Of a DNA stretch of 64,000 bases, positions 1 to 64,000 are shown piece by piece. The translations under genes and the position numbers were made by a program. The notes under the pieces were generated by a model. It was given only the letters and a program-made list of their open reading frames with translations. It was not told where the DNA came from and did not search any database. The first letter of the stretch is position 1. Each line of letters starts with the position of its first letter. This stretch comes from Streptomyces sp. NA04227 (lineage in GTDB: Bacteria > Actinomycetota > Actinomycetes > Streptomycetales > Streptomycetaceae): the NCBI RefSeq assembly GCF_013364195.1, contig NZ_CP054918.1:5197001-5261000 (forward strand). Reading direction: 5' to 3'.

Positions 1-771
1 GAGACCGCGCGCGCCGTGGTCCGCAAGGTGGTCGAGGACCTGGAGAAGCGGCTGGCCACGCGGACCCGCGCCACCCTGACCGGCGCTCTGGACCGCAGTG
101 CGCGGATCAGCAGGCCGCGCCACCACGACATCGACTGGAACCGCACCATCGCGGCCAACCTCAAGCACTACCTGCCCGAGTACCGCACCATCGTCCCGGA
201 GCGGATGATCGGCTACGGCAGGGCGGCCCAGTCGGTGAAGAAGGACGTGATCCTCTGCATCGACCAGTCGGGCTCGATGGCCTCCTCGGTCGTCTACGCC
301 TCGGTCTTCGGCGCCGTCCTCGCCTCGATGCGGTCGATCGCGACCCGGCTCGTCGTCTTCGACACGGCCGTGGTCGACCTGACCGATCAACTGGACGACC
401 CGGTGGACGTGTTGTTCGGCACCCAGCTCGGGGGCGGTACGGACATCAACCGGGCGCTGGCGTACTGCCAGTCGCAGATCACCCGGCCCGCGGAGACCGT
501 GGTGGTGCTCATCTCGGACCTGTACGAGGGCGGCATACGTGACGAGATGCTGAAGCGGGTGGCGGCGATGAAGGCGGCCGGGGTGCAGTTCGTGGCCCTG
601 CTCGCCCTCTCCGACGAGGGCGCCCCCGCCTACGACCGCGACCACGCCGCGGCACTCGCCGCCCTGGACGCCCCCGCCTTCGCCTGCACCCCCGACCTCT
701 TCCCGGACGTGATGGCCGCGGCGATCGAGAAGCGCCCGCTGCCGGTACCGGACAAGGAGGTGGTGCGGTAG
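1..771 (+). CDS. VWA domain protein (5' end cut off)
   Basis: The reading frame is open from base 1, so the gene begins upstream of the window; 256 codons are visible. The VWA metal-binding site (MIDAS) is clear: DQSGS near visible residue 88, a threonine in GGGTDIN further on, and an aspartate in ISDLYEGG. The stretch DIDWNRTIAANLKHYL just before the domain is typical of CoxE-like VWA proteins. Known relatives often sit beside a MoxR-type AAA+ ATPase and act as its partner in remodelling or metal insertion, but the upstream gene is not visible, so that role is only an inference. The GTG at 16 is an internal valine. There is no signal peptide or membrane segment in the visible part, so it is probably cytoplasmic. 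Confidence 0.85.
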   Translation, partial: ETARAVVRKVVEDLEKRLATRTRATLTGALDRSARISRPRHHDIDWNRTIAANLKHYLPEYRTIVPERMIGYGRAAQSVKKDVILCIDQSGSMASSVVYASVFGAVLASMRSIATRLVVFDTAVVDLTDQLDDPVDVLFGTQLGGGTDINRALAYCQSQITRPAETVVVLISDLYEGGIRDEMLKRVAAMKAAGVQFVALLALSDEGAPAYDRDHAAALAALDAPAFACTPDLFPDVMAAAIEKRPLPVPDKEVVR

Positions 772-900
772 CCAGGGGGAGAGGAGTTCAGGCGGACGCA
801 GGAGGCGCAGGAAGCGCGGGAGGCGCAGGAGGCGGGGGAGATACGGTCGGGCTGGAGCGGGGGCCGGGGGCTACGTCAACACACCGGGGGAGCAGGCCAG

Positions 901-1761
901 TTGGGCAGTGCAGGACATGCGGGGAGCGCGGCGGCGCCGCAGTGCGTCCTCAGCAGCGACGAGGACCCGGACGAGAGCTGGGGCACGGCGCTTCAGGCCA
1001 GGGGACTGTTCACGCCGGTGGGGGGCGGGGGACTCCGGACGGTCCAACTGCTGGGCTGCGCGCCGAGTGGCGCTCTGGCGAGGAGCGCCGGTCACCTCGG
1101 TGGACGCTGTGCCGAGGCGGGGAACGCGGACTTCGCTCTGCTGGACACGGAGGGCCTCGGCATGGGGTCGTACTTCGTGAACGACGTGACCGTGACCGCG
1201 GCCGGACCCTCGCGGTACGGGGACGGCCTGCTGGATCTGACGGTGAGCCTGTGGTGCGCGAGCGCGCTGCCGCGGTCCGGTGAGCTGTGGGACCTGATCC
1301 GGCACGGACGGCTGGACCGGCCCGGCATGTGGCGCTCCTTCGGGCCGAAGGGGCGCCTGGCCTGGCTGTCGGTGGCGCTGACCTCCCGTACGTACCGGCA
1401 CCGTGAGAGCCCGGAGGACGCGCCTCCCGGGCAGGTGTACGTACTGGACGGCACGCAGGTGGTCGACGAGGACAGCTTCTACTGCGCGCTCGGCGAGGCG
1501 GTCAACGGACCCGGCGGCTACTTCGGCTGGAATCTGTCCGCCCTGGACGACTGCCTCAGGGGCCGGTGGGGTGCCGCCCCGCCGTTCACGCTGCGGTGGC
1601 TCAACTCCGGGGTCGCGAAGTCGCGGTTGCGCGAGCGCATCGACGGTCGCATCGACGCCCGGGACGACGCCCGGGACTCGCAAGGCAAAGCACCCTCCAC
1701 ACTCTTCGACGTTCTTCTGGAGATCTTCGGGGAGCACGGGATCGAGGTCGAGTTGAGGTAG
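901..1761 (+). CDS. barstar-family protein with N-terminal extension
   Basis: A 286-aa protein whose C-terminal half (about residues 178-262) reads as a barstar fold: VYVLDGTQVVDEDSFYCALG followed by GYFGWNLSALDDCLRG, the pattern of ribonuclease (barnase) inhibitors. The first ~175 residues are an unrecognised domain with several WxxL and glycine motifs. I chose the TTG at 901 because a GGGGGAG tract lies just upstream; no better ATG or GTG is in frame. Classical barstar is about 90 aa and binds a secreted RNase, whereas Streptomyces carry many barstar-like proteins with extra domains and unknown partners. No RNase gene is visible nearby, so if it is an antitoxin the toxin is elsewhere. Domain call is good; function is uncertain. 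Confidence 0.75.
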   Translation: MGSAGHAGSAAAPQCVLSSDEDPDESWGTALQARGLFTPVGGGGLRTVQLLGCAPSGALARSAGHLGGRCAEAGNADFALLDTEGLGMGSYFVNDVTVTAAGPSRYGDGLLDLTVSLWCASALPRSGELWDLIRHGRLDRPGMWRSFGPKGRLAWLSVALTSRTYRHRESPEDAPPGQVYVLDGTQVVDEDSFYCALGEAVNGPGGYFGWNLSALDDCLRGRWGAAPPFTLRWLNSGVAKSRLRERIDGRIDARDDARDSQGKAPSTLFDVLLEIFGEHGIEVELR

Positions 1762-2080
1762 GGGCGTAGGCGGAACGGCCGGGTCCGGAACGGCACTTAG
1801 CCGGGCGTGGGGCGGTGAACCAGCGGAGAGCGCGCATTTCACGCATGCCGACGCATCACCGCCACGGGGCTTGCGCAACCCTTCCCGGGGCGTGCGAGGA
1901 TCACTGCCGGGCAGCCGGAGGGACACGTTCCCTTCTCTGCCGCTCCCGCGCCGCGCGCCGCCGTCGGATGCCGGTCTGCGCTCTCGCAGGCCTGTGCCTT
2001 CACCGAGCGTGGCGTACCTCGGAGCCCGGGGTCCTGGCACGCCCGAGTACGCGCCGTCGCACGAAGGACAAGTCCAGCTT
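1762..2080. other. intergenic region, no gene seen
   Basis: This 319-base stretch separates the barstar gene from the secreted-protein gene. I see no convincing coding frame and no strong hairpin. TTGCGC near 1870 followed by GAGGAT about 19 bases later is a weak promoter-like pair. A purine tract (GAAGGA, about 2062) precedes the GTG at 2081 and is the likely ribosome binding site. Confidence 0.4.
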
Positions 2081-3319
2081 GTGAACCTGATACCCGCTCC
2101 TCTCGGAGCCGCCGGGCGCGTACTGCGCACGACGGCCGGGGGACGTGTGCTTCAGGTGGTCCTACTCGCCGGTGCCCTCTGGGCCTTCGGCGTGATCTGC
2201 GGCGGCGTACAGGCTCAGGCTCAGGAACAGGGGCAGGGGCAGAGTGCGGCCGACGACGCCCACAGTGCCCACGACGCCGAACGGGCCGACGTCCGGCAGA
2301 CGTTGACGTCCCTCGTCTCCCCGGCCGTGCCCACGGACGACAAGCCAGGCGCGAAGGCTGCCGCTCCGGACAGCGAGCAAGCCGAGCAGGCCGAACAAGT
2401 CCAGGAAGAAGCGCAAGAAGCGCGCGACGGGCAGGAAGAGCAAGGCGAGGGCGGGAACGCCGCGAGCGACGGCGCCGGGAACGGCGATGCTGCGGTGCCC
2501 GGTGTCCCGGACAACCGGCACCGGGCGGAGCCCGTTTCCGCCGCCACCGCTGACTCCGCTGACTCTGCTCAAGCAGTGGCGAAGGCTTCGGCCACAACCG
2601 CGACGGCAACCGCAGCACCGGCACCGGCAGCCAAGCCAACACAGCAGCCAACGCAGAAGCCAGCGCCGCAGCCCGTACAGCAGCCGGTGCAGAAACCCGC
2701 ACAAGCATCACCACAGGCGCCCGCGCCACTTCCGACCCCGCACGAACTGCTCGACCAGACACTCTCCGCCGCTTCCGAACTGCCCCTCACTCAGGCGTTG
2801 TCCCGGGATCCCGGGCTGCCCTTGGAGCAGGCAGTGGACGACCTTCCGGCGGTCCCGGGCCTGCCCGTACTTCCTGGTGGCCTGCCCGACTGGCCCGGCC
2901 TGCCCGGTGGTGCGCCGCCGTCCGACGGGAGCGGTCCCGCGGACACCACGTCTCCCGGGGCGCCGCGCCCCGGAGCCGAACCCGAGCAGCGCGACGAGCG
3001 CACCGGGGCGGACGGGACGACGTTCCCCACCGTCACGGACTCTCGTGCGGCGGCTGCCGTGGCGCCCGCCGCCCACGCGGCTTCCCGGCCGAACACCCCG
3101 GCTCCCGCGTCCGGACCCTTCCGGAGCGGCGGGTTGCCCGGTGGCCCGCTCGTCTCGGCCACCACCGAGGCGGGCTCGGCGCGGCAGGCGGACGCACAGA
3201 CGGGCTGTGCGTTGTTCTCCGGTGGTGCGACCGCCGCTCTGACGCGGGGCGCGCTCGCTCCGGAGCAGGGCGGGCCCGTTCGCGACCGGCACCGCGACAT
3301 CCTCGAATTCCCCGGCTAG
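2081..3319 (+). CDS. secreted low-complexity protein of unknown function
   Basis: A 412-aa protein from the GTG at 2081. The same frame stays open upstream to 1871, but that extension reads as non-coding, while GTG 2081 has a GAAGGA ribosome site and is followed directly by a signal-like segment: residues 13-22 carry positive charges, 23-43 are hydrophobic, and AQA near 47 could be a cleavage site. The mature region is disordered: glutamine/glutamate-rich first, then alanine/threonine/proline repeats such as PTQQPTQKPAPQP, then a proline/glycine/leucine part with repeated LPxLPGGLPDWPGLPG. A single cysteine (GCALFSGG) lies near the C-terminus. No enzyme motif is visible. Probably exported or wall-associated; it may belong with the secreted protein that follows on the same strand. 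Confidence 0.65.
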   Translation: MNLIPAPLGAAGRVLRTTAGGRVLQVVLLAGALWAFGVICGGVQAQAQEQGQGQSAADDAHSAHDAERADVRQTLTSLVSPAVPTDDKPGAKAAAPDSEQAEQAEQVQEEAQEARDGQEEQGEGGNAASDGAGNGDAAVPGVPDNRHRAEPVSAATADSADSAQAVAKASATTATATAAPAPAAKPTQQPTQKPAPQPVQQPVQKPAQASPQAPAPLPTPHELLDQTLSAASELPLTQALSRDPGLPLEQAVDDLPAVPGLPVLPGGLPDWPGLPGGAPPSDGSGPADTTSPGAPRPGAEPEQRDERTGADGTTFPTVTDSRAAAAVAPAAHAASRPNTPAPASGPFRSGGLPGGPLVSATTEAGSARQADAQTGCALFSGGATAALTRGALAPEQGGPVRDRHRDILEFPG

Positions 3320-3627
3320 GGCAGCCCTTCTCCCCGCTCAAGACCTGACGCGCGGGGGCGGGACAGGTCTGCCCGCCGTCCGGAACAGGTTGCCGGGGCA
3401 GCGCGGTACGGGTGAGCAGTGCCCCGTACGGCACGTTCGCGTACACACCCACGCACGCGTTCGCGGCCCGTACACGCACCCCCACCCCGTACGTCTGCGA
3501 CGTACGTACAGACGTACACATGCGCCGCCCCGCAGCCGACTCACCATCCCACCGGACGGATGCCAATGGCCCCGAACGGGCCGCCGAGGGACGCACCCTC
3601 GGACATTCCGAAGGATCTGACGACAGC
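3320..3627. other. intergenic region upstream of secreted repeat protein
   Basis: A 308-base gap with no credible gene. It is rich in GTAC and CGTACG words and contains a 9-bp inverted repeat at 3489-3517. GAAGGA around 3610 is the probable ribosome site for the ATG at 3628. The frame of the next gene is open back to 3412, but the signal peptide begins only at 3628, so this region is more likely promoter and leader. Confidence 0.45.
3489..3517. promoter_or_regulatory. inverted repeat, possible operator
   Basis: Perfect 9-bp arms GTACGTCTG and CAGACGTAC flank an 11-base centre that itself contains the palindrome ACGTACGT. It lies about 110 bases upstream of the secreted-protein start, a position that would suit a repressor site. 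No regulator can be named. Confidence 0.4.
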
Positions 3628-5574
3628 ATGCACAAGAACATCCGCCGTTCCATCGTCATCGCCGCGGGCGTGACCGGGGCCTGGGCCCTCGGCTCCGCGG
3701 TGGCCAGCGCGGACGAACTGCCCGCGCACTCCCTCTCGTTGCCGGACCGTCCGGTCGACGGCGTCGACGTTCCGGACGCCGGGGCCGCCACCGACGTCGT
3801 GGACAACGCCACGAAGGCGACCAAGACCGCCAAGGCCACCGACGCGCTGACGGACACGGCCACGAAGGACACGGGCAAGACGTCCCGCACCGTGGACGAG
3901 GTCCGCAAGACGGCCGACTCGGTCAAGGCCGGGGACGCCGGTCAGGCAGTGGGTACGGCCCACTCGACCGTCGGCAAGGTACGCGCCCAGGCCGAGTCCG
4001 GCACCGCGCAGGCCGGGGGCGCCCTGGCCGACCTCGGCGCGAACCCCGGCCTCCCGCAGGCCGACGGCACGCTTCCGCAGGTGGACCAGGGCCTGCCGCA
4101 GGTGGGCGAGACCCTTCCGCAGGTCGACCAGTACCTTCCGCAGACCGGCCAGCTCCCGCAGGCGGGCGACGCCCTGGCCCAGCTCGGACAGCTCCCTCAG
4201 GGCGCCCAACTCCCCGAGGCCCAGCTGCCCCAGACCGGTCAGCTCCCGCAGACCGGTCAGCTCCCCGAGGCCCAACTCCCCGGCGCCCAGCTCCCCGGAA
4301 CCGGTCAGCTCCCCGGAACCGGCCAACTTCCGCAGGCCCCGGCCCTGGACGGCCTCGACGGCCTCGACGGCCTCGACGGCCTCGGCGGCATCGACGCCCT
4401 GAACAGCCTGAACGGCGTGACCGGTCTGGCGCAGTACCAGGCCGAGCAGGTCCGCCAGTACGTGGAGGGGACGCTGCCCGGGTACGACACCGCGCTGCCC
4501 GGCACGCCGGGCCTGGACGGCGACCTGGGATCGGTCGCCCCGCAGGTTCAGGGCACGGTCGACTCCCTTGCCCCGCAGGCTCAGAGCACCGTTGAGGGTC
4601 TCGCTCCGCAGGCTCAGTACACCCTCGGTGGTCTGGCTCCCCAGGTCGAGGGCGCCGTTGGCGGTGTCGCGCCGCAGGTGCGGTACACGGTCGACTCGGT
4701 GGCTCCGCAGGCGCAGGACGCTCTCGGGTCCGTCGGTTCGCTGGGTGCCGTCGACTCGCTCGTGCCTCAGGCGGGCGGGGTCCAGATCCCGGAGAACGGG
4801 GTGGGGGCGCTGCCGGTCGACGTGGCGCAGGTGCCGGACGCGGTGCCGTCCGTGGGTGCTCCGCAGGAGTCCGTGGACTACCTGTTCGGGCCGCTGTCGG
4901 CGTTCGCGCCGGAGCTCGAACGCGCCCTGAGCCAGGCGCAGTCGGGCGTGCCCGCCGCCCCGGAGGCCGTACGGCTGCCGGGCGCGGTGCAGGGCGGTGT
5001 GAGCCAGGCGCAGGCCCGTCTGGACGGTGCCGTGCAGGGTGCGCCCGGGCAGGTCGCGGGTGCCGGGTCCCTGGTGACCCCGGTCGTCGACGAGACCGCC
5101 GAGTCCGTACTGCCGCCGGTGGCCGCGACCGCGGTGCAGGGTGTGGTGCCGGTCGCCGGTCAGGCCGTGCAGGACGCGACGGTCCTGGTGGGCGGCGTCA
5201 CCGACGAGGTGCAGCCCGTCGTGGGCGGCGTGGTCGCCGATGTGCCGCCGCTGGCGCAGAACCTGGTCGCCGGTGATGTGGCGCCGTTCGCCACCGAGCT
5301 GGTGAACGGTCAGGTGCGTCCGGTGGTGGAGACGGTGACCGAGCAGGTGGCGCCGCTGGCCACCGGTGTGGGTACCGGTGCGACAACGCTCGCGCAGGGT
5401 GTCGGCGAGGACGTCCAGCCGTTCGCGGCGGGCACCGGCGCCGAGGTCAGGCCGCTGGCCGAGGGCCTGACGGGCGGTGTCACCACGGACGGACAGTCCC
5501 TCGCGGGCAACGCGGCGAACGGCGTCCAGGACCTCGGCGCCTCGCTCACCCCCGGCTACGTCGCGGGGATCTGA
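3628..5574 (+). CDS. secreted repeat-rich protein with internal LPxTG-like repeats
   Basis: A 648-aa protein starting at ATG 3628 (GAAGGA upstream). Residues 1-28 form a classical signal peptide: positive HKNIRR, a hydrophobic core, and an ASA cleavage site before DELPAHS. The mature part is almost all repeats. After a lysine/threonine/aspartate-rich region come repeated QLPQ, LPQTG, LPGTG and LPEAQ units, then DGL triplets ([14 protein letters not shown]), then many copies of a roughly 15-residue unit of the type APQxQxTVxxL, and finally valine/proline-rich repeats of the type VxPVVxxV. There is no C-terminal hydrophobic segment with a charged tail, so classical sortase anchoring is not supported. 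The periodic valine and glutamine pattern suggests an extended or amphipathic surface protein. Function unknown; DNA and protein repeats make it prone to length variation. Confidence 0.7.
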
Positions 5575-5597
5575 GCCCGCACGAGGGTTCCACCCGC

Positions 5598-5660
5598 GTG
5601 ATTCCCCCGCGTGATTCCCCCGCGTGATTCCACCTGGGTGATTCCACCCGTGTGATTCGG
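5598..5660 (+). repeat. tandem 13-14 bp repeats
   Basis: Five consecutive units beginning GTGATTC: two of GTGATTCCCCCGC, then GTGATTCCACCTGG, GTGATTCCACCCGT and a truncated GTGATTCGG. They lie between the secreted-protein stop and the Clp-N gene. No function can be assigned; probably a slippage-prone spacer. Confidence 0.8.
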
Positions 5661-5682
5661 TCCGCCCGGCCCCCTCCGCCGG

Positions 5683-5754
5683 GCGGACCGGATGTCCCTG
5701 AGTGGAGCGGACCGGATGTCGCCGAGTGGAGCGGACCGGATGTCGCTGAGAGGA
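5683..5754 (+). repeat. three 24-bp tandem repeats
   Basis: Three adjacent 24-base units starting GCGGACCGGATGTC, differing at a few positions (CCTGAGTGGA, GCCGAGTGGA, GCTGAGAGGA). They are distinct from the GTGATTC repeats just upstream. They can be read in the Clp-N gene frame, but I consider them to lie upstream of its true start. Confidence 0.8.
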
Positions 5755-5795
5755 AGCCGGTTGTCGCTGAGCGGCGGGCCCCGGATGCCGCCGGA

Positions 5796-6641
5796 GTGAG
5801 AACGCAAGTACGCCTTGACGCTCCTCAACTGTCAAGGCGTACTTGCCTCCTGGCGCTTCCCGATCTGGACGAACTCATAGCGGAAGTCGACAGGACGTGT
5901 CGGGCCGCGCACGTTCCCGACAGCGGCCGGGAACAGCCCGACTGGCTGGCGCTGCTCACCGTCCGGGCCCGGATCTCCGGCCAACTCCAGACTCTCGCCG
6001 ACGACTTGGTCGAGGACTCCGTCGAGCACTGCCGGATGCACGACCGCACCTGGACCGACATCGGCACCGCGCTCGGCGTGACCCGGCAGGCGGTGCAGCA
6101 GCGGTTCCACGCGCCCCACAAGCGGTACCCGGCCGAGCGGTTGACCGAGGAACTGCGTACGGCGATGGCCGAGGTGAAGCGGGCCGTCGTGCAGCACTGG
6201 AACAACTACATAGGAACGGAGCACCTGTTGTGGGGGCTGACCGCCGCCGCACAGGACAACGGCGCCACCCGCTGGCTGCGCGACGCGGGTATGGCGCCCG
6301 AGGAGGTGCACCGCGCCGTCGCCGCCCGGCTGAGTACGGGGGCCTCGCAGGCCGCCGAACGCATCGCGTGGACGTCGTACTCGCGCAAGGCGATGGCGCT
6401 CGCTCAAGAGCGGGCCGAGGGCGAGGGCCGCGAACTCATCGACTGCGCGGACCTGTTGCTCGGCCTGGTCCGGATCGACCGGGGCGTCGCCGCGACCGTA
6501 CTGACCGAAGCCGGTCTGGCGACGGCACCGACCGAGGACGGTCTCGCGACGGTATCGGCCGACGCCGGCCTCGCGGCCGTACCGGCCGAGGACGTGAGCC
6601 AGGACGGTCTCGCCGCCGCGGACCCGGCACAAAGCGATTGA
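5796..6641 (+). CDS. Clp-N repeat protein with helix-turn-helix
   Basis: Residue numbers use the GTG at 5796, giving 281 aa. The frame is open further upstream through tandem repeats and I could not fix the start: no strong ribosome site precedes this GTG, and recognisable homology begins near LPDLDELIAEVD, about residue 22. Residues ~85-105 (TWTDIGTALGVTRQAVQQRF) form a helix-turn-helix typical of small Streptomyces Clp-N proteins. Residues ~131-235 match two Clp N-terminal helical repeats (NNYIGTEHLLWGL, then ELIDCADLLLGLV), which in ClpA/ClpC bind substrates or adaptors. There is no AAA+ ATPase domain. A regulator or adaptor responding to protein stress is plausible but not shown. The tail carries a short repeat (TEDGLAT, SADAGLAA). 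The stop overlaps a TTG that could start the next gene. Confidence 0.75.
   Translation: MRTQVRLDAPQLSRRTCLLALPDLDELIAEVDRTCRAAHVPDSGREQPDWLALLTVRARISGQLQTLADDLVEDSVEHCRMHDRTWTDIGTALGVTRQAVQQRFHAPHKRYPAERLTEELRTAMAEVKRAVVQHWNNYIGTEHLLWGLTAAAQDNGATRWLRDAGMAPEEVHRAVAARLSTGASQAAERIAWTSYSRKAMALAQERAEGEGRELIDCADLLLGLVRIDRGVAATVLTEAGLATAPTEDGLATVSADAGLAAVPAEDVSQDGLAAADPAQSD
5805..5845. promoter_or_regulatory. perfect 15-bp inverted repeat at the Clp-N gene start
   Basis: CAAGTACGCCTTGAC at 5805-5819 and its exact reverse complement at 5831-5845, separated by 11 bases. The left arm contains a TTGACG that could be a -35 box (5815-5820). It sits at or just before the start of the Clp-N gene, so it may be an operator (possibly autoregulatory) or an mRNA hairpin near the start codon. 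If it is upstream DNA, the coding start must be downstream of 5845. Confidence 0.6.
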
Positions 6642-6673
6642 CGTGCGGCGAAGCCGAGGGTTTCCTGCTGCGG

Positions 6674-7132
6674 GTGACCCAGCTTCGCTTCGTACAGGTG
6701 GACGCCCAGGCGGACGGCGGAACAGCCGCCGAGGACTGGCGGCACGTCCACAACACGATCATTCCCTCCTCGCCGCTCACCCTCGACGACGTGCGCGAGC
6801 GGTCCGGGCGTAACCTTCTGGAGGTCGCGTACCTGGACGGCGTGCTCGTCGGCTGTTCCACGGTGCGCTCGCCCACCGACGAGGACGCGGCCACCGTGAT
6901 CGCCCGGACCCTGCCCGCGCACCGAGGCCGGGGGATCGGCACGGCGCTCTACGAGCGGGGCCTGGCGCGGGCCCGGGAGCGCGCGGTCGGCGGCCTGGTG
7001 GAGACCGTGGTCTGGGAGGCCAACACGGAAGGCCTCCGGTTCGCGCTGTCCCACGGGTTCGAGGAGACGGACCGGTACGTACTGCCCGGCGACGACGTCC
7101 CCTGGATCACCCTGGCGCAGACCTTCGCCTGA
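6674..7132 (+). CDS. GNAT family N-acetyltransferase
   Basis: A 152-aa protein, the normal size for a single GNAT domain. The acetyl-CoA binding loop is visible as HRGRGIGTALYERGL (around residues 83-97), followed by the usual helix and FALSHGFEETDRYV near the end. I chose GTG 6674 (VTQLRFVQVD), preceded by GAGGG; a TTG at 6638 overlapping the previous stop is an alternative and would allow translational coupling with the Clp-N gene. It probably transfers an acetyl group to a small molecule or protein amine, but the substrate cannot be told from sequence. No export signal. It runs towards the DUF1062 gene, which is on the opposite strand. Confidence 0.85.
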   Translation: MTQLRFVQVDAQADGGTAAEDWRHVHNTIIPSSPLTLDDVRERSGRNLLEVAYLDGVLVGCSTVRSPTDEDAATVIARTLPAHRGRGIGTALYERGLARARERAVGGLVETVVWEANTEGLRFALSHGFEETDRYVLPGDDVPWITLAQTFA

Positions 7133-7174
7133 CGAACACGAGGACAGCCACGAGCAGATGAGGCGGAAGAGGCG

Positions 7175-7272
7175 CCAGGACCTGCCCGGCCCAGGACCTG
7201 CCCGGCGGATCTCGCCGAACAGGCCCCAAGTCCCGGACAGGCCCCAAGTCCCGGACAGCCCCAAGTCCCGTA
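7175..7272. repeat. short tandem repeats between convergent genes
   Basis: Two 16-bp copies of CCAGGACCTGCCCGGC (7175-7206), then two exact 18-bp copies beginning CAGGCCCCAAGTCCCGGA and a degenerate third (7220-7272). They lie between the GNAT stop and the DUF1062 stop. There is no clear long hairpin. Probably slippage-generated spacer DNA. Confidence 0.75.
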
Positions 7273-7278
7273 CAGCGC

Positions 7279-7872
7279 TCAGCGCTTGAGCAGGAAGCCG
7301 AAGTCGCCGGAGACCTTGCCGCCCAGCCGTACCGCCGAGACGAGCTTGCCCTCCGTGAGCAGCCGCTCGACCTCGGCCCGGGACAGACCGCAGCCTTCGG
7401 CGATCAGCCGCACCGGCCGGACCGGAATCCGTGCCGCGAAGTGGACCGAGACGTCGAGTACGGAATCGTCGGTCACCCAGTCGTCGGCTGCGGACTCCCC
7501 GTTCAGCTCGCGGTGAAGGTGATCCTGTTCGCCGGTGTCGAGGCGCCAGGCGTCCGCCCAGTCGAGGGCGATGCGATTGCGTCGCCGTACGACCGGATCC
7601 TGGAGCAACTCGGCTGCCAGGGCGAGGTCGTTGGCGTGCATCCGCTCGAGGAGCTCAGGTCGTACGGAGCGTACGTTCATCCGCTCCAGGACCGTGAACT
7701 TCGCCGTTTCCCCGCAGGAGACGCAGAGCGCGAGGAGCCAGGCGTCGAGCAGCTTGTGGTTGGCGTTGACGCGAAATTTGCCGTTCGCCCGGAAGAACTC
7801 GGACGCGCACGCGTGGCAGCGGTGGCGAACGAGAGGCAGGCAGGTGGGCATGACCATCCAGGTCTTGAGCAC
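7279..7872 (-). CDS. DUF1062 domain protein
   Basis: A 197-aa protein from the GTG at 7872 (VLKTWMVMPTCLPL). The frame is open twelve codons further to a TTG, but family members begin near this GTG. The family signature is clear: CHACAS then FRANGKFRVNANHKLLDAWLLALCVSCGETAKFTVLERM. The four cysteines in CxxC pairs suggest one zinc site. A later region, GLSRAEVERLLTEGKL, resembles a small S4-like helix motif. DUF1062 proteins have no established activity; a nucleic-acid-associated role is only a guess from the zinc motif. It is transcribed divergently from the S66 peptidase gene with about 240 bases between them. Confidence 0.85.
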   Translation of the reverse strand: MLKTWMVMPTCLPLVRHRCHACASEFFRANGKFRVNANHKLLDAWLLALCVSCGETAKFTVLERMNVRSVRPELLERMHANDLALAAELLQDPVVRRRNRIALDWADAWRLDTGEQDHLHRELNGESAADDWVTDDSVLDVSVHFAARIPVRPVRLIAEGCGLSRAEVERLLTEGKLVSAVRLGGKVSGDFGFLLKR

Positions 7873-8114
7873 AGCAGTACACCGGTTCCAGTGAGAAGTC
7901 CGCAGCAAAAAGGAGCGCGGCGCACAGGCGCGACGCGCGACAGATCAGCTCTCGGGAGGTCTCACACGGTGTACAACGGCATGTCCTTGCCTGGACGACT
8001 TGGGCGGGCAGCACGATAACGGCGCCCAGCGGCACTGCGCCACCGGTTTTAGGAGCGTGCCTGGCCCACAGAAAAGCGCTGTCCCCCTCGCACCGCGCTT
8101 GCCAGAATCCCGTC

Positions 8115-9146
8115 ATGTCGATTCGCTATCCCCGCCCCCTCCGCCCCGGCGACCGCGTCGGAGTCACCTCTCCGTCGAGCGGCGTCCCCGACGAACTGCG
8201 TGCGCGGCTCGACGTCGCCCTCGGCGATGTGCGGGCGCGCGGCTACGAGGTCGTCGTCGGCTCGTGCATGGACGGTTCGGGGCACGTCAGTGCGCCCGCC
8301 GAGGAGCGTGCGGCCGAGCTGATGGAGATGCTGACCGATCCGACCATCCGGGCCGTGATCCCGCCCTGGGGCGGCGAGTTGGCGATCGACCTGATCCCGC
8401 TGCTCGACTGGGAACGGCTGGCCGCGGCGGAGCCGACCTGGTTCGTCGGCTACTCCGACGTGTCGACCCTCCTCACCCCGCTGACCCTGCTCACCGGCAC
8501 GGCGACGCTGCACGGCAACAACCTGATGGACACGCCCTACGAGGTGTCCGAGGGGCTGGTGTCCTGGCTGGATCTCGTCGCGGCGCCGCCGGGGTACCGG
8601 TTCACCCAGACCCCGCCCGGCCGTCACCGGACCGTGGGCCACGACGACTTCGCCGCGTTCCCGGAGATCCGTACGTACACGCTCGATTCCACGGGCCCCT
8701 GGGTACGGCTCGACGGCAGCGGCGACGTGACGGCCGAGGGACGGCTGATCGGCGGCTGCATCGAGACGCTGGCCGGTCTGGCCGGGACGCGCTGCCTCGA
8801 CTCCACCGCCTTCGCCGAACGCGAGGCCCCGGAGGGGCTGTTGGTGTACGTGGAGGCGTGCGAGGACAACGCGTTCGTCATCTGCCGCAATCTGCACGGC
8901 ATGCGGCTCGCCGGGTTCTTCGACCGGGCGAACGCGATCCTGGTCGGCCGCACCGGCGCGCCGGACAGCCGCACCCTCACCCAGCACGAGGCCGTCCTCG
9001 ACGCGCTCGGCTCCCTGAACGTGCCGATCCTGGCCGACGTCGAGTGCGGCCACGTGGCGCCCTACATGCCGATCGTCAACGGGGCCCGCGGTCGCGTCGT
9101 CCACACGGCCGAGGGCCGCGGCGAGCTGACGCAGACGCTGGACTGA
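8115..9146 (+). CDS. S66 family peptidase (LD-carboxypeptidase / MccF-like)
   Basis: A 343-aa protein of the S66 serine peptidase family. The catalytic triad is in place: Ser114 in GYSDVS, Glu247 in VYVEACED and His313 in VECGHVAPY. The N-terminus (YPRPLRPGDRVGVTSPSSG) is typical. Known members either trim tetrapeptides from recycled peptidoglycan (LD-carboxypeptidase) or, as MccF, cleave microcin C-type nucleotide peptides for self-protection. The GxSD pattern and overall length fit the MccF-like branch somewhat better, but I cannot separate them by eye. No signal peptide, so it acts in the cytoplasm. A strong hairpin immediately after the stop ends the transcript and separates it from the convergent amidase gene. 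Confidence 0.88.
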   Translation: MSIRYPRPLRPGDRVGVTSPSSGVPDELRARLDVALGDVRARGYEVVVGSCMDGSGHVSAPAEERAAELMEMLTDPTIRAVIPPWGGELAIDLIPLLDWERLAAAEPTWFVGYSDVSTLLTPLTLLTGTATLHGNNLMDTPYEVSEGLVSWLDLVAAPPGYRFTQTPPGRHRTVGHDDFAAFPEIRTYTLDSTGPWVRLDGSGDVTAEGRLIGGCIETLAGLAGTRCLDSTAFAEREAPEGLLVYVEACEDNAFVICRNLHGMRLAGFFDRANAILVGRTGAPDSRTLTQHEAVLDALGSLNVPILADVECGHVAPYMPIVNGARGRVVHTAEGRGELTQTLD

Positions 9147-9173
9147 CCGCCGGGCCGGACACCGGCCCGGCGG
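9147..9173. terminator. bidirectional hairpin terminator
   Basis: A 12-bp perfect stem CCGCCGGGCCGG / CCGGCCCGGCGG with a 3-base ACA loop, placed directly after the S66 stop and 29 bases beyond the amidase stop on the other strand. It has no T-run, as is common in high-GC actinobacteria. It marks the 3' end of the CIS locus. Confidence 0.8.
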
Positions 9174-9201
9174 GGCCGCGGCCGCCCGCGACCGTCGGCC
9201 C

Positions 9202-10134
9202 TCAGGGGTTGGGCACCTTCAGCAGGTCCCAACTCACCTTCCCCGGAACGCCGTCGGCGTCCTTGCCCTTGAAACCGAGCTTGTGCTGCCAGGCCTGGTA
9301 CGACTTGCGGTCGGCGTCCGTCCAGTCGTCGCTGGGGCCGTGTTCGTAGCGGCCGCAGCCCTCGGCGTTGAGGCGGTGGCCCATCATGGTGATCAGCGGA
9401 TGGCTGCGGCCCGCCCGGAAGAAGTCCTTGCCCGGGTAGGGCGCGTACTTGGGCCGGGGCCGCGGGCCCGGACCCGGTTCCCCGCCCTGGCCGGGCCGCT
9501 CCTTCGGCGGCTCGGTCGAGGTGTCGCCGTCGCCGCCCGCACCCTCCTGGCCCGCGAGACGGGCCTTGATCCGCCCGCGCATGCCGTCCATGGTGAACCC
9601 GCGCGGGTCCACCTTGCCGGGCTGCCACTCCTTGTGGCCGATGACGGAGCGTTCCGTCCAGCCGTGGGCGCGGCAGAGCGCGGCGGAGACCTTCTCGATG
9701 GCCTCCAACTGGGCTTTGGGCCAAGGGTCCTTGCCGTCGCCGAGGTTGATCGCCTCGAAGCCGTAGAAGCGGCTGTTGCCGTCGACGGTCGCCTGGTTGT
9801 CGGCGGGCAGTCTGCGCTCGTCGACGACGGCGGCGAGGACGTCGGGGTCGCCCGAGCCCGCGTGGTTGGCCCGGCCGTGGCCCACCATGAAGATCTCGCC
9901 CTTCTTGGTGATGACCCCGTGGCACAGCGGCCCGGGCAGGCCGGCGTGGCCGTCGTAGCAGAGGTCGACCTGGTTCTCGCTGCCCGCGGTGTGGTGGATC
10001 ATCACCCCGTGCACCGGTCCCCAGGCGCCCTTCGCGTTCCGGTTGTGGCGGCGCCAGTTGCGCACCTCGTGCACCTTCAGGCCCTCGTCCCTGAGGATCT
10101 GCAGGATCTTCGAAGCGCTCAGCGGTTCAGCCAT
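9202..10134 (-). CDS. peptidoglycan amidase with C-terminal wall-binding domain
   Basis: A 310-aa lysin-like enzyme. Residues ~40-180 form an Amidase_2 (PGRP/T7 lysozyme-like) domain with zinc ligands in IHHTAG (47-48), His167 in IGHKEW and Asp176 in KVDP; it should cleave the amide between N-acetylmuramic acid and L-alanine. A proline/glycine linker (~205-232) joins it to a C-terminal wall-binding domain (YPGKDFF ... GPSDDWTDADRKSYQAWQ) of the type found in actinophage endolysins. There is no signal peptide, so export would need another route, cell lysis, or loading onto the CIS. Its start overlaps the DUF6519 stop by 8 bases, placing it as the last gene of the CIS transcript. The domain call is firm; the biological role is inferred. 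Confidence 0.88.
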   Translation of the reverse strand: MAEPLSASKILQILRDEGLKVHEVRNWRRHNRNAKGAWGPVHGVMIHHTAGSENQVDLCYDGHAGLPGPLCHGVITKKGEIFMVGHGRANHAGSGDPDVLAAVVDERRLPADNQATVDGNSRFYGFEAINLGDGKDPWPKAQLEAIEKVSAALCRAHGWTERSVIGHKEWQPGKVDPRGFTMDGMRGRIKARLAGQEGAGGDGDTSTEPPKERPGQGGEPGPGPRPRPKYAPYPGKDFFRAGRSHPLITMMGHRLNAEGCGRYEHGPSDDWTDADRKSYQAWQHKLGFKGKDADGVPGKVSWDLLKVPNP

Positions 10135-11707
10135 GGTCCTCTCCCCTCTCGCCCCCTCTGTCGGCCGCGTCCTCGGCCTCGGCGGTCGTCTGTGAACGGC
10201 TGCTCGCCGGACCCGGGGCGGGCCCGGCCTCCGCCGCGAGCTCCTCGTCGCGGGCCTGTGCCTCCAGGGCGAGTTCGGCCTCGGAGGCGGCGGGCACGGG
10301 CTCGCCCAGCGGGGCGAACTGCCTGCGCAGGTCCAGCTGGCTGCCCTCGCCGGTGATCACGGCGAGCGGCGCGTGGTGCGTCGCGATGCCGAGCGGGGCC
10401 CGCAGCAGCGGCCTGCGCGCGATGTCCACCGGCCACTGCACCGAACCGGTGGCGGTGCGCGCGGGCACGATCCAGTGGTCGCCGGTGCGGTAGGTGCCGC
10501 CATTGGCGAAGTAGACCTCCACGCCGTCCTCCAGGTGCAGCCAGCGGCCCTCCTCGAGTGCGACCGCGCCCTGCTTCAGCTTCGCGCCCGCACCGTCCTT
10601 GCTCCTCTTGTACCCATCGCGGTGGTCCCAGCGCCGCAGATACGGGTTCAGCTCGGCGCGGAGGCCGATGCCGCGCTGCGGCTCGTCGGACAGCCGTACC
10701 CGGCGGCCGGGCAGGTCGAGCTCCTCCACCCGCAGCAGCGGCAGCGGTTCGAGCCTGCTCGTGTACGCGCTGTCGACGAACTCGACCCGGTCGCCGACAT
10801 CCAGGTCCAGCTTGTCGTCACCGCCGAGGCTCGCCAACTGCACCCAGGTGCCGTCGAGTTCGTCCACCGGGAAGACGACGCTGCCGTTCTCCCGCGACCA
10901 TTTGAAGGTGGCCTCCTTGGTGGTGCCGCCGTCGTGGATCTCCACCCGGTAGAGCTGGTTCTCCGGGCCCCGGTAGCGGGAGTCCGGCTTGACCAGGCAG
11001 GGGTCCTCGTCGCCGTGGCCGGGGCGCTCGGCGCGGAAGGCGGCCTTCGCCGCGGGGGTCTCCTGCTTCGCGGCCCACTCGCGGAAGGCCTTCGCGACCT
11101 GGTCCGCGCTGGGTTCGCCGTCGATGCCGAGCCGGTCCAGGCCGGTGGCGAGCACCTGCCAGACCACCTTCACCCGGGCCGCCGTGTCCGGCATCGCCGA
11201 GCCGAGGGCCACCTCCCGCAGCTCCGGGTCCTCGGCCGCGGTCACCAGGCGCTCCCACACCTTCAGATAGACCAGGTACGGGAACCGGGTGGGCAGCCGG
11301 TCGCCCGGCACCTCCGGGTCGCGATAGGCGTCGGGCTGGTCCCAGTACGACCAGAGCGCGGGCGCCTTCGGGGCGGCCTTGTCCTCGTCGTCCGCCTCGT
11401 CGGGCACCGGCTCGCCGGGCGCCGGACGGGTCGAGTCCAGCTCGATCCCGTCCACGTAGTAGCGGCCGCCGCCGATCTCCAGGCTGTCCAGGTCCCGTTG
11501 GCCGTCGAAGTGCACCGCGAAGCCGAGGTTGCCCGCCGGGCCGCCGTGCTGCCCGATCAGTTCCGCGGTCAGGGCCCGGGTACGGGCCAGGTCGATCAGC
11601 GTTTGCTCGTTGCTGTCCGCGTCGAGCTGCACCCGGCCCTGCTGGGCCACCACGGCGGAGTAGTGCCGCTCCGGCCGGAAGGTCAGGCGCGAGAGGTCAG
11701 CGTGCAT
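10127..11707 (-). CDS. DUF6519 protein, probable CIS fibre or baseplate-peripheral protein
   Basis: A 526-aa protein with the family opening MHADLSRLTFRPERHYSAVVAQQGRVQLDADSNEQ split here as HADLSRLTFRPERHYSAVV then QQGRVQLDADSNEQ. This opening is shared by phage-tail-like proteins that sit after the tail-protein-I gene in CIS clusters. The middle is beta-rich (TFKWSRENGSVVFPV, VDSAYTSRLEPLPLLRVEEL), and the last ~60 residues are a disordered glutamate/alanine tail. GGGGGACTTCCTTC precedes the ATG. It lies 75 bases after the upstream gene and overlaps the amidase start. Role as a fibre or peripheral baseplate part is inferred from position and family; a direct receptor function is not shown. 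Confidence 0.75.
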   Translation of the reverse strand: MHADLSRLTFRPERHYSAVVAQQGRVQLDADSNEQTLIDLARTRALTAELIGQHGGPAGNLGFAVHFDGQRDLDSLEIGGGRYYVDGIELDSTRPAPGEPVPDEADDEDKAAPKAPALWSYWDQPDAYRDPEVPGDRLPTRFPYLVYLKVWERLVTAAEDPELREVALGSAMPDTAARVKVVWQVLATGLDRLGIDGEPSADQVAKAFREWAAKQETPAAKAAFRAERPGHGDEDPCLVKPDSRYRGPENQLYRVEIHDGGTTKEATFKWSRENGSVVFPVDELDGTWVQLASLGGDDKLDLDVGDRVEFVDSAYTSRLEPLPLLRVEELDLPGRRVRLSDEPQRGIGLRAELNPYLRRWDHRDGYKRSKDGAGAKLKQGAVALEEGRWLHLEDGVEVYFANGGTYRTGDHWIVPARTATGSVQWPVDIARRPLLRAPLGIATHHAPLAVITGEGSQLDLRRQFAPLGEPVPAASEAELALEAQARDEELAAEAGPAPGPASSRSQTTAEAEDAADRGGERGEDHG

Positions 11708-11782
11708 GAAGGAAGTCCCCCTGATTCTGCGGGTGGGTGGCGGTGCTCGTGCTCAGGTGCGGGTGGCGGCTCATGTGCCGGT

Positions 11783-13999
11783 TCATGTGACGAAGAGGAT
11801 TCCGGCGTCGGTGCCCGCCGGGGTGTACTGGGCGAGCCGGGCCCGCAGGCTGTCCTCGCGCTGTGGCAGATACAGGTCGTGGAAGGCGCCCATCTCCGCG
11901 CCGTCCTGGGCCCCGCGCCGGATCTCCTCGGCGCAGGAGTCGGAGAGCCGTCCGTACGAGGGTGTTCCGTAGCGCTCGGAGGCGAACAACGGCCGTACGG
12001 TGTCCGCCTGTTCGGGGCCGATCAGGTCGGGCTGGCAGCGATGGCGGCGCGGGGTGCGCGAGCCCGGGGTGACGTAGCTGTAGCGCAGGCAGCCGATCTG
12101 GCGGCGGGCCACGTGCAGACGGCCCATGAACAGCGAGTCCTCGGCCAACTGCACGGCGTGCGTGTGCACTTCGCCGATCACGGTGGTGCGCCGGATGTGC
12201 AGGACGGCGTGCGCGTGCGCGCAGTCCGGGGCCGAAAGGGCCTCCCGGTGGGGGCTGGTGGCGTCCAGGACGCTGTCGCGCAGATGGATGTGCAGCGGCT
12301 CGGTGGAGACCTCGTCGCCGATGACCTCGATGGTGCCGAGGATGCTGTGCTCCACCTGGAGGCAGGCGCTGGTGCGGTCCAGGACGATGCTGGGTTCCTC
12401 CGGCTGGTGCGGGTCGCACTCCGGCTCCAGGGACCAGCCGGGCACCAGGGTGCAGTGCCGGATCACCACGGCGGCGACCGGGCCGGTCACATTGATGCCG
12501 CGTCCGGTGACGAGCAGTCCGTCGAGCACCAGGCGCGGCTGCTCGCGCGGATCGCAATCGGCTTGTACGCCACGGACGTTGAGGGCGTCGGGCCGGTTGC
12601 TGTACCAGTCGAGCAGCCGGATCACCGGCCGGGTGCCCTCGGCGGCGCGCACCTCCAGACGGTCGCCCGGGTCCAGGTCGAAGTCGAGCTGTTCCTGGTA
12701 GGCGCCGCTGTGCGTGATCTCGATGATGCCGTCCGGACCGGTACCGCCGGACCTGCGGTCGCGCTGCCAGTCCCGGTAGGCGTCCATGATCCGCTGGTAC
12801 GGCTGGCGCGGCCCGACCCGGTACACGGCCGCGGCGGTGGGGTCGGTGCGACCGGTGCGTTCGCGCGGGTACTCGCCGCCGCCCATGTCCGCGGCGAAGG
12901 CGTAGTGGTAGTCCACCCACACGCCCTGCCGGGGCGCGCTGCGCGAGCCGAAGGCGATCCGCCCCAGCTCGGGGTCGACCGCGACCTGGCCGCGCCTTGC
13001 CCGGTAGCGCCACTCGGACAGGTCGGCCACCACGATGTCGGACGGCGGTACGGGCCGGTCCTCGCCGTCACGCCGGATGACGAAGCTCTTGCCGGGCCCG
13101 TAGTAGTCGGTGAGCCGGTCGGCGAGCTGCCTGCGAGTGATGTACGCGGGCACATTGTCGAGGGTCGCGATGTGCGTGGCCGAGGGCTCCGGCACCGGCT
13201 TGGTCACCAGCGGGCTGTCGTTGCCGAGGATCGAGAAGGTGTAGAGGTTGCGGGCCCGGTCGATGCAGTACGCGGGCGAGGTGCGCAGGGAGTACGGCTT
13301 CAGGCGCCATACGAACAGGCCCACCCCGGCCGGGGTCAGCCCGCCGGGCCGGTGCCGGGAGTCCGCGCGCCGTACGTCCACCGACCGGGCGAGAGTGCCG
13401 AACGGAGTGAGATGGGGGTACCCCCGGCCGGAGGCTGGGGGAGGGCCCCCCGCCAGGTCGAGTTGGGCGCTGTCGCGCAGGTCGGCGGTGCGGCCCCGGG
13501 AGAGCCGTAGGGTATCGGCGGCGAGCGAGCCGGTGCCGTACAGCTTCACCGGTTGTGCGTGGGAGACCAGCCGGGACAGCTCCACGGCCCGTGCGGGCCA
13601 GTCGGCGACCCTCTCGGAGAGCTCCTCCAGGAGGGCGAGGGTGCCCTTGCGGCGGCGGCTCGCCACCGTCGCGGCCACGTCGCGGCGCGGTGCCAGCGCC
13701 TCGGCGAGCCGGGCCCGCGACTCGCTGGGCCGCCCGTCACCGCCGAGCCCGGCGGCGAGCACCCTCTCGTATCCGGGCAGCGGCTCGTAGCCCACGAGGT
13801 CGCCGAGATACGGCAGCACCCAGGGCGCCGCCGTCTCCACGAACCAGTCGTCGTAGCCCTGGTCCACGCCCTCGCGGACCCGGTCGAGCTGTTCGTTCAG
13901 CACGGCGAGCAGCGCGCGCAGCGGCTCGCCCTCCTCGGCGTCCCGGAGCCGGTGCCACTGGGGCAGCAGCTCGAAGAGCGCGTCCGGCCTGGCCGTCAT
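11783..13999 (-). CDS. phage tail protein I-like CIS baseplate/fibre protein
   Basis: A 738-aa protein. The N-terminal ~120 residues (LFELLPQWHRLRDAEEGEPLRALLAVLNEQLDRV split as LFELLPQWHRLRDAEEGEP and LRALLAVLNEQ, then LPYLGDLVGYEPL) match the P2 tail-protein-I type that closes the baseplate. The C-terminal half (~430-680) has regular short strands such as LVLDGLLVTGRGINVTGPV and VVIRHCTLVPG, which suggest a right-handed beta-helix as in tail spikes. A repetitive Streptomyces element (13411-13450) is embedded in frame near residues 183-197. The start overlaps the stop of the upstream baseplate gene by 4 bases (ATGA). No enzymatic motif seen. Confidence 0.8.
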   Translation of the reverse strand: MTARPDALFELLPQWHRLRDAEEGEPLRALLAVLNEQLDRVREGVDQGYDDWFVETAAPWVLPYLGDLVGYEPLPGYERVLAAGLGGDGRPSESRARLAEALAPRRDVAATVASRRRKGTLALLEELSERVADWPARAVELSRLVSHAQPVKLYGTGSLAADTLRLSRGRTADLRDSAQLDLAGGPPPASGRGYPHLTPFGTLARSVDVRRADSRHRPGGLTPAGVGLFVWRLKPYSLRTSPAYCIDRARNLYTFSILGNDSPLVTKPVPEPSATHIATLDNVPAYITRRQLADRLTDYYGPGKSFVIRRDGEDRPVPPSDIVVADLSEWRYRARRGQVAVDPELGRIAFGSRSAPRQGVWVDYHYAFAADMGGGEYPRERTGRTDPTAAAVYRVGPRQPYQRIMDAYRDWQRDRRSGGTGPDGIIEITHSGAYQEQLDFDLDPGDRLEVRAAEGTRPVIRLLDWYSNRPDALNVRGVQADCDPREQPRLVLDGLLVTGRGINVTGPVAAVVIRHCTLVPGWSLEPECDPHQPEEPSIVLDRTSACLQVEHSILGTIEVIGDEVSTEPLHIHLRDSVLDATSPHREALSAPDCAHAHAVLHIRRTTVIGEVHTHAVQLAEDSLFMGRLHVARRQIGCLRYSYVTPGSRTPRRHRCQPDLIGPEQADTVRPLFASERYGTPSYGRLSDSCAEEIRRGAQDGAEMGAFHDLYLPQREDSLRARLAQYTPAGTDAGILFVT
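13411..13450. repeat. REP-like Streptomyces element inside a coding sequence
   Basis: GATGGGGGTACCCCCGGCCG followed by GAGGCTGGGGGAGGGCCCCC. The GGGGGTACCCCC core is palindromic, and GGCCGGAGGCTGGGGGAG is a word I recognise as widely dispersed in Streptomyces genomes, mostly between genes. Here it lies within the tail-protein-I-like gene and is translated as roughly AGGPPPASGRGYPHLTP without breaking the frame. Confidence 0.65.
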
Positions 14000-16900
14000 C
14001 GGGTGACCTCCGAAAGAATCAGCGTGTCGGCGATCCTCGGCGTGAGCAGGGCGAGCTGCGCGGGCCGGATGCCGCGGAAGACGAACAGCGAACGCCCGGG
14101 CGCCAGGCGGCGGGTGTCGGTGATGTCGGGGTTCAGACGCAGGAGTTCGGCCAGCGGAAGCCCGTGGGCCGCGGCCACCGAGGACAGCGTCTCGCCGTCC
14201 GGGTCGGTCACCGTGTACCGGCGCTCGGCGAACTCGGCGCCCCGGGCGGGTACCACCTCGCGCGGCTCGCCCAAGGAGTCGAGCAGCGCGGCGAGTTCGG
14301 CGGCGGTCACCGAGGCGGGGATGCCGGTGAAGGCGTCCACGTCGACGTAGTCGACACCGGGCACGGTGTGCGCGGCGGCGAGTACCTCGGACAGCCGCGC
14401 GGGCTGTCCCAGCCCCCGGCCCTGGTAGCCGAGCCGGGCCAACAGCGCCTGCCGCAACCTGGGTTCGACCACCTCCCAGCTGTGGTCCGGCGCCACCTTC
14501 ACCTTCGCGGCGAGCAGCAGCACGACCAACTCCCGTACGTCGACGCGCACTTGCAGGCGCGGGTCGCCGTACTCGGCGAGCGCGGAGCGCAGCGCGGGCA
14601 GCACCCTGCCGTCGCCGTCGAGCGGGACGTCGTCGGTGCCTGCGACGGTCACGTGCAGCAACCGCCGTCGCCCGTCGAAGAGTTCACTCGCCAGGGCCCG
14701 GCCGATCCCGGCCCGGGAGCGGGCGAAGTCCTCGTAGTCCCGGGTGGAGACGAGGCGGTCCAGGGCGGACACGGCCAGCGGGACGGTGCGCCGGGTCAGC
14801 GCGGGGCCGTCCGCGTCCGCGCCGCCGGTCGCCGGGCGCGGATTGGTGACCGAGGTGACGCCGAGCGGACGGGTGATGGCCTGGGTGATGCGCCCCGCCT
14901 TGACGTTGGCGGCGCGGCCGGTGCCGAAGCGGTAGCGGGCGCGGACGTTCTCCTGCCCGGTGGGCAGCCGCGCGCCGTGCACACCGTCGCCGAAGGTGAC
15001 CGTGGTGCGCCCGTCACCGGTGGACCCGGTGATGTACACCCGCTCGCGCGGCCCGCGCCCGGCCAGGCTGTCGACCTCGTGCCACAGCAGCCCGTCGACC
15101 CGGACCTCCAGGGTGGGTACCGCCCCGAGGGGATTCCCCGCCGGGAGCCAGGTCAGCGGGGACTGCCACAGCGCGAAGGTCTGGTTGACCCGGCCCGCGT
15201 CGCCGCTGCCGATGGCCTCGTCCCGGCTCTCGCCGTGGGTGGCGGCGACCACGTTGCCGAGGATCTTCACCGTCTCGCGGCGGTAGCGGTGGGCCAGGTC
15301 GGCGGTCAGGGTGAGTGTGGTGTGCACATGGTCGCCGGGCAGATTCGGGTCGGCGCCCTGCGCGACGTCCTCGATCACCACGATCTCGGTGGCCCGCACC
15401 CCCGAGGTGCCCGGCACGTCGCTGCGCTCGCCGGAGACCACGAGCGTGCGCCCCGGCCGCAACCCCTCGTACAGCTCGGCCAGTTCGATCTCGTTGCCGT
15501 GCACGTCCTCGCCGAGCGGCTCGTCCGCGAGCCGCAGCGGGTCGCCGTCCGCGTACACCACGGTGTCCCGGATGTGCGAGAGCAGGACGTCCTGCTCGTC
15601 CAACCAGGGCTCGGCGAGCAGGAGTTCGGTGCCGCGCCCGGTGATCCCGTAGTTCGCGTACGTGGCGGTGCGCGCCGCGACCACCTTCGTGGTCACGTTC
15701 GCCAGTTTGGGGTCGCCCGGGATGCCGTCGGGGCCCGGCTTGCCCTTGCGCGGCCGCTTGATGGCCACCCAACTGCCGGGCTGAATGCCCTCGTGGACGG
15801 AGTCGAGCGGCAGCACCCGCAGATCGGACGGTGCGGCCTTGGTGGCGATGCTGATCTCGACGTTGGCGGGTTCGGTGCCCACCGTGTACCGCACGGTGAT
15901 GTCGAAGTCCCCGTGCGGGAAGTGCCGTTGGGAATTGGGTTCCAGCCGGTCCTCCCACGGGTCGCCGTTGTGCACGGCCACCTGTACCCGGCCCTCGTCG
16001 TCCGGCCGCGAGATGAACAGGGTGCGCTGCGGCAGCCCGCCGCTCAGCCGCGCGGTGACACCGGGCTCCTGCGAGTCGGTGGGGCGGCGGCTGAGCCAGT
16101 GCAGATCGCGGTCCTGGGCGGTGCGGGTGCTGAACTCGACGTTGCCGGGCCCGAGTTCGAAGCTGCCCTGTTCCGGCAGATTGGCCGAGTGCTGCTCCGA
16201 TTCATTGCCCTCGGCCCACTGGAACTGTGCCTTCCGCGGAATCTTCCCGGCCGGGTCGTACACCACCCGCATGGTGGTCAGCGTGGCGCCCGTCGTCGGC
16301 CAGTCGGCGTTGCGGATCACCCGGCCCCGGTCGTCCTGCACCGGCTTGAGCGGCGCGGTCGCCCCGAACGGCGCGGCCCGTACCCGCATCACCTGCAGTT
16401 CGCGCAGCGCCTCGGGCGGGCCCGGCACGGCCGCCCGCCGCCAGGCCGGGTGGAGCCCGCCCGCCAGGCGCGGGTCGAGCACCGAGAGCAGCCGCGCGGC
16501 CAGGTCGGAGCCCGGCCGGGCGGACGCGGCCGGATGCCGGGCCGGGGCGTCGCTGCCGCGCAGCGCGGGCAGCACCTCGGCGAGCGCGCGCAGCGCGGTG
16601 GCGTTGCGGTCCGCCGCCGACACCGGCCGCGTCCGCAGCTTCGGATCGGCGGGCACCGGCGCGGGCTCGTCCGGCTCACCGCCTCCCTCCGGCGGCTCAG
16701 GCCGGGACGGGGCCAACAGCCCCGCCCGGTCGCCGAGTTCGGCCAGCACGGCCTCCAGCTCCTCGAACCACGCCGCCACGTCCTCGTAGGCCCGGGCGAG
16801 GACCTGCGCCTCGCCGAGCCGCGCCAACGGGTCGACGAGCCGGGCCTGGAAGGACTCCGGCGTACGGACGGTCGGCAGATCCGCGCGCAGCGACTTCAGT

Positions 16901-17808
16901 ACGTGCTCGTCGAAGTCCTCGATGATCCGGCTCACCGGACGCGGGTTGGGCACACCCTCGGTGGGCGGCTCCTCGCCGGGGGCGCCGGGCTGTTCCGGCT
17001 TGGCGATCCAGCGGCCCGCCTCGGTGATCAGCTCGGAGAGCTCCGGCAGCGGCTGGCCCTCCACGGCGAGCGCGGTGACGTCCTCCTCGCGGTCGATCCG
17101 TACCCGGGCAAGGGGCAGCACCCCACGTGTGGCGCCCGCCTGCTCGCCGAAGACGAACAGCAGCTGGTCGCCTGTGCTCAGCGCGTTGTCGATGCCCTCC
17201 ACGAAGATCTCGGAGCGCTTCTGGGCCAGCCGCGGGGTGAGCAACATCGGCCGGTGGCGGCGCACTTGGAGCTCGTTCCAGTCCCAGCGGGCGGTCAGGT
17301 CCTCGCTGGTCTCGAAGGTCTGGGTGTCCTCCTCGGAGGAGGCCGGAACGCTGTGGCTGCGCGCCCCGCGCGGGATCACCACCGGCAGGTCCTCGGCCCG
17401 CGGGTCGCGGTCGAGGGTGTACGCGAGGTAGGTGCCCGCCGCCACGCCGGGCCGCGGGCGGTGCCCGACCAGACGGCCGAGCAGCACCAGCGAACGGTGG
17501 TCGTTGGCCGTCCGCAGATAGCCCTCGTCGGCGATCCGCTCCGAGTGGAAGGTGAGCAGGTCACCGAGGACGGCGGTGGCGTCGAGCAGCCCGAGCGCCG
17601 GGTCGTCGGGGGTGCGTACGGTCAGGTTCCGCAGCGCCGGATGGGCGGGCGAGGCGAGGCGGTCGCGCAGCGCGGCGAGGAAGTCGCCGTACTCGCCGAC
17701 CCGGTAGTCCAGGGCGGTGCGCCCCGGGGGATTGTGCACCGGAGCGGGCGCCAGCCTCTCGTCGTGGCCGCCGCAGCCGCAACCGCAGCTGCCGTCGGTG
17801 GCGTTCAT
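13996..17808 (-). CDS. large CIS baseplate protein with C-terminal LysM-like domain
   Basis: A 1,270-aa protein of the putative baseplate assembly family (gpJ-like wedge). It begins with a cysteine/glycine-rich tip (SCGCGCGG), then ALDYRVGEYGDFLAALRDRL and LGLLDATAVLGDLLTFHSER typical of the family. A conserved gpJ-like block near the C-terminus includes TVTFGDGVHGARLPTGQENV and DRLVSTRDYEDFARSRAGIG. The last ~70 residues (RRYTVTDPDGETLSSVAAAH, then LRLNPDITDTRRLAPG) resemble a LysM motif. The ATG at 17808 has GGGAGG upstream and overlaps the previous stop by 4 bases. A continuous frame upstream of 17808 is antisense or out-of-frame noise. Expected to form, with its upstream neighbour, the baseplate wedge that transmits firing to the sheath. 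Confidence 0.88.
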   Translation of the reverse strand: MNATDGSCGCGCGGHDERLAPAPVHNPPGRTALDYRVGEYGDFLAALRDRLASPAHPALRNLTVRTPDDPALGLLDATAVLGDLLTFHSERIADEGYLRTANDHRSLVLLGRLVGHRPRPGVAAGTYLAYTLDRDPRAEDLPVVIPRGARSHSVPASSEEDTQTFETSEDLTARWDWNELQVRRHRPMLLTPRLAQKRSEIFVEGIDNALSTGDQLLFVFGEQAGATRGVLPLARVRIDREEDVTALAVEGQPLPELSELITEAGRWIAKPEQPGAPGEEPPTEGVPNPRPVSRIIEDFDEHVLKSLRADLPTVRTPESFQARLVDPLARLGEAQVLARAYEDVAAWFEELEAVLAELGDRAGLLAPSRPEPPEGGGEPDEPAPVPADPKLRTRPVSAADRNATALRALAEVLPALRGSDAPARHPAASARPGSDLAARLLSVLDPRLAGGLHPAWRRAAVPGPPEALRELQVMRVRAAPFGATAPLKPVQDDRGRVIRNADWPTTGATLTTMRVVYDPAGKIPRKAQFQWAEGNESEQHSANLPEQGSFELGPGNVEFSTRTAQDRDLHWLSRRPTDSQEPGVTARLSGGLPQRTLFISRPDDEGRVQVAVHNGDPWEDRLEPNSQRHFPHGDFDITVRYTVGTEPANVEISIATKAAPSDLRVLPLDSVHEGIQPGSWVAIKRPRKGKPGPDGIPGDPKLANVTTKVVAARTATYANYGITGRGTELLLAEPWLDEQDVLLSHIRDTVVYADGDPLRLADEPLGEDVHGNEIELAELYEGLRPGRTLVVSGERSDVPGTSGVRATEIVVIEDVAQGADPNLPGDHVHTTLTLTADLAHRYRRETVKILGNVVAATHGESRDEAIGSGDAGRVNQTFALWQSPLTWLPAGNPLGAVPTLEVRVDGLLWHEVDSLAGRGPRERVYITGSTGDGRTTVTFGDGVHGARLPTGQENVRARYRFGTGRAANVKAGRITQAITRPLGVTSVTNPRPATGGADADGPALTRRTVPLAVSALDRLVSTRDYEDFARSRAGIGRALASELFDGRRRLLHVTVAGTDDVPLDGDGRVLPALRSALAEYGDPRLQVRVDVRELVVLLLAAKVKVAPDHSWEVVEPRLRQALLARLGYQGRGLGQPARLSEVLAAAHTVPGVDYVDVDAFTGIPASVTAAELAALLDSLGEPREVVPARGAEFAERRYTVTDPDGETLSSVAAAHGLPLAELLRLNPDITDTRRLAPGRSLFVFRGIRPAQLALLTPRIADTLILSEVTR

Positions 17809-20800
17809 CGGACACCTCCCGGGGTGCCGGTACCGGTAAGCGTGATCTCCAGACGGCCGTTCTCGGGCCGGTCCGGATCGCTGTCGCAGGTGGCGATCTC
17901 CAGCGGGCCGAGCCGCAGCACGCCGTCCTCCCTCTCTCCTCGGTCCTCGTGGAACAGCCTTCGCAGCCGCGTCACCCGGACGCTCACCACACCCGGCACC
18001 GCCGCCGCCACGGCGACCAGACGGCTCAGCCGCACCGGCTCGCCGAAGCTCAGCGCGTCCGGGTGGAAGAAGCCGAGCCGTCCGCCCGGCAGCCGTCCGC
18101 TGCCGAGTACCCGGTGCAGCTCGGCGAGGATCTGCCCGTGCTGGTGGCCCGGCGCGGCGCAGACGCGGAGCGCGATGTCGAGCGGCACCAGTCGGGCCGG
18201 TCCCAAGACCAGGTCGTGGCCGATCCTGCGGTACGCCTGAAGGGCCTGGCCGACCGCGTCGAGCAGCGCGGGCGCGGGCTCGCCGCCGCCGAAGCGCGCG
18301 GTGGCGGGCGCGAGCGGATCCACCGCGATGTGGACCTCCTGCACACTGCCCGTCCAGCGGATGTCCGCCGCCGCACGCTGCACACCGGGCAGCGCCGAGG
18401 CCAGCTCGGCGTAGTCGGCGGCGGTGATGGCGCGCACCTTGCTGCGCCTGAGGTCCAGCGGCGCCAACTGCCTTACCTGGTCCACTGGTTCGGGCGCCGT
18501 GCCGCCGGTCGCGGCCAGCGGATTGCGCACCCCCGCGACGGGCGGTGCCTCGGTGACCTCCGGGTCCCGCAGCAGGACCAGATGGTTGATGGCCTCGGCG
18601 CCCACATTGCCCGCGGTGCCGCCGCCGAGCCGGTAGTGCAGGGCGAGCCGGGTGCCCGGAGTGGGCCGGGCGCCGTGGTGCCCGTCGCCGAAGCGCAGCG
18701 CGATCCGCCCGTCGTCCTCCAGCTCGCCGACGAAGTGCCGGTCCCGGCGCCCGCTGTCCAGAAGATCGCGACGCGGCAGCCACTCGGCGCCCGCCCCGTC
18801 CTCGTCGCAGGCCCCGGGGTCGTCCTCCCTCACACTTACCGCGGGCAGCGCCGCCCGCGGATCCTGCGCGAGCGCCGCACTCGCGGGCCCGCGCAGCTCC
18901 GTCTCCTGCGGATGCAGACCCACCGCGTACGCCGGTCCCCAGCTGTGCGCGATCTCCCACGGCAGATGCCCGTCGAGCACCGTCCCGGCCCGCGCCCGCG
19001 CCGTGAGCACCTCGATCCTGCGCCGCTTGGCGGCCAGCAACTCGTCGCTGCGGTGCAGGAGTTCACGCAGCGCGCGGACCGGATGACGGCGCAGCTCGTA
19101 GCGTTCGATCACCTTGATCCCGAACAGCACGGTCAGCTCGGCGATCTCCGCCTCGTCGAGACCGTCCCGGTCGCGGGCACTGCGCCACAGCTCCACCAGC
19201 CGCCCCTCGGCCCGGCCGGGTATCGCCGCGAGGCGCTCCGCCTGCCCCGCCGCGACCCGCTCCGGCAGCGGGAACGGCACCGCCTGGGTGACGGGGGAGC
19301 GCTGGAGCACCGGCCGGAACCGGGGCACGATCCCCGGGTAGACGGACTGCGCGAGCAGCGTGCGCAGCGCCCCGGCCTGCGCGTACGCCGTCCCGGGTAC
19401 GACCCTCTCCTGCCGCTGCCCGGCCAGTTCGAGACCGAGCCCGGCCCGCACCGACTGGGCCTCGCCGACCTCTGTGAACAGCTCGCGGATGTCCTCGGGT
19501 GTCAGCAGACGGCCGCTGTCGGCCTTCTCCGTAAGGGAGTTGATCAGCCGAGCGGGCGCATTGCCCTCCTCGCGGTCGGGGCAGCCGAAGTCCGGCGGGC
19601 CACAACTGGCCACCACCGCCGGATCCGGCGGCACGGTCACCCACTCGGGCAGATCCTCCGGGCCGAAGGTCAGCGAACGCCCGTGGTCCACCAGGGCGAC
19701 ATTGCCGCGCGCCACACTCACGTCCGCGACCGGCGAGCAGTCGGTGCCGCCCAGCGTCGCCAGGCAGAGGGGGAACGCGAGGGCGTCCTCGGCGGCCCAC
19801 GTGACCTCCAGGACCGGCTGGTTCTCCACGGAGTCCACGGCCGGGGTGACCGAGGTCAGCCGTACGGCCTGCCGGTGCGCGGGGTCCGCGTCCCCCGGTG
19901 TCCCACTGCGCGGCCCCTTGACCTCCTCCAGGACGAGGAGGTCACCTGCCCGCAGGCTCAACTGCCGCCCCTCGCAGGCCTCGTCGGCCCACTCGTCGCG
20001 CAGCGTCGCCGAGGTCGCGCCCTTCGGCAGCGCGCACACCTCGCCGCCCCAGGTCCACAGCCGGATCGCGTTGTGCACCTCCCGCAGCACCAACGGCTCC
20101 CCGGCCGCGACCGGTTCAAAGACCTCCACGTTCCCGTACTCGTCGAGCACGGCCAGGTCCCGGTCCTCGATCACGGTGCCCGGCTGCGGCCGGTCGTGCG
20201 GGTCCAGGGTGCGTACGTCCACCGCCGCGAACCGGTAGGTGCCCGGCAGCAGCATGCACTCGCCCGCCGTCTCCACACTCACGAAGGCGCGGGCGTTGCA
20301 GCCGTCGTGCATCGCGTAGTCGATCAGCCGGACATGACGCCGTACGGAGACCCTGCGGCGCGCGGTGTCCAGATACGCCTCGGTCGCCACCGCGTCCTGC
20401 TGGTAGCTGATCCGGTCACCGGTGTACGCCAGCAACTCCACGAGTGTCGTACCGAGATCGGCGGGATTGCGCTCGACCCAGTCCGGGGTCGTCAGCGTGA
20501 GACGATCCAGGAGCAGACGGCGAATGGTCTCGTAATCACGTGCCGTGTAGTCGACAACGGGCGTGGCGGGGAACTGGTCCTGAGGGCTGCCGCTGTCGTC
20601 CACGCAGTCGAAGGGCGAGGGACAGTCGGGCCGGAACACGAACTCGGCGGTGAAATAACGCTGTTCGAAGCCGGGATAAGGAGTGCTGCCGGGCCGCCCG
20701 TACGGATCCTCCTCCACGACGGAGAGGCGGTAACGGGAGGAATCCCCGGCCTTGTCGAGCGTGACGTAGAGCCGGTCGTCCAGCTCCGGGTCCTCTTCGC

Positions 20801-21065
20801 GCTCGACGGCGACCTCCACCGCCTCGATGCCGGTGATCCGGCGGCCGCCGTCGATCCGTATGTTCGCCGGGCACAGCCCGTGCGGCGCCTTCCCCAGGAA
20901 GGTGACGGTCAGCGTCAGCCCGTCGTCGCTCACCTCGACCGTGTCGATGCCGTTCAGCTCGGCGGCCCTGACCCGCCCGCGCCGTCGTGTGTCGTCCCGG
21001 CAGACCAACTCGCCGCCCGGGACGGCCGGACCCTCGGCGGTGTTCGTACGCGTCTCGCTGCTCAT
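17805..21065 (-). CDS. large CIS baseplate (gpJ-like) protein
   Basis: A 1,086-aa baseplate wedge protein. The family signature NPADLGTTLVELLAYTGDRI and the following RRRVSVRRHVRLIDYAMHDG appear around residues 215-275, and a second conserved block FGDGHHGARPTPGTRLALHY ... GGTAGNVGAEAINHLVL around 800-850. An internal region (~420-700) with many arginine and glutamate helices is specific to this protein. Start at ATG 21065, with GGAGGG upstream, overlapping the gp25 stop by 4 bases. The frame stays open far upstream but that region encodes gp25 and PAAR in other frames. It pairs with the following 1,270-aa paralogue, as is usual in eCIS (Afp11/Afp12-like pair). Confidence 0.88.
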   Translation of the reverse strand: MSSETRTNTAEGPAVPGGELVCRDDTRRRGRVRAAELNGIDTVEVSDDGLTLTVTFLGKAPHGLCPANIRIDGGRRITGIEAVEVAVEREEDPELDDRLYVTLDKAGDSSRYRLSVVEEDPYGRPGSTPYPGFEQRYFTAEFVFRPDCPSPFDCVDDSGSPQDQFPATPVVDYTARDYETIRRLLLDRLTLTTPDWVERNPADLGTTLVELLAYTGDRISYQQDAVATEAYLDTARRRVSVRRHVRLIDYAMHDGCNARAFVSVETAGECMLLPGTYRFAAVDVRTLDPHDRPQPGTVIEDRDLAVLDEYGNVEVFEPVAAGEPLVLREVHNAIRLWTWGGEVCALPKGATSATLRDEWADEACEGRQLSLRAGDLLVLEEVKGPRSGTPGDADPAHRQAVRLTSVTPAVDSVENQPVLEVTWAAEDALAFPLCLATLGGTDCSPVADVSVARGNVALVDHGRSLTFGPEDLPEWVTVPPDPAVVASCGPPDFGCPDREEGNAPARLINSLTEKADSGRLLTPEDIRELFTEVGEAQSVRAGLGLELAGQRQERVVPGTAYAQAGALRTLLAQSVYPGIVPRFRPVLQRSPVTQAVPFPLPERVAAGQAERLAAIPGRAEGRLVELWRSARDRDGLDEAEIAELTVLFGIKVIERYELRRHPVRALRELLHRSDELLAAKRRRIEVLTARARAGTVLDGHLPWEIAHSWGPAYAVGLHPQETELRGPASAALAQDPRAALPAVSVREDDPGACDEDGAGAEWLPRRDLLDSGRRDRHFVGELEDDGRIALRFGDGHHGARPTPGTRLALHYRLGGGTAGNVGAEAINHLVLLRDPEVTEAPPVAGVRNPLAATGGTAPEPVDQVRQLAPLDLRRSKVRAITAADYAELASALPGVQRAAADIRWTGSVQEVHIAVDPLAPATARFGGGEPAPALLDAVGQALQAYRRIGHDLVLGPARLVPLDIALRVCAAPGHQHGQILAELHRVLGSGRLPGGRLGFFHPDALSFGEPVRLSRLVAVAAAVPGVVSVRVTRLRRLFHEDRGEREDGVLRLGPLEIATCDSDPDRPENGRLEITLTGTGTPGGVR

Positions 21066-21448
21066 ACGGCGGCCCTCCCCTCGAAGACCTCGTCCCTGCT
21101 GGTGCCGGTGGCACGGACCACGTACCGCAGAAAGACCCGCACCGTGTTGTCCTCGCTGACCACGTCCAGCGCCTCCACCTCGATCAACTCGCCCAGCCAG
21201 CGCTGCAGAGCGGCCTGCACGGACAGTTCGAGCGCCGAGGCCAGCTCCGGACTGTTCGGCGTGAAGACCAGATCGAGCAGCCCGCAGCCGAAGTCGGGGC
21301 GCATCACGCGCTCGCCCGGCGAGGTGAACAGCAACTGCTCCACCAGATCGCGCACATGCTCCTCGTGAGCGGCATGCGCACTGCGCCCGCGCCGGTCGAT
21401 CCGGTACGGGAACGCGATGTCGGTACGTATCTGAGCGCGGGCCCTCAT
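21062..21448 (-). CDS. gp25-like baseplate wedge protein
   Basis: A 128-aa protein with the gpW/gp25 fold signature: DIAFPYRIDRRGR at the N-terminus, HVRDLVEQLLFTSPGERVMR, then DFGCGLLDLVF. In T4 and eCIS particles this small wedge protein nucleates the sheath on the baseplate. The length is normal for the family. Its ATG at 21448 overlaps the stop of the PAAR-like gene by 4 bases, and its own stop overlaps the next start, so the three are translationally coupled. A GGAAGTGGG tract precedes the start. Confidence 0.9.
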   Translation of the reverse strand: MRARAQIRTDIAFPYRIDRRGRSAHAAHEEHVRDLVEQLLFTSPGERVMRPDFGCGLLDLVFTPNSPELASALELSVQAALQRWLGELIEVEALDVVSEDNTVRVFLRYVVRATGTSRDEVFEGRAAV

Positions 21449-21807
21449 CCCACTTCCACCCCTCGTCGGTCGGGCGCCACCACGGGCGGGCCCTGCGGCA
21501 CAAGTCCTGCGGTGAAGCACTGCGCGGCACTCGTGTCGAGCAGCACCGGCACCCCGTCGATCCGCACCACGTCCTCGTCCGGCGTCCAGTGGACGCTGGT
21601 GCACGGGGACGGGACCCCGCGCACGGTGTGGGGGCAGCCGACGACCGTATGGGCGGGCCCGGCGGTCGAGACGGGCACGCCGTCGAGCAGTACGGCATCG
21701 GACCCCGGCACGGAGACGGCGCTCGCGCGCCCTCCGTGCGGGCAGCTGATCACGGCACCGGCGCCGACCAGATGGCCGGCGGCGCCCCTGCCGTTGGTCC
21801 GGGACAC
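21445..21807 (-). CDS. PAAR-like spike tip protein
   Basis: A 120-aa protein built of short PAAR-type units: GAVISCPHGG, LDGVPVSTAG, VVGCPHTVRG, IDGVPVLLD. The three-cysteine/histidine arrangement (CPHGG, GCPHT, SPC) could hold a metal at the tip. Such proteins cap the gpV/VgrG-like spike and sharpen it for membrane puncture. It lies directly between the spike and gp25 genes, the expected place. I cannot exclude that it belongs to a PAAR-like family rather than canonical PAAR, because the strict PAAR repeats are degenerate. Confidence 0.78.
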   Translation of the reverse strand: MSRTNGRGAAGHLVGAGAVISCPHGGRASAVSVPGSDAVLLDGVPVSTAGPAHTVVGCPHTVRGVPSPCTSVHWTPDEDVVRIDGVPVLLDTSAAQCFTAGLVPQGPPVVAPDRRGVEVG

Positions 21808-21826
21808 AGCCTGAACTCCCCCTGTC

Positions 21827-22354
21827 CTAACGCTTCTTGGGCACGATCAACCGGCCCTCGTTGATGTTCACCTGATTGCCGATCAGCGTGATCACGGCGC
21901 CCGCGCCGTTCCCGATCGTCACGCCCTTCTCGTCGATGTCCAGCCAGGCGCCGGTCGCCGCCTCCAGGTGGATGCCGCCGCCCGGCGTGTCCGACATGAC
22001 GATCTTGTGCTTGCCCGGGGTCTGGATCACGACGGGCTTGGTCGCCCCGGCCTGCAGCTCTTTCTGCGCGTCCAGGGGCAGTTCGTCCGCGGAGCCGTAC
22101 CAGGCGCCCGTCCACACCGGGAAGCTCGGATCCCCCTGCTCGAACTCCACCCACACACCCGCACCGACCGCGGGCACCACGAACTGCCCCGACTGCGGCC
22201 CGGTGAACGGCAGGCAGGGCAGCGCCCAGGTGGACGCCTCGTCACCGAGCACATCCGGGACCGAGACGGTCAGCCGCCCGATCCGCAGCGGATCGTTGTT
22301 GTCCACCACCCGGCCGCGGAACTTGCCGAGGAAACGGTTATTGGGTGCCGCCAT
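21827..22354 (-). CDS. gpV/gp5-like central spike protein
   Basis: A 175-aa baseplate assembly protein V homologue. Residues ~8-95 form the OB-fold part (FRGRVVDNNDPLRIGRLTV, then PAVGAGVWVEFEQGDPSFPV and WTGAWYG), and the rest (HKIVMSDTPGGGIHLEA, GAWLDIDEKGVTIGNGAG) is a beta-helix stalk ending in IPK-type basic residues. It should trimerise into the needle below the hub and carry the PAAR-like tip encoded next. It is short compared with T6SS VgrG (no fused gp27 part), consistent with the separate hub gene upstream. The stop is TAG. Confidence 0.9.
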   Translation of the reverse strand: MAAPNNRFLGKFRGRVVDNNDPLRIGRLTVSVPDVLGDEASTWALPCLPFTGPQSGQFVVPAVGAGVWVEFEQGDPSFPVWTGAWYGSADELPLDAQKELQAGATKPVVIQTPGKHKIVMSDTPGGGIHLEAATGAWLDIDEKGVTIGNGAGAVITLIGNQVNINEGRLIVPKKR

Positions 22355-22410
22355 GCGTCAACTGCTCCTGGGTTGTGGGCCGTTGCTGCTCGTAGGGGGG
22401 AGTCGGGGGC

Positions 22411-23550
22411 CTACGGCCTTACGCGGTCGCTCATCGCGATCAGGCCCTCGCGGGTCAGGGTGAAGTTCTGCTGGTACGAGCCCACGCGCAGGTTGTGCGT
22501 GACGCTCTTGACGTAGTAGTCGCCGTCGTAGGTGACGCCCGCCCCGCGGACGCCCACCAACTCCCGCGGCCTGAGCAGGTATCCGTGCCGGTTGACGTCG
22601 AGGGAGCCCGAACCGGAGATCGCGTCCGCCGAGGTCGCCGCACGGGCGAGCAGCTCGGCACTCGCCTGCTCGGTCTCCTTCTTCGCCGTACCCGGCAGAG
22701 TCTTGCGCTTGAGAGCCGGAGTTGCACGGCGGCCCAACGGAGGACGCAACGGCTCAATGTCCGGCTGAGGCAGCAGAGTTGAGACCCTGGTCCCCGGATC
22801 CTGTACGCGCGCCATCGGCTCCTCGCGCGCCGTCCCGTCGTAGGCGAAGGTGAGCTGGTCGACGGTCGAGTTGGCGTCCATGTTCACGTTCAGCGCGTGC
22901 TGGCGCAGCCCGACGCGCTTCTCGGGGCCCCAGTACGCGGTGGAGCGGTTGGGGGTCGGCCCCGGTTCGAGGTAGAAGGTGTAACCGTTCGCGCGCGCGA
23001 GGTCGTTGACGTACTCCAGATCCGTCCCGGTCTGGTACCCGACCCGCAGCCGTTCGCGCGGCGGCTGCTCGATCTGCTCCTGCACGATCATCGGCTGGAT
23101 GCCGTAGTCCGCGTACTTGGACAGAATCCGCTCAACTCGCTGCCAGGGCCGCAGGTTGGGGTAGCGGTCGGTGCGCTCCTCCAGGTCCATGAGCAGGGTG
23201 ACGTCCTCGCCGGTGATGGTAAGGGTGGTCTGGCCCGGCTGGTTACTGGCCCCGACCTCCTGCCGGACGATGAGACCGTCGAGCAGAACGGCGGGCGTGC
23301 CCTTGACGCTCACGGTGAGGACGACCCGCGTCTTCGGGTCGAAGTAGCCCTCGGGCAGCAGGCGTTTGATGATCGCGCCGCCCTTGGTGAGGTCGAAGGC
23401 GAGCTGAAAACCACTGCGTTCGCCGGCGGTGCTGGTGATCTGGGCGGAGAGCAGAGCCTCCATCAGCTCGGGCGGCGCCGGGCGTGCGAGCTTGGGGCCC
23501 AGGTAGAGGGCGGCGTGGATGGGGCCCTGGCCCACCGGTTCGTCAGCCAT
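22411..23550 (-). CDS. CIS hub protein (phage late control gene D-like)
   Basis: A 379-aa protein of the gpD/gp27 hub family. Typical features are FQLAFDLTKGG, DGLIVRQEV, LTITGEDVTLLMDLEER, the YQTGTDLEYVNDLARANGYTFYL domain split here as QTGTDLEYVNDLAR and ANGYTFYLEPG, and the C-terminal YLLRPRELVGVRGAGVTYDG plus YVKSVTHNL. I chose ATG 23550 (MADEPVGQ), which overlaps the LysM gene by 8 bases; a GTG at 23571 would add seven residues. A proline/arginine-rich insert around residues 265-300 is unusual and may be flexible. The hub joins the tube to the spike. Confidence 0.88.
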   Translation of the reverse strand: MADEPVGQGPIHAALYLGPKLARPAPPELMEALLSAQITSTAGERSGFQLAFDLTKGGAIIKRLLPEGYFDPKTRVVLTVSVKGTPAVLLDGLIVRQEVGASNQPGQTTLTITGEDVTLLMDLEERTDRYPNLRPWQRVERILSKYADYGIQPMIVQEQIEQPPRERLRVGYQTGTDLEYVNDLARANGYTFYLEPGPTPNRSTAYWGPEKRVGLRQHALNVNMDANSTVDQLTFAYDGTAREEPMARVQDPGTRVSTLLPQPDIEPLRPPLGRRATPALKRKTLPGTAKKETEQASAELLARAATSADAISGSGSLDVNRHGYLLRPRELVGVRGAGVTYDGDYYVKSVTHNLRVGSYQQNFTLTREGLIAMSDRVRP

Positions 23551-23941
23551 GCCGGAATCCGCTCCCGCCACCGGGGTTCATCGCGCCGGGGAAGCCACCG
23601 GGCAGGGGGATGTCGATCACCTGGCCCGGTTCGTCGGTCAGCTCCTGCGGGTCGAGAACCGGGTTGGCGTCGGCGATCTGCCACCACTGGCCGGGGTCAC
23701 CGAAGTAGCGCTGCGCGAGCAGGTCGGGACGCTCTCCGGCGTTGACCGTGTGGGGCGTCGTGTCCTCGTCCGGCGTGGCGTCGAGCGGGGGCAGTAACCG
23801 CCGCTTGGTGTACCGGACTTCACTGCCGTCCGCCTGCCGGTGCACCCCGATCTCGGCATCGTGGTAGCGGCTGGAGCGGGGGTAGGGGTGGGCGCCCGGT
23901 ATCGCGTCCAGCGCGTTCTCGTACGGCTCGATGGTGGCCAT
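23543..23941 (-). CDS. LysM / tail protein X-like baseplate protein with a TTA codon
   Basis: A 132-aa protein with a LysM-type core: TVNAGERPDLLAQRYFGDPG, QWWQIADANPVLDPQEL, GQVIDIPLPGG. In eCIS such a protein (Afp7/Pvc7-like module) sits at the hub and helps mount the tube. The N-terminal ~65 residues are polar, with YPRSSRYHDAE. Codon 49 is TTA (23797-23795 on the minus strand), the leucine codon read only by the bldA tRNA in Streptomyces; it is the only in-frame TTA I found among the genes of this window. Its stop overlaps the hub start by 8 bases. The TTA would make full CIS assembly depend on developmental timing. Confidence 0.85.
   Translation of the reverse strand: MATIEPYENALDAIPGAHPYPRSSRYHDAEIGVHRQADGSEVRYTKRRLLPPLDATPDEDTTPHTVNAGERPDLLAQRYFGDPGQWWQIADANPVLDPQELTDEPGQVIDIPLPGGFPGAMNPGGGSGFRHG
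23795..23797 (-). other. in-frame TTA (bldA-type) codon
   Basis: The plus-strand bases TAA at 23795-23797 read TTA on the coding strand as codon 49 of the LysM gene, between two CGG arginine codons and CTG. In Streptomyces, TTA is rare and is decoded by the bldA tRNA, whose active form rises late in growth, so the codon is a likely translational control point. Confidence 0.9.
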
Positions 23942-23953
23942 GGTGTCTCCTCC

Positions 23954-24658
23954 TCAGCGCCTTCCTGGTCCAGCTGCTGCTCCGGCGCCGATGTGGCCGG
24001 GGTTCAGGCCGAGGGCACCCAGACTTCCGGCGCGCGCGGCGCCCGCCAGCCGCTCCTTCTGCGCGAGGTGGGCGAGGTACAGCTCGGCGCCTCGGTGGCC
24101 CGCCGGGAGGTCGCTCACGGTGAGCACCTTCAGGCCGATGCTGAGGGTGGCCCGGATGGGGTTCAGGTTCACGTCGAACGCCGACTCGTTGATGCTGAGT
24201 TCGGTGATCCGGACCGGCATGACCCGCTTGCTGCCCCAGGTGAAGAGGGTCAACGGCATCTCGATCGGGCTGATCTCGATGGCACCCTTCTGAGCATTGC
24301 GGGTGGCCTCGCGCAGTTGGGCGACCGTGGGGTGCACCAGCATTTCGAGGACGGCGAGTTGGGGGTGGATGCCGTCCGGGGCCGCGATTTCGAGCTGGTC
24401 GGTGGCGTCGATCTCGGCGGTGAACTTCCAGGTCTCCTGGGCGGGGCCTTTCAGACGCAGGGCTTCGTTACGGTCGCCGTTCCCGGCACCGCCTCCGCCG
24501 GAGTCGCCGCTGCCGCCTGCGGATTGGGGGGTGAGGCTGCGTTCTAGGGTGTCCGGGTTGAATTGGAGGACGATGATGCGTTGGGGGGTGCCGCGTTCGG
24601 GGTCTATTAGGACTATGCCGGAGCGGATGGGTTTGGGGATGTTGGGGTAGCGGGTCAT
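23954..24658 (-). CDS. CIS tube-related protein (tube initiator type)
   Basis: A 234-aa protein resembling the N-terminal domain of CIS tube proteins: RIIVLQFNPDTLERSLTPQ at the start, LKGPAQETWKFTAEIDATDQ in the middle, HPQLAVLEMLVHP, then ITELSINESAFDVNLNPIRA. The FNPxxL and YNPxxA-like motifs are characteristic of eCIS proteins that start the tube on the hub, encoded just before the LysM protein. A glycine/serine-rich loop (~47-62) and a glycine-rich C-terminal tail are additions. Codons near the start (ATA, CTA) are unusually AT-rich for this chromosome, adjoining the low-GC block upstream. The hub-proximal placement, not the main tube, is inferred from gene order. Confidence 0.82.
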   Translation of the reverse strand: MTRYPNIPKPIRSGIVLIDPERGTPQRIIVLQFNPDTLERSLTPQSAGGSGDSGGGGAGNGDRNEALRLKGPAQETWKFTAEIDATDQLEIAAPDGIHPQLAVLEMLVHPTVAQLREATRNAQKGAIEISPIEMPLTLFTWGSKRVMPVRITELSINESAFDVNLNPIRATLSIGLKVLTVSDLPAGHRGAELYLAHLAQKERLAGAARAGSLGALGLNPGHIGAGAAAGPGRR

Positions 24659-24720
24659 GTGCGGAGCTCACTTCCAGTCGTCGAGGGGGCGGGCCGGGCC
24701 ATGTGATGCCATGTACGGTC

Positions 24721-25296
24721 CTATTGCTGTGCCAGCAATCCCCGAACGCCGTTTCGCACGTCCTCGTTTGGCTCGTTCTCGGCCATCCAGCGCAGCATTT
24801 CTTCCGCCTGAGGCCAGGTCAGATAGACAGTGGACCAAGCGGCAATGTTTCTGATCTGTGGATCCTGGTCACGGGAGGCTTCGCTAATCACTGCGAAGAT
24901 CTCCTCGTCGAATTCGGCGGAGGCAGCCAGGGTAAGTCGGACAATCCGCCTTGCCTTTTCAGTGCGAGCCTCTGTGCTTGTACCGGGGGCAAGGAGTTGC
25001 TCACGGGAGAAGGGTTCCAGGAAGAAGCTGACCCGCTTCGCGTAGTCGTCCACGGCTTCTTGGCCGGTCCCGAACACCACCGCACAGGAAACGTGCGTGA
25101 TGGTGTCCTCGATGTAGGTGACCCAGAGGTCGTGATTCACACCCCAGGTGATGACGGTCTTGTAATCGGCATCTGCGCGGCCTTCGTTGGTCTCGACGAC
25201 CTGCCACCCGCCGCGCTGCGCGATATTGGCGACCTTCTCAAGGCCGGGCAGCTCGCGCAGGACCATCCTGTGCTCCAGGTACTTGTCTACGGCCAT
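24721..25296 (-). CDS. unknown 191-aa protein, candidate partner or immunity protein
   Basis: I do not recognise this family. The protein has an N-terminal helix with VDKYLEHRMVLRELPGLEKV, a central beta-looking part with WGVNHDLWVTYIEDTITHVSCAVVF split as WGVNHDLWVTYIED and TITHVSCAVVF, then helices with ASAEFDEEIFAVISEASRDQ and a HEAT-like end (IRNIAAWSTVYLTWPQAEEMLRWMAE split as IRNIAAWSTVYL and WPQAEEMLRWMAE). It is acidic, soluble and without signal peptide. The DNA is clearly less GC-rich than the flanking genes (36 of 60 in 24781-24840) and its codons include ATA and GAT-type AT-ending choices. It starts 3 bases after the stop of the giant DUF4157 gene. A small acidic gene tied to the altered 3' end of a toxin-like giant is the usual layout of an immunity gene; a chaperone or adaptor is equally possible. 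Confidence 0.6.
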   Translation of the reverse strand: MAVDKYLEHRMVLRELPGLEKVANIAQRGGWQVVETNEGRADADYKTVITWGVNHDLWVTYIEDTITHVSCAVVFGTGQEAVDDYAKRVSFFLEPFSREQLLAPGTSTEARTEKARRIVRLTLAASAEFDEEIFAVISEASRDQDPQIRNIAAWSTVYLTWPQAEEMLRWMAENEPNEDVRNGVRGLLAQQ

Positions 25297-25299
25297 GGT

Positions 25300-28200
25300 T
25301 CAGCGGCTCCTGAGGCGTGCTTCGAACGACGGGTCTGCGGGGATGTTGAGTATGTTCGTAAATTCTTTGTAGATCTTGACCAGGAAGTCGCCCTTCGCTT
25401 TGGAGGCCTGGTCCTTCGAATAGTCGAGCTTCATTGTGTCGGCCCACAACTTCATGTTGTCCGCGGTGCGCTGCAGAACCACCTCGGCCGCCGGTGAGGG
25501 AGTCATCTGTGCGGAGCTTCCCGTGGACATGCTCTCTCCGACGCTTTCCCAGAGTCTGGGGTTGTTGCGATTTAGGTTGGGGTTCACCTCAAGACCGTGT
25601 GCCTGCTGGATGATCTTTCCTGAGATGTCGAACTGTTTACTGAGGGCCTGAAGTTGACCCATCTGGTCGTTTGGCGCGGTCGGGGTTCTCGAAAGATAGC
25701 CAGTGCCGATGGAGGTGGAGGTGGAGAGGCCTTGTGAGGTGTCGAAGTAGGTCGGGGCACCCATGGCGCGCAGCGAAGCGAGCAGCCATTCCGTCTGCCG
25801 CCCGGCCTCCTGGGCTCCGGTGGTGTCGTCGCCGTAGTCGCCCTTCGTCCGCTTCGATCCTGGGCGGACCGGGCCGCCGGACAGCGGAGTCGTGCCGATG
25901 GTGTCGGCGATGTGTAGACCGCCCCGGTGTGACACGTCCACGGTTGCCAGGTTGGGAACCATAACGAACGGTGTGCGGAGGGGCTCGATCACGCCGAGCA
26001 GCGTGGCGGCGAGTGCCGCCCGGTTGAGGCTCTCATTGTCGAACTTCGTGCCGCCTTGCCACCCCGCGCGATTGCCCCCTGCAGCATCCAGGATCAGCCC
26101 GCCCATGGTCTGTCCGTCACGTCCCCCTGCTCGCAGGCTTCGTGCCTCCTGTCCGTACGTCGGGCCCCGCTTGTGCCCGGCCTTGGTGAGATAGGCGCCC
26201 GCGAAGTCATTTGTGCGCTCGACAGCCAAATGTGCGTCGACTTCGGAATCACCGGCCATGAGGTCCAGCGATTCCTTCTGATTCTTCTGCAGCGGATTGT
26301 CGAAAAGGCTCCTGGCGATGGCCGCCGTGCCGGTGTTCGGGTCGGCCTTGAGTCCCGGCTGCGCTCCGGACGGCTGCCCAGGGGGCGGTCGTACCCGGGC
26401 GGCCTGGCTCGTGATCGCACCCGAACGCAAGATGTGGGCGACCATGGCGTCGATGGCGTCCACGAGCTCCACCGTGTCCATCTTCAGGCCCTTTGCGACT
26501 TCGGCTGTCGGGTTCAGGCGGGCGATGATCCCAAAACTCTCGCCACCCTCGGCTTCGAGCGCGGACAGCCGGTACAGGGCCCGCATGCCGGTGAGAGCCG
26601 CCTTAAAGAGGGGGTGCTTGATGCCCTTCCTTAGCATCGCCTCGATCCGTGGGCGAATGCGTGCCACGATCTTCCGCAGTCGCTCATCCTTGGACTCCTT
26701 GGACTCCTCCTCCTTCTTGCGTTTGTCCTTCTCTTCCTGCTTCTCCTTCTTCCGGTCCTCCTTGGACTTCCCGTCCTTTCCGTGCTTGTCCTTCTTCCCC
26801 TTGCTGTCTTTGTCCTTCTTGTGCTTGTCCTTCTTCTTGCCCTTGGGCTTGTTGTCCTTGCCGTCCTTGTCCTTGTCGCTGTCCTTCTTGCCGTCGCCCT
26901 TGCCGTCCTTGGACTCGTCCGTCTTGTCCTTCTTCGGATCGGTGGACGAGTCCTTGTCGTTCTTCTTGTCGTTGTCCTCCTTAGAGCTGTCCTTGCCGCT
27001 GTCCTTGTCCGGCTTCGGCTTGGTTTCCGTATCAGGCTTCGGCTTCGCGGGCGGGTCAGGTTTCGGCTTGGGTTTCGGCGTGGGCGTGGGACTCGTGTCC
27101 TTCTTGTCGTCGTCCTTGCCCTTGGAATCGGCGCCCTTGTCCTTACCGCCGGACCCCTTGGCGTCCTTGCCGCCCGGCCCAGTGTTGTTCTTAGAGCCGT
27201 CCTTACCCTTGCCCGGAGTCCCCTGCTGCCCCTTGTCGCCCTTACCGCCAGAGCCCTTGTCCTTGTCGCCCTGGCCCTTCTCGTCCTTGTCCTTGTCCTT
27301 GCCGGGCCCCGGCTGGTCCTTGTCCTTCTCTTTGTCCTTGTCCTTCGGGTCGTCCCCCTGCGCACCCTTGTCGCCGCCCGGCTTGTCGTCCTTGCCCTTG
27401 TCCTTGCCCATGTTGTCCGCCACGCCCTTGAGGCGGTTGCCGACCTTGGACACGTACTTGCCGATGCCGCTGAGCAAGGCCTGGTAGAGGACTTCGAGGA
27501 GGGCCACCACACCGGCCGCGACCGCCTTGGCGAAGAGCAGGCCCGCGCCGCCTTGGCGTACCGCCTTGAGCCAGGCGAGGACGGCTTGGAGTGAGGAGAG
27601 GATGGCGCTCAAAGCGCCCCAGGCCGTGCGGATGGCGTCGATGACGGCGATGGCCCAGCCCGCGCCGGGGATCAGCTTGGCGACGACCTTGGTCATCACC
27701 AGTTCGCCGATGATCAGGGGGAGTTGGGGGACTACGGCCTCCCATGCCTCCTTGACCATGTCGTCCAGCGACATGCCGCCCTTGACCAGCTTGTCGATGA
27801 TGGCCTTCGGGACGCCGAGGATCTCCTGGATCTTCTCCTTGAACCACTGCTTGACCGCGCTGGACACCTCGTTGAAGAGGTGGTTCTTGGCGCCGTCCTC
27901 GGCGGAGTTCTTGGCGCCGCTGAGCCAGCCGCCCGGGTCGGAGAGGAAGTCGGCGGCGATCAGCATCCACTCGCCGAGCGCGAGGAGCAGATTCTTCGCG
28001 AAGTCGACGATGGCCTTGATGCCGGAGACGACCGCGTCGACCACGGCGCTGAGCGCCTTGCCCAGGAAGTCGAGGGCCGCGGAGAGGGCCTTGCCGAGTG
28101 CGTCGAGGAGGTCCCCAACGGCCTCCATCAGCGCGGTGGCGAGCTTCTGGACGAAGTCGATGGCGGCCTTGACGACGCTGACGATGGCCTCGCCGATCTT

Positions 28201-31200
28201 CTTCGCGAGGTCCACGACGGCCTGTACGGCGCTCTTCACGAAGTCGACCACGGCGTCGACGAACTTCGTGACCTTGTCGGCGATCCACTTACGGGCGTCG
28301 TTGATCCACCCGCCGACCGCTTTGGCGAAGTCATTGATGAAGCCGGTCACCGCGGTGAAGGCCTTCTCGACCAGTTTGGTGATGGCGTCGACGAGGTCGT
28401 TGAAGAGGTCGACGATGAAGTCGAAGGCCTTCTTCCACAGGGGGGCGTCGTCCTTCTTCTTTTTCTCCTCTTGCTGCTTCTTCTTGGCCTCCTCCCTGGC
28501 CCTCTTCTTCTCGTCCCGGATCTTCCGGTCGCTCACATCCTTTTCTTTCGCCGTCTTCTCGTCGGTCTCGGCCTCCTTGTCCTTCACCTCCTGCCGGGCC
28601 TTCTTGTGCTTCTCGGACTTCTTGTCGCCGAGCTTCTTCACCTCGGCGTCCTGTTCGGCCCGCCACTGCTCGCGCTGACCGGTGACGTCGGCCATCGCCT
28701 TCTGGCGTTCACCGGACTGCTGGTCGGAGTTGGTGGCGATCTCCTTGTCGACCTGCTGCTTGTGCTTGCTCTGGGTGTCCCGGAACTCGCCGTCCTTCTT
28801 CTCCTTGGCGCCGCCCATGTCCTTCTGGCCCTGGGCGAACGCCTGTTGGAGCTCGGGCCCCTTCTCGTGCTCGGCCACCTCCGAGGCGGCCTCCACCGGG
28901 ACGGCCCCGGTGTTCACGGACGTCTTGGCGCCCCCGCCCTTGCCGCCCCGCGGACCCGGGACCTTGGACTCCATCACCGTCTTCGGGACGTCCGGGAAGA
29001 TCTGGTCCTCGCCCATGCCGCGGGCGGCGTCCTGGCGACCGGTGGCGAGGGTCTCCCGGGTCTTGGCGTCGACCGCCTCGTTCTGCGCCTTGGCGGTCTC
29101 GTCGGCCGCGTCCTGCATCTCCACGCCGGGCGCGGTGCCGGCCTCTGCCTGGGCGATGGACGGGTCCTCGGTTTCGACGGCGTCGAGGTCCTTGCCGTCA
29201 CTGTTCTTGCCCGGGTCGAAGTCCTTGTCGGGCAGCTTGGCGCCCTCGACCTTCGCCTCCTCGGCCTTCGGCGCCTCGGACTTCTGTACCGCGTCCTGGT
29301 TGTACTGGGCGGGTGCGTCGGTCCGCGGCGCGCCCTGCAGGGTCTGCGGGGAGCCGGCGGGGCGCGTCATCGAGGGTGGGGCCGCCGACAGTTGCTTGTG
29401 CTCGTCGCCAACCGTGCGGTCCACGGAGGCGGAGATGCCGCCCATGGCCTCCATGGCGCGGTGCGGCTTCAGCTTGGCGGCCTGGCTGAGGCCCGCCTCG
29501 GGGGCGACCTGCGAGAGGTTGGGTGCGGCGGCGGAGTCCTTCTTCGCCTTCGCGGGCGCACCCTTGGCGCCGCCCCCGCCGCCACGCTTCGGGGCCGCAC
29601 CCTTCCCGGCAGGCTTCCCGCCGGGTTTCGGAGCGGACTTGGCCGCCTTGGGTGCCGGTGCCTCGGCCTTCGGCGCCGAGGAGTTGGCGTTCGAGACGCG
29701 TCCTGCGGTCTTCTTCCCGGGCTCCGGGGCCGACTTGGGGCTCCCGGAGGCCGCGGAGTCCGGCTTGGACGAGCTCTTCTCCGTCTGCGTGGACCCTCCG
29801 GACGTGGATCCGGACGAACCGGAGGAGGCGCCCGAGGAACCGTCCGAGGAGGAACTGCCCGACCCCGACCCGTCGCTGTTGCCGGAGCCGGAGGACTGGC
29901 CCGGGACATCGGCGTTGGAGCCTCCCGTGACCTGGCTGTCCCGTCCTGCGGAGGGTGACTTGTCGTCGTCGGTGGCGCCGTTCTTCTCCTCGGGAGCGGT
30001 CTCCTCCTTCTTTCCCGCGTCCGTTCCCGAGTCCTTGGCGCCCTCCCCGTCCTTCTTCTCCTCCGCCGAACTCGCTTTGCCCTCGGCCGACTTGGAGCCG
30101 CCCGCCTTCTGCGACTCTCCTTCGCCCTTGGCGCCCTCCTTGTCCTTCCCGGCGCCCTTGCCCTCCTTGGCCGCCTCCTCGCTCGCGGCCTCGGCCTCCT
30201 TCTTGCCCTTGGCCTCCTGCTCGGCGGCGCGTGCCGCGGCGGGTTCGGCCTTCTCGTCCTCGCCGGTCTTCGGCGGGGCACCGGCGAGACCGGAGCCGGG
30301 CTTGGGGCCGGAGGCTCTGTCGACGGCGTTCAGGCCGAGTCCGGCCTCGGGGCTGCCCTCGGTCTCCAGCGAGGCGTCGGGGAGCGCGGGCCCCTGCGAC
30401 TCCTCCTCCGCTTCGGGCTCGGCCTCCTCCTCGGCGTCTTCCGCGTCCCGCTCGGCCTGGACCTTCTCCGCCTTGGTCGGCGGGGGAGCGGGGAACGAGG
30501 GCATGGCGGGCTCGGCGCCCCCGGCGGCCGGGTCGAGCTTGTCGGCGGTCGGCACGCCGGAAACGTCGAGGTCCTTCTCCGGGACGAAGTCCTCCGGCTG
30601 CAGCTTGGTGTCCCAGGCGCTCTTCTCCCCGCCGCCGACCTCCACCTCGGAGTCGCCGCCCTGCGCGGGGCCCGGCTCCTTCTCCTCCGGGTCGAGGTCC
30701 TGGGAACGCTGCCCGTCGAGGAGACTCCGCTTCGCGGCGTCGAGGTCCGGCTTTCCGGAGAACGACGGCGAGCCCGTCGGCTTGTCGTCGGCGGCCTTCT
30801 TGTCCTCGGCCGGGAGCTTCTGGCTCTCGACCAGGGCCTCCGCGACGCCGGGACGGTTCTTCGCCGCCGACTCCTCCTCGCTCGCGGCCGGAGCCTCCTC
30901 CTGCTCCCCGCCGCCGGCGTCCTCCTCCTTGCCGCCGCCCCCGTCCTTCTCGTCTCCCTTGTCCCCGTCCTTGCCCTCGGCGTCCTTCTTCTCCTCGGCG
31001 GCGCCCCCGGACTTCTCGTCCGCTGCCGCGCCGTCCTTCCCCCCGCCCTGCTGGTCCTTCCCGGCGGAGGCGGAGTCCCCGCCGTCCTGCTCGGACTCCC
31101 CTGAACCGGCACCGGAACCGGCCTCGGTCCCAGGTCCCTCGGTCCCGGGCCCCTCCGGAGCCTGGCCGCCCTCCTGCTGACCGGGGTTGGGCGCGTGGTT

Positions 31201-32283
31201 GCCGCCGCCCGGCTCCTCGGTCTCCTCACGCCCGCTCTCGGGCGGACGCTGCTGGTCCTGGCCGGGCACGGGAGCCGGCTCCCGGCCCTCCACCGGACGA
31301 GGCTTCGCCGACCCCGGTGCCTCTTCCGTGCGTTCCTTGCCCTCCGGGGCGGGAGCCTCGGCCGGGCGCTCGTCGCGTGCTTGCTCCTTCTCCCCGTCTC
31401 GTTGCTCGTTCTCCCGGTCGCGGAGGATCTCCTCCGCCGCGTCGGGCTCCACGAACGGCGCGCCCAGGGGGCTCTGTTCGGGGCCGTCGCCGTCGTAGAA
31501 CTCCTCGGCGTCCGCCCCGTCGACCAGTTCGATCAGCCGGTCCAGTTCGGTGCTGAGCAGCCGGTTCTCCAGCCGCTCGTACACCTGGTCCTGCAACTCC
31601 TCGGAGAGTGCGCCGAGTTGCAGCCGGGCGCGCTTGGACCGGTCCTCCGGGTCACCGTGCAGCGAGCGCACCACCGCGTTGGCCAGCCGGTCCACCAAGG
31701 TCGCCGGGTCCAGCTGTTCGAGGCGGTTGCGGTCGGCGTCCACGTGTGTGTAGCGCAGCCAGCCGGGAGTCGCCTGGCCCGCCTCGACCTCCGGCGCCGC
31801 CGTGGCCGACGACTCAGCGGACGTCAACTCCTGGGCGGCCGTCTCCGCCTCCCGCTCAATGGCCTCCTGCGGCAGCGATACGGCGCCCGGCTCACGCCCG
31901 GCCTGGAGCGCGCCCGAGCCGTGCGGGTTCTGGATCGTGTGCAACAGCTCGTGGGCGAGGAGGCGTTGGCCCTCCTGGGTGCCCGGCTGGAAGGTCCCCT
32001 CGCGGAAGAAGATGTTCTGCCCGACGGCGAGGGCGTCCGCGCCCATCAGATCCGCGAGTCGACCGGCGTCACGGTCGGTGTGCAGGCGCACTCGGCTGAG
32101 GTCGTGGCCGAGCTGCTCCTCCAACTCCCGTCGTACGCCCGGGTCCAGAGGCTGTCCGGCGCCGCTGACGATGTTCTTCGGTTCGAGCGCGCCGTTCTTC
32201 GCGCCGCGTTCCTTGCGCTTGCGGCGGCGTTCGGCCGCTGCCGCCTCGGCTCCCTGGGACTGGTTCTGCGCGGCGGTGGTCAT
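25300..32283 (-). CDS. giant DUF4157 (eCIS core) protein, possible tape measure or cargo carrier
   Basis: A 2,327-aa protein. Residues ~35-120 are the DUF4157/eCIS-core domain with the zinc-peptidase-like motif HELLH (111-115) after GADALAVGQNIFF. Residues ~280-1,080 are disordered, rich in Glu, Lys, Pro and Gly. About 1,110-1,280 form a charged coiled coil. Roughly 1,284-1,618 are long amphipathic helices with an ~11-residue rhythm (VDLFNDLVDAITKLVEKAF, VDAVVDFVKSAVQAVVDLA), ending in a more hydrophobic stretch. About 1,620-1,865 are a Lys/Asp/Gly/Pro linker. The last ~440 residues are globular-looking, unrecognised, and encoded by much less GC-rich DNA. Position beside the ATPase and terminator genes is where eCIS tape-measure proteins lie, so a tape measure carrying a C-terminal effector is possible. 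The ATG overlaps the upstream stop by 4 bases. Confidence 0.85.
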   Translation of the reverse strand: MTTAAQNQSQGAEAAAAERRRKRKERGAKNGALEPKNIVSGAGQPLDPGVRRELEEQLGHDLSRVRLHTDRDAGRLADLMGADALAVGQNIFFREGTFQPGTQEGQRLLAHELLHTIQNPHGSGALQAGREPGAVSLPQEAIEREAETAAQELTSAESSATAAPEVEAGQATPGWLRYTHVDADRNRLEQLDPATLVDRLANAVVRSLHGDPEDRSKRARLQLGALSEELQDQVYERLENRLLSTELDRLIELVDGADAEEFYDGDGPEQSPLGAPFVEPDAAEEILRDRENEQRDGEKEQARDERPAEAPAPEGKERTEEAPGSAKPRPVEGREPAPVPGQDQQRPPESGREETEEPGGGNHAPNPGQQEGGQAPEGPGTEGPGTEAGSGAGSGESEQDGGDSASAGKDQQGGGKDGAAADEKSGGAAEEKKDAEGKDGDKGDEKDGGGGKEEDAGGGEQEEAPAASEEESAAKNRPGVAEALVESQKLPAEDKKAADDKPTGSPSFSGKPDLDAAKRSLLDGQRSQDLDPEEKEPGPAQGGDSEVEVGGGEKSAWDTKLQPEDFVPEKDLDVSGVPTADKLDPAAGGAEPAMPSFPAPPPTKAEKVQAERDAEDAEEEAEPEAEEESQGPALPDASLETEGSPEAGLGLNAVDRASGPKPGSGLAGAPPKTGEDEKAEPAAARAAEQEAKGKKEAEAASEEAAKEGKGAGKDKEGAKGEGESQKAGGSKSAEGKASSAEEKKDGEGAKDSGTDAGKKEETAPEEKNGATDDDKSPSAGRDSQVTGGSNADVPGQSSGSGNSDGSGSGSSSSDGSSGASSGSSGSTSGGSTQTEKSSSKPDSAASGSPKSAPEPGKKTAGRVSNANSSAPKAEAPAPKAAKSAPKPGGKPAGKGAAPKRGGGGGAKGAPAKAKKDSAAAPNLSQVAPEAGLSQAAKLKPHRAMEAMGGISASVDRTVGDEHKQLSAAPPSMTRPAGSPQTLQGAPRTDAPAQYNQDAVQKSEAPKAEEAKVEGAKLPDKDFDPGKNSDGKDLDAVETEDPSIAQAEAGTAPGVEMQDAADETAKAQNEAVDAKTRETLATGRQDAARGMGEDQIFPDVPKTVMESKVPGPRGGKGGGAKTSVNTGAVPVEAASEVAEHEKGPELQQAFAQGQKDMGGAKEKKDGEFRDTQSKHKQQVDKEIATNSDQQSGERQKAMADVTGQREQWRAEQDAEVKKLGDKKSEKHKKARQEVKDKEAETDEKTAKEKDVSDRKIRDEKKRAREEAKKKQQEEKKKKDDAPLWKKAFDFIVDLFNDLVDAITKLVEKAFTAVTGFINDFAKAVGGWINDARKWIADKVTKFVDAVVDFVKSAVQAVVDLAKKIGEAIVSVVKAAIDFVQKLATALMEAVGDLLDALGKALSAALDFLGKALSAVVDAVVSGIKAIVDFAKNLLLALGEWMLIAADFLSDPGGWLSGAKNSAEDGAKNHLFNEVSSAVKQWFKEKIQEILGVPKAIIDKLVKGGMSLDDMVKEAWEAVVPQLPLIIGELVMTKVVAKLIPGAGWAIAVIDAIRTAWGALSAILSSLQAVLAWLKAVRQGGAGLLFAKAVAAGVVALLEVLYQALLSGIGKYVSKVGNRLKGVADNMGKDKGKDDKPGGDKGAQGDDPKDKDKEKDKDQPGPGKDKDKDEKGQGDKDKGSGGKGDKGQQGTPGKGKDGSKNNTGPGGKDAKGSGGKDKGADSKGKDDDKKDTSPTPTPKPKPKPDPPAKPKPDTETKPKPDKDSGKDSSKEDNDKKNDKDSSTDPKKDKTDESKDGKGDGKKDSDKDKDGKDNKPKGKKKDKHKKDKDSKGKKDKHGKDGKSKEDRKKEKQEEKDKRKKEEESKESKDERLRKIVARIRPRIEAMLRKGIKHPLFKAALTGMRALYRLSALEAEGGESFGIIARLNPTAEVAKGLKMDTVELVDAIDAMVAHILRSGAITSQAARVRPPPGQPSGAQPGLKADPNTGTAAIARSLFDNPLQKNQKESLDLMAGDSEVDAHLAVERTNDFAGAYLTKAGHKRGPTYGQEARSLRAGGRDGQTMGGLILDAAGGNRAGWQGGTKFDNESLNRAALAATLLGVIEPLRTPFVMVPNLATVDVSHRGGLHIADTIGTTPLSGGPVRPGSKRTKGDYGDDTTGAQEAGRQTEWLLASLRAMGAPTYFDTSQGLSTSTSIGTGYLSRTPTAPNDQMGQLQALSKQFDISGKIIQQAHGLEVNPNLNRNNPRLWESVGESMSTGSSAQMTPSPAAEVVLQRTADNMKLWADTMKLDYSKDQASKAKGDFLVKIYKEFTNILNIPADPSFEARLRSR

Positions 32284-32615
32284 CGGGCTTCACCTCGCCC
32301 CGCACGTCCACCCGGTTCCGCCGAGAGTCCTTCGTGTACCGCCCGCGCCAACTCCTGCCCGAGCCGTCGCGAGGTCAGGTTCGCGGGCAGTGGCGGCAGC
32401 CCGGACAGCGCGTCCAGCGCACGGTCCGTGGCGGCCAGCGGCACCCCCCGCTCCCGTACGAGACGGGTCAACTCGGTCTGGAAAGCGGCCGATACACGGT
32501 CGCCGTCCACCCCGTGACCGAAGCCGTCGAGGACCAGTTCGCCGATGTCGATACGGACGGTGTCGGCAGGGACGGTGGTGGCAGGGGCGGGGTTCCTGTG
32601 CTCGGTCAGACCCAT
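32280..32615 (-). CDS. small conserved-looking CIS protein
   Basis: A 111-aa soluble protein lying between the ATPase and the DUF4157 giant. Residues 19-32 (TVRIDIGELVLDGF) form a short strand-like motif; helices follow (VSAAFQTELTRLVRERGVPL, RRLGQELARAVHEGL). I recall small proteins with an I-x-IxELVLDGF pattern next to eCIS ATPase genes, with no known function. The ATG at 32615 overlaps the ATPase stop by 10 bases and the TGA overlaps the next start by 4, so it is coupled to both. The strand motif resembles one in the 263-aa protein encoded upstream. A chaperone or adaptor for the giant protein is a guess from position. Confidence 0.75.
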   Translation of the reverse strand: MGLTEHRNPAPATTVPADTVRIDIGELVLDGFGHGVDGDRVSAAFQTELTRLVRERGVPLAATDRALDALSGLPPLPANLTSRRLGQELARAVHEGLSAEPGGRAGRGEAR

Positions 32616-34792
32616 CCGCGGACCTCCGACGGCGTCAGGGAGCGTTCCAGCTTCAGGTACTCGGTCTTGGCGGCGGCGAGCATGTGCCGCATCTGGAGGC
32701 GGTCGCCCTCCTCGGCGGCGAGGAAGGCGCCGGAGAGGGCGATATTGCGGATCGAGCCGCCCGCGACGGTGAGTTGGGCAAGGAGCGCGGTGTCGATGTC
32801 CTTCACGGGGGCCTGTGGCGGGAGCACCCGGCGCCAGATCTCGGCGCGTTCGGGCTCGGCCGGGAAGGGGAAGTCGACGACGAAACGGATCCGGCGCATG
32901 AAGGCGGTGTCGAGGGCCTTCTTCATGTTGGTGGTCAGGATGGCCAGACCCCGGTACGCCTCCATGCGCATCAGGAGGTAGCTGACCTCCAGGTTGGCGT
33001 ACCGGTCGTGGCTGTCCTTGACCTCGCTGCGCTTGCCGAACAGGGCGTCCGCCTCGTCGAACAGGAGCAGCGCGCCGCCCCGTTCGGCCGCGTCGAAGAC
33101 CTTGCGCAGGTTCTTCTCGGTCTCGCCGATGTACTTCGAGACCACCTGGGAGAGGTCGATGATGAAGAGGTCGAGGCCGAGTTCCTTCGCCATGACCTCT
33201 GCGGCCAGAGTCTTTCCGGTACCCGAGCCGCCCGCGAACAGCGCGGTGACACCGAGGCCCCGGCGCAGCGTCCCGGCAAATCCCCACTCCTGGTGGACGG
33301 TTGCCCGCTGCCGTACGTGTGCGGTGATCTCCCGGAGTACGCGGACCTGCCGGTCGGCGAGCACCAAGTCGCCCCAGCCCGCGCTCGGTTCGATACGGCG
33401 CCCCAGGTCGTCCATGCCGAGCCGGGCCTCCGTCAGGCCCGCGTGCCAGGCGAGTTGGGCGGGGCTTTGGTCCTCGGCCTGCGGCAGATCGCGGCGTACG
33501 GAGGCGGCGGCCGAGCGGATCACGTGCGGGGCGAGCTGGAACTGGGCGACCAGGCCCCGGAGTTGGTGCTCGTCCAGGTCCGGTATGCCGCTGAACGCGC
33601 CTGCCCACAGATCGAGTTGTTCCTCGTCGTCCAGACGCGGGACGCTCACGCGCTCGCCGCGCGGGCGGTCCGTCTGGCGCGGGTCGTCGCCCGCCACCAC
33701 CAGCGGCACCCCCGCCCCCGACGCGAAGGACTCCGTCGCCGCCCGCTGGTCGCGGTCGAGTTCGCCGATCTCCAGGAGGAGGGCGGACGGCAGCAGTACC
33801 GCCTCGCGCTGCCAGAGACGGGCGAGACGGTCGCGGTCCGCCGGGTCGGTGGGTACGTCGTCCGCCGTCATCGAGTACAGGCCGAGCCCGGAACGGGCCG
33901 CCGCCGCGGCCGCGATGTCCGCCCGGGTGCGCAGGTCGCCGCCGACCAACTCCACCATCAGCGGCGCGTCCGGCCGCGAGCCCGCCGCCCAGCCCGAGGC
34001 CACCCGGGTCGCCGCCAGGTCGTAGGAGGCGGGGAGTTGGTCCGGTACGGGGCAGCGGCGCAGCATGCCGTGCAGGCGGGCGTCCAGGTACGGCGAGCCG
34101 AGCAGGAAGTGCAGGATGCGCTCGTCCAGGCGGAGGCGGGAGGCGGTCAGACGGCTCTCGTCGTCCAACTCGACCAGGCGCCAACGGCGTAGCGGAGCCA
34201 CCGGTGTCAGCGCGCTCCAGTGCGGCTCGGCGAGAGCGGCCAGGGCGAGCGAGAACGTCGGATACGCACGCTCCGGATCACCACTCGCCGCCGCGCACCG
34301 CGCACCCGTCGTCGGGTCCAACTCCGCCGCCGCCGTGAGGAGTACGACCTGCTGCTCGAACTCGCTGAGGCCGAAGCAGGCTGTGAGTGTCGCGAGGGTG
34401 GAGAGGGGCGGGAGGGAGGCGAGAGGGGAGGACGAGGACCCGGGGTCGGGAACGACGGCCGGGGCGACGGGAGTTGAGGCCTTCTGCCGGTGCTTCGGGT
34501 TGTTCTTCGGGGTGGCCGAGACATCTTGCTCGTGTCCCTGCTCTCCCTGCTGCTTCTGCTGTTCCTCGTGTCCTACGTGCGCCGCTGACGTGCCGGACGC
34601 GCCGGAGGTGCCGGACGTCCCGCGCCCCGCCCGCGACGCATGGCCGTCGACGAGCGCGAGGACCTGCTGTATCGCGGCGGTGAGGGCGAGAGTGTCGTCG
34701 GGCGCCGTGCCGGAACCCGCACCGGGCCCGGTCCCCGTACCGTTGCCGAATCCCCGCGCCGCCATGTCCTCACCCGCCCCCTCTCGCCGCAT
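32606..34792 (-). CDS. CIS-associated AAA+ ATPase
   Basis: A 728-aa protein. The C-terminal ~260 residues are an AAA+ module: Walker A GGSGTGKT near residue 517, Walker B LLLFDEADALFG, sensor LAILTTNMKKALD and arginine residues in FMRRIRFVVDFPFP. The N-terminal half is a winged or helical region (LSEFEQQVVLLTAAAELDPT, RLRLDERILHFLLG) typical of eCIS ATPases (Afp15/Pvc15 type), which remodel or prime the particle, though the mechanism is unclear. The first ~130 residues are low-complexity. I chose ATG 34792, five bases after the upstream stop; ATG 34765 (MAARGFG) is an alternative. A zone rich in Gln, Glu and Gly (~75-100) adds to the disorder. Confidence 0.9.
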   Translation of the reverse strand: MRREGAGEDMAARGFGNGTGTGPGAGSGTAPDDTLALTAAIQQVLALVDGHASRAGRGTSGTSGASGTSAAHVGHEEQQKQQGEQGHEQDVSATPKNNPKHRQKASTPVAPAVVPDPGSSSSPLASLPPLSTLATLTACFGLSEFEQQVVLLTAAAELDPTTGARCAAASGDPERAYPTFSLALAALAEPHWSALTPVAPLRRWRLVELDDESRLTASRLRLDERILHFLLGSPYLDARLHGMLRRCPVPDQLPASYDLAATRVASGWAAGSRPDAPLMVELVGGDLRTRADIAAAAAARSGLGLYSMTADDVPTDPADRDRLARLWQREAVLLPSALLLEIGELDRDQRAATESFASGAGVPLVVAGDDPRQTDRPRGERVSVPRLDDEEQLDLWAGAFSGIPDLDEHQLRGLVAQFQLAPHVIRSAAASVRRDLPQAEDQSPAQLAWHAGLTEARLGMDDLGRRIEPSAGWGDLVLADRQVRVLREITAHVRQRATVHQEWGFAGTLRRGLGVTALFAGGSGTGKTLAAEVMAKELGLDLFIIDLSQVVSKYIGETEKNLRKVFDAAERGGALLLFDEADALFGKRSEVKDSHDRYANLEVSYLLMRMEAYRGLAILTTNMKKALDTAFMRRIRFVVDFPFPAEPERAEIWRRVLPPQAPVKDIDTALLAQLTVAGGSIRNIALSGAFLAAEEGDRLQMRHMLAAAKTEYLKLERSLTPSEVRGWV

Positions 34793-34796
34793 CGAC

Positions 34797-35963
34797 TCAG
34801 CTCTCCCGGCTCTGGCTGTCGCTCGGGCTGTCGCTCGGGCTGTCGCTCGGGCCGACACTCCGGCTCCGGCCGGTGCCCCGGTCCGTGCCCTCGTCCCCGG
34901 TCTTGCCGCCCTGGCCCGTCCCCTGGGACTTGCGTGCCGCCGCCTGCCGGGCGCGCTTGGCCGCCGCCGTCTTCGTCGCGGCCTTCACGGCGGAACGCGA
35001 AGTCGCCCTGGAAGCAGCGGACTTGGAGCTCGTCGACTTGGCGGCCGCGGACTTGGAAGCAGCAGATTTCGAGGAAGCCGAGGTGGAAGACGTCGCCTTG
35101 GAAGGCGTCGACTTGGAAGACGCAGCCTTGGCCCCGGCCGACTTCCTCGTCGCCGCCGCCGCCGTCGCCTTGGACGCGGACTTGGCGCCCGCCTCAGCCG
35201 CCTCCGCCCTCGGAGCGGCGGCACCCGAACCAGCGCCCGCACCCTGCTCCCCAGCCTGCGGACCCTCCCCAGCCTGCGGACCTTCCTCCGCCCCCGCCTC
35301 CTCCTCCCCGGGCAACGGATACTCCCCGATGACCGGCGGCACCGGAGCCCCCGGCGCCCCGAACGGCAGCACCCTGACCGTCCTGGTCTCCACGGGCTTC
35401 GCCGGGACCGGCTTCTCGCGGCCGTCGATGAGGACGAGGGTGCCGGTGTAGGTGACGGAGAGGGTGTACGGGGTCTGGTGGAGCATGCCCCAGAGCTTGG
35501 AGGTCTCGTCGACGTCCATGACCTCGGGCGTGAAGCGCACCCGCTGCGCGGCCTCGGCGAGGTCGCTGCCCTCCAGGTACGGGCGTTCGGCGGCGGCCTC
35601 GATGACGTCCTGCGGGAGTACGGGTATCTCGTGCAGGGTGCGGATGACGGAGCCGATCAGGCGCTGGCCGACCAGTTCCGTCTCCTCGCCGTACGCGCTG
35701 ATCACGTAGTGCAGGTCGAGCGCGGCGGCCGGGCGCTTGAGGAGCGTGCCGTCGGAGGCGCGGGTGGCCAGGTCGTCGTTGCGCCGGGCGGTGTTGGGGG
35801 TGACGCGGTAGAGGAAGACGTTGATGGTCGGATCGGTCGGCGGCTCGGCGGGGGGTTTGCGGGTCTCCACCGAGACGGCCATGTCGATCTCGGGCCGCAG
35901 ATTGTTCTCGATCAGCAGGGCCAGGGCCTGGGTGACATGTGCGATGGCGAGTGCGTTGCTCAT
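34797..35963 (-). CDS. DUF4255 tail terminator with histone H1-like tail
   Basis: A 388-aa protein. Residues 1-~215 match DUF4255 (Pvc16/Afp16 type): MSNALAIAHVTQALALLIEN, PTINVFLYRVTPNTARRNDD, ALDLHYVISAYGEETELVGQ and KLWGMLHQTPYTLSVTYTGT. This domain caps the tube and sheath in eCIS. After a proline-rich hinge, residues ~232-388 are a long tail of Lys, Ala and Ser in units such as SKATSSTSASSKSAASKSAA, followed by KAATKTAAAKRARQAAARKS, like histone H1 tails, ending with DSPSDSPSDS repeats. Such a tail is not part of the usual ~200-aa terminator. It could bind nucleic acid or the cell wall polymer, or be a flexible filler. GGGAGC precedes the ATG; the same frame upstream is not convincing. 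Confidence 0.86.
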   Translation of the reverse strand: MSNALAIAHVTQALALLIENNLRPEIDMAVSVETRKPPAEPPTDPTINVFLYRVTPNTARRNDDLATRASDGTLLKRPAAALDLHYVISAYGEETELVGQRLIGSVIRTLHEIPVLPQDVIEAAAERPYLEGSDLAEAAQRVRFTPEVMDVDETSKLWGMLHQTPYTLSVTYTGTLVLIDGREKPVPAKPVETRTVRVLPFGAPGAPVPPVIGEYPLPGEEEAGAEEGPQAGEGPQAGEQGAGAGSGAAAPRAEAAEAGAKSASKATAAAATRKSAGAKAASSKSTPSKATSSTSASSKSAASKSAAAKSTSSKSAASRATSRSAVKAATKTAAAKRARQAAARKSQGTGQGGKTGDEGTDRGTGRSRSVGPSDSPSDSPSDSQSRES

Positions 35964-36112
35964 GAGGTTGCTCCCTCGGTCCCCGTCGTCGTCCGTGCGG
36001 TCGCACCGGCAGGCGCGGTGCTGCTTGCCGCGGTCGCCGTTGTCACCGCGGTGGTGCTGATGCGGGCCGCCGTCCGCGTACCCCAACTGCCGTTCGTCCT
36101 AGGCGTGTTCAC
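35960..36112 (-). CDS. possible 50-aa Thr/Ala-rich protein
   Basis: A short frame from GTG 36112 to TGA 35960. Its start overlaps the previous stop (GTGA) and its stop overlaps the DUF4255 start (ATGA), the same coupling as other junctions here. The product is Thr, Ala and Ser-rich with no motif (NSWGTRTAARISTTAVTTAT). About four fifths of third positions are G or C, which is only moderate support. It could equally be a spacer that the upstream gene crosses. Reported with low confidence. Confidence 0.35.
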   Translation of the reverse strand: MNTPRTNGSWGTRTAARISTTAVTTATAASSTAPAGATARTTTGTEGATS

Positions 36113-36900
36113 CCGCGTCCCTCCGTGTCCCGCCGCAGGAACTCGTCCAGGGCGAGCGAGGCCGGGCGGCGCCCCGCCCCCTCGCGTGCTTCCTCGCGCC
36201 GCCGGTCCGCGGCACCCGCGGCGCTCACCTCCAGCCGCCCGATCTGTACGTGCACCGTGCGCTCCCCGCCCCGTGGCGCCCGGCGCCCGGACGCCGCGCG
36301 CGCTGCCCCGCGTGCCACCGTGGCCGCGTCGCCGGTACTTGGCCGCACCGCGGGCGGGGTGAGCGCGGGAGCGGTGATGCGTTCCCCGACACCCGTGCTG
36401 GAAGCGGGAGTTGGGGCCGTCGGCTCTCCGTCCCGTGCGTCCGGGCCCCGCCGCCCCGCCGCCGTGGACCCCGGCACCACACCCGGCCGCACCGACGCGG
36501 ACGGCCGCAGCAGGGGTTCGCCGGAGGACTCCCGTACGACCTCGCGTACGAGACCCGGGCCGGGCTCGCCGCTCTGTTCCGTCCGTACGACCGTGCGTTC
36601 GTGTTCGGTGTGGAGCTGGGCCGCTGAAGGACCCAACCGGCCGCTGGGGTCCGGTACTTGGGGGGTGGTCGGCCACGGCGAACCGGCCCCCGGCTCGCTC
36701 GGCGAGGGCTCCTCGAAGCCGTCGCCGCGTACCGCCTCCACGCGCTCGAAGGGGCCCGCCAGACGCGGCCGTACGCGCGCCACGTCCCGTGGCGCGGGCG
36801 TCGCCGCGGGGGCGTGCCGGGCGAGCAGACGGTCGAAGAAGTCGGGTGCCGTGCCGCCCTGTCCCGCGGACACCGGGGCGCCCTCGCTCGGCTCAGGCAT
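36109..36900 (-). CDS. CIS-locus protein of unknown function
   Basis: A 263-aa protein, mostly disordered (Pro, Arg, Gly, Ser), with a short ordered motif at the start (PDFFDRLLARHAP) and a strand-like motif near residues 214-226 (RTVHVQIGRLEVSA). That VHVxIGRLEV pattern is one I associate with small proteins in eCIS loci between the chaperone and terminator genes, and resembles TVRIDIGELVL in the 111-aa protein. I chose ATG 36900 (PEPSEGAPVS), which overlaps the upstream stop by 8 bases; a GTG two codons earlier is possible. Probable linker or adaptor with short binding motifs at both ends; no enzymatic residues seen. Confidence 0.7.
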   Translation of the reverse strand: MPEPSEGAPVSAGQGGTAPDFFDRLLARHAPAATPAPRDVARVRPRLAGPFERVEAVRGDGFEEPSPSEPGAGSPWPTTPQVPDPSGRLGPSAAQLHTEHERTVVRTEQSGEPGPGLVREVVRESSGEPLLRPSASVRPGVVPGSTAAGRRGPDARDGEPTAPTPASSTGVGERITAPALTPPAVRPSTGDAATVARGAARAASGRRAPRGGERTVHVQIGRLEVSAAGAADRRREEAREGAGRRPASLALDEFLRRDTEGRG

Positions 36901-37627
36901 CAGCACACAGCTCCAGGTAGTAGCGGCGGCGCAGGGGGCTCAGCGCCAGGATCTCGGGCTCGGACCAGCCGTAGGCCCGGGCGAGCAGATGGACGTCCAG
37001 GAGCACGTCGCGTGCCCAGGCATCCAGTTCGGTCCACAGATAGGAGGCGATGTCGAGTTCGGCGCGGGTGGCGGCGCCGCACTCGGGGCAGTTGACCGCG
37101 AGCGTGATGTCCGCGCCGGGATCGGCCTGTTCGGCGGCCTCGGCGATGGCGCGCTGCACGGTCGGCGGCAGCGCGTCCGGCCGGGCCGGGCGGCCCTCCC
37201 GCAGGGCGGAGCGCACACAGCGTTCGAGGAGCACCCGGCGGGCGTCGGGCCCCGCCTGGGCCGCCGCCGTGAGATCGGCGACGGTGGGTGGCCGGAAGGC
37301 GACCTCCCAGCCGTCCACCGTCACCCGCAGCGGCTCATCGGCGTCCGCGCCCTCGCCCGGCCTCGCGAACGCCCCGGCGTCGAGGTCGAATTCCATCGCC
37401 TCGGCGCAGGACGCGCACTCCAGGCGTACCTGCATACGCTCGCCGAACAGGGCTCGGCGCAGCGCGAGCAGATCCGCCTCGCGGGCGCCCACCGGCAGTG
37501 CGGCGAGCGTCTGGTCGTCGGCGTGGGGACGGGCCACCCGGTGGAGCAGGCGGGCGCGGGCGTGCGGCAGCACGGCCACGCCCGCCTCCCAGGCGGCCAG
37601 CAGCTCGGCGGGACCCGTAGGCGTCAT
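36893..37627 (-). CDS. T4 gp51-like baseplate hub assembly chaperone
   Basis: A 244-aa protein of the T4-type baseplate hub assembly chaperone family. Features: LLALRRALFGERMQVRLECA, a CxxC pair (CASC), the motif VAFRPPTVADLTAAA, LLERCVRSAL, a second CxxC (CPEC) and a C-terminal LWTELDAWARDVLLDVHLLA plus YGWSEPEILALSPLRRRYYL. The two CxxC pairs suggest a zinc ribbon. ATG 37627 has GGAGG eight bases upstream and is preferred to the GTG two codons earlier. It follows the tube gene and precedes the adaptor-like gene with an 8-base overlap. Expected to assist hub assembly and not remain in the particle. Confidence 0.82.
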   Translation of the reverse strand: MTPTGPAELLAAWEAGVAVLPHARARLLHRVARPHADDQTLAALPVGAREADLLALRRALFGERMQVRLECASCAEAMEFDLDAGAFARPGEGADADEPLRVTVDGWEVAFRPPTVADLTAAAQAGPDARRVLLERCVRSALREGRPARPDALPPTVQRAIAEAAEQADPGADITLAVNCPECGAATRAELDIASYLWTELDAWARDVLLDVHLLARAYGWSEPEILALSPLRRRYYLELCADA

Positions 37628-37714
37628 CGCCACGGCCTCCCTGCTCCTCGGGTCATCCCCTCGGTTCCCCCTCCTCGTCGAGAATGTGCCTGAATCCGCT
37701 CAACTGCTTCGCGG

Positions 37715-38239
37715 TCAGGCCGGGTTGAGGAAGGAGGGCTCCTCGGGCTCGGGCACTTCGTAGTCGCGCTCCCAGCCCTCGCACTCCAGCTTGAGCGACT
37801 GGATGGCCACCGCGTTGGCGTTGGCGTCCAGTTCGCCGAGCACCTGGTACTCGCTCGGCCACACCCGGTACAGCTTGTGCGAGACGGCGACCTGCCCGGC
37901 CTCGTTGAGCACCTGGATCACGATGTCCTTGCGGAAGTCCGCGAGCGACACCTCGGAGCCGAGCCCCGCGCCGACCTGCCAGACCTTGTTGGCCCAGCGG
38001 TCGAACTCGGGGTCGTGGGTGACCCCGCGCTCCAGGGTTATCCCCTCGAACTCCGAGCGCCCCGGCGATTTGCGCGGCGAACTCGGGTCGCCGCCGTGCC
38101 GGTGCTTGACGACCTCGGTGGTCCGCTTCAGCGGGGAGATCTTGCTGATGCCCGCCACCGTGCGCCCGTCCCACAGAACCAGGAACTTGAAGTTCTTGTA
38201 CGGATCAAAACGATGGGCGTTGACGATGAATTCAGCCAT
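37715..38239 (-). CDS. CIS inner tube protein
   Basis: A 174-aa tube protein of the gp19/Hcp-like family. Typical parts are NAHRFDPYKNFKFLVLWDGR, VAGISKISPLKRTTEVVKHR, GGDPSSPRKSPGRSEFEGIT, LERGVTHDPEFDRWANKVW and the closing NAVAIQSLKLECEGWERDY. Hexamers of this protein stack into the channel that the sheath drives out. It lies 15 bases after the sheath stop, with AAGGGATACCG before the ATG. Only this one full tube gene is visible in the locus, which differs from the two or three tube paralogues of Afp/PVC-type systems. Confidence 0.93.
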   Translation of the reverse strand: MAEFIVNAHRFDPYKNFKFLVLWDGRTVAGISKISPLKRTTEVVKHRHGGDPSSPRKSPGRSEFEGITLERGVTHDPEFDRWANKVWQVGAGLGSEVSLADFRKDIVIQVLNEAGQVAVSHKLYRVWPSEYQVLGELDANANAVAIQSLKLECEGWERDYEVPEPEEPSFLNPA

Positions 38240-38254
38240 CGGTATCCCTTGCGT

Positions 38255-40111
38255 CTAGAGCTCGAACTGCCCGGCGAGCTGCTGGATCTTCACGATCACG
38301 AACTCGGCGGGCCGGACGGGGGCGATGCCGACCAGGACATTGACGACGCCGTTCTCGATGTCCTCGTCGGTGGTGGTGTCGTGGTCGCACTTCACGAAGT
38401 ACGCCTCGCGCGGCGTGCCGCCCGCGAACGCGCCCTGCCGGAACAGGTTGTGCAGATACGAGGAGGCGTTCAGCCGGATCTGCTGCCACAGCTGTTCGTT
38501 GTTCGGCTCGAACACGACCCACTGCAGCCCGCGGTACAGGCTCTCCTCCACATGCAGCGCGAGCCGCCGCACCGGCACGTACTTCCACTCGCTCTCCCGC
38601 GCGTCCGCGCCCTCCAGCGTCCGGGCGCCCCAGACCAGCGGGCCGACCATCGGGAAGGTCCGCAGGCAGTTCACGCCGAGCGGGTTGAGCAGGCCGTTCT
38701 CCCGGTCGGTGAGCGGCACGGTCAGCGAGTGCACACCCGCGAGCCGCGCCTCGGTCCCGGCCGGCGCCTTCCACACACCGCGCTCGCTGTCCGTGCGCGC
38801 GAACACGCCCGCGATCGCGCCGGACGGCGGGAACGCGCGCAGCCGCCCGGTCAGCGGGTCGGTGAGCTGGAGGTGCGGGAAGTACAGGCCCGCGTGGTTG
38901 CCGCGCACCGGCTCGAACGCGGCGAGGCCGGAGCGGGCCGTGTCCACGCTGACCCAGGTGGCCGGAGCGTCGGCGATCAGGAAGATCCGCCGCTGCTCGC
39001 ACAGTCGCTGCGCCGCCGAGAGGACGGTGACGATGTCCTCGCTCGACTCGTACGCGGCGAGCTCCGGCAGTACCAGCAGGTTGACGTCGTCCACCCCGCG
39101 CAGGGCCTGGATGCCGGTCTTGCGTGCCTCGCTGCCGATGAGGTCGCGAGGACCGGGCAGTTCGCCGTCCTCGCCGCCGCACAGCGGGAACACCGGCGGA
39201 TTGACCGAGGCCTCGAGACCCAGGTCGTTGGCGCACTCGCCGAGGAAACGGACCGTGTCCTCGGGGTCGGTGGAGCCCGCGACCGTCTGCAGACGGTTGC
39301 CGAAGGCGGTCACCTGTACGCCCGCGAAGGCGTGCTTGCCCGGGGCGTCGGGCTGGGCCCGCAGTTTGCGTTCGAGCAGATGTGCCAGCTCGGTCACGTT
39401 CGACGGGGCCTCGCCGTCGGCGTCCGGCTCGTAGAGCGTGAACTCACGCTCGACCTCGCCGATCTTGACGGTGAGCTCGACCTCCAGGTCCGGCAGTTCG
39501 TCGCCGAAGGGCTTGGACACGGTGCCCGAGGGGTCGGGCCGGTCCTCGCTGTCGAGCGCCTTCACCCGCACCAGGCCGGAACCCGCGTTGACCACGGTCT
39601 CCACGAAACGCCCGTCGGACGGGTCCATCGACACGTTCGTGAACGCCTCGCGCGCGGTGCCCGCCGCGGCAGCGGCGGAGACTCGTAGATCGAAGGTCTC
39701 GTCGCAGTTGGGCGTGTCATAGCTGACGGCGACCCGCAGGCCGTTCCCCCAGACACCGGGCTCCTTGGCGTGCACCTCCAGGACCGGGCACTCGCTGCGG
39801 CCCTGGGTGGACTCCAGGACCACCTGCGCCGCCTTGCCGCTGCCCGCCTTGGCCACCCGCACGATGACGGCGACGGTGCCGCCGTTGGCGAAGAACTGAT
39901 GCACCGCGTAGCTGACCGCACTGCGCGAGGCGAGTCCGCCGAAGCGCCGCTCGAAGTCCGTGAAGCTGGTGACCCGGACGGGCTGGTTCAGCGGACCGCG
40001 CCGGGTGTGCCCCACGAACGCGGTCACCGAGGTGGTGACGGCCTGGATGGTGCGAACGGTGCTGGGAAGTTCTTCGACGTAGACGCCGGGGTACGACGGA
40101 TTCGTCGGCAT
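38255..40111 (-). CDS. CIS contractile sheath protein
   Basis: A 618-aa sheath protein, first gene of the locus. The start YPGVYVEELPSTVRTIQAVT and the early domain SVTAFVGHTRRGPLNQPVRV are classic. The C-terminal sheath domain contains NPLGVNCLRTFPMVGPLVWGA split as NPLGVNCLRTFP and GPLVWGARTL, KYVPVRRLALHVEESLYRG, WVVFEPNNEQLWQQIRLNAS, and the end VVNVLVGIAPVRPAEFVIV with QLAGQFEL. Contraction of this polymer drives the tube through a target envelope. An AGGAGGGGGA ribosome site precedes the ATG. Only one sheath gene is present. An AT-poor upstream region shared with sucC probably carries its promoter. Confidence 0.95.
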   Translation of the reverse strand: MPTNPSYPGVYVEELPSTVRTIQAVTTSVTAFVGHTRRGPLNQPVRVTSFTDFERRFGGLASRSAVSYAVHQFFANGGTVAVIVRVAKAGSGKAAQVVLESTQGRSECPVLEVHAKEPGVWGNGLRVAVSYDTPNCDETFDLRVSAAAAAGTAREAFTNVSMDPSDGRFVETVVNAGSGLVRVKALDSEDRPDPSGTVSKPFGDELPDLEVELTVKIGEVEREFTLYEPDADGEAPSNVTELAHLLERKLRAQPDAPGKHAFAGVQVTAFGNRLQTVAGSTDPEDTVRFLGECANDLGLEASVNPPVFPLCGGEDGELPGPRDLIGSEARKTGIQALRGVDDVNLLVLPELAAYESSEDIVTVLSAAQRLCEQRRIFLIADAPATWVSVDTARSGLAAFEPVRGNHAGLYFPHLQLTDPLTGRLRAFPPSGAIAGVFARTDSERGVWKAPAGTEARLAGVHSLTVPLTDRENGLLNPLGVNCLRTFPMVGPLVWGARTLEGADARESEWKYVPVRRLALHVEESLYRGLQWVVFEPNNEQLWQQIRLNASSYLHNLFRQGAFAGGTPREAYFVKCDHDTTTDEDIENGVVNVLVGIAPVRPAEFVIVKIQQLAGQFEL

Positions 40112-40664
40112 TCCCCCTCCTATCCCGATAGGTACCGGTCAGAGGCACCAAGAGGCGTCAAAGGGGGTGGGCGAAGGCGCCTACAGAGGGAACGGCGTGA
40201 CACGACCGCCCCCCATGCAGCGCAATCAGTCGGTTCCCCCGTCAGCGCCCCGGCACAGAGCTCGCCGAGGCCAAGCGTTCGCGCTTGTGACTCCTGATGC
40301 GTGGCTGCGAACTCAGTCTGTTTGCAGGGCAGTTGAGGGGCAAGGCGGCTTACCGGCCACCTGTTGTGAAGGTGTTGTGGCAGCGTGTGTACGACATGCC
40401 CACTAGCGGATTCTGTGACAGGTATCACCGCTCGGGTGTGACCTGTGATTTAGGGAGCCCGCCTTTGCGGCGATAACCTGCCGGACGGACATGCCGCGCA
40501 CCGGACTCCGCGTGCGCCTCCCTTGTGACATGCGAACAGCTGAGGTCACGTTGCCCGCCGCGGCACGCCCACGCAGACAGCAGCAGAGGCTCAAGACGAG
40601 AAGACGCCGACACGCTGAATTGCTGAACGGCACAGCGGCGAGATCACGATAGGGACGGACGCGC
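40112..40664. other. divergent intergenic region between CIS sheath and sucC
   Basis: A 553-base gap without a credible gene, holding the promoters of two divergent transcripts. On the minus strand a TTGACG (40161-40156) could be the -35 box of the CIS operon, with no convincing -10. On the plus side TGTGA words are frequent (near 40380, 40414, 40436, 40523), and one forms a CRP-like palindrome at 40414-40429. AGGGACGG around 40650 is the likely sucC ribosome site. Confidence 0.5.
40414..40429. promoter_or_regulatory. CRP-like palindrome upstream of sucC
   Basis: TGTGACAGGTATCACC fits TGTGA-N6-TCAC with one terminal mismatch to the classical CRP consensus. It lies about 236 bases before the sucC start and about 300 bases before the CIS sheath start. 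The Streptomyces Crp motif is similar (GTG-N8-CAC), so binding is plausible but untested. Confidence 0.45.
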
Positions 40665-41843
40665 GTGGACCTGTTCGAGTACCAGGCGAGGGACCTCTTC
40701 GCCAAGCACGGTGTACCGGTGCTGGCCGGTGAAGTCATCGACACGCCTGAGGCGGCGCGCGGAGCGACCGAGCGACTGGGCGGCAAGTCGGTCGTCAAGG
40801 CGCAGGTCAAGGTAGGTGGCCGCGGCAAGGCCGGTGGCGTGAAGCTCGCCGCCACCCCGGACGAGGCCGTCGCGCGTGCGACGGACATCCTCGGTATGGA
40901 CATCAAGGGCCACACGGTCCACAAGGTGATGATCGCGGAGACCGCTCCGGAGATCGTCGAGGAGTACTACGTCTCCTACCTGCTCGACCGCACCAACCGC
41001 ACCTTCCTCGCCATGGCCTCCGTCGCGGGCGGCATGGACATCGAGGAGGTCGCGGCCACCACCCCCGAGAAGCTGGCCAAGATCCCGGTCGACTCCAACG
41101 AGGGTGTCAGCAAGGAGAAGGCCCAGCAGATCGTCGCCGCGGCGAAGTTCCCGGCCGAGGTCGCCGACAAGGTCGCCGACGTCCTGGTGACGCTGTGGAA
41201 GACCTTCGTCGCCGAGGACGCGCTCCTGGTCGAGGTCAACCCGCTGGCCAAGGTCGCCTCCGGCGACATCCTGGCCCTGGACGGCAAGGTCTCCCTGGAC
41301 GCCAACGCCGACTTCCGCCAGCCGGAGCACGAGGCGCTCGAGGACAAGGACGCCGCCAACCCGCTCGAGGCCGCCGCCAAGGCGAAGAACCTCAACTACG
41401 TGAAGCTGGACGGCGAGGTCGGCATCATCGGCAACGGCGCCGGTCTGGTCATGTCGACCCTGGACGTCGTCGCGTACGCCGGTGAGAACCACGGTGGCGT
41501 GAAGCCCGCCAACTTCCTGGACATCGGTGGCGGCGCCTCCGCCCAGGTCATGGCCAACGGCCTGGAGATCATCCTCGGCGACCCGGACGTCAAGTCCGTC
41601 TTCGTCAACGTCTTCGGTGGCATCACCGCCTGCGACGAGGTCGCCAACGGCATCGTCCAGGCCCTCGCCCTGCTCAAGGACAAGGGCGAAGAGGTCACCA
41701 AGCCGCTGGTCGTGCGCCTCGACGGCAACAACGCGGAGCTGGGTCGCAAGATCCTCTCGGACGCGAACCACCCGCTGGTGCAGCGCGTGGACACCATGGA
41801 CGGCGCGGCCGACAAGGCCGCCGAGCTCGCGGCTGCGAAGTAA
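40665..41843 (+). CDS. sucC: succinate--CoA ligase (ADP-forming) subunit beta
   Basis: A 392-aa protein of normal length. The N-terminal ATP-grasp domain begins [19 protein letters not shown], with [17 protein letters not shown] binding nucleotide. The C-terminal CoA ligase domain contains [20 protein letters not shown], and the ligand loops [17 protein letters not shown] and [16 protein letters not shown]. Together with SucD it converts succinyl-CoA plus ADP and phosphate into succinate and ATP in the TCA cycle. GTG start with AGGGACGG upstream. SucD follows after 20 bases in the same operon. Frames on the opposite strand here are shadows. Confidence 0.97.
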
Positions 41844-41863
41844 GGGACGAAGGACCAACCACC

Positions 41864-42748
41864 ATGGCTATCTTCCTCAACAAGGACAGCAAGGTCATCG
41901 TCCAGGGCATGACCGGCTCCACCGGCATGAAGCACACCAAGCTCATGCTCGGCGACGGCACCAACATCGTCGGCGGTGTGAACCCGAAGAAGGCCGGTAC
42001 CGAGGTCGACTTCGACGGCACCAAGGTCCCGGTCTTCGGCTCGGTCGCCGAGGCGATGGAGAAGACCGGCGCCAACGTCTCGGTCCTCTTCGTGCCCCCG
42101 GCCTTCTCCAAGGCCGCCGTGGTCGAGGCCATCGACGCCGAGATCCCGCTCGCCGTGGTCATCACCGAGGGCATCGCCGTCCACGACTCCGCCGCCTTCT
42201 GGGCCTACGCGAAGTCCAAGGGCAACAAGACTCGCATCATCGGCCCGAACTGCCCCGGCCTGATCACCCCCGGTCAGTCCAACGCCGGCATCATCCCGGG
42301 CGACATCACCAAGCCCGGCCGCATCGGCCTGGTCTCGAAGTCCGGCACGCTGACGTACCAGATGATGTACGAGCTGCGTGACATCGGCTTCTCCTCCGCC
42401 GTCGGCATCGGCGGTGACCCGGTCATCGGCACCACGCACATCGACGCTCTGGCCGCCTTCCAGGAGGACCCGGAGACCGAGCTGATCGTCATGATCGGCG
42501 AGATCGGCGGCGACGCCGAGGAGCGTGCGGCCGACTTCATCAAGGCCAACGTCACCAAGCCGGTCGTCGGTTACGTCGCGGGCTTCACCGCCCCCGAGGG
42601 CAAGACCATGGGCCACGCCGGCGCCATCGTCTCCGGCTCCTCCGGCACCGCCGCCGCGAAGAAGGAGGCCCTCGAGGCCGCGGGCGTCAAGGTCGGCAAG
42701 ACTCCGACCGAGACGGCCAAGCTGGCGCGGGAGATCCTGGAGGGCTGA
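41864..42748 (+). CDS. sucD: succinate--CoA ligase subunit alpha
   Basis: A 294-aa protein, the usual size. The N-terminal CoA-binding domain begins with [20 protein letters not shown], with CoA contacts in [12 protein letters not shown]. The active-site histidine that carries phosphate is His251 in [13 protein letters not shown]. The motif [13 protein letters not shown] is present. It pairs with SucC. It follows sucC after 20 bases, so both come from one mRNA. A strong hairpin about 110 bases downstream (42860-42898) ends the transcript. All expected residues are present, with no anomaly. Confidence 0.97.
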
Positions 42749-42859
42749 GGCCCTTTCGGAGGAACGAGGCTCTCTCGGAGGGCCGAGATCCTTCTCGGTG
42801 CGAGGCCCTGCTGCCTGCCTGCCTGGTTGGCTGGCGCTTTTGCTCCGGTAGTTGTGAAC

Positions 42860-42898
42860 GGCGAGTCCGCGTCCCCCTCTCGGGGGCGCGGGCTCGCC
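42860..42898. terminator. bidirectional terminator after sucD
   Basis: A 17-bp stem GGCGAGTCCGCGTCCCC / GGGGGCGCGGGCTCGCC with two G-T pairs and a 5-base loop CTCTC, followed by GCTTTCG. It separates sucD from the convergent HTH-protein gene, which ends at 42938, and could serve both. Confidence 0.85.
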
Positions 42899-42937
42899 GC
42901 TTTCGTGTACGGGATAGGGGCAGGGCGGGGGCGTGGC

Positions 42938-44251
42938 TCAGGGGAGCTGTGGGAGGAGGCGTTCGGGGCCGCTGTCCGGGCCGGTCGTGAGCTGGTCGCG
43001 CAGTTCGGCGTCCTGGTGCTCCTCCGCCTGCGGGCCCATCTGCGGCGGGGCGCCGCCGACCGGGCGGCCGTCCGGGACCGGCGGCTCGTAGCGGGTGGGC
43101 GCGGTGTTCAGGGTGACGACGGTGGCGATCACGACCGCCGCGGTGAGCCCGATCGCGGCGCGCGTCCACTGCCGGGTACGGCGTTCGCTGAGCTGCCGTG
43201 TCCGCTCCGGCCCCGGCCCCTCCGCGGAACTCGCCTCGGACAACTGTGCCAGCCGCTCCCGCAGGTTCTCCACGGGCCGCAGTTCCGGCAGACGGTCACC
43301 GACGAAGAGCCGCGCCTGGCCGAGTCGTCCCGCCGTGGCGGCCGTACTGGACTCCGTCTCGGCCGCGGTCTGCGGCAGCGCCAGGCCCAGGCAGTCGTGC
43401 AGGACGAGGGTCCTGCGGTAGCTGACCGGCAGTTCGGTCAGGACGCCGAGCAGCTCCCTGTCCTGCCGGTGCGGCAGCGGCGCCCCTCTGCGGTTGCGGC
43501 TCGGCCGGAACCGGTGCCACGGCGAGGTCGCGTACTCGTGCGCCACCGCCCGCACCCAGGCCGCCGGGTCGGGGTCGGCGGCCACCTCGGGCCAGTGCCG
43601 CCACGCGTGCTGAAACGCCTGGGCCACGGCCTCGCAGGCCAGTCGACGGTGCCCGGTCAGCAGGTAGGTCTGGCGTACGAGGCCGGTGGCGGTCAGCTCG
43701 TAGAGGGTGTCGAAGTCCGCTGTGGGGTCCGGGAGTTCGGGGGGTGGGGTGGCGTCGGCGGGGTCTTTGGCCTCAGCCGGGCCCGTGGGTGAGGTGGGTG
43801 CGGCGGGTCCGTCACTCGTGGGGGGCTCGCCGGGTGCAGGGGTGTCGCGTGAGGGCGGGTCCTCCGGCTGAGTGTCCTTGCTGGGTACGGGAGTTGACGA
43901 TGTATCACTGTCCGCCGTCTCCGACTCTGTCTGCGGGGTGCGTTCGGCGGGCGTTCGCTCGGCCCGGTGCGGCGGCGCGGAGGTGTCCGGCTCCGTGGTC
44001 TCTGTGGCCCGGTCCTCGCCGGGCTCCCCGTCCCGTCCGCTTCCGCCGCCGTCCGTCACGTCCAACGCCCTTACGTACGCGTCGACTTGCTCGCCCTCCG
44101 GATCTTCCCGCCCGGACTCCCAACGTCGCAGGCAGGAGCCGGAGACGCCGAGCCGGGCGGCCAGCGCGGCGCGGCTGAGTCCGCTCGACCGGCGCAGCCG
44201 ACGACGTTCGGCGGGGGAGGGGAGAGGGGCGTGCTCGGGGGTCTGGGTCAT
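42938..44251 (-). CDS. HTH/sigma-region-4-like membrane protein
   Basis: A 437-aa protein with three parts. Residues ~12-65 are an XRE-type helix-turn-helix ([29 protein letters not shown]). A long disordered Asp/Glu/Thr/Pro linker follows. Residues ~185-330 resemble an ECF sigma factor: [40 protein letters not shown] and [21 protein letters not shown] transmembrane helix near 368-388 ([20 protein letters not shown]) puts the C-terminus outside. I chose ATG 44251 ([10 protein letters not shown]). Similar proteins next to sucCD are found in Streptomyces; none has a defined role that I know. No anti-sigma partner is visible. Confidence 0.78.
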
Positions 44252-44322
44252 GACTCGCTCTCCGTGCCGGGGGCTGTGGCCGCGGGTTCCGTACGCAGGG
44301 GGACGGTGCCTCTGAGCCGTCT

Positions 44323-44358
44323 CCAATTTGTACGAAAATTGCATAAGAGTATTTCTAG
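44323..44358. promoter_or_regulatory. AT-rich divergent promoter region
   Basis: An unusually AT-rich patch (CCAATTTGTACGAAAATTGC then ATAAGAGTATTTC) between two divergent genes, the HTH membrane protein (ending leftward) and DUF6350. AATTT and AAATT flank a 6-base centre. It is the best candidate for one or both promoters in an otherwise GC-rich 170-base gap. Confidence 0.45.
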
Positions 44359-44428
44359 CGACACATCCGGCAATCTGCTGTTACGACGCGAAAGCGCGTG
44401 TCGTTGGCAGCATGGCCGCGTGAACCCG

Positions 44429-47400
44429 ATGACCGACCGCAGCCCGACCTTGCCGACCCTGCTCGCCAAGCCGTCCCTGGCCTCTCGGCTCCGGCCGTCC
44501 CGGCTGCGTGAGAGCACGCCGGGCCTGGGCTCCGCCGTGTTCTCCGGTGTGGTCGCCGCGGGGCTCGGCATCGGCACGCTCGCCGTCGTCGTCCTCGCCC
44601 TGTGGATCAGTTCGCCGTACCCGGACAGCGGTCCCGGCGGCGCCCTGCACACGGCCTCCTCGCTCTGGCTGCTCGCCAACGGCGTCGAACTCGTCCGTAC
44701 GGACACCCTCACCGGCGCCGCCGCCCCGGTCGGCCTGACCCCGCTGCTCCTGACGCTGCTGCCCTGCCTCGCCGTGCACCGCGCCGCCCGCGATGCCGCG
44801 GGGGCGGGCGGGCCGGTGCCGCGGATGCCCGCGAACACCGCCTGGTTCGGGGTGACCCTCGGCTATCTGGCCGTCGCCTTCGCCGTGCTCTGCTACGCCT
44901 CGGGCGGTGACCTCGAACCGTCCTGGAACAGCGCGTACGTACGGCTGCCGCTGCTCGCCGTGCTGGCCAGCGTGACGGGGGCGTGGACCGCGTCCGGGCG
45001 CTGGCAGGTGCCGCTGCCGAGGTTCGTGCGCCGTCGGATGGGGCGCATGCCCGCTCCGATGCGCGGGGCGCTCGCGTGGGTGGCGGGCGGCTGGGCCCCC
45101 GCGCCGGGCGTACGCCGTCGCACCGTGCCCGCCGTCATGGGGCGCGCCGGAACCGCGGGAGCCCTCGTCCTGGTGGGCGGCGGCGGACTGCTGGTCGCCC
45201 TCTCGCTCGGACTCCACTTCCAGGCCGCCGAGCACTCCTTCCTGGAACTGACCGACGACTGGTCGGGCCGCTTCGCCGTGCTGCTGCTCGCCCTCGCCCT
45301 GGTCCCCAACGCCTCGGTGTGGAGCGCCTCGTACACCCTCGGCCCCGGCTTCCTCCTCGGTACGGGACAGTCCGTCGCCCCCTTGACGTCGACGGGCGAA
45401 CCCCTGGTCCTGCCCTCGTTCCCGCTGCTCGCCGCCGTACCCCGGCACCCCCTGCCGGAGCCCTGGCTGTGGGCGCCGGCCGCGGTGCCGATGGTCGCGG
45501 GACTGGTCGTCGGCTGGTTCGTGCTCACCGCGGCCGCGCCGGCCGGCTGCTCGCGGGAGGAGGCGTGGGGGAGAGGGCGCACGGCCCTCGGCGCGCTGCT
45601 CGCAGCCCTCTTCTGCGCCGGTCTGATGGCGGCCCTCGCCGCCCTGTCCGGCGGACCGCTCGGCGTCGACGTACTGGCCGGGCTCGGCCCCGTCTGGTGG
45701 CGCACCGGCCTCGCCGCCTTCGCCTGGACGGCCGCCGTAGCCCTGCCGTTCGCCGTGCTCGTGCACGCCTGGCGGATCCGCAGGCGCTGGTTCCGCGCCT
45801 GGCGCCGGGACCGGGTGGAAGCCCTGCGCGTACGGCGGGTGGAACGCGCCGAACAGCGGGCGGCGGAGCGGGTGCGCGCACAGCAGGAGCGCGTGGAGGC
45901 GCGGACCCAGCGCGCCGCGGCCCGCCAGGCCGAACGGGAAGCCGCGGAGGCGGCCCGCCTGGAGGCCACGGCGGCCAGGCTCGCCGAACGCACCTCGGAA
46001 CGCGAGGCGAGAACAGCGGAGCGCGAGGCCGCCCGGGCCGCGAAGCGCGCCGAACGCCAGGCGGCCAGAGACGCCAAGGCCGCCCGCCGCGAGGCCGACC
46101 GGTCGACGAAGACCGCCGCACGCGAGGAGACCGAAGCGGCGCGTACTGCCCACCGCGATGAGCGGGACGCGGCCCGAACTGCCAAGCGGGGGGAGGCTGT
46201 TGCGGCGAAGGAGGCCAAGGGGGCCAAGGAGGCGAAGCGTGCGGAGGGGGCGCAGAAGGCCACGGAGGGGAAGGGCGCGGAGGGGAAGCGCGCGGAGGGG
46301 GAGGGTGCCGAGGGGAAGAGTGCCGAGGGAAAGCGCAGCGAGAAGGCGCCTGCGGAGAAGGGACGTGCTGAGCGGAAGAACCGGCGTCGGGGGAAGCGGG
46401 GCGCGGGGGCGGAGGGGCAGACGCCGGGGGCGGGGTTGCCGAAGGGCGGGGTGAAGGGCGGCTCGGAGAGCCAGGTGGAGAGCCGCGTGACGGTCGCGGG
46501 CGGAGGTGCCCCCGTCCTCGCCGGGACGGCGGCGGCAGCAGCTACGGACGGCGGCAAGGGGAAGCGGACGGGGCAGGGCGTGGCGGACGGGCGGAGTGCG
46601 GGGAGCGGGAAAGGCGAGGCAGCAGACGGGGAGGGCACGAGGAGCGACGAGGGCGGAGGGAACGGCGAGGGCGGACGGAACGGAGAGGGTGGGCGCCACC
46701 GGAAGGGGCGACGGAACGGGCGGGGCGCGGAGGCGGCTGCCGAGAGTGCGAAGGGCAAGTCGATCCCCGAGGACGCGAAGAGCGGCGGCGTCGCTCGCGG
46801 TTCCGGCAGCGCCGTCGGCCCGGCGGGAAGCGGGCACGCGGCGCGCGTTGACGGCAAGGACGCGGACGCCGACGAGGCGGGAACCAAGGACGCGGGCACC
46901 AAGGGCACAGCTGCCAAGGACGCGGGCACCAAGGCCGAGGGCACAAAGGACCCGGGCACCAAGAACGAGGGCGCCAAGGACCAGGGCACCAAGAACGCGG
47001 CCATCAAGAGCGCGAGCCCCAAGACCCCGGACGCGGACTCGCCCCGCGAGGAGAAGCCGGGCCGGAAGGCCGCGCGGCAGGAGGCCCGGCGGGCCAAGCA
47101 GGTGGCCAAGGGCGAGGAACGGGCGCGCAAGGCGGACACGACGGCGGCGCGACGGGCCCTGCGGAAGTCGGCGCGCAAGGGCGATCAGTCACGGGTCGCC
47201 GAGTTCCCCGCCACCGCGTACGTGCCGGGCACCGCACCGTCGCCCACGTCTCCGCAGACGGCCGGTTCGGCTCCGGCGACCGACTCGACGTCGGCGAGCG
47301 ACTCCACCCTGGCGACCGACTCCACCCCGGCGACGGGCGGGACCTCGGCGCCCGGCGAGCACTCGTCGCCCCACGCGAACTCGTCCGCCAAGTCGGCGTC

Positions 47401-47500
47401 CACGACCGACAAGGCACCGCCCTCGGTGCCGACGGCATCCAACCCTCAGCAACCCGGCGGATCCGCCTCCAAGCCGGGAGCCGCTCAGGACGGGCGGTGA
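44429..47500 (+). CDS. DUF6350 membrane protein with long charged C-terminal tail
   Basis: A 1,023-aa protein from ATG 44429 (GTG 44420 is three codons earlier; neither has a good ribosome site). The first ~445 residues form the DUF6350 multi-spanning membrane domain with about eight or nine helices: [38 protein letters not shown] (with the following GPGFLLG loop), [16 protein letters not shown] and [23 protein letters not shown]6350 members in actinobacteria have been linked to cell division, but the role is unclear. The remaining ~575 residues are low complexity: Ala/Arg/Glu coiled coil (~455-590), repeated [12 protein letters not shown] units, then lysine-rich KD/KG repeats ([20 protein letters not shown]) and Ser/Thr-Pro repeats. 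The tail is cytoplasmic if the usual topology holds. It is far longer than the membrane part. Confidence 0.82.
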
Positions 47501-47644
47501 CGGACTTCGGGACGGGGACGGGTGCTGACCGACTTCGGGCTGGGCGGTGACGGACTTCCGTGGTTCAGGCGACTACGCCCCGCCTCGGCCTCGCCCAGCA
47601 GCTATCAACCGCAGTCCTCAACCGCGGTCCTCAACCCGCAGCGC

Positions 47645-48670
47645 TCAGTCCTCGTTCCCCAACACCGGCCGCAGGTCCTTCGGCAGGTGCCTGTCGCAGT
47701 TCTGTTCGGCGGTGAGGGTCAGGGCGTCCGAGGTGCAGGTGTAGAACTCGTCGTAGGCGAGGCGGGCGGCGAAGGCGGAGGCGAGCAGGGTCATCGCCAG
47801 TGAGGCGGTGACCAGGCCCGTGATCGCGGCCGTCCGCTGCTGCTTGCGGCCTCCGGGCGCGGAGCCGGGCGGGGTGCCGGGAGCGTTGCCGGGCGGGGGC
47901 GTCGGCGCGGACGGGTCCGGCGTACGCGGGCGGGCGCGCAGGGAGCTGATGCCCCAGTACAGGGCGAGCGAGCCGAGCAGCAGGGCCGTACCGCCGAAGA
48001 ACCAGGACCGGAACGGCCAGTCGAAGAGGGCGAAGAAGAAGCCCCACATACCGGAGAGCAGCGCGTAGCGGGCGCGGCGCTGTGCCGGGTCGGTGGGGTC
48101 CCAGCGGTTCTGCGTGCCCTGGCCCTCGGGTCCGCCCTGGCGCCCCGGCCGGTCGCCGAATCCGCCCTGCGAACGCCCGGGCTGCCGGTCGCTCCACTGC
48201 CCCCACGGGTTGCGGCCGCCCTGGCCCTGGCCGCCGTCCTGCCCGTCCCGGTCCACCGGCTGACGCGGCTGCCACGGCCGGTCCGGCGTGCCCTCCGGCG
48301 GCGGAGCGAACGGATTGTCCTCGACCGGCGCACCGCCACGACCCTCGGAACCGCCACGACCCTGGGAATCATCGCGTCCCTCGGACCCGTTGCCGCTCCC
48401 GGATCCGTGGCCGCCTCCCGAGCCCTCGTGCCCGGCCGGGGAACCCTCCGGTGCCCCGGAGCCGCCCGCGCCCGGCGAGCCGTCGGGGGCGCTGCCGCCG
48501 CCCTGCTGCTCGCGCTGCGGTGAGGGGCGGTGCTCGCGGAGCAGGACGGCCGGGCCGCGCTCCGCCGCCGCCGTGATGCGCGGCAGGGCAGCCGGGCCCT
48601 GCGTCCCCGCGGTGACGGGGACGGGGGTGAGCGAGGCAAGCGTGGGGCGGCTCGGGCTGCGGTCCGGCAT
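47645..48670 (-). CDS. Pro/Gly-rich membrane protein of unknown function
   Basis: A 341-aa protein. Residues 1-~45 are basic and conserved-looking (MPDRSPSRPTLASLTPVPV); ~45-170 are disordered Gly, Ser, Pro, Gln. Then come membrane helices: YALLSGMWGFFFALFDWPF with WFFGGTALLLGSLALYWGIS (~205-250) and TAAITGLVTASLAMTLLASA (~295-315). A short C-terminal outside-facing region has two cysteines (YTCTSDALTLTAEQNCDRHL). I recall a similar gene in Streptomyces between the DUF6350 gene and purN. Start at ATG 48670. It is convergent with the DUF6350 gene. Function unknown; secretion or small-molecule sensing would be speculation. Confidence 0.75.
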   Translation of the reverse strand: MPDRSPSRPTLASLTPVPVTAGTQGPAALPRITAAAERGPAVLLREHRPSPQREQQGGGSAPDGSPGAGGSGAPEGSPAGHEGSGGGHGSGSGNGSEGRDDSQGRGGSEGRGGAPVEDNPFAPPPEGTPDRPWQPRQPVDRDGQDGGQGQGGRNPWGQWSDRQPGRSQGGFGDRPGRQGGPEGQGTQNRWDPTDPAQRRARYALLSGMWGFFFALFDWPFRSWFFGGTALLLGSLALYWGISSLRARPRTPDPSAPTPPPGNAPGTPPGSAPGGRKQQRTAAITGLVTASLAMTLLASAFAARLAYDEFYTCTSDALTLTAEQNCDRHLPKDLRPVLGNED

Positions 48671-49246
48671 CAGGTGTGCGTCTTCCCTGGGGTCGAGTGG
48701 GTCGATTCGGTCGAGTGGCGGTCTGGGCGGTCGGTCGGGCTGCGGTCGGCCGAGGGCGACCGGGCGCGCGCCCCGTCGGCCGACGACCGTCCGGGCCGCT
48801 GTGACCGGCCCGGACGGGCCGCCGCACGGCGCGAACACGCCCGTCCGAGGGAGAACGAGCCGAGAGCCCACGGCGTTCCCGTGACGAATACCCGGCAGAC
48901 GCTACCTGGCTCGCGGGCCCCCGTCCCGTGGGGGCCGCCCGGACTGCCGGTATCGTTGCTGGCGGCCGGTCGCTTCGTAGGGTTCCCCGTATGAAGGGGC
49001 GCGAAGCCTTTGTGCGACCGCACAAAGACCTCGGGTTCCTGCGTAGACCGTCCGTCCGTCTGTCCGTACACCGTCGTCCGGGCGGATCCCCGCCGCGGTC
49101 GAAGGCTCACGTACGTCGAAGCTCGCGTACGTGGGAACGATCGGGCGGGACGGACCGTCCGGGCCGGACCGCCGTGAGCGGGCGGCCCGACCGAGCGGGC
49201 ACCGGCCGACCGCACAAGAGCAGTTCCCGTGAGAAAGGGCCCCGCT
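48671..49246. other. purN upstream region with two-hairpin leader
   Basis: A 576-base region between the divergent membrane-protein gene and purN. I see no credible gene. From 48972 to 49027 two hairpins stand side by side. Around 49108-49136, ACGTACGTCGAAGCTCGCGTACGT gives a further short GTACG repeat. A GAAAGGG ribosome site precedes the GTG at 49247. Confidence 0.5.
48972..49027 (+). promoter_or_regulatory. two adjacent hairpins upstream of purN
   Basis: The first hairpin has GCTTCG / CGAAGC arms (48972-48977, 49002-49007) with an inner CCCC / GGGG stem. The second, starting next to it, is the near-perfect palindrome CTTTGTGCGACCGCACAAAG (9-bp arms, 49008-49027). They lie 220-275 bases before purN and could be a 5' leader (attenuator) or an operator. 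Confidence 0.45.
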
Positions 49247-49876
49247 GTGGCCGTCAAGCGCCTCGTCGTGCTGGTCTCCGGATCAGGTACGAACCTGCAG
49301 GCACTCCTCGACGCGATCGAGGCGGACGGGGCCGCGGCCTACGGCGCCGAGATCGTCGCGGTGGGCGCCGACCGCGAGGGCATCGCCGGTCTCGACCGCG
49401 CCCGTGCCGCCGGTCTGCCCACCTTCGTGTGCCGCGTCAAGGACTTCGAGAGCCGCGAGGCCTGGGACACGGCGCTCGCCGAGGCCACCGCCGCGCACCG
49501 GCCGGACCTCGTGGTGTCCGCCGGGTTCATGAAGATCGTGGGGAAGGAGTTCCTCGCGCGCTTCGGGGGACGCTTCGTCAACACCCACCCCGCCCTGCTG
49601 CCGAGCTTTCCCGGCGCCCACGGAGTGCGTGACGCGCTCGCCTACGGCGCCAAGGTCACCGGCTGCACCGTCCACTTCGTCGACGACGGTGTCGACACCG
49701 GCCCGATCATCGCCCAGGGCGTGGTCGAGGTGGTGGAGGAGGACACCGAGGAGGGTGCGGCGGCCCTCCACGAGCGCATCAAGAGCGTCGAGCGCGCACT
49801 GCTCGTCGAGGTCGTGGGGCGCCTGGCCCGCAACGGCTATCGCATTGAGGGACGAAAGGTAAGACTGCACCCATGA
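49247..49876 (+). CDS. purN: phosphoribosylglycinamide formyltransferase
   Basis: A 209-aa protein from GTG 49247 ([20 protein letters not shown]); a GTG six codons earlier (49229) is possible but the AAAGGG site suits 49247. Markers of GAR transformylase: the [10 protein letters not shown] phosphate loop, [13 protein letters not shown] with the catalytic Asn-His region (NTHPALL), and DDGVDTGPI with the catalytic aspartate. It uses 10-formyl-tetrahydrofolate to formylate GAR in purine synthesis; folD nearby supplies the cofactor chain. The stop overlaps purH by 4 bases (ATGA), so the two are translationally coupled. Size and residues are normal. Confidence 0.96.
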
Positions 49877-51462
49877 GTTCGACTGGCGTGACCGCCGAAG
49901 CCACCGAGGACACCCAGCGGCCCATCCGCCGCGCGCTGGTCAGCGTCTACGACAAGACCGGTCTCGAAGAGCTCGCGCGCGGGCTGCACGAGGCGGGCGT
50001 CGAACTGGTCTCCACCGGATCCACCGCCGGGCGCATCGCCGCCGCCGGTGTCCCGGTCACCAAGGTCGAGGAGCTGACCGGCTTCCCCGAGTGCCTCGAC
50101 GGCCGCGTCAAGACCCTGCACCCGCGCGTGCACGCGGGCATCCTCGCCGACCTGCGCCTGGACTCGCACCGCGCGCAGCTCGACGAACTGGGCGTGGCGC
50201 CCTTCCAGTTGGTGATCGTCAACCTGTACCCGTTCCGGGAGACGGTGGCCTCCGGCGCCACCCCCGACGAGTGCGTGGAGCAGATCGACATCGGCGGCCC
50301 CTCGATGGTCCGCGCCGCCGCCAAGAACCACCCCTCGGTCGCGGTCGTGACCAGCCCCGGCCAGTACGGCGACGTGCTCGCCGCGGTCCGTGACGGCGGC
50401 TTCGACCTCACCGCCCGCAAGCGCCTGGCCGCGGCCGCCTTCCGGCACACCGCCTCCTACGACGTCGCCGTCGCCTCCTGGTTCGCCGACGACTACGCCG
50501 CCGCCGACGACAGCGGCTTCCCCGAGTTCCTCGGCTCCACCTTCGAGCGCGCCAATGTCCTGCGCTACGGCGAGAACCCGCACCAGGGCGCCGCCCTCTA
50601 CGTGGACGGCACCGGCACGGGACTCGCCCAGGCCGAGCAGTTGCACGGCAAGGAGATGTCGTACAACAACTACACGGACACCGACGCCGCGCGCCGGGCC
50701 GCGTACGACCACGACGAGCCCTGCGTCGCGATCATCAAGCACGCCAACCCCTGCGGGATCGCGGTCGGCGCCGATGTCGCCGAGGCGCACCGCAAGGCGC
50801 ACGCCTGTGACCCGCTGTCCGCGTTCGGCGGCGTCATCGCCGTGAACCGCCCGGTCAGCCGGGAGATGGCCGAGCAGGTCGCGGAGATCTTCACCGAGGT
50901 CATCGTCGCCCCCGACTACGAGGACGGCGCGCTGGAGGCCCTCGCCAAGAAGAAGAACATCCGTGTCCTGCGCGCCCCCGAGGGCCCGTCCAACACGGTC
51001 GAGGTGAAGCCCGTCGACGGCGGCGCCCTGCTCCAGGTCGCCGACCGGCTCCAGGCCGAGGGCGACGACCCGGCGTCCTGGACCCTGGCCACCGGCGAGG
51101 CCCTGTCCGCCGAGGAGCTCACCGAACTCGCCTTCGCCTGGAAGGCCTGCCGCGCGGTGAAGTCCAACGCGATCCTGCTCGCCAAGGACGGCGCCTCGGT
51201 CGGCGTCGGCATGGGCCAGGTCAACCGTGTCGACTCCGCCAAGCTCGCCGTCGAACGCGCCGGTGAGGAGCGCGCCCGCGGTGCCTACGCCGCCTCGGAC
51301 GCCTTCTTCCCGTTCCCCGACGGCCTGGAGATCCTCACCGCCGCGGGCGTCAAGGCCGTGGTCCAGCCCGGCGGTTCGGTCCGCGACGAGCTGGTGATCG
51401 AGGCCGCGAGCAAGGCGGGCGTGACGATGTACTTCACCGGTACGCGGCACTTCTTCCACTGA
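49873..51462 (+). CDS. purH: bifunctional AICAR transformylase / IMP cyclohydrolase
   Basis: A 529-aa protein, full length. The N-terminal MGS-like cyclohydrolase domain starts with [20 protein letters not shown] and contains [16 protein letters not shown] and [10 protein letters not shown]. The C-terminal transformylase domain includes [55 protein letters not shown] and the end [20 protein letters not shown]. It performs the last two steps of IMP synthesis. ATGA overlap with purN. A strong hairpin follows about 65 bases after the stop. No anomaly. Confidence 0.97.
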
Positions 51463-51525
51463 GTCGTGGGGCGCGCCGACGGCTGAGCCGCCGAGCGTGC
51501 CGCCGGTCTGCCAGGTGCACAGACA

Positions 51526-51572
51526 AGCCGAGAGGGCGCCATCCCGTGAGGCGGGGTGGCGCCCTCTCGGCT
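51526..51572. terminator. bidirectional terminator between purH and RDD gene
   Basis: A perfect 16-bp stem AGCCGAGAGGGCGCCA / TGGCGCCCTCTCGGCT with a 15-base loop, followed by CTGTCTCCG. It lies between the purH stop (51462) and the RDD gene stop on the opposite strand (51618), and should serve both. Confidence 0.88.
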
Positions 51573-51617
51573 CTGTCTCCGTACCGGTTTGCATCCGTAC
51601 CGGAGCCCGGGCTTCGG

Positions 51618-52436
51618 TCAGGATTTGCGCAGCACCAGTGTGGTCGCCGCCTTGTCGTGCCAGCCCTGCTTGCGGCCCGAACTGTCGAATGCCGGGGAGA
51701 TGTACGTGAGCAGCGCTCCGAGGCCGCAGCAGAACGAGCCGATACCGGGCACGAGCACGCGCACAAAGGCACTGCTCGCGCTCGGCCTCAGACCGGTCTG
51801 CGCGTTCACCACGAGCAGGCCCAGTGCCTGCTTGCCGAGGGTGCCTCCGGCGTTGCTGACCATCAGCCACTCGTAGAGGAACGCGATCAGTCCGTACGAA
51901 CCCATGACCCGCCCGAGCGCCTCGGCCTCGTCGCCGCTCGAACCGTCGAAGAAACCGGCCCCGAGCATCACGAGGCAGACGGCGGTCATCAGCGCGCCGT
52001 CGATGAGGCGGGCACCGAGCCGCTGTCCCATGCTCGCGACCGGGAGTTGGGGCCCGCCGGGGCCGTATCCGTAGCCATAGCCGCCGTGCGGATGGGGGTA
52101 CGGGGCGTACGGGGTGGCCGGGTGCGGAGAGGCCCCTGGATGCGGCTGCGGATACGCCTGGGGCTGGGCCTGCGGGTAGGCCTGCGGGGGCGGGTACGCG
52201 CCGGGTGCTGCCTGCGGTGGCCCCTGCGGCGCGCCCTGCGGGGGCTGTCCCTGCACTGGCCGGCCGTAGCCGGGCTGCCCCTGCGACGGCTGGCCGTATC
52301 CGGGCTGCCCCTGGGACAGTTGGCCGTATCCGGGCTGCCCGTATCCGGACTGGCCGTACCCCGGCTGTCCTTGCTGTCCCTGCTGCCCGTAATCCGGTTG
52401 TCCCTGCTGCGGGTTGCCGGGCGCGCCGAAACTCAT
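51618..52436 (-). CDS. RDD family membrane protein with Gln/Gly/Tyr-rich N-terminus
   Basis: A 272-aa protein. The first ~115 residues are low complexity, with GQPGYGQ repeats and proline-rich parts, probably disordered. From ~120 the RDD domain appears: MGQRLGARLIDGALMTAVCL, a second helix (YGLIAFLYEWLMVSNAG), TLGKQALGLLVVNAQTG and RVLVPGIGSFCCGLGALLTY, ending with the characteristic GWHDKAATTLVLRKS. RDD proteins are small membrane proteins of unknown or ion-related function. GGAGGACCC lies before ATG 52436. A paralogue follows at 52610, pointing to duplication. Confidence 0.88.
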   Translation of the reverse strand: MSFGAPGNPQQGQPDYGQQGQQGQPGYGQSGYGQPGYGQLSQGQPGYGQPSQGQPGYGRPVQGQPPQGAPQGPPQAAPGAYPPPQAYPQAQPQAYPQPHPGASPHPATPYAPYPHPHGGYGYGYGPGGPQLPVASMGQRLGARLIDGALMTAVCLVMLGAGFFDGSSGDEAEALGRVMGSYGLIAFLYEWLMVSNAGGTLGKQALGLLVVNAQTGLRPSASSAFVRVLVPGIGSFCCGLGALLTYISPAFDSSGRKQGWHDKAATTLVLRKS

Positions 52437-52544
52437 GGCGGAAGGGTCCTCCGTGACGAGCGCTCCGCGGTGGGAGCGGAGCGCTGTGGGATGAGTGGTG
52501 TGGTGGGGCCGTGGTAGTGCGCGCCGTGCGGGGGCCGAGCGCAA

Positions 52545-52587
52545 CAGCGGCGGGCCGCAACCCGGTTGGGGTGGCGGCCCGCCGCTG
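52545..52587 (-). terminator. hairpin terminator between RDD genes
   Basis: A 14-bp perfect stem CAGCGGCGGGCCGC / GCGGCCCGCCGCTG with a 15-base loop, placed just downstream of the RDD gene that ends at 52610 and upstream of the next RDD gene start at 52436. It likely gives the two paralogues separate transcripts. Confidence 0.85.
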
Positions 52588-52609
52588 TGAACGTGCGGTT
52601 CTCCGCGGA

Positions 52610-53245
52610 TTACTGCGAGCGGATGACCAGGGTGGAGCACACCTTGTCGGCGAAGGTCTGCTTCTTGTCGTCCCACAGCGGCCACAGCCAGCCCAGGTAG
52701 CAGGCGAGGCTGTCCAGGAAGTGGGCGATGCGGCGGACGAAGGCCATGCCGACGCCGACCGGCTGGCCGTCGCTCTCGCGCAGCAAACGGATGCCGACGG
52801 CCTTCTTGCCGATGGTCTGGCCGGTGCGACCCTCCTGGACCAGGATCCAGACGATGACGCCGATCATGACGACGATGCCCAGGATGGTGAGCGCGGGGAT
52901 CTTGGCCGCGATACCGATCCCGGCCACTCCGTAGGCCACGCCGACGACGAGACCGTCGATCAGCGAAGCGCCCACGCGCAGCAGCCAGCCCGCGAGCTCC
53001 GGCTGCGCGCCGTAGCCGTAACCGGCCTGCTGCTGGTACGCGTCGTACGGCTGCTGCTGCGGGTAGCCGTAACCGGCCTGCTGCGGGACGCCCGGCTGCT
53101 GCTGGGGGTAGCCCTGCTGCTGCGGGTAGCCGTAGCCGGGCTGGCCGCCCTGCTGCGGGTAACCCGGCTGTCCGCCTTGCTGCGGGTAACCGGGCTGGCC
53201 GCCCTGAGGGGCGCCATAGGGGTTGTTCGGGTCGCCGAAGCTCAT
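52610..53245 (-). CDS. RDD family membrane protein
   Basis: A 211-aa paralogue of the next gene. The N-terminal ~80 residues are Gln/Pro/Tyr/Gly repeats (GGQPGYPQQGG units); the RDD domain follows: ELAGWLLRVGASLIDGLVVG, AKIPALTILGIVVMIGVIVW, RTGQTIGKKAVGIRLLRES and VRRIAHFLDSLACYLGWLWP, closing with DKKQTFADKVCSTLVIRS. The repeats are Q-rich and vary in copy number between relatives, so length is unstable. Start ATG 53245 with GGAGGATTTTTCGCC upstream. Divergent from folD. Confidence 0.88.
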   Translation of the reverse strand: MSFGDPNNPYGAPQGGQPGYPQQGGQPGYPQQGGQPGYGYPQQQGYPQQQPGVPQQAGYGYPQQQPYDAYQQQAGYGYGAQPELAGWLLRVGASLIDGLVVGVAYGVAGIGIAAKIPALTILGIVVMIGVIVWILVQEGRTGQTIGKKAVGIRLLRESDGQPVGVGMAFVRRIAHFLDSLACYLGWLWPLWDDKKQTFADKVCSTLVIRSQ

Positions 53246-53639
53246 GGCGAAAAATCCTCCGTAGGAAGCGCGGGGACGCGCGGATCGCTGGGGAGGAGCT
53301 GCAATTCAGGTGCGGTGCGTCCCCCCGGCACTGCCCGCGGCACTGTGCCGCTCATCGTTCTAAAGGCTTGGCGCATTTGTCCAGTCGCTGCCTACCGACG
53401 TTGTGCAAGTGCAACTCACCTGTCACGCCCCTGGCGACCCGCTTCGCCCCAACTGCCCACAAAAGCCGGTGGCCTGGGCGTTCTCGGGAGTTGCACAGCA
53501 ACCTCTCGGCCGCCGTTCGCGGCCGTCTGTTACCGACCCGGTGATGACCGGAAGCTTGCGGTCCACCTGGAGCTGTATGTGAGCCGTGTCCCGCACCCCG
53601 GATTGGAACCTCGGGCCCGTCATCCTGGAGGATGTCTCC
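53246..53639. other. divergent intergenic region between RDD and folD genes
   Basis: A 394-base gap with no gene that I can support. Ribosome sites for both neighbours are visible (GGAGGATT on the minus strand, GGAGGATG near 53629). The short repeats TTGTGCAAGTGCAACT and GTTGCACAGCAAC (about 53401-53503) contain GTTGCAC/GTGCAAC words that may be regulatory. No strong promoter boxes. Confidence 0.4.
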
Positions 53640-54497
53640 ATGAGCTCCCAGATTCTCGACGGCAAGGCCACCGCAGCCGCGATCAAGGCGGACCTGAGCG
53701 CACGCGTGGCGGCGCTGAAGGAGAAGGGCATCACGCCCGGACTCGGCACCGTCCTGGTCGGCGACGACCCCGGCAGCCAGAAGTACGTGGCGGGCAAGCA
53801 CCGCGACTGCGCCCAGGTAGGCATCGCCTCGATCCAGCGCGAGCTGCCCGCGACCGCCAGCCAGGAGGATGTGGAGGCCGTCGTCCGGGAACTGAACGAG
53901 GACCCGGACTGCACCGGCTACATCGTCCAGCTGCCGCTGCCCCGCGGCCTCGACGAGAACCGGATCCTGGAACTCATGGACCCGGCCAAGGACGCCGACG
54001 GCCTGCACCCCACCAACCTCGGCCGCCTCGTCCTCAACGAGCCCGCGCCGCTGCCCTGCACCCCGTACGGCATCATCCGGCTGCTGCGCGAGCACGGTGT
54101 GGAGATCAACGGTGCGGAGGTCGTGGTCGTCGGCCGCGGTGTCACCATCGGGCGCCCGATGCCCCTGCTGCTGACCCGGCGGTCCGAGAACGCCACCGTG
54201 ACCCAGTGCCACACCGGCACCCGTGACCTGGCCGCGCACCTCAAGCGCGCCGACATCGTGGTGGCCGCGGCCGGAGTGCCGCACCTGATCAAGCCGGAGC
54301 ACATCAAGCCGGGCGCGGCCGTGCTCGACGTCGGTGTCTCCCGGGACGAGAGCGGCAAGATCGTCGGCGACGTCCACCCCGGCGTGGCCGAGGTGGCGGG
54401 CTGGCTCTCGCCCAACCCGGGCGGCGTCGGCCCGATGACGCGCGCCCAGCTCCTGGTCAATGTCGTCGAGGCCGCCGAGCGCGCGGCCGAGGGCTGA
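53640..54497 (+). CDS. folD: methylenetetrahydrofolate dehydrogenase / cyclohydrolase
   Basis: A 285-aa FolD. The catalytic-site region [16 protein letters not shown] keeps the Tyr and Lys, and the substrate-binding motifs [20 protein letters not shown] split here as [12 protein letters not shown] and [21 protein letters not shown], and [20 protein letters not shown] (NADP loop) are present, plus [20 protein letters not shown] with [11 protein letters not shown] at the end. It makes 10-formyl-THF, the donor for PurN and PurH, from methylene-THF. ATG 53640 has GGAGGATGTCTCC upstream. No anomaly. Confidence 0.96.
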
Positions 54498-54572
54498 GCG
54501 GTACACAGGGCGCCCGGGGGCCGCTTGCCCGCCGCGACCGTACGCACCGCAGAGCCCGAGGATCGAGTACCC

Positions 54573-55391
54573 ATGAGCACGCACGAGGGTGCGCACGACC
54601 ACGCACCCCGCGAACGGCAGGACGGCGGGACCCCCGAGGCGCCGGGCCCGGCGGCGGACGAGCCGCCCGGCACCGCCGCCGGACGACGCGGTGAGGGGCC
54701 CGGGACGGACGCCGCCCCCGGGCGGGAGGAGACCGAAGTGAGCGGTGGGCCGGTGACGGACAACCGGGAGACCGGGACCGAAACCCTGGCCGAGGGCGGC
54801 GAGCCGAGCACGGATACCCGGGCCGAGGGCGCGGGCACTGTGGCCAAGGACGCGGACAGCCCGGCCAAGGGCGCGGACGCCCCGGCCAAGGACACGGACA
54901 CTCCGGCCGAGAGCACGGACGCCACGGCCGATGACTCCGCGAAGGCACCGGCCGGTGCCACCGTGGTCGTCGACCGGGAGCATCCTTCGGGTGCGACCGT
55001 GGCCGCTCCCTCGCGGCGGTTCCCGCGTTTCACCCGGGGAGTGGCCCGGCCGGAGGGCGGTGGCCGGGCGGCCTCCGGGGACGCGCCCGCGCCCGCTCGT
55101 CAGTGGCCGATGCTCGCGGTGCTCTGCACGGCCGGTCTCGGGCTCCTCATCACGGCCTTCGACGCCTTCCGGGTGGGCACGATCCTGGTCGGGCTCGCCC
55201 TGGTGGGCGGTGCGGTACTGCGCTGGGCGCTGCCCTCGGTCGGCATGCTCGCGGTGCGATCCCGCTTCACGGACATGGTCACGTACGGCGTACTGGGCAC
55301 CGTGATCGTCCTGCTCGCGATGATGGCGCAGCCCGATCCCTGGCTGGAGATCCCGTTCCTCGGCGACACCTTGCACTTCACCATCAAATGA
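54573..55391 (+). CDS. DUF3017 membrane protein with long disordered N-terminus
   Basis: A 272-aa protein from ATG 54573; the frame also opens at 54525. Residues 1-~150 are acidic and repetitive (DTPAESTDATADDSAK, KDADSPAKGADAPAKDTDTP units). Residues ~172-262 are the DUF3017 part with membrane helices: QWPMLAVLCTAGLGLLITAF, TILVGLALVGGAVLRWALPS and YGVLGTVIVLLAMMAQ. DUF3017 proteins follow folD in many actinobacteria; their job is unknown. The disordered region is unusually long for the family (often ~100 aa in total). Coupled to folD by a 75-base gap. Confidence 0.8.
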   Translation: MSTHEGAHDHAPRERQDGGTPEAPGPAADEPPGTAAGRRGEGPGTDAAPGREETEVSGGPVTDNRETGTETLAEGGEPSTDTRAEGAGTVAKDADSPAKGADAPAKDTDTPAESTDATADDSAKAPAGATVVVDREHPSGATVAAPSRRFPRFTRGVARPEGGGRAASGDAPAPARQWPMLAVLCTAGLGLLITAFDAFRVGTILVGLALVGGAVLRWALPSVGMLAVRSRFTDMVTYGVLGTVIVLLAMMAQPDPWLEIPFLGDTLHFTIK

Positions 55392-55616
55392 TTCGCTGGA
55401 CGGGCCACTTGCCGCGACAACCTACCGACGCACTCTGACCTGGCCTCTACGTAGGGGTTAGTTGTCGTTGTCGGTGGTTGTCGCCCCCTCGGACGGCCCA
55501 CGGACGGCCCGGAAGGGTCGCCGGCGTTACTGACTCGGCCGGTCAGGGTGATTCTCCTCGAAGTCCTCAATGGGGTTGGGGTGATGGGGTTGGGGTGTTG
55601 GTTGCGTTCCGGGCAC

Positions 55617-56189
55617 TCAGGCCACCGTTTCACCGGGATCGAGGACGGCCTCGATGTCGACCGTGACATCGACCATGGGGCTGACGACCACTCCGCCGCC
55701 GTGGACCACGTCGTTCCAACTCACTCCGAAGTCATGTCGGTTGATACGCGTCGTGGCGATGAAACCCGCGCGTCGCCTGGGCCCGAGGTCCCGCCCCTCC
55801 TCCCACCAAGGGGTATCCCACTGGCCCAAGGAAGTGACGTCGAAGGTTACGGGGCGGGTCACGCCACGTACCGTGAGATCTCCGGTGACCTCGAATTCGG
55901 TTCCGCTCACCTGATGAATGCGAGACCCGACGAACGTCCACGTCGGGTGGTGCTCGACGTCGAAGAAATCGGCGCTGCGGAGGTGGGCGTCGCGCTGCGG
56001 CTGACCGGTGTACACCTGGGTCGCGTCGACCGTCGCCTCGACCCGGGCCTCTTCCGGCCTGTCGGGATCGACCTCCAGCAAGCCGTGCACGTTCTTGAGC
56101 TGCCCACGCACGTAGGTGACCATCATGTGCCTGGCGCGGAACTCCGCCGCGGTATGACCGGACTCGAAGAACCATGTGGTCGTGGCCAT
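55617..56189 (-). CDS. YceI family protein
   Basis: A 190-aa YceI-type lipocalin-like beta-barrel. Signature parts: WFFESGHTAAEFRARHMMVT, DATQVYTGQPQRDAHLRSAD, FFDVEHHPTWTFVGS, FEVTGDLTVRGVTRPVTFDV and RINRHDFGVSWNDVV. YceI proteins bind long-chain isoprenoids or fatty acids, but many have no proven ligand. There is no signal peptide, so this copy is cytoplasmic. It is followed downstream in the same direction by nothing obvious; a DoxX-like gene lies 100 bases upstream on the same strand. Confidence 0.92.
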   Translation of the reverse strand: MATTTWFFESGHTAAEFRARHMMVTYVRGQLKNVHGLLEVDPDRPEEARVEATVDATQVYTGQPQRDAHLRSADFFDVEHHPTWTFVGSRIHQVSGTEFEVTGDLTVRGVTRPVTFDVTSLGQWDTPWWEEGRDLGPRRRAGFIATTRINRHDFGVSWNDVVHGGGVVVSPMVDVTVDIEAVLDPGETVA

Positions 56190-56288
56190 GTGTGCCCCTG
56201 ACGAAATTGCCTCTTCAACCAGGGTGGGTCCGATGCCGGGTCACGAAGCCCGTACGGCAGTGGTGGGAGCCGACGTGCTCATGGTGCG

Positions 56289-56720
56289 TTACCGGCGTTC
56301 CACGCCCTTGGCGATGAGAGAGGCGCCGATGCCCAGCAACCAGACGTCCTTGGCCAGCGCGGTTCCCTGCTCGGTCGGGCGCAGGCTGCCCTCCTGCCGC
56401 ATCCCCGGCGTACGCAGGTAGAGCCCGAGGGTGCCGATGGAGAAGGCGGTCAGTGCAACACCCGCGACAGCGGTAGGGACGACCGGCAACAGCAGCGTGG
56501 CGGCAATGGCGAGCTCCCCGGCGGAGAGCAGCCGCACGAATCCCTGGGCATCGCGCTTGCCGAGGAACGGGTAGGTCGCGGCGGCGAACTGCTGCAGCCC
56601 CTCGGCGGTGGCTTCGTCCGCACCGCGTTTCTCGAGCCCGGAGTTCAGGAAGAACGCGCCCACCGTGAGCCTCAGCGGAAGTTGCGGCGCTGCGGAACGC
56701 CATGCCGAACGGGATGCCAT
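56289..56720 (-). CDS. DoxX-like small membrane protein
   Basis: A 143-aa protein. ATG 56720 (MASRSAW) follows GGGAGG; a longer frame to 56774 is less likely. About four hydrophobic segments are visible: LTVGAFFLNSGLEKRG, LLSAGELAIAATLLLPVVPT, AVAGVALTAFSIGTLGLYLR and AKDVWLLGIGASLIAKGVE. The GxxF...SGxxK motif (LNSGLEKRG) and the lone KGVE end are typical of DoxX/SURF4-like proteins, whose roles are mostly unknown. It forms a small group with the YceI and UBP genes. Confidence 0.75.
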   Translation of the reverse strand: MASRSAWRSAAPQLPLRLTVGAFFLNSGLEKRGADEATAEGLQQFAAATYPFLGKRDAQGFVRLLSAGELAIAATLLLPVVPTAVAGVALTAFSIGTLGLYLRTPGMRQEGSLRPTEQGTALAKDVWLLGIGASLIAKGVERR

Positions 56721-56821
56721 GCCGAACCTCCCTACATTGGCCTTACCTACCACCGTGCCATCCGAGCGATGCATGTCAAATGGCCGTCATCAGCCCACTG
56801 GTCACGGAGCCGCGGACCAGG

Positions 56822-57181
56822 TCAGTGCAGCTGAAGCTGCCAGTCCGCGGGGACCTTGCCCTGTGGCCCGGGGGTCGGCTGCGAGGTCGGGTGTGAGGCG
56901 GGCGGTGGCAGTGCCGGACCGTCGTAGTACTCATCGGTCTCGATGTTCCAGAACCAGGACTCGCCTGGCTCGAAGCTCGTCAGGAAGGGGTGCTCAGCCG
57001 CCTGAGCATGCTTCGTGCCGTGCTGCGAGGGTGAGGAGTCACAGCATCCGATGTGCCCGCACGCCGCACAGCGCCGCAGGTGGAACCACCACCCGGGTCC
57101 ATCGCCTGCCAGGCACTCCGCGCACCCGTCCCCACTCGGCCGCGCGGCGGGATCGATACCGGGGATCTCTTCGTGAGCCAT
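56822..57181 (-). CDS. UBP-type zinc finger protein
   Basis: A 119-aa protein. The zinc finger is clear: CAECLAGDGPGWWFHLRRCA, CGHIGCCDSSPSQHGTKHAQ, AEHPFLTSFEPGESWFWNIE. The cysteine and histidine pattern matches the ZnF-UBP (BUZ) fold known from eukaryotic ubiquitin enzymes and found in many actinobacterial proteins of unknown function. ATG 57181 has GGGAGGCGCAGCGT upstream. The C-terminal ~30 residues are proline-rich. Ubiquitin is absent here, so the ligand is unknown. It shares no operon with the PadR pair, which begins 230 bases upstream. Confidence 0.88.
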   Translation of the reverse strand: MAHEEIPGIDPAARPSGDGCAECLAGDGPGWWFHLRRCAACGHIGCCDSSPSQHGTKHAQAAEHPFLTSFEPGESWFWNIETDEYYDGPALPPPASHPTSQPTPGPQGKVPADWQLQLH

Positions 57182-57414
57182 ACGCTGCGCCTCCCTGGTG
57201 AGGCTTCGCTCGGATTCCGTTTCGGACGGTGTTTCGGCTCTTGGAGCCGAAGTCGTAAGGGTCGAACGTCTACCTTCAGCGTAATCAGCGCGGATCTGGC
57301 TCGCAGGCCGTGGAAGCAGCTGGGGGCCGGGCTCGGTAACAGCCCTCCGGTGCGGGTGGGCCAAGTGCCCTGCTGCTCACGGATGTTGCTCGCGCGGTGC
57401 GGGTGCATGGCACC

Positions 57415-58131
57415 TCACGCCGGTGGCTCCTCTCTGCGGGCCCGCAGGTCGCCCACCGCGTAGGGCACGCCGGGCAGGATCAGCGCCGCGGCTGCCCAGA
57501 GCGGGAGGGTGAACAGCACCGCGTCGCCGAGGAACAGGAAGACGCCTATGGTCGCCAGGCTGAGTACCGAGCCCAGTGTCCAGGTGCGCAGGAATCCCAG
57601 GCTGCCCCGTCGAAGCTCCCACAGCGCGATCGCCGTGCTGATGAGGAGGTAGTAGGTCAATCCCTGTGCGGAGATGTCGAGTTGCGTCGTCCGGTGCACA
57701 AGGAAGGCGAGCAGGGCCACGCACCCGCACACGAAGCTGGCGAGCGCCGAGGTGCGCAGGGCCCGCAGGTGCAGTGGGGCACGCGCCCGGGCCCAGGAGG
57801 CGGCGAAGGCCCTGACGTCCTTGCCGACGATGTCCTGTGCGGTGCGGCCCGCCGCCTCCGCGTCCTCCAGATGCTCGGACAGTTCGGCCATCATCTCCCG
57901 CACCGAGGCGTCGTCGAGGCCCCGGTACTCCCAGTTGGCGCGGCAGATCCTCAACACCCGCGCATGTTCCTCCTCTACGGCCTCGGCGTGTTCCGTCTCC
58001 GCGGCTTCGGCGGCTTCGGTGGCCTCCGCTCTCTCGGTCATTCCGGCCGTCCCCGTTGTTCCTGCTGTCTCCGTCGGTGTCTTCGCTGTCTTCGGTGTCT
58101 TCTCTGTGCTCGTCACGTCCGTGGTTGTCAT
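57415..58131 (-). CDS. HAAS-type membrane protein partnered with PadR
   Basis: A 238-aa protein. Residues ~1-60 are a Thr/Glu/Ala-rich disordered stretch. Residues ~70-115 (DDASVREMMAELSEHLEDAE then AAGRTAQDIVGKDVRAFAAS) form a HAAS (DUF1700-like) signalling domain, common beside PadR regulators. Membrane helices follow: ASFVCGCVALLAFLVHRTT, YYLLISTAIALWELRRG, SLATIGVFLFLGDAVLFTLP, LWAAAALILPGVPYAVG. The start overlaps the PadR stop by 4 bases (ATGA). Probably controlled by that PadR protein; such pairs often respond to envelope or membrane stress. Confidence 0.82.
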   Translation of the reverse strand: MTTTDVTSTEKTPKTAKTPTETAGTTGTAGMTERAEATEAAEAAETEHAEAVEEEHARVLRICRANWEYRGLDDASVREMMAELSEHLEDAEAAGRTAQDIVGKDVRAFAASWARARAPLHLRALRTSALASFVCGCVALLAFLVHRTTQLDISAQGLTYYLLISTAIALWELRRGSLGFLRTWTLGSVLSLATIGVFLFLGDAVLFTLPLWAAAALILPGVPYAVGDLRARREEPPA

Positions 58132-58520
58132 GCTCCTTGATCCCCCTGTTCTTCGTTCTGTTCTTCGCTCCGTGCGGTGAGGACTTCGCTCACCTGTCCG
58201 CTGAATGCCCGCCAGACCGTGCGGCCGCTGGTCAGTTCGGCTCGTCCCGCGTCGGTCAGGCGGTAGTACTTCCGCGGGGCGCCGCCGCTCTGGGACGGGG
58301 CGCGGAACGAGGAGATGAGTTCCGCGCGCTCCATCCGCGAGAGCAGTGGATAGATGCTGCCCTCGCTCACGAGGTCGAGTCCGCTCTCGGCGAGAGCCTC
58401 CACGAACTCGAAGCCGTACCGCGGGCGTTCGTCGATGAGCGACAGCAGACACAGATCCAGCACGCCTCGCAGGAGCTGACTACGCCGCTGGTCGCCCGGT
58501 GCGGGCAGCTCCTTTGTCAT
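58128..58520 (-). CDS. PadR family transcriptional regulator
   Basis: A 130-aa PadR winged-helix repressor. The N-terminal helix QLLRGVLDLCLLSLIDERPR, the recognition part GSIYPLLSRMERAELISSF and the wing GGAPRKYYRLTDAGRAEL are typical. The C-terminal helix, which dimerises, contains TVWRAFSGQVSEVL. I chose ATG 58520; a TTG three codons upstream is less likely. Coupled to the HAAS gene. The region just upstream has repeated CAAGAT words, a candidate self-operator. Confidence 0.9.
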   Translation of the reverse strand: MTKELPAPGDQRRSQLLRGVLDLCLLSLIDERPRYGFEFVEALAESGLDLVSEGSIYPLLSRMERAELISSFRAPSQSGGAPRKYYRLTDAGRAELTSGRTVWRAFSGQVSEVLTARSEEQNEEQGDQGA

Positions 58521-59230
58521 GCGGTACAAGATAGTCGGAGATTGTCGTGCGGCGCAAGATACTTGTGGTGCAAGATTTTTCGGCGAGGTCGTGGCGGTCG
58601 CGCCCGAGTTCGCTAGAGGGGCGCCTCGACCGGAAACGCCGATCGGAAGCGGCGACCGGAAGCGGCGGCTGAAGCTGCGGCCGGAAGCGACGGCCCGAAA
58701 CGCGAGAACGGCGGCCCCCGTCCCCTCCCCCGAGTGGGACGGGCGCCGCCCGCGGTGGCGTCCGTTGTCCGGAACCCGGGGAGGGGTGTTCGGAGAACGG
58801 TATGTGACCTGGCCGCGAATCCAGGGTCACGGACCGATCAAGGCTGTTCAAGAAAGTGCCCCGCCCTGTGGCACGGAAGTGACCGTTCCGCTACGGTGTG
58901 GCCGCCTCGCAACGATCCGCGCGGCCGTGGTGACCAGCTGCTCGCGACCTGCCTTCGCACTGTCGCGACCGGCCCGACGACCCCGCTCTCCTGGGGGTTT
59001 GTGGTGGTACGGCCGCGGGAGTGTGAGACTGGACCGCACAAGCGGGCGCGTGCGAACGTGCCCGCCGTACAACGAAGGCATCTCGCACCGGGGTTCGGGG
59101 GAACCGGCTCCGGTGCCGAACGCATCCCACGGGATGAGCGCGAACGGGGCCGCAACGGGGCTGCATCCGGGACGCCGGGCCGTCGGAAGTACGCGACCGC
59201 AGTGACGCACAGGGGGAAGTGGGGAAAGCA
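58521..59230. other. intergenic region between PadR and HTH-DUF2690 genes
   Basis: A 710-base region. Frames through it lack recognisable protein features and third-position bias, so I do not call a gene. The first 60 bases hold the PadR promoter repeats. Near 59020-59080 GCACAAGCGGGCGCGTGCGA words are rich in GC repeats. GGGGAAAGCA at 59221-59230 is the ribosome site of the next gene. Confidence 0.45.
58527..58576. promoter_or_regulatory. repeated CAAGAT motifs upstream of padR, possible operator
   Basis: Three CAAGAT words at 58527-58532, 58555-58560 and 58571-58576; the middle one extends to CAAGATACTTG (58555-58565), which is CAAG-ATA-CTTG, a perfect palindrome around 3 bases. They begin 7 bases before the padR ATG on the minus strand and cover where its promoter should lie. 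Autoregulation by PadR is the simple reading. Confidence 0.5.
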
Positions 59231-60415
59231 ATGCCTCGGTGGAGGGAGCTCTCGGAGGAGCTCGATCCGGAGATCCGGGAGTTCGCGGGCCAGTTGCGCC
59301 GCCTCGTCGACCGCAGCGGGCTCAGCCTCGCCTCGCTCTCGGACCGTACCGGCTACAGCAAGACCTCGTGGGAGCGCTATCTCAACGGCCGACTGCTCGC
59401 GCCCAAGGGCGCGGTCATCGCGCTCGCCGAGGTCACGCGCACCAATCCAGTCCATCTGACCACCCTGTGGGAGCTGGCCGAACGTGCCTGGAGCCGTTCG
59501 GAGATGCGCCACGACATGACGATGCAGGCGATCCGCATATCCCAGGCGCGGGCCGCGCTCGGGGGAGAAGTCGCGGAGGAGGGCGGCAAGTCCGGACGCA
59601 AGCAGTCCGGTGCCTCCGAAGGGCGTCGCAAGCCGGGAGGTGCCGCCGCCACGTCGGACCGTCCCGCGCCCACCGTCCCGGAGCAGCGCCGGGCGAAGAA
59701 GTCGCGGGGAGCGGCGGATCCGGCCGGTGCCGCGGACGAACAGCCGCCCGCACGGGACGAGTTCCCGCCCCTGGACGGGACCATGGCGCTCGGCCCCCAG
59801 GCGCTGCGCGGCAGGCCCGCCGATCCGTATCCGGCCGCGAGCCGGGCGTCCGGCCCCGCCGCCGGCGGACCCGGCGGCCCGCCCGGACCCGGCGCGGACC
59901 GCCCCGTCGAGGCCCCGCGGCCGCGACGGCGCCGTCGGCCGGTGCTGATGACGCTCGCGGCGGTGCTGGTCGTGGCCATCGCGGCGGTTCTGACGATGCG
60001 GCTCGCGGGCGGCAACGCCGAGGCGGGCAACGACCCGGCGCCGAGCCCGACGGTCCAGCCCACCAAGGTGAAGCTGCCGGAAGGCGTGGAGTGCGCGGGC
60101 GCGGACTGCACCGGCCGGGACCCGGAGGAGATGGGCTGCGCGGGCGAGTACGTCGAGACCAGCGACCAGGTCGTGGTGGGCACGGCGGTCGTCGAGATCC
60201 GCTGGAGCAAGACCTGCCAGGCGGCGTGGGCGCGCATCAAGTCCGCGGCGGCCGGTGACGGCGTGCGCATCACCAACGCCGACGGCGCCAAGCAGAACTC
60301 CACCGTCGGGACCACCACCGACGCGTACACCGCGATGGTCGCGGCCAAGGAACCGGCCGATGTCACCGCCTGCGGCATCCTCGCGACCGGCACCGAAGGG
60401 TGCACCGGGGAGTAG
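59231..60415 (+). CDS. HTH-XRE membrane protein with DUF2690 domain
   Basis: A 394-aa protein. Residues ~15-75 are an XRE-type DNA-binding domain (LVDRSGLSLASLSDRTGYSK, WERYLNGRLLAPKG). A disordered Pro/Gly/Lys region leads to a transmembrane helix near 235-258 (RPVLMTLAAVLVVAIAAVLT). The outside part (~280-394) is DUF2690: VECAGADCTGRDPEEMGCAG with four conserved cysteines, and VVEIRWSKTCQAAWARIKSA. The layout of inside DNA-binding and outside sensor domain suggests a one-component membrane regulator. Start ATG 59231 with GGGGAAAGCA upstream. Unknown targets; common in Streptomyces. Confidence 0.88.
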   Translation: MPRWRELSEELDPEIREFAGQLRRLVDRSGLSLASLSDRTGYSKTSWERYLNGRLLAPKGAVIALAEVTRTNPVHLTTLWELAERAWSRSEMRHDMTMQAIRISQARAALGGEVAEEGGKSGRKQSGASEGRRKPGGAAATSDRPAPTVPEQRRAKKSRGAADPAGAADEQPPARDEFPPLDGTMALGPQALRGRPADPYPAASRASGPAAGGPGGPPGPGADRPVEAPRPRRRRRPVLMTLAAVLVVAIAAVLTMRLAGGNAEAGNDPAPSPTVQPTKVKLPEGVECAGADCTGRDPEEMGCAGEYVETSDQVVVGTAVVEIRWSKTCQAAWARIKSAAAGDGVRITNADGAKQNSTVGTTTDAYTAMVAAKEPADVTACGILATGTEGCTGE

Positions 60416-60660
60416 TCAGGAGTTCCGGGAAGCAGGGCTTTCGCGCGTCCGGTAGGGGAATCCGGTCCTCCGGCCGGGTGAGAGCGGAGTGCGAATCCGG
60501 GCGCGCGCCCTGCCGCTGACCAGGTACGCGGACGGCGGCGGGCCTCGCGCCGAGCCGTCAACGAACCGATCGGTTCAGAGATTTCGAACTCGTACGCATG
60601 CTCCGCGCATTGTGGGGCAGGTGCACAGTCCCCCCACGGGAGTGGTCAACCACCCCACCC

Positions 60661-60701
60661 GGCGACCGTTCCTGCCGCCCCTACGGGCAGGAACGGTCGC
60701 C
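60661..60701 (+). terminator. hairpin terminator before the mdh promoter region
   Basis: A perfect 16-bp stem GGCGACCGTTCCTGCC / GGCAGGAACGGTCGCC with a 9-base loop (GCCCCTACG), followed by GGTCCGCTTTTG with a short T-run. It should end transcripts from the HTH-DUF2690 gene, isolating mdh. Confidence 0.82.
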
Positions 60702-60732
60702 GGTCCGCTTTTGTGTGGCCGGTCCGCGACGC

Positions 60733-60750
60733 GTGTGGCCCGGGCCACAC
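60733..60750. promoter_or_regulatory. perfect 18-bp palindrome upstream of mdh
   Basis: GTGTGGCCC followed directly by GGGCCACAC, with GGTCC and GGACC flanking it at a distance. It sits about 150 bases before the mdh start. It may be an operator or a second hairpin; no regulator can be named. Confidence 0.45.
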
Positions 60751-60800
60751 GGACCCGGCAGTGCGGGAAGCCCGGGGCGCGGTAGCCTGACCGCTGGATC

Positions 60801-60818
60801 TCTCTTGACGCCAAGAGA
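60801..60818. promoter_or_regulatory. inverted repeat overlapping a TTGACG box upstream of mdh
   Basis: TCTCTTG and CAAGAGA arms around ACGC; the left arm runs into TTGACG, a good -35 sequence, though no clear -10 follows. The form (TCTTGA...CAAGAGA) is like MarR-type sites. Position about 90 bases before mdh fits promoter control. Confidence 0.45.
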
Positions 60819-60879
60819 TCGATCATCGAGGCCGATGGCAGGGATCCCCGCACCCGGGGCAGGGACCCCCACCGCATAG

Positions 60880-61887
<1,008 letters not shown>

Positions 61888-61955
61888 GCCCCCTCGTGAC
61901 GCCGCCACCCCCGGCCTGACGGGGAGTGATCGGCGTACGCCCCCTGCGCCTCCAT

Positions 61956-61992
61956 GCGCCCCCGGCACACCACCACTCGGTGCCGGGGGCGC
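61956..61992 (+). terminator. hairpin terminator after mdh
   Basis: A 12-bp perfect stem GCGCCCCCGGCA / TGCCGGGGGCGC with a 13-base loop, about 70 bases after the mdh stop. No T-run, as with other terminators here. Confidence 0.8.
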
Positions 61993-62060
61993 CGCGCTGT
62001 CCGGCCCCCGCTGCGAGGTGCAGCCGTATGCTGTGACCTTCACCACGCCGACAGCGCTCA

Positions 62061-62083
62061 ACTTCCTTGCCGTACAAGGAAGT
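62061..62083 (+). promoter_or_regulatory. 9-bp inverted repeat just upstream of the membrane protein start
   Basis: ACTTCCTTG and CAAGGAAGT with a 5-base centre (CCGTA), ending 18 bases before GTG 62102. It is close enough to act as an operator or to form an mRNA hairpin next to the ribosome site (GGGGGATT). Confidence 0.45.
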
Positions 62084-62101
62084 GGGGGTTACGGGGGATT
62101 C

Positions 62102-63946
62102 GTGACGGACCAGATGCGACTGCCCCGGCAGCCGGAACCGGCCGGGAACGGCGCGGCGGAGGTGCCGCCGCAGGGAGTCGTTCCGCCCGGTGCGAGCGAG
62201 GCCACCAGGCTGCTGTGCGGGGGCTGTTATCTCGACAGCGAGTTCCGTGACGCCGTCATCGACGAGTTGTACGTGCACGAGGAACGGCTGGCCGCGCCCG
62301 CGCACGGTTACGACGCGGCCAGGGTGCTGGCCCACGCGCTGCGCTCCCGGCGGCTCGAACTGGGCTGGGCGGCAGGAATCCTCGGACTCTGGGTGGTCGG
62401 CGCCGTCCTGACGCAGTATCTGCTGCTCGCCGTACTGCTGCCCTGTCTGTTGCTTGCGCTCGCCGCGCGGCTGCGCGAAGGGCCGGGCGGCGCGGCGGAC
62501 CGCAACCCGCGCCCGCTGTGGGGCGGGCGCGCGAACGGCACCGGCAAGGACGGCGCGCGGGAGCGGGCGTCCGGCGCGGCCCCGGCCCGTGGCGCGGGTG
62601 CGTCCCTGCTTCAGCTCTGGGGCCAGTTGTCCGTGGTCTTCGTGGTGGTGGTCGCGGTCCTGATCGGTGTCGGCAAGGCCGACGGCGAGGTCGCGATGGC
62701 ACAAGTCATGGTGGTGGCCGCGCTGTTGCCCGGTGGTGCCGACTGGGTCCGCGAGGCCTCCAGCGGGATCGACGCCTTCGAGGCCTGGGCCTCCCTGGTG
62801 ATGCTGCTCCTGGTGGCCGTCTGCGTCGCCGGGCACCGCGCCCACTTCGCCCGCACCCTGACCCACATACTGCATCCCCGGCGCTTCGCCGACATCACGG
62901 GCGACCCGGCCGAGAGCGCGCAGAACGCGCGGTACCAGCGGCTGCGGGTGCGCATCAGGACCGAGCAGTCGGCGCGGCTGGTCATGTACCACTCCGGGCA
63001 TCCGTTCTGCGGTGCGGGAGTTCCGGTGGACTCCTGGACGCTCGCCGTCGAACTCCGCCCGGACCCGGAGCGCGAGGAGCCGCCCGAGCCGCTGAGCAAC
63101 CGCAAGATTCTGGACAACGTGCGCGAACTGCTCGCCCGGCTGCGGCTGCCCGCTCCGGCCGCCGCCGCCGTGGTGCGCGACCGGCTGCGCGGCCTGGAGA
63201 TCGACGAGTGCGTCTTCCTGCCGGTGACCGGTCTGCCGCGCCGCGAGCTCGCCCCCTACGGCGCGGCGGACTTCGCGCGGCACCGGGCCGAGGCCGTGGA
63301 GGAGGGCGGCGAGACCCGGCGGCACTTCCTGCGGGTACGGGTCGGCGGCTGGGAGGAGGAGGTCGTCACCACGGTCTTCGTCCGTGTGCACACCCAGGGC
63401 GGCATGCTGATGCTGGAGATCGCCCCGCACGTCCTCGCGCCCGTACGCCGGGAGTTCGAGGAGGCCGACCGGATCGCCCACGACTACCGCAACCTCGGGC
63501 CGGTGGCCAAGCTCACCTGGGCGCTGGCGCGCGTACCGCAGTCGCTGGCCTTCGCGCTGCGGACCCTGAACCGCGGTGGCGCGACGGGCTCCCGCACCGT
63601 CCGGGCGGGCCAGGAGCACGTACTGCCGGACGGGCCCGCCGTCTCGGTGCGCGAACTGGGCAGCGGCACCGAGCTGTCCCTGTTCCAGGAGATGGACGTA
63701 CAGCGCTACCTCAAGGCCATCCAGGACCGGGTGGCGCACGGCGTACGGCAGGTGCTGCGCGACGCCGGATACCGCACGGACGAGTTCGCGCAGAAGATCG
63801 TCAACATCAGCGACGGCGGCGTGCACATCGAGCACGCCCAGGGGGCGTTCGCGATCGGCGACCACAACACGGTCAGCAACCAGGAACAGCCCGCGGCGTC
63901 CGCGGAGTCGCCACCGGAGCAGCCGCGGCAGGACGGGACGCCATGA
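62102..63946 (+). CDS. large membrane protein of unknown function
   Basis: A 614-aa protein from GTG 62102 (VTDQMRLPRQPEP); a longer frame to 62018 is less likely. A cysteine motif (LLCGGCYLD) and a helical region precede two or three membrane helices (GWAAGILGLWVVGAVLTQYL, VVFVVVVAVLIGVG, WASLVMLLLVAVCVAGH). The bulk (~260-540) is cytoplasmic or periplasmic with mixed structure: RTLTHILHPRRFADITGDPA, FCGAGVPVDSWTLAVELRPD. Near the C-terminus NISDGGVHIEHAQGAFAIGD and HNTVSN form a repeat-like beta turn motif, seen at the tails of other Streptomyces proteins I cannot name. Its stop overlaps an ATG (ATGA), and a real gene follows at 63975. Confidence 0.7.
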   Translation: MTDQMRLPRQPEPAGNGAAEVPPQGVVPPGASEATRLLCGGCYLDSEFRDAVIDELYVHEERLAAPAHGYDAARVLAHALRSRRLELGWAAGILGLWVVGAVLTQYLLLAVLLPCLLLALAARLREGPGGAADRNPRPLWGGRANGTGKDGARERASGAAPARGAGASLLQLWGQLSVVFVVVVAVLIGVGKADGEVAMAQVMVVAALLPGGADWVREASSGIDAFEAWASLVMLLLVAVCVAGHRAHFARTLTHILHPRRFADITGDPAESAQNARYQRLRVRIRTEQSARLVMYHSGHPFCGAGVPVDSWTLAVELRPDPEREEPPEPLSNRKILDNVRELLARLRLPAPAAAAVVRDRLRGLEIDECVFLPVTGLPRRELAPYGAADFARHRAEAVEEGGETRRHFLRVRVGGWEEEVVTTVFVRVHTQGGMLMLEIAPHVLAPVRREFEEADRIAHDYRNLGPVAKLTWALARVPQSLAFALRTLNRGGATGSRTVRAGQEHVLPDGPAVSVRELGSGTELSLFQEMDVQRYLKAIQDRVAHGVRQVLRDAGYRTDEFAQKIVNISDGGVHIEHAQGAFAIGDHNTVSNQEQPAASAESPPEQPRQDGTP

Positions 63947-63974
63947 CCGCACGGACCGGCCCCGGGAGGCACGG

Positions 63975-64000
63975 ATGAGCACGGCCGACGAGCAGAACCC
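63975..64000 (+). CDS. start of a gene cut by the window end
   Basis: ATG 63975 with a good GGGAGG ribosome site 5 bases upstream and the codons for MSTADEQN. The 11-codon frame at 63943-63978 that overlaps it is too short to support. Too little is visible to say what it encodes; it probably belongs with the membrane protein operon. Confidence 0.5.

What the first reader, a model, noticed from the sequence alone, without database searches (positions are those of the whole stretch)
25300..32283. 2,327-aa DUF4157 protein combining an eCIS-core HELLH domain, tape-measure-like helices and a distinct C-terminus
From sequence: HELLH at residues 111-115, then long disordered and coiled-coil regions, then about 330 residues of amphipathic helices with a rough 11-residue rhythm, then a Lys/Asp linker and an unrecognised ~440-residue end. 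It is placed beside the ATPase and terminator genes, where eCIS tape-measure genes lie. I infer a single protein that may measure the tube and carry or be a cargo, an arrangement I do not know to be described for Streptomyces.
Basis: partly seen in the sequence, partly recalled or inferred. Interest (0 to 1): 0.82.

Follow-up and report, generated by a model that had tools for sequence, protein, structure and literature searches.

The report
Swappable toxin on injection-system tape protein
A Streptomyces-type bacterium carries a phage-tail-like injector whose very large cargo protein ends in an exchangeable toxin-like domain, and the gene right behind it appears to encode the matching antidote, which suggests that the cargo can reach the producer's own or related cells.

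Summary
The ORF is real (25300-32283, minus, 2327 aa; DUF4157 at 45-121 with HELLH). New here: the C-terminus is a swappable cassette. 122 of 123 proteins share a 73-residue hook, behind which the ends form 12 types. At 82 compared loci the gene between effector and tube initiator (here 24721-25296) belongs to a family that follows the C-terminal type, not the neighbouring tube gene (Spearman 0.62 versus 0.05 and 0.015). One such partner is a SUKH-4 immunity protein. I conclude: toxin-immunity cassettes. The window's C-terminal domain has no Pfam match, models well (pLDDT 83, pTM 0.86) and keeps Tyr and Glu-x-x-Arg in 37 of 37 relatives; ribosome-inactivating proteins fill the top 31 rows of a structural second look, but with weak Z (at most 5.5) and no support from Foldseek or Pfam. 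Toxicity, immunity and depurination are inferred. Tape-measure homology is inconclusive: the reversed sequence also matches.

The parts
25300..32283 (-). Tme-like CIS effector gene, 2327 aa
   Evidence: Open frame; eCIS_core E 1.7e-26; 447 proteins match its residues 1440-1620 at E <= 0.001, itself included
31921..32151 (-). DUF4157 / eCIS_core domain, residues 45-121, HELLH at 111-115
   Evidence: Pfam PF13699; motif
27400..28437 (-). Tape-measure-like amphipathic/hydrophobic helical block, about residues 1283-1628
   Evidence: PHROGs tape-measure matches (reversed control also matches); period 3.66; constant net length in 112 proteins
26704..27399 (-). Lys/Asp/Glu-rich linker, residues 1629-1860
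   Evidence: Composition
26485..26703 (-). Conserved 73-residue hook, residues 1861-1933, after which C-termini differ
   Evidence: Found in 122 of 123 held proteins; coverage drop behind it
25303..26484 (-). Swappable C-terminal domain (type 3), residues 1934-2327; probable toxin, possibly with a ribosome-inactivating-protein-like fold
   Evidence: 8 other proteins with 99-100% coverage of residues 1865-2327; AlphaFold2 pLDDT 83.0, pTM 0.86; second look at solved folds
25975..25986 (-). Invariant Glu-x-x-Arg, residues E2100 and R2103 (with invariant Y2043 at 26155-26157)
   Evidence: 37 of 37 rows of A2
24721..25296 (-). Proposed cognate immunity gene, 191 aa, 3 nt behind the effector stop codon; HEAT-like C-terminal half in relatives
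   Evidence: Family follows the C-terminal type; HEAT_2 E 1.8e-6 in one relative, 0.053 in the window's own protein
23954..24658 (-). Tube-initiator-like CIS_tube protein, constant flank used as control
   Evidence: PF19266 E 4.4e-5, below curated cut-off
32606..34858 (-). WHD + AAA ATPase
   Evidence: PF00004 E 5e-24, PF22977 E 1.1e-17
34797..36086 (-). Tail terminator (Pvc16_N)
   Evidence: PF14065 E 5.1e-44
37715..38239 (-). Tube protein (gp19)
   Evidence: PF06841 E 1.3e-39
38255..40111 (-). Sheath protein
   Evidence: PF17482 E 5.2e-12, PF04984 E 9e-12
22411..23571 (-). VgrG-like hub
   Evidence: No Pfam; NF033848 E 3.3e-4, far below its cut-off
21445..22354 (-). Spike OB protein (21827-22354) and PAAR-like DUF4280 tip (21445-21807)
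   Evidence: PF04717 E 3.8e-23; PF14107 E 1.1e-4, below cut-off
9202..10134 (-). Amidase_2 with peptidoglycan-binding domain at the far end of the cluster
   Evidence: PF01510 E 3.7e-22; NF038080 E 1.4e-31

Best explanation
The gene encodes a Tme-like cargo of a Streptomyces contractile injection system. Its DUF4157 end and tape-measure-like block are the constant, injector-facing part, which docks on the baseplate, lies in the tube lumen and inserts in membrane when fired (inferred from published work on Tme). Behind a conserved hook the C-terminus is an exchangeable toxin domain. The 191-aa gene directly downstream is its cognate immunity protein, exchanged with it as one cassette, and keeps the producer and its kin safe from cargo made in the cytoplasm or delivered by sister particles. 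In this genome the toxin domain may have a ribosome-inactivating-protein-like fold with Tyr and Glu-x-x-Arg in its active site, so the likeliest target is the ribosomal RNA of a struck cell. Shown by computation: shared layout, hook, swapping, pairing with the downstream gene family, a confident fold model with three invariant residues. Inferred: loading, toxicity, neutralisation, N-glycosidase activity. My probability for toxin-immunity cassette is about 0.85; for the ribosome-inactivating-like fold about 0.6; for actual rRNA depurination about 0.45.
Confidence: 0.8

Rival explanations
1. One reading: the protein is mainly a tape measure that sets tube length and may carry or be cargo.
For: Place next to ATPase and terminator, no other tape-measure candidate recognised among the cluster genes scanned, block of constant net length in 112 proteins, period 3.66, PHROGs matches up to 5.5e-16.
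Against: Reversed block matches the same families down to 1.1e-9. Total length varies from 2061 to 2372 aa. Uniform S. coelicolor particles without such a gene. Tme truncated before its C-terminal domain still gives ~200 nm particles, which does not test the block.
Confidence: 0.35
2. The downstream gene is an effector-specific adaptor or chaperone, not an immunity protein.
For: Adaptors of other injection systems also sit beside and co-vary with their effectors (recalled).
Against: It follows the C-terminal domain while the injector-facing parts of the effector stay constant; one family is SUKH-4 immunity, HEAT-like in another (Imm-HEAT is a listed immunity type).
Confidence: 0.12
3. The C-terminal domain is a toxin of another, so far unnamed fold, and the resemblance to ribosome-inactivating proteins is a common arrangement only.
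For: Weak Z; nothing from Foldseek at E <= 0.001; no PF00161 match; among 37 members no Pfam family matches more than one member or better than 0.013, in the 25 of 28 families shown; no credible solved relative by sequence.
Against: 34 of 42 listed entries are of one family, with the best at 5.5 against 3.5 for the first unrelated row; invariant Glu-x-x-Arg and Tyr; the motif lies in a long helix, model residues 150-170.
Confidence: 0.38
4. The effector acts inside the producer to steer development, as proposed for Tme, and the downstream gene tunes that activity.
For: Tme endonuclease supports sporulation and DNA release in S. davawensis; S. coelicolor CIS are cytoplasmic (PMC10066040 title and PMC12237407 abstract, search listing).
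Against: Many unrelated ends, each with its own partner family, on one chassis fit conflict between strains better than a fixed developmental role; not exclusive.
Confidence: 0.3

Closest known systems
Tme (BN159_7576), Streptomyces davawensis (PMC11126660)
   Same: DUF4157 N-terminus, about 70% disorder, coiled coils, hydrophobic tape-measure-like block, charged linker, C-terminal effector domain; largest gene of the cluster; upstream of the baseplate genes
   Different: C-terminus there is an EndA-like endonuclease, here an unrelated domain; linker there Arg-rich (32% R), here Lys/Asp-rich (1% R); no immunity protein is mentioned in the main text (0 occurrences of 'immunity')
Sle1/Sle2 of S. 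lividans and relatives (PMC13277306)
   Same: Tape-measure-like cargo with variable C-termini; one relative (Micromonospora eburnea RS14790) has a downstream immunity protein RS14785
   Different: DUF4157 sits on a separate protein (Sle2) and the pair lies upstream of the sheath, not between ATPase and tube initiator
Polymorphic toxins with PVC-metallopeptidase/DUF4157 (PMC3482391; eCIS toxins of PMC8213781)
   Same: Constant N-terminal domain, variable C-terminal toxins, long linkers; SUKH and HEAT immunity types known
   Different: Those papers stress that many such toxins lack neighbouring immunity genes; here a type-matched family lies behind the effector in 80 of 82 loci (79 plus L126; the other two have single-member families)
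Ribosome-inactivating proteins (Pfam PF00161)
   Same: Weak overall fold match and Glu-x-x-Arg plus Tyr (active-site set recalled)
   Different: No sequence-profile match; weak Z; not filed as a member

Membership tests
Tme-like CIS effector (definition in PMC11126660 Discussion) | DUF4157 domain in the N-terminal region | tested here: met
   PF13699 at 45-121, E 1.7e-26
Tme-like CIS effector (definition in PMC11126660 Discussion) | Relative length of the open frame (tme is the largest of its cluster) | tested here: met
   2327 aa; the next longest recognised cluster frames are 1297 and at most 1654 aa
Tme-like CIS effector (definition in PMC11126660 Discussion) | Conserved synteny, upstream of baseplate genes | tested here: met
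   ATPase - effector - 191-aa gene - tube initiator - hub - spike; tube initiator found at 91 of 91 loci before duplicates were dropped; the S. davawensis cluster itself was not fetched
Tme-like CIS effector (definition in PMC11126660 Discussion) | Homology to phage tape-measure proteins | tested here: inconclusive
   PHROGs E down to 5.5e-16 forward, 1.1e-9 reversed
Tme-like CIS effector (definition in PMC11126660 Discussion) | C-terminal EndA-like nuclease (property of Tme itself, not part of the definition) | tested here: not met
   No Pfam match in residues 1934-2327; another C-terminal type than the PF13930 proteins
Polymorphic toxin-immunity cassette | Constant carrier, variable C-terminal domains | tested here: met
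   12 types behind one hook; coverage falls from 92 of 123 at residue 1921 to 8-11 at the points from 2041 on
Polymorphic toxin-immunity cassette | Type-matched gene directly downstream | tested here: met
   Pairing of families
Polymorphic toxin-immunity cassette | Downstream gene of a known immunity family | tested here: inconclusive
   SUKH-4 for the type-2 partner; the window's own partner only HEAT-like, E 0.053
Polymorphic toxin-immunity cassette | Toxicity and its neutralisation | not testable with these tools
   Needs expression experiments
Ribosome-inactivating protein (PF00161) | Match to the PF00161 profile | tested here: not met
   No match in the own genome at E 10; not among the 25 of 28 families shown for 37 members
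Ribosome-inactivating protein (PF00161) | Overall fold | tested here: inconclusive
Ribosome-inactivating protein (PF00161) | Active-site Tyr and Glu-x-x-Arg (recalled) | tested here: inconclusive
   Invariant in 37 of 37, but equivalence of position not tested
Ribosome-inactivating protein (PF00161) | rRNA N-glycosidase activity | not testable with these tools
   Needs an assay

The most novel reading that the evidence does not exclude
Streptomyces contractile injection systems of the Tme class are kin-discrimination weapons: the tape-measure-like cargo is a fixed carrier whose C-terminal toxin and adjacent immunity gene are exchanged together between strains, and one major toxin class (42 of the 122 hook-bearing proteins held; 32 of 82 loci by its partner family) is a new, sequence-divergent superfamily of ribosome-inactivating N-glycosidases guarded by HEAT-like immunity proteins.
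Probability: 0.4. Interest if true: 0.82.

Novelty: new variant of a known kind. Interest (0 to 1): 0.64.

Why it matters
Two studies of these toxins call the lack of neighbouring immunity genes notable or mysterious (PMC3482391 section 13; PMC8213781 passages), and one says it might imply action on distant organisms. A regular toxin-immunity pairing inside the core operon points the other way, to self-protection and rivalry among close relatives, and offers a reason beyond low activity why an injector with a toxic cargo is tolerated in its producer. It gives an immediate test (delete the small gene), names a natural exchange point (the hook), and offers a candidate new superfamily of ribosome-directed toxins with antidotes.

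Tried and rejected
Tape-measure homology by profile: rejected as proof, because the reversed block scores 1.1e-9. Stand-alone relatives of the C-terminal domain: none at E <= 0.001 among the 7995 candidates scored. Sequence relatives with solved structures: none credible. Foldseek against solved and viral structures: nothing at E <= 0.001. Pfam RIP search of the own genome and of 199 genomes: nothing; the second answer warns that it does not show absence. RNA families in the window at the gathering threshold: none. Plasmid relatives of P0010: 45 records, all under 60% identity, none covering 80% of the query. A DNA search for a near-identical carrier with another end found at best 85% identity (G065); its locus L091 has the nuclease-type end, but no fresh breakpoint was mapped. 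Simple hydropathy gives segments 1410-1429, 1533-1551 and 1578-1608 above 1.6. Downstream gene as a constant tube or baseplate part: rejected, since the tube initiator is 65-89% identical to the window's at the 81 other loci while the small gene falls into nine clusters. PF27499, listed for P0001, is not in the held Pfam, so its meaning is unknown.

Full report
What is there. The minus-strand frame 25300-32283 encodes 2327 aa. It has one Pfam domain, eCIS_core/DUF4157 (45-121), with HELLH at 111-115. Composition shows a long Pro/Gly/Glu/Lys-rich middle, a charged stretch before residue 1280, an amphipathic to hydrophobic block up to about 1628, a Lys/Asp linker and a different end.

Surroundings. 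The cluster runs on the minus strand from sheath (38255-40111) and tube (37715-38239) through a T4-baseplate-like protein, terminator, ATPase, the effector, a 191-aa gene, tube initiator, hub, spike, tip and baseplate J proteins to an amidase with a peptidoglycan-binding domain. Some of these assignments are below the curated cut-offs (CIS_tube, DUF4280, Baseplate_J, VgrG-related), and four genes (36109-36906, 24721-25296, 22411-23571, 11783-13999) had no Pfam hit at E 0.01.

Known already. I read the abstract and sections 6, 9, 10, 11 and 12 of PMC11126660. Tme of S. davawensis has the same layout, co-purifies with the tagged tip protein, and its C-terminal endonuclease is needed for the CIS phenotypes. 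The authors define tme-like genes by relative length, N-terminal DUF4157 and synteny; the window's gene meets these as far as I could test. Of PMC13277306 I read the abstract, sections 5 and 10 and passages: Sle1-type cargoes have variable C-termini, and one has an immunity protein. So a tape-measure-related cargo in Streptomyces is not new.

The exchangeable end. A search with residues 1440-1620 found 447 proteins, of which the best 120 were listed, 123 were held, the window's included. They are therefore not a random sample. Aligned on the window's protein they cover it well to residue 1620 (108 of 123) and 1921 (92), then 30 at 1961, 16 at 2001 and 8-11 from 2041 on. A 73-residue hook (1861-1933) is present in 122 of 123; the ends behind it form 12 clusters of 52, 22, 13, 11, 9, 4, 4, 3, 1, 1, 1 and 1. 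The window's type has 11 members. The largest cluster, type 0, holds P0083, P0088, P0110 and P0111, for which an Endonuclea_NS_2 match is listed or just misses its cut-off. The nearest relative, P0010, is 96% identical in residues 1440-1620 but has a type-2 end. Profile comparison joins five clusters (types 1, 3, 5, 6, 9; 42 of 122 proteins) into one superfamily, mainly through type 1.

The matched gene. Each of the 82 has a frame of at least 60 aa between effector stop and tube initiator; in gaps of 400-1296 nt that alone means little. What matters is that the frames form families: clusters of 32, 22, 8, 8, 7 and 2 and three single ones. Lengths go with the effector's end: 220-251 aa with the nuclease-type end, 175-183 aa with type 2, 257-278 aa, 405-414 aa, and 187-221 aa with the group of the window; the rest are few. 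Each C-terminal cluster maps to one downstream cluster, except L126, where my script chose a wrong frame and the expected family lies at 1304-1993. Using the 12 types: type 0 pairs with M1 (22, plus L126), 2 with M3 (8), 4 with M2 (8), 10 with M4 (7), and 1, 3, 5, 6, 7 and 8 with M0 (30); six loci had no type. In the sample-drawn loci alone (49 after duplicates were dropped) the downstream families are M1 21, M0 16, M2 5, M3 2, M5 2 and one each of M6, M7 and the misread L126. The similarity of the downstream gene tracks that of the end (Spearman 0.62) and not that of the tube initiator (0.015), which also does not track the end (0.05); 0 of 1000 permutations reach 0.62. Within the M0 group alone (32 loci) the correlation is 0.55, though the median similarity of the small gene is only slightly higher for equal types (0.152) than for different ones (0.122). 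The arrangement also occurs outside the genus: L128, L129 and L131, from other families of the order, have ATPase, DUF4157 end, block, hook, a distant relative of the same small gene (22-28% identity) and tube initiator in order. Spacing between effector stop and downstream start is an overlap in 37, 0-20 nt in 19, 21-100 nt in 24 and more in 1 of 81; these starts are the first ones my script allowed, so they are approximate. In the window it is 3 nt. The type-2 partner is a SUKH-4 immunity protein (E 4.4e-20), and one relative of the window's partner has a HEAT_2 match above the cut-off, while the window's own match is at chance level. I read the pair as toxin and immunity protein.

Is it in print? 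Full-text searches for DUF4157 + immunity + contractile injection, eCIS effector immunity terms, SUKH and polymorphic toxin terms (20 of 58 listed), Streptomyces CIS + immunity and ribosome-inactivating protein + immunity protein (20 of 697 listed) showed no description of this pairing in the listings or in the passages read of PMC8213781, PMC11297309, PMC12691689 and PMC3482391 (of the last also section 13). In the 20 papers listed the term 'ribosome-inactivating protein' occurs 0 times. Supplements were not readable, and most subscription papers and preprints are missing, so prior mention cannot be excluded. PMC8213781 reports toxin-immunity pairs next to some eCIS loci, so the principle is known.

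Tape measure. The place in the cluster and the constant block length favour a tape-measure descent, but the reversed-sequence control shows that the profile evidence is mostly helix composition.

Noticed in passing
own genome C1:6087356-6091186 (L002, L132, L134): A second CIS cluster about 0.85 Mb away: another sheath match and a DUF4157 frame of 527 aa beside it.
   Followed up: no
window 27400-28437: The tape-measure-like block has the same net length, 344 residues, in all 112 proteins measured, while total, linker and C-terminal lengths vary.
   Followed up: partly
window 27364-28746, reversed: The reversed sequence still matches tape-measure PHROGs at 1.1e-9, a caution for remote-homology claims of this kind.
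   Followed up: yes
L130 (unnamed same-genus genome, 8.7 kb contig): A relative of the proposed immunity gene (23% identity) with none of the nine CIS query proteins found beside it, perhaps an orphan immunity gene; the contig is short.
   Followed up: partly
window 8115-9146 and 40665-42748: The cluster lies between an LD-carboxypeptidase gene and two succinyl-CoA-ligase-like genes, all on the plus strand.
   Followed up: no
loci L044, L063-L067, L070: C-terminal type 10 with a 405-414 aa partner; the one partner scanned has no Pfam family above cut-off.
   Followed up: no
window 36109-36906: A 265-aa cluster gene between terminator and T4-baseplate-like protein without any Pfam, NCBIfam or PHROGs match.
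   Followed up: no
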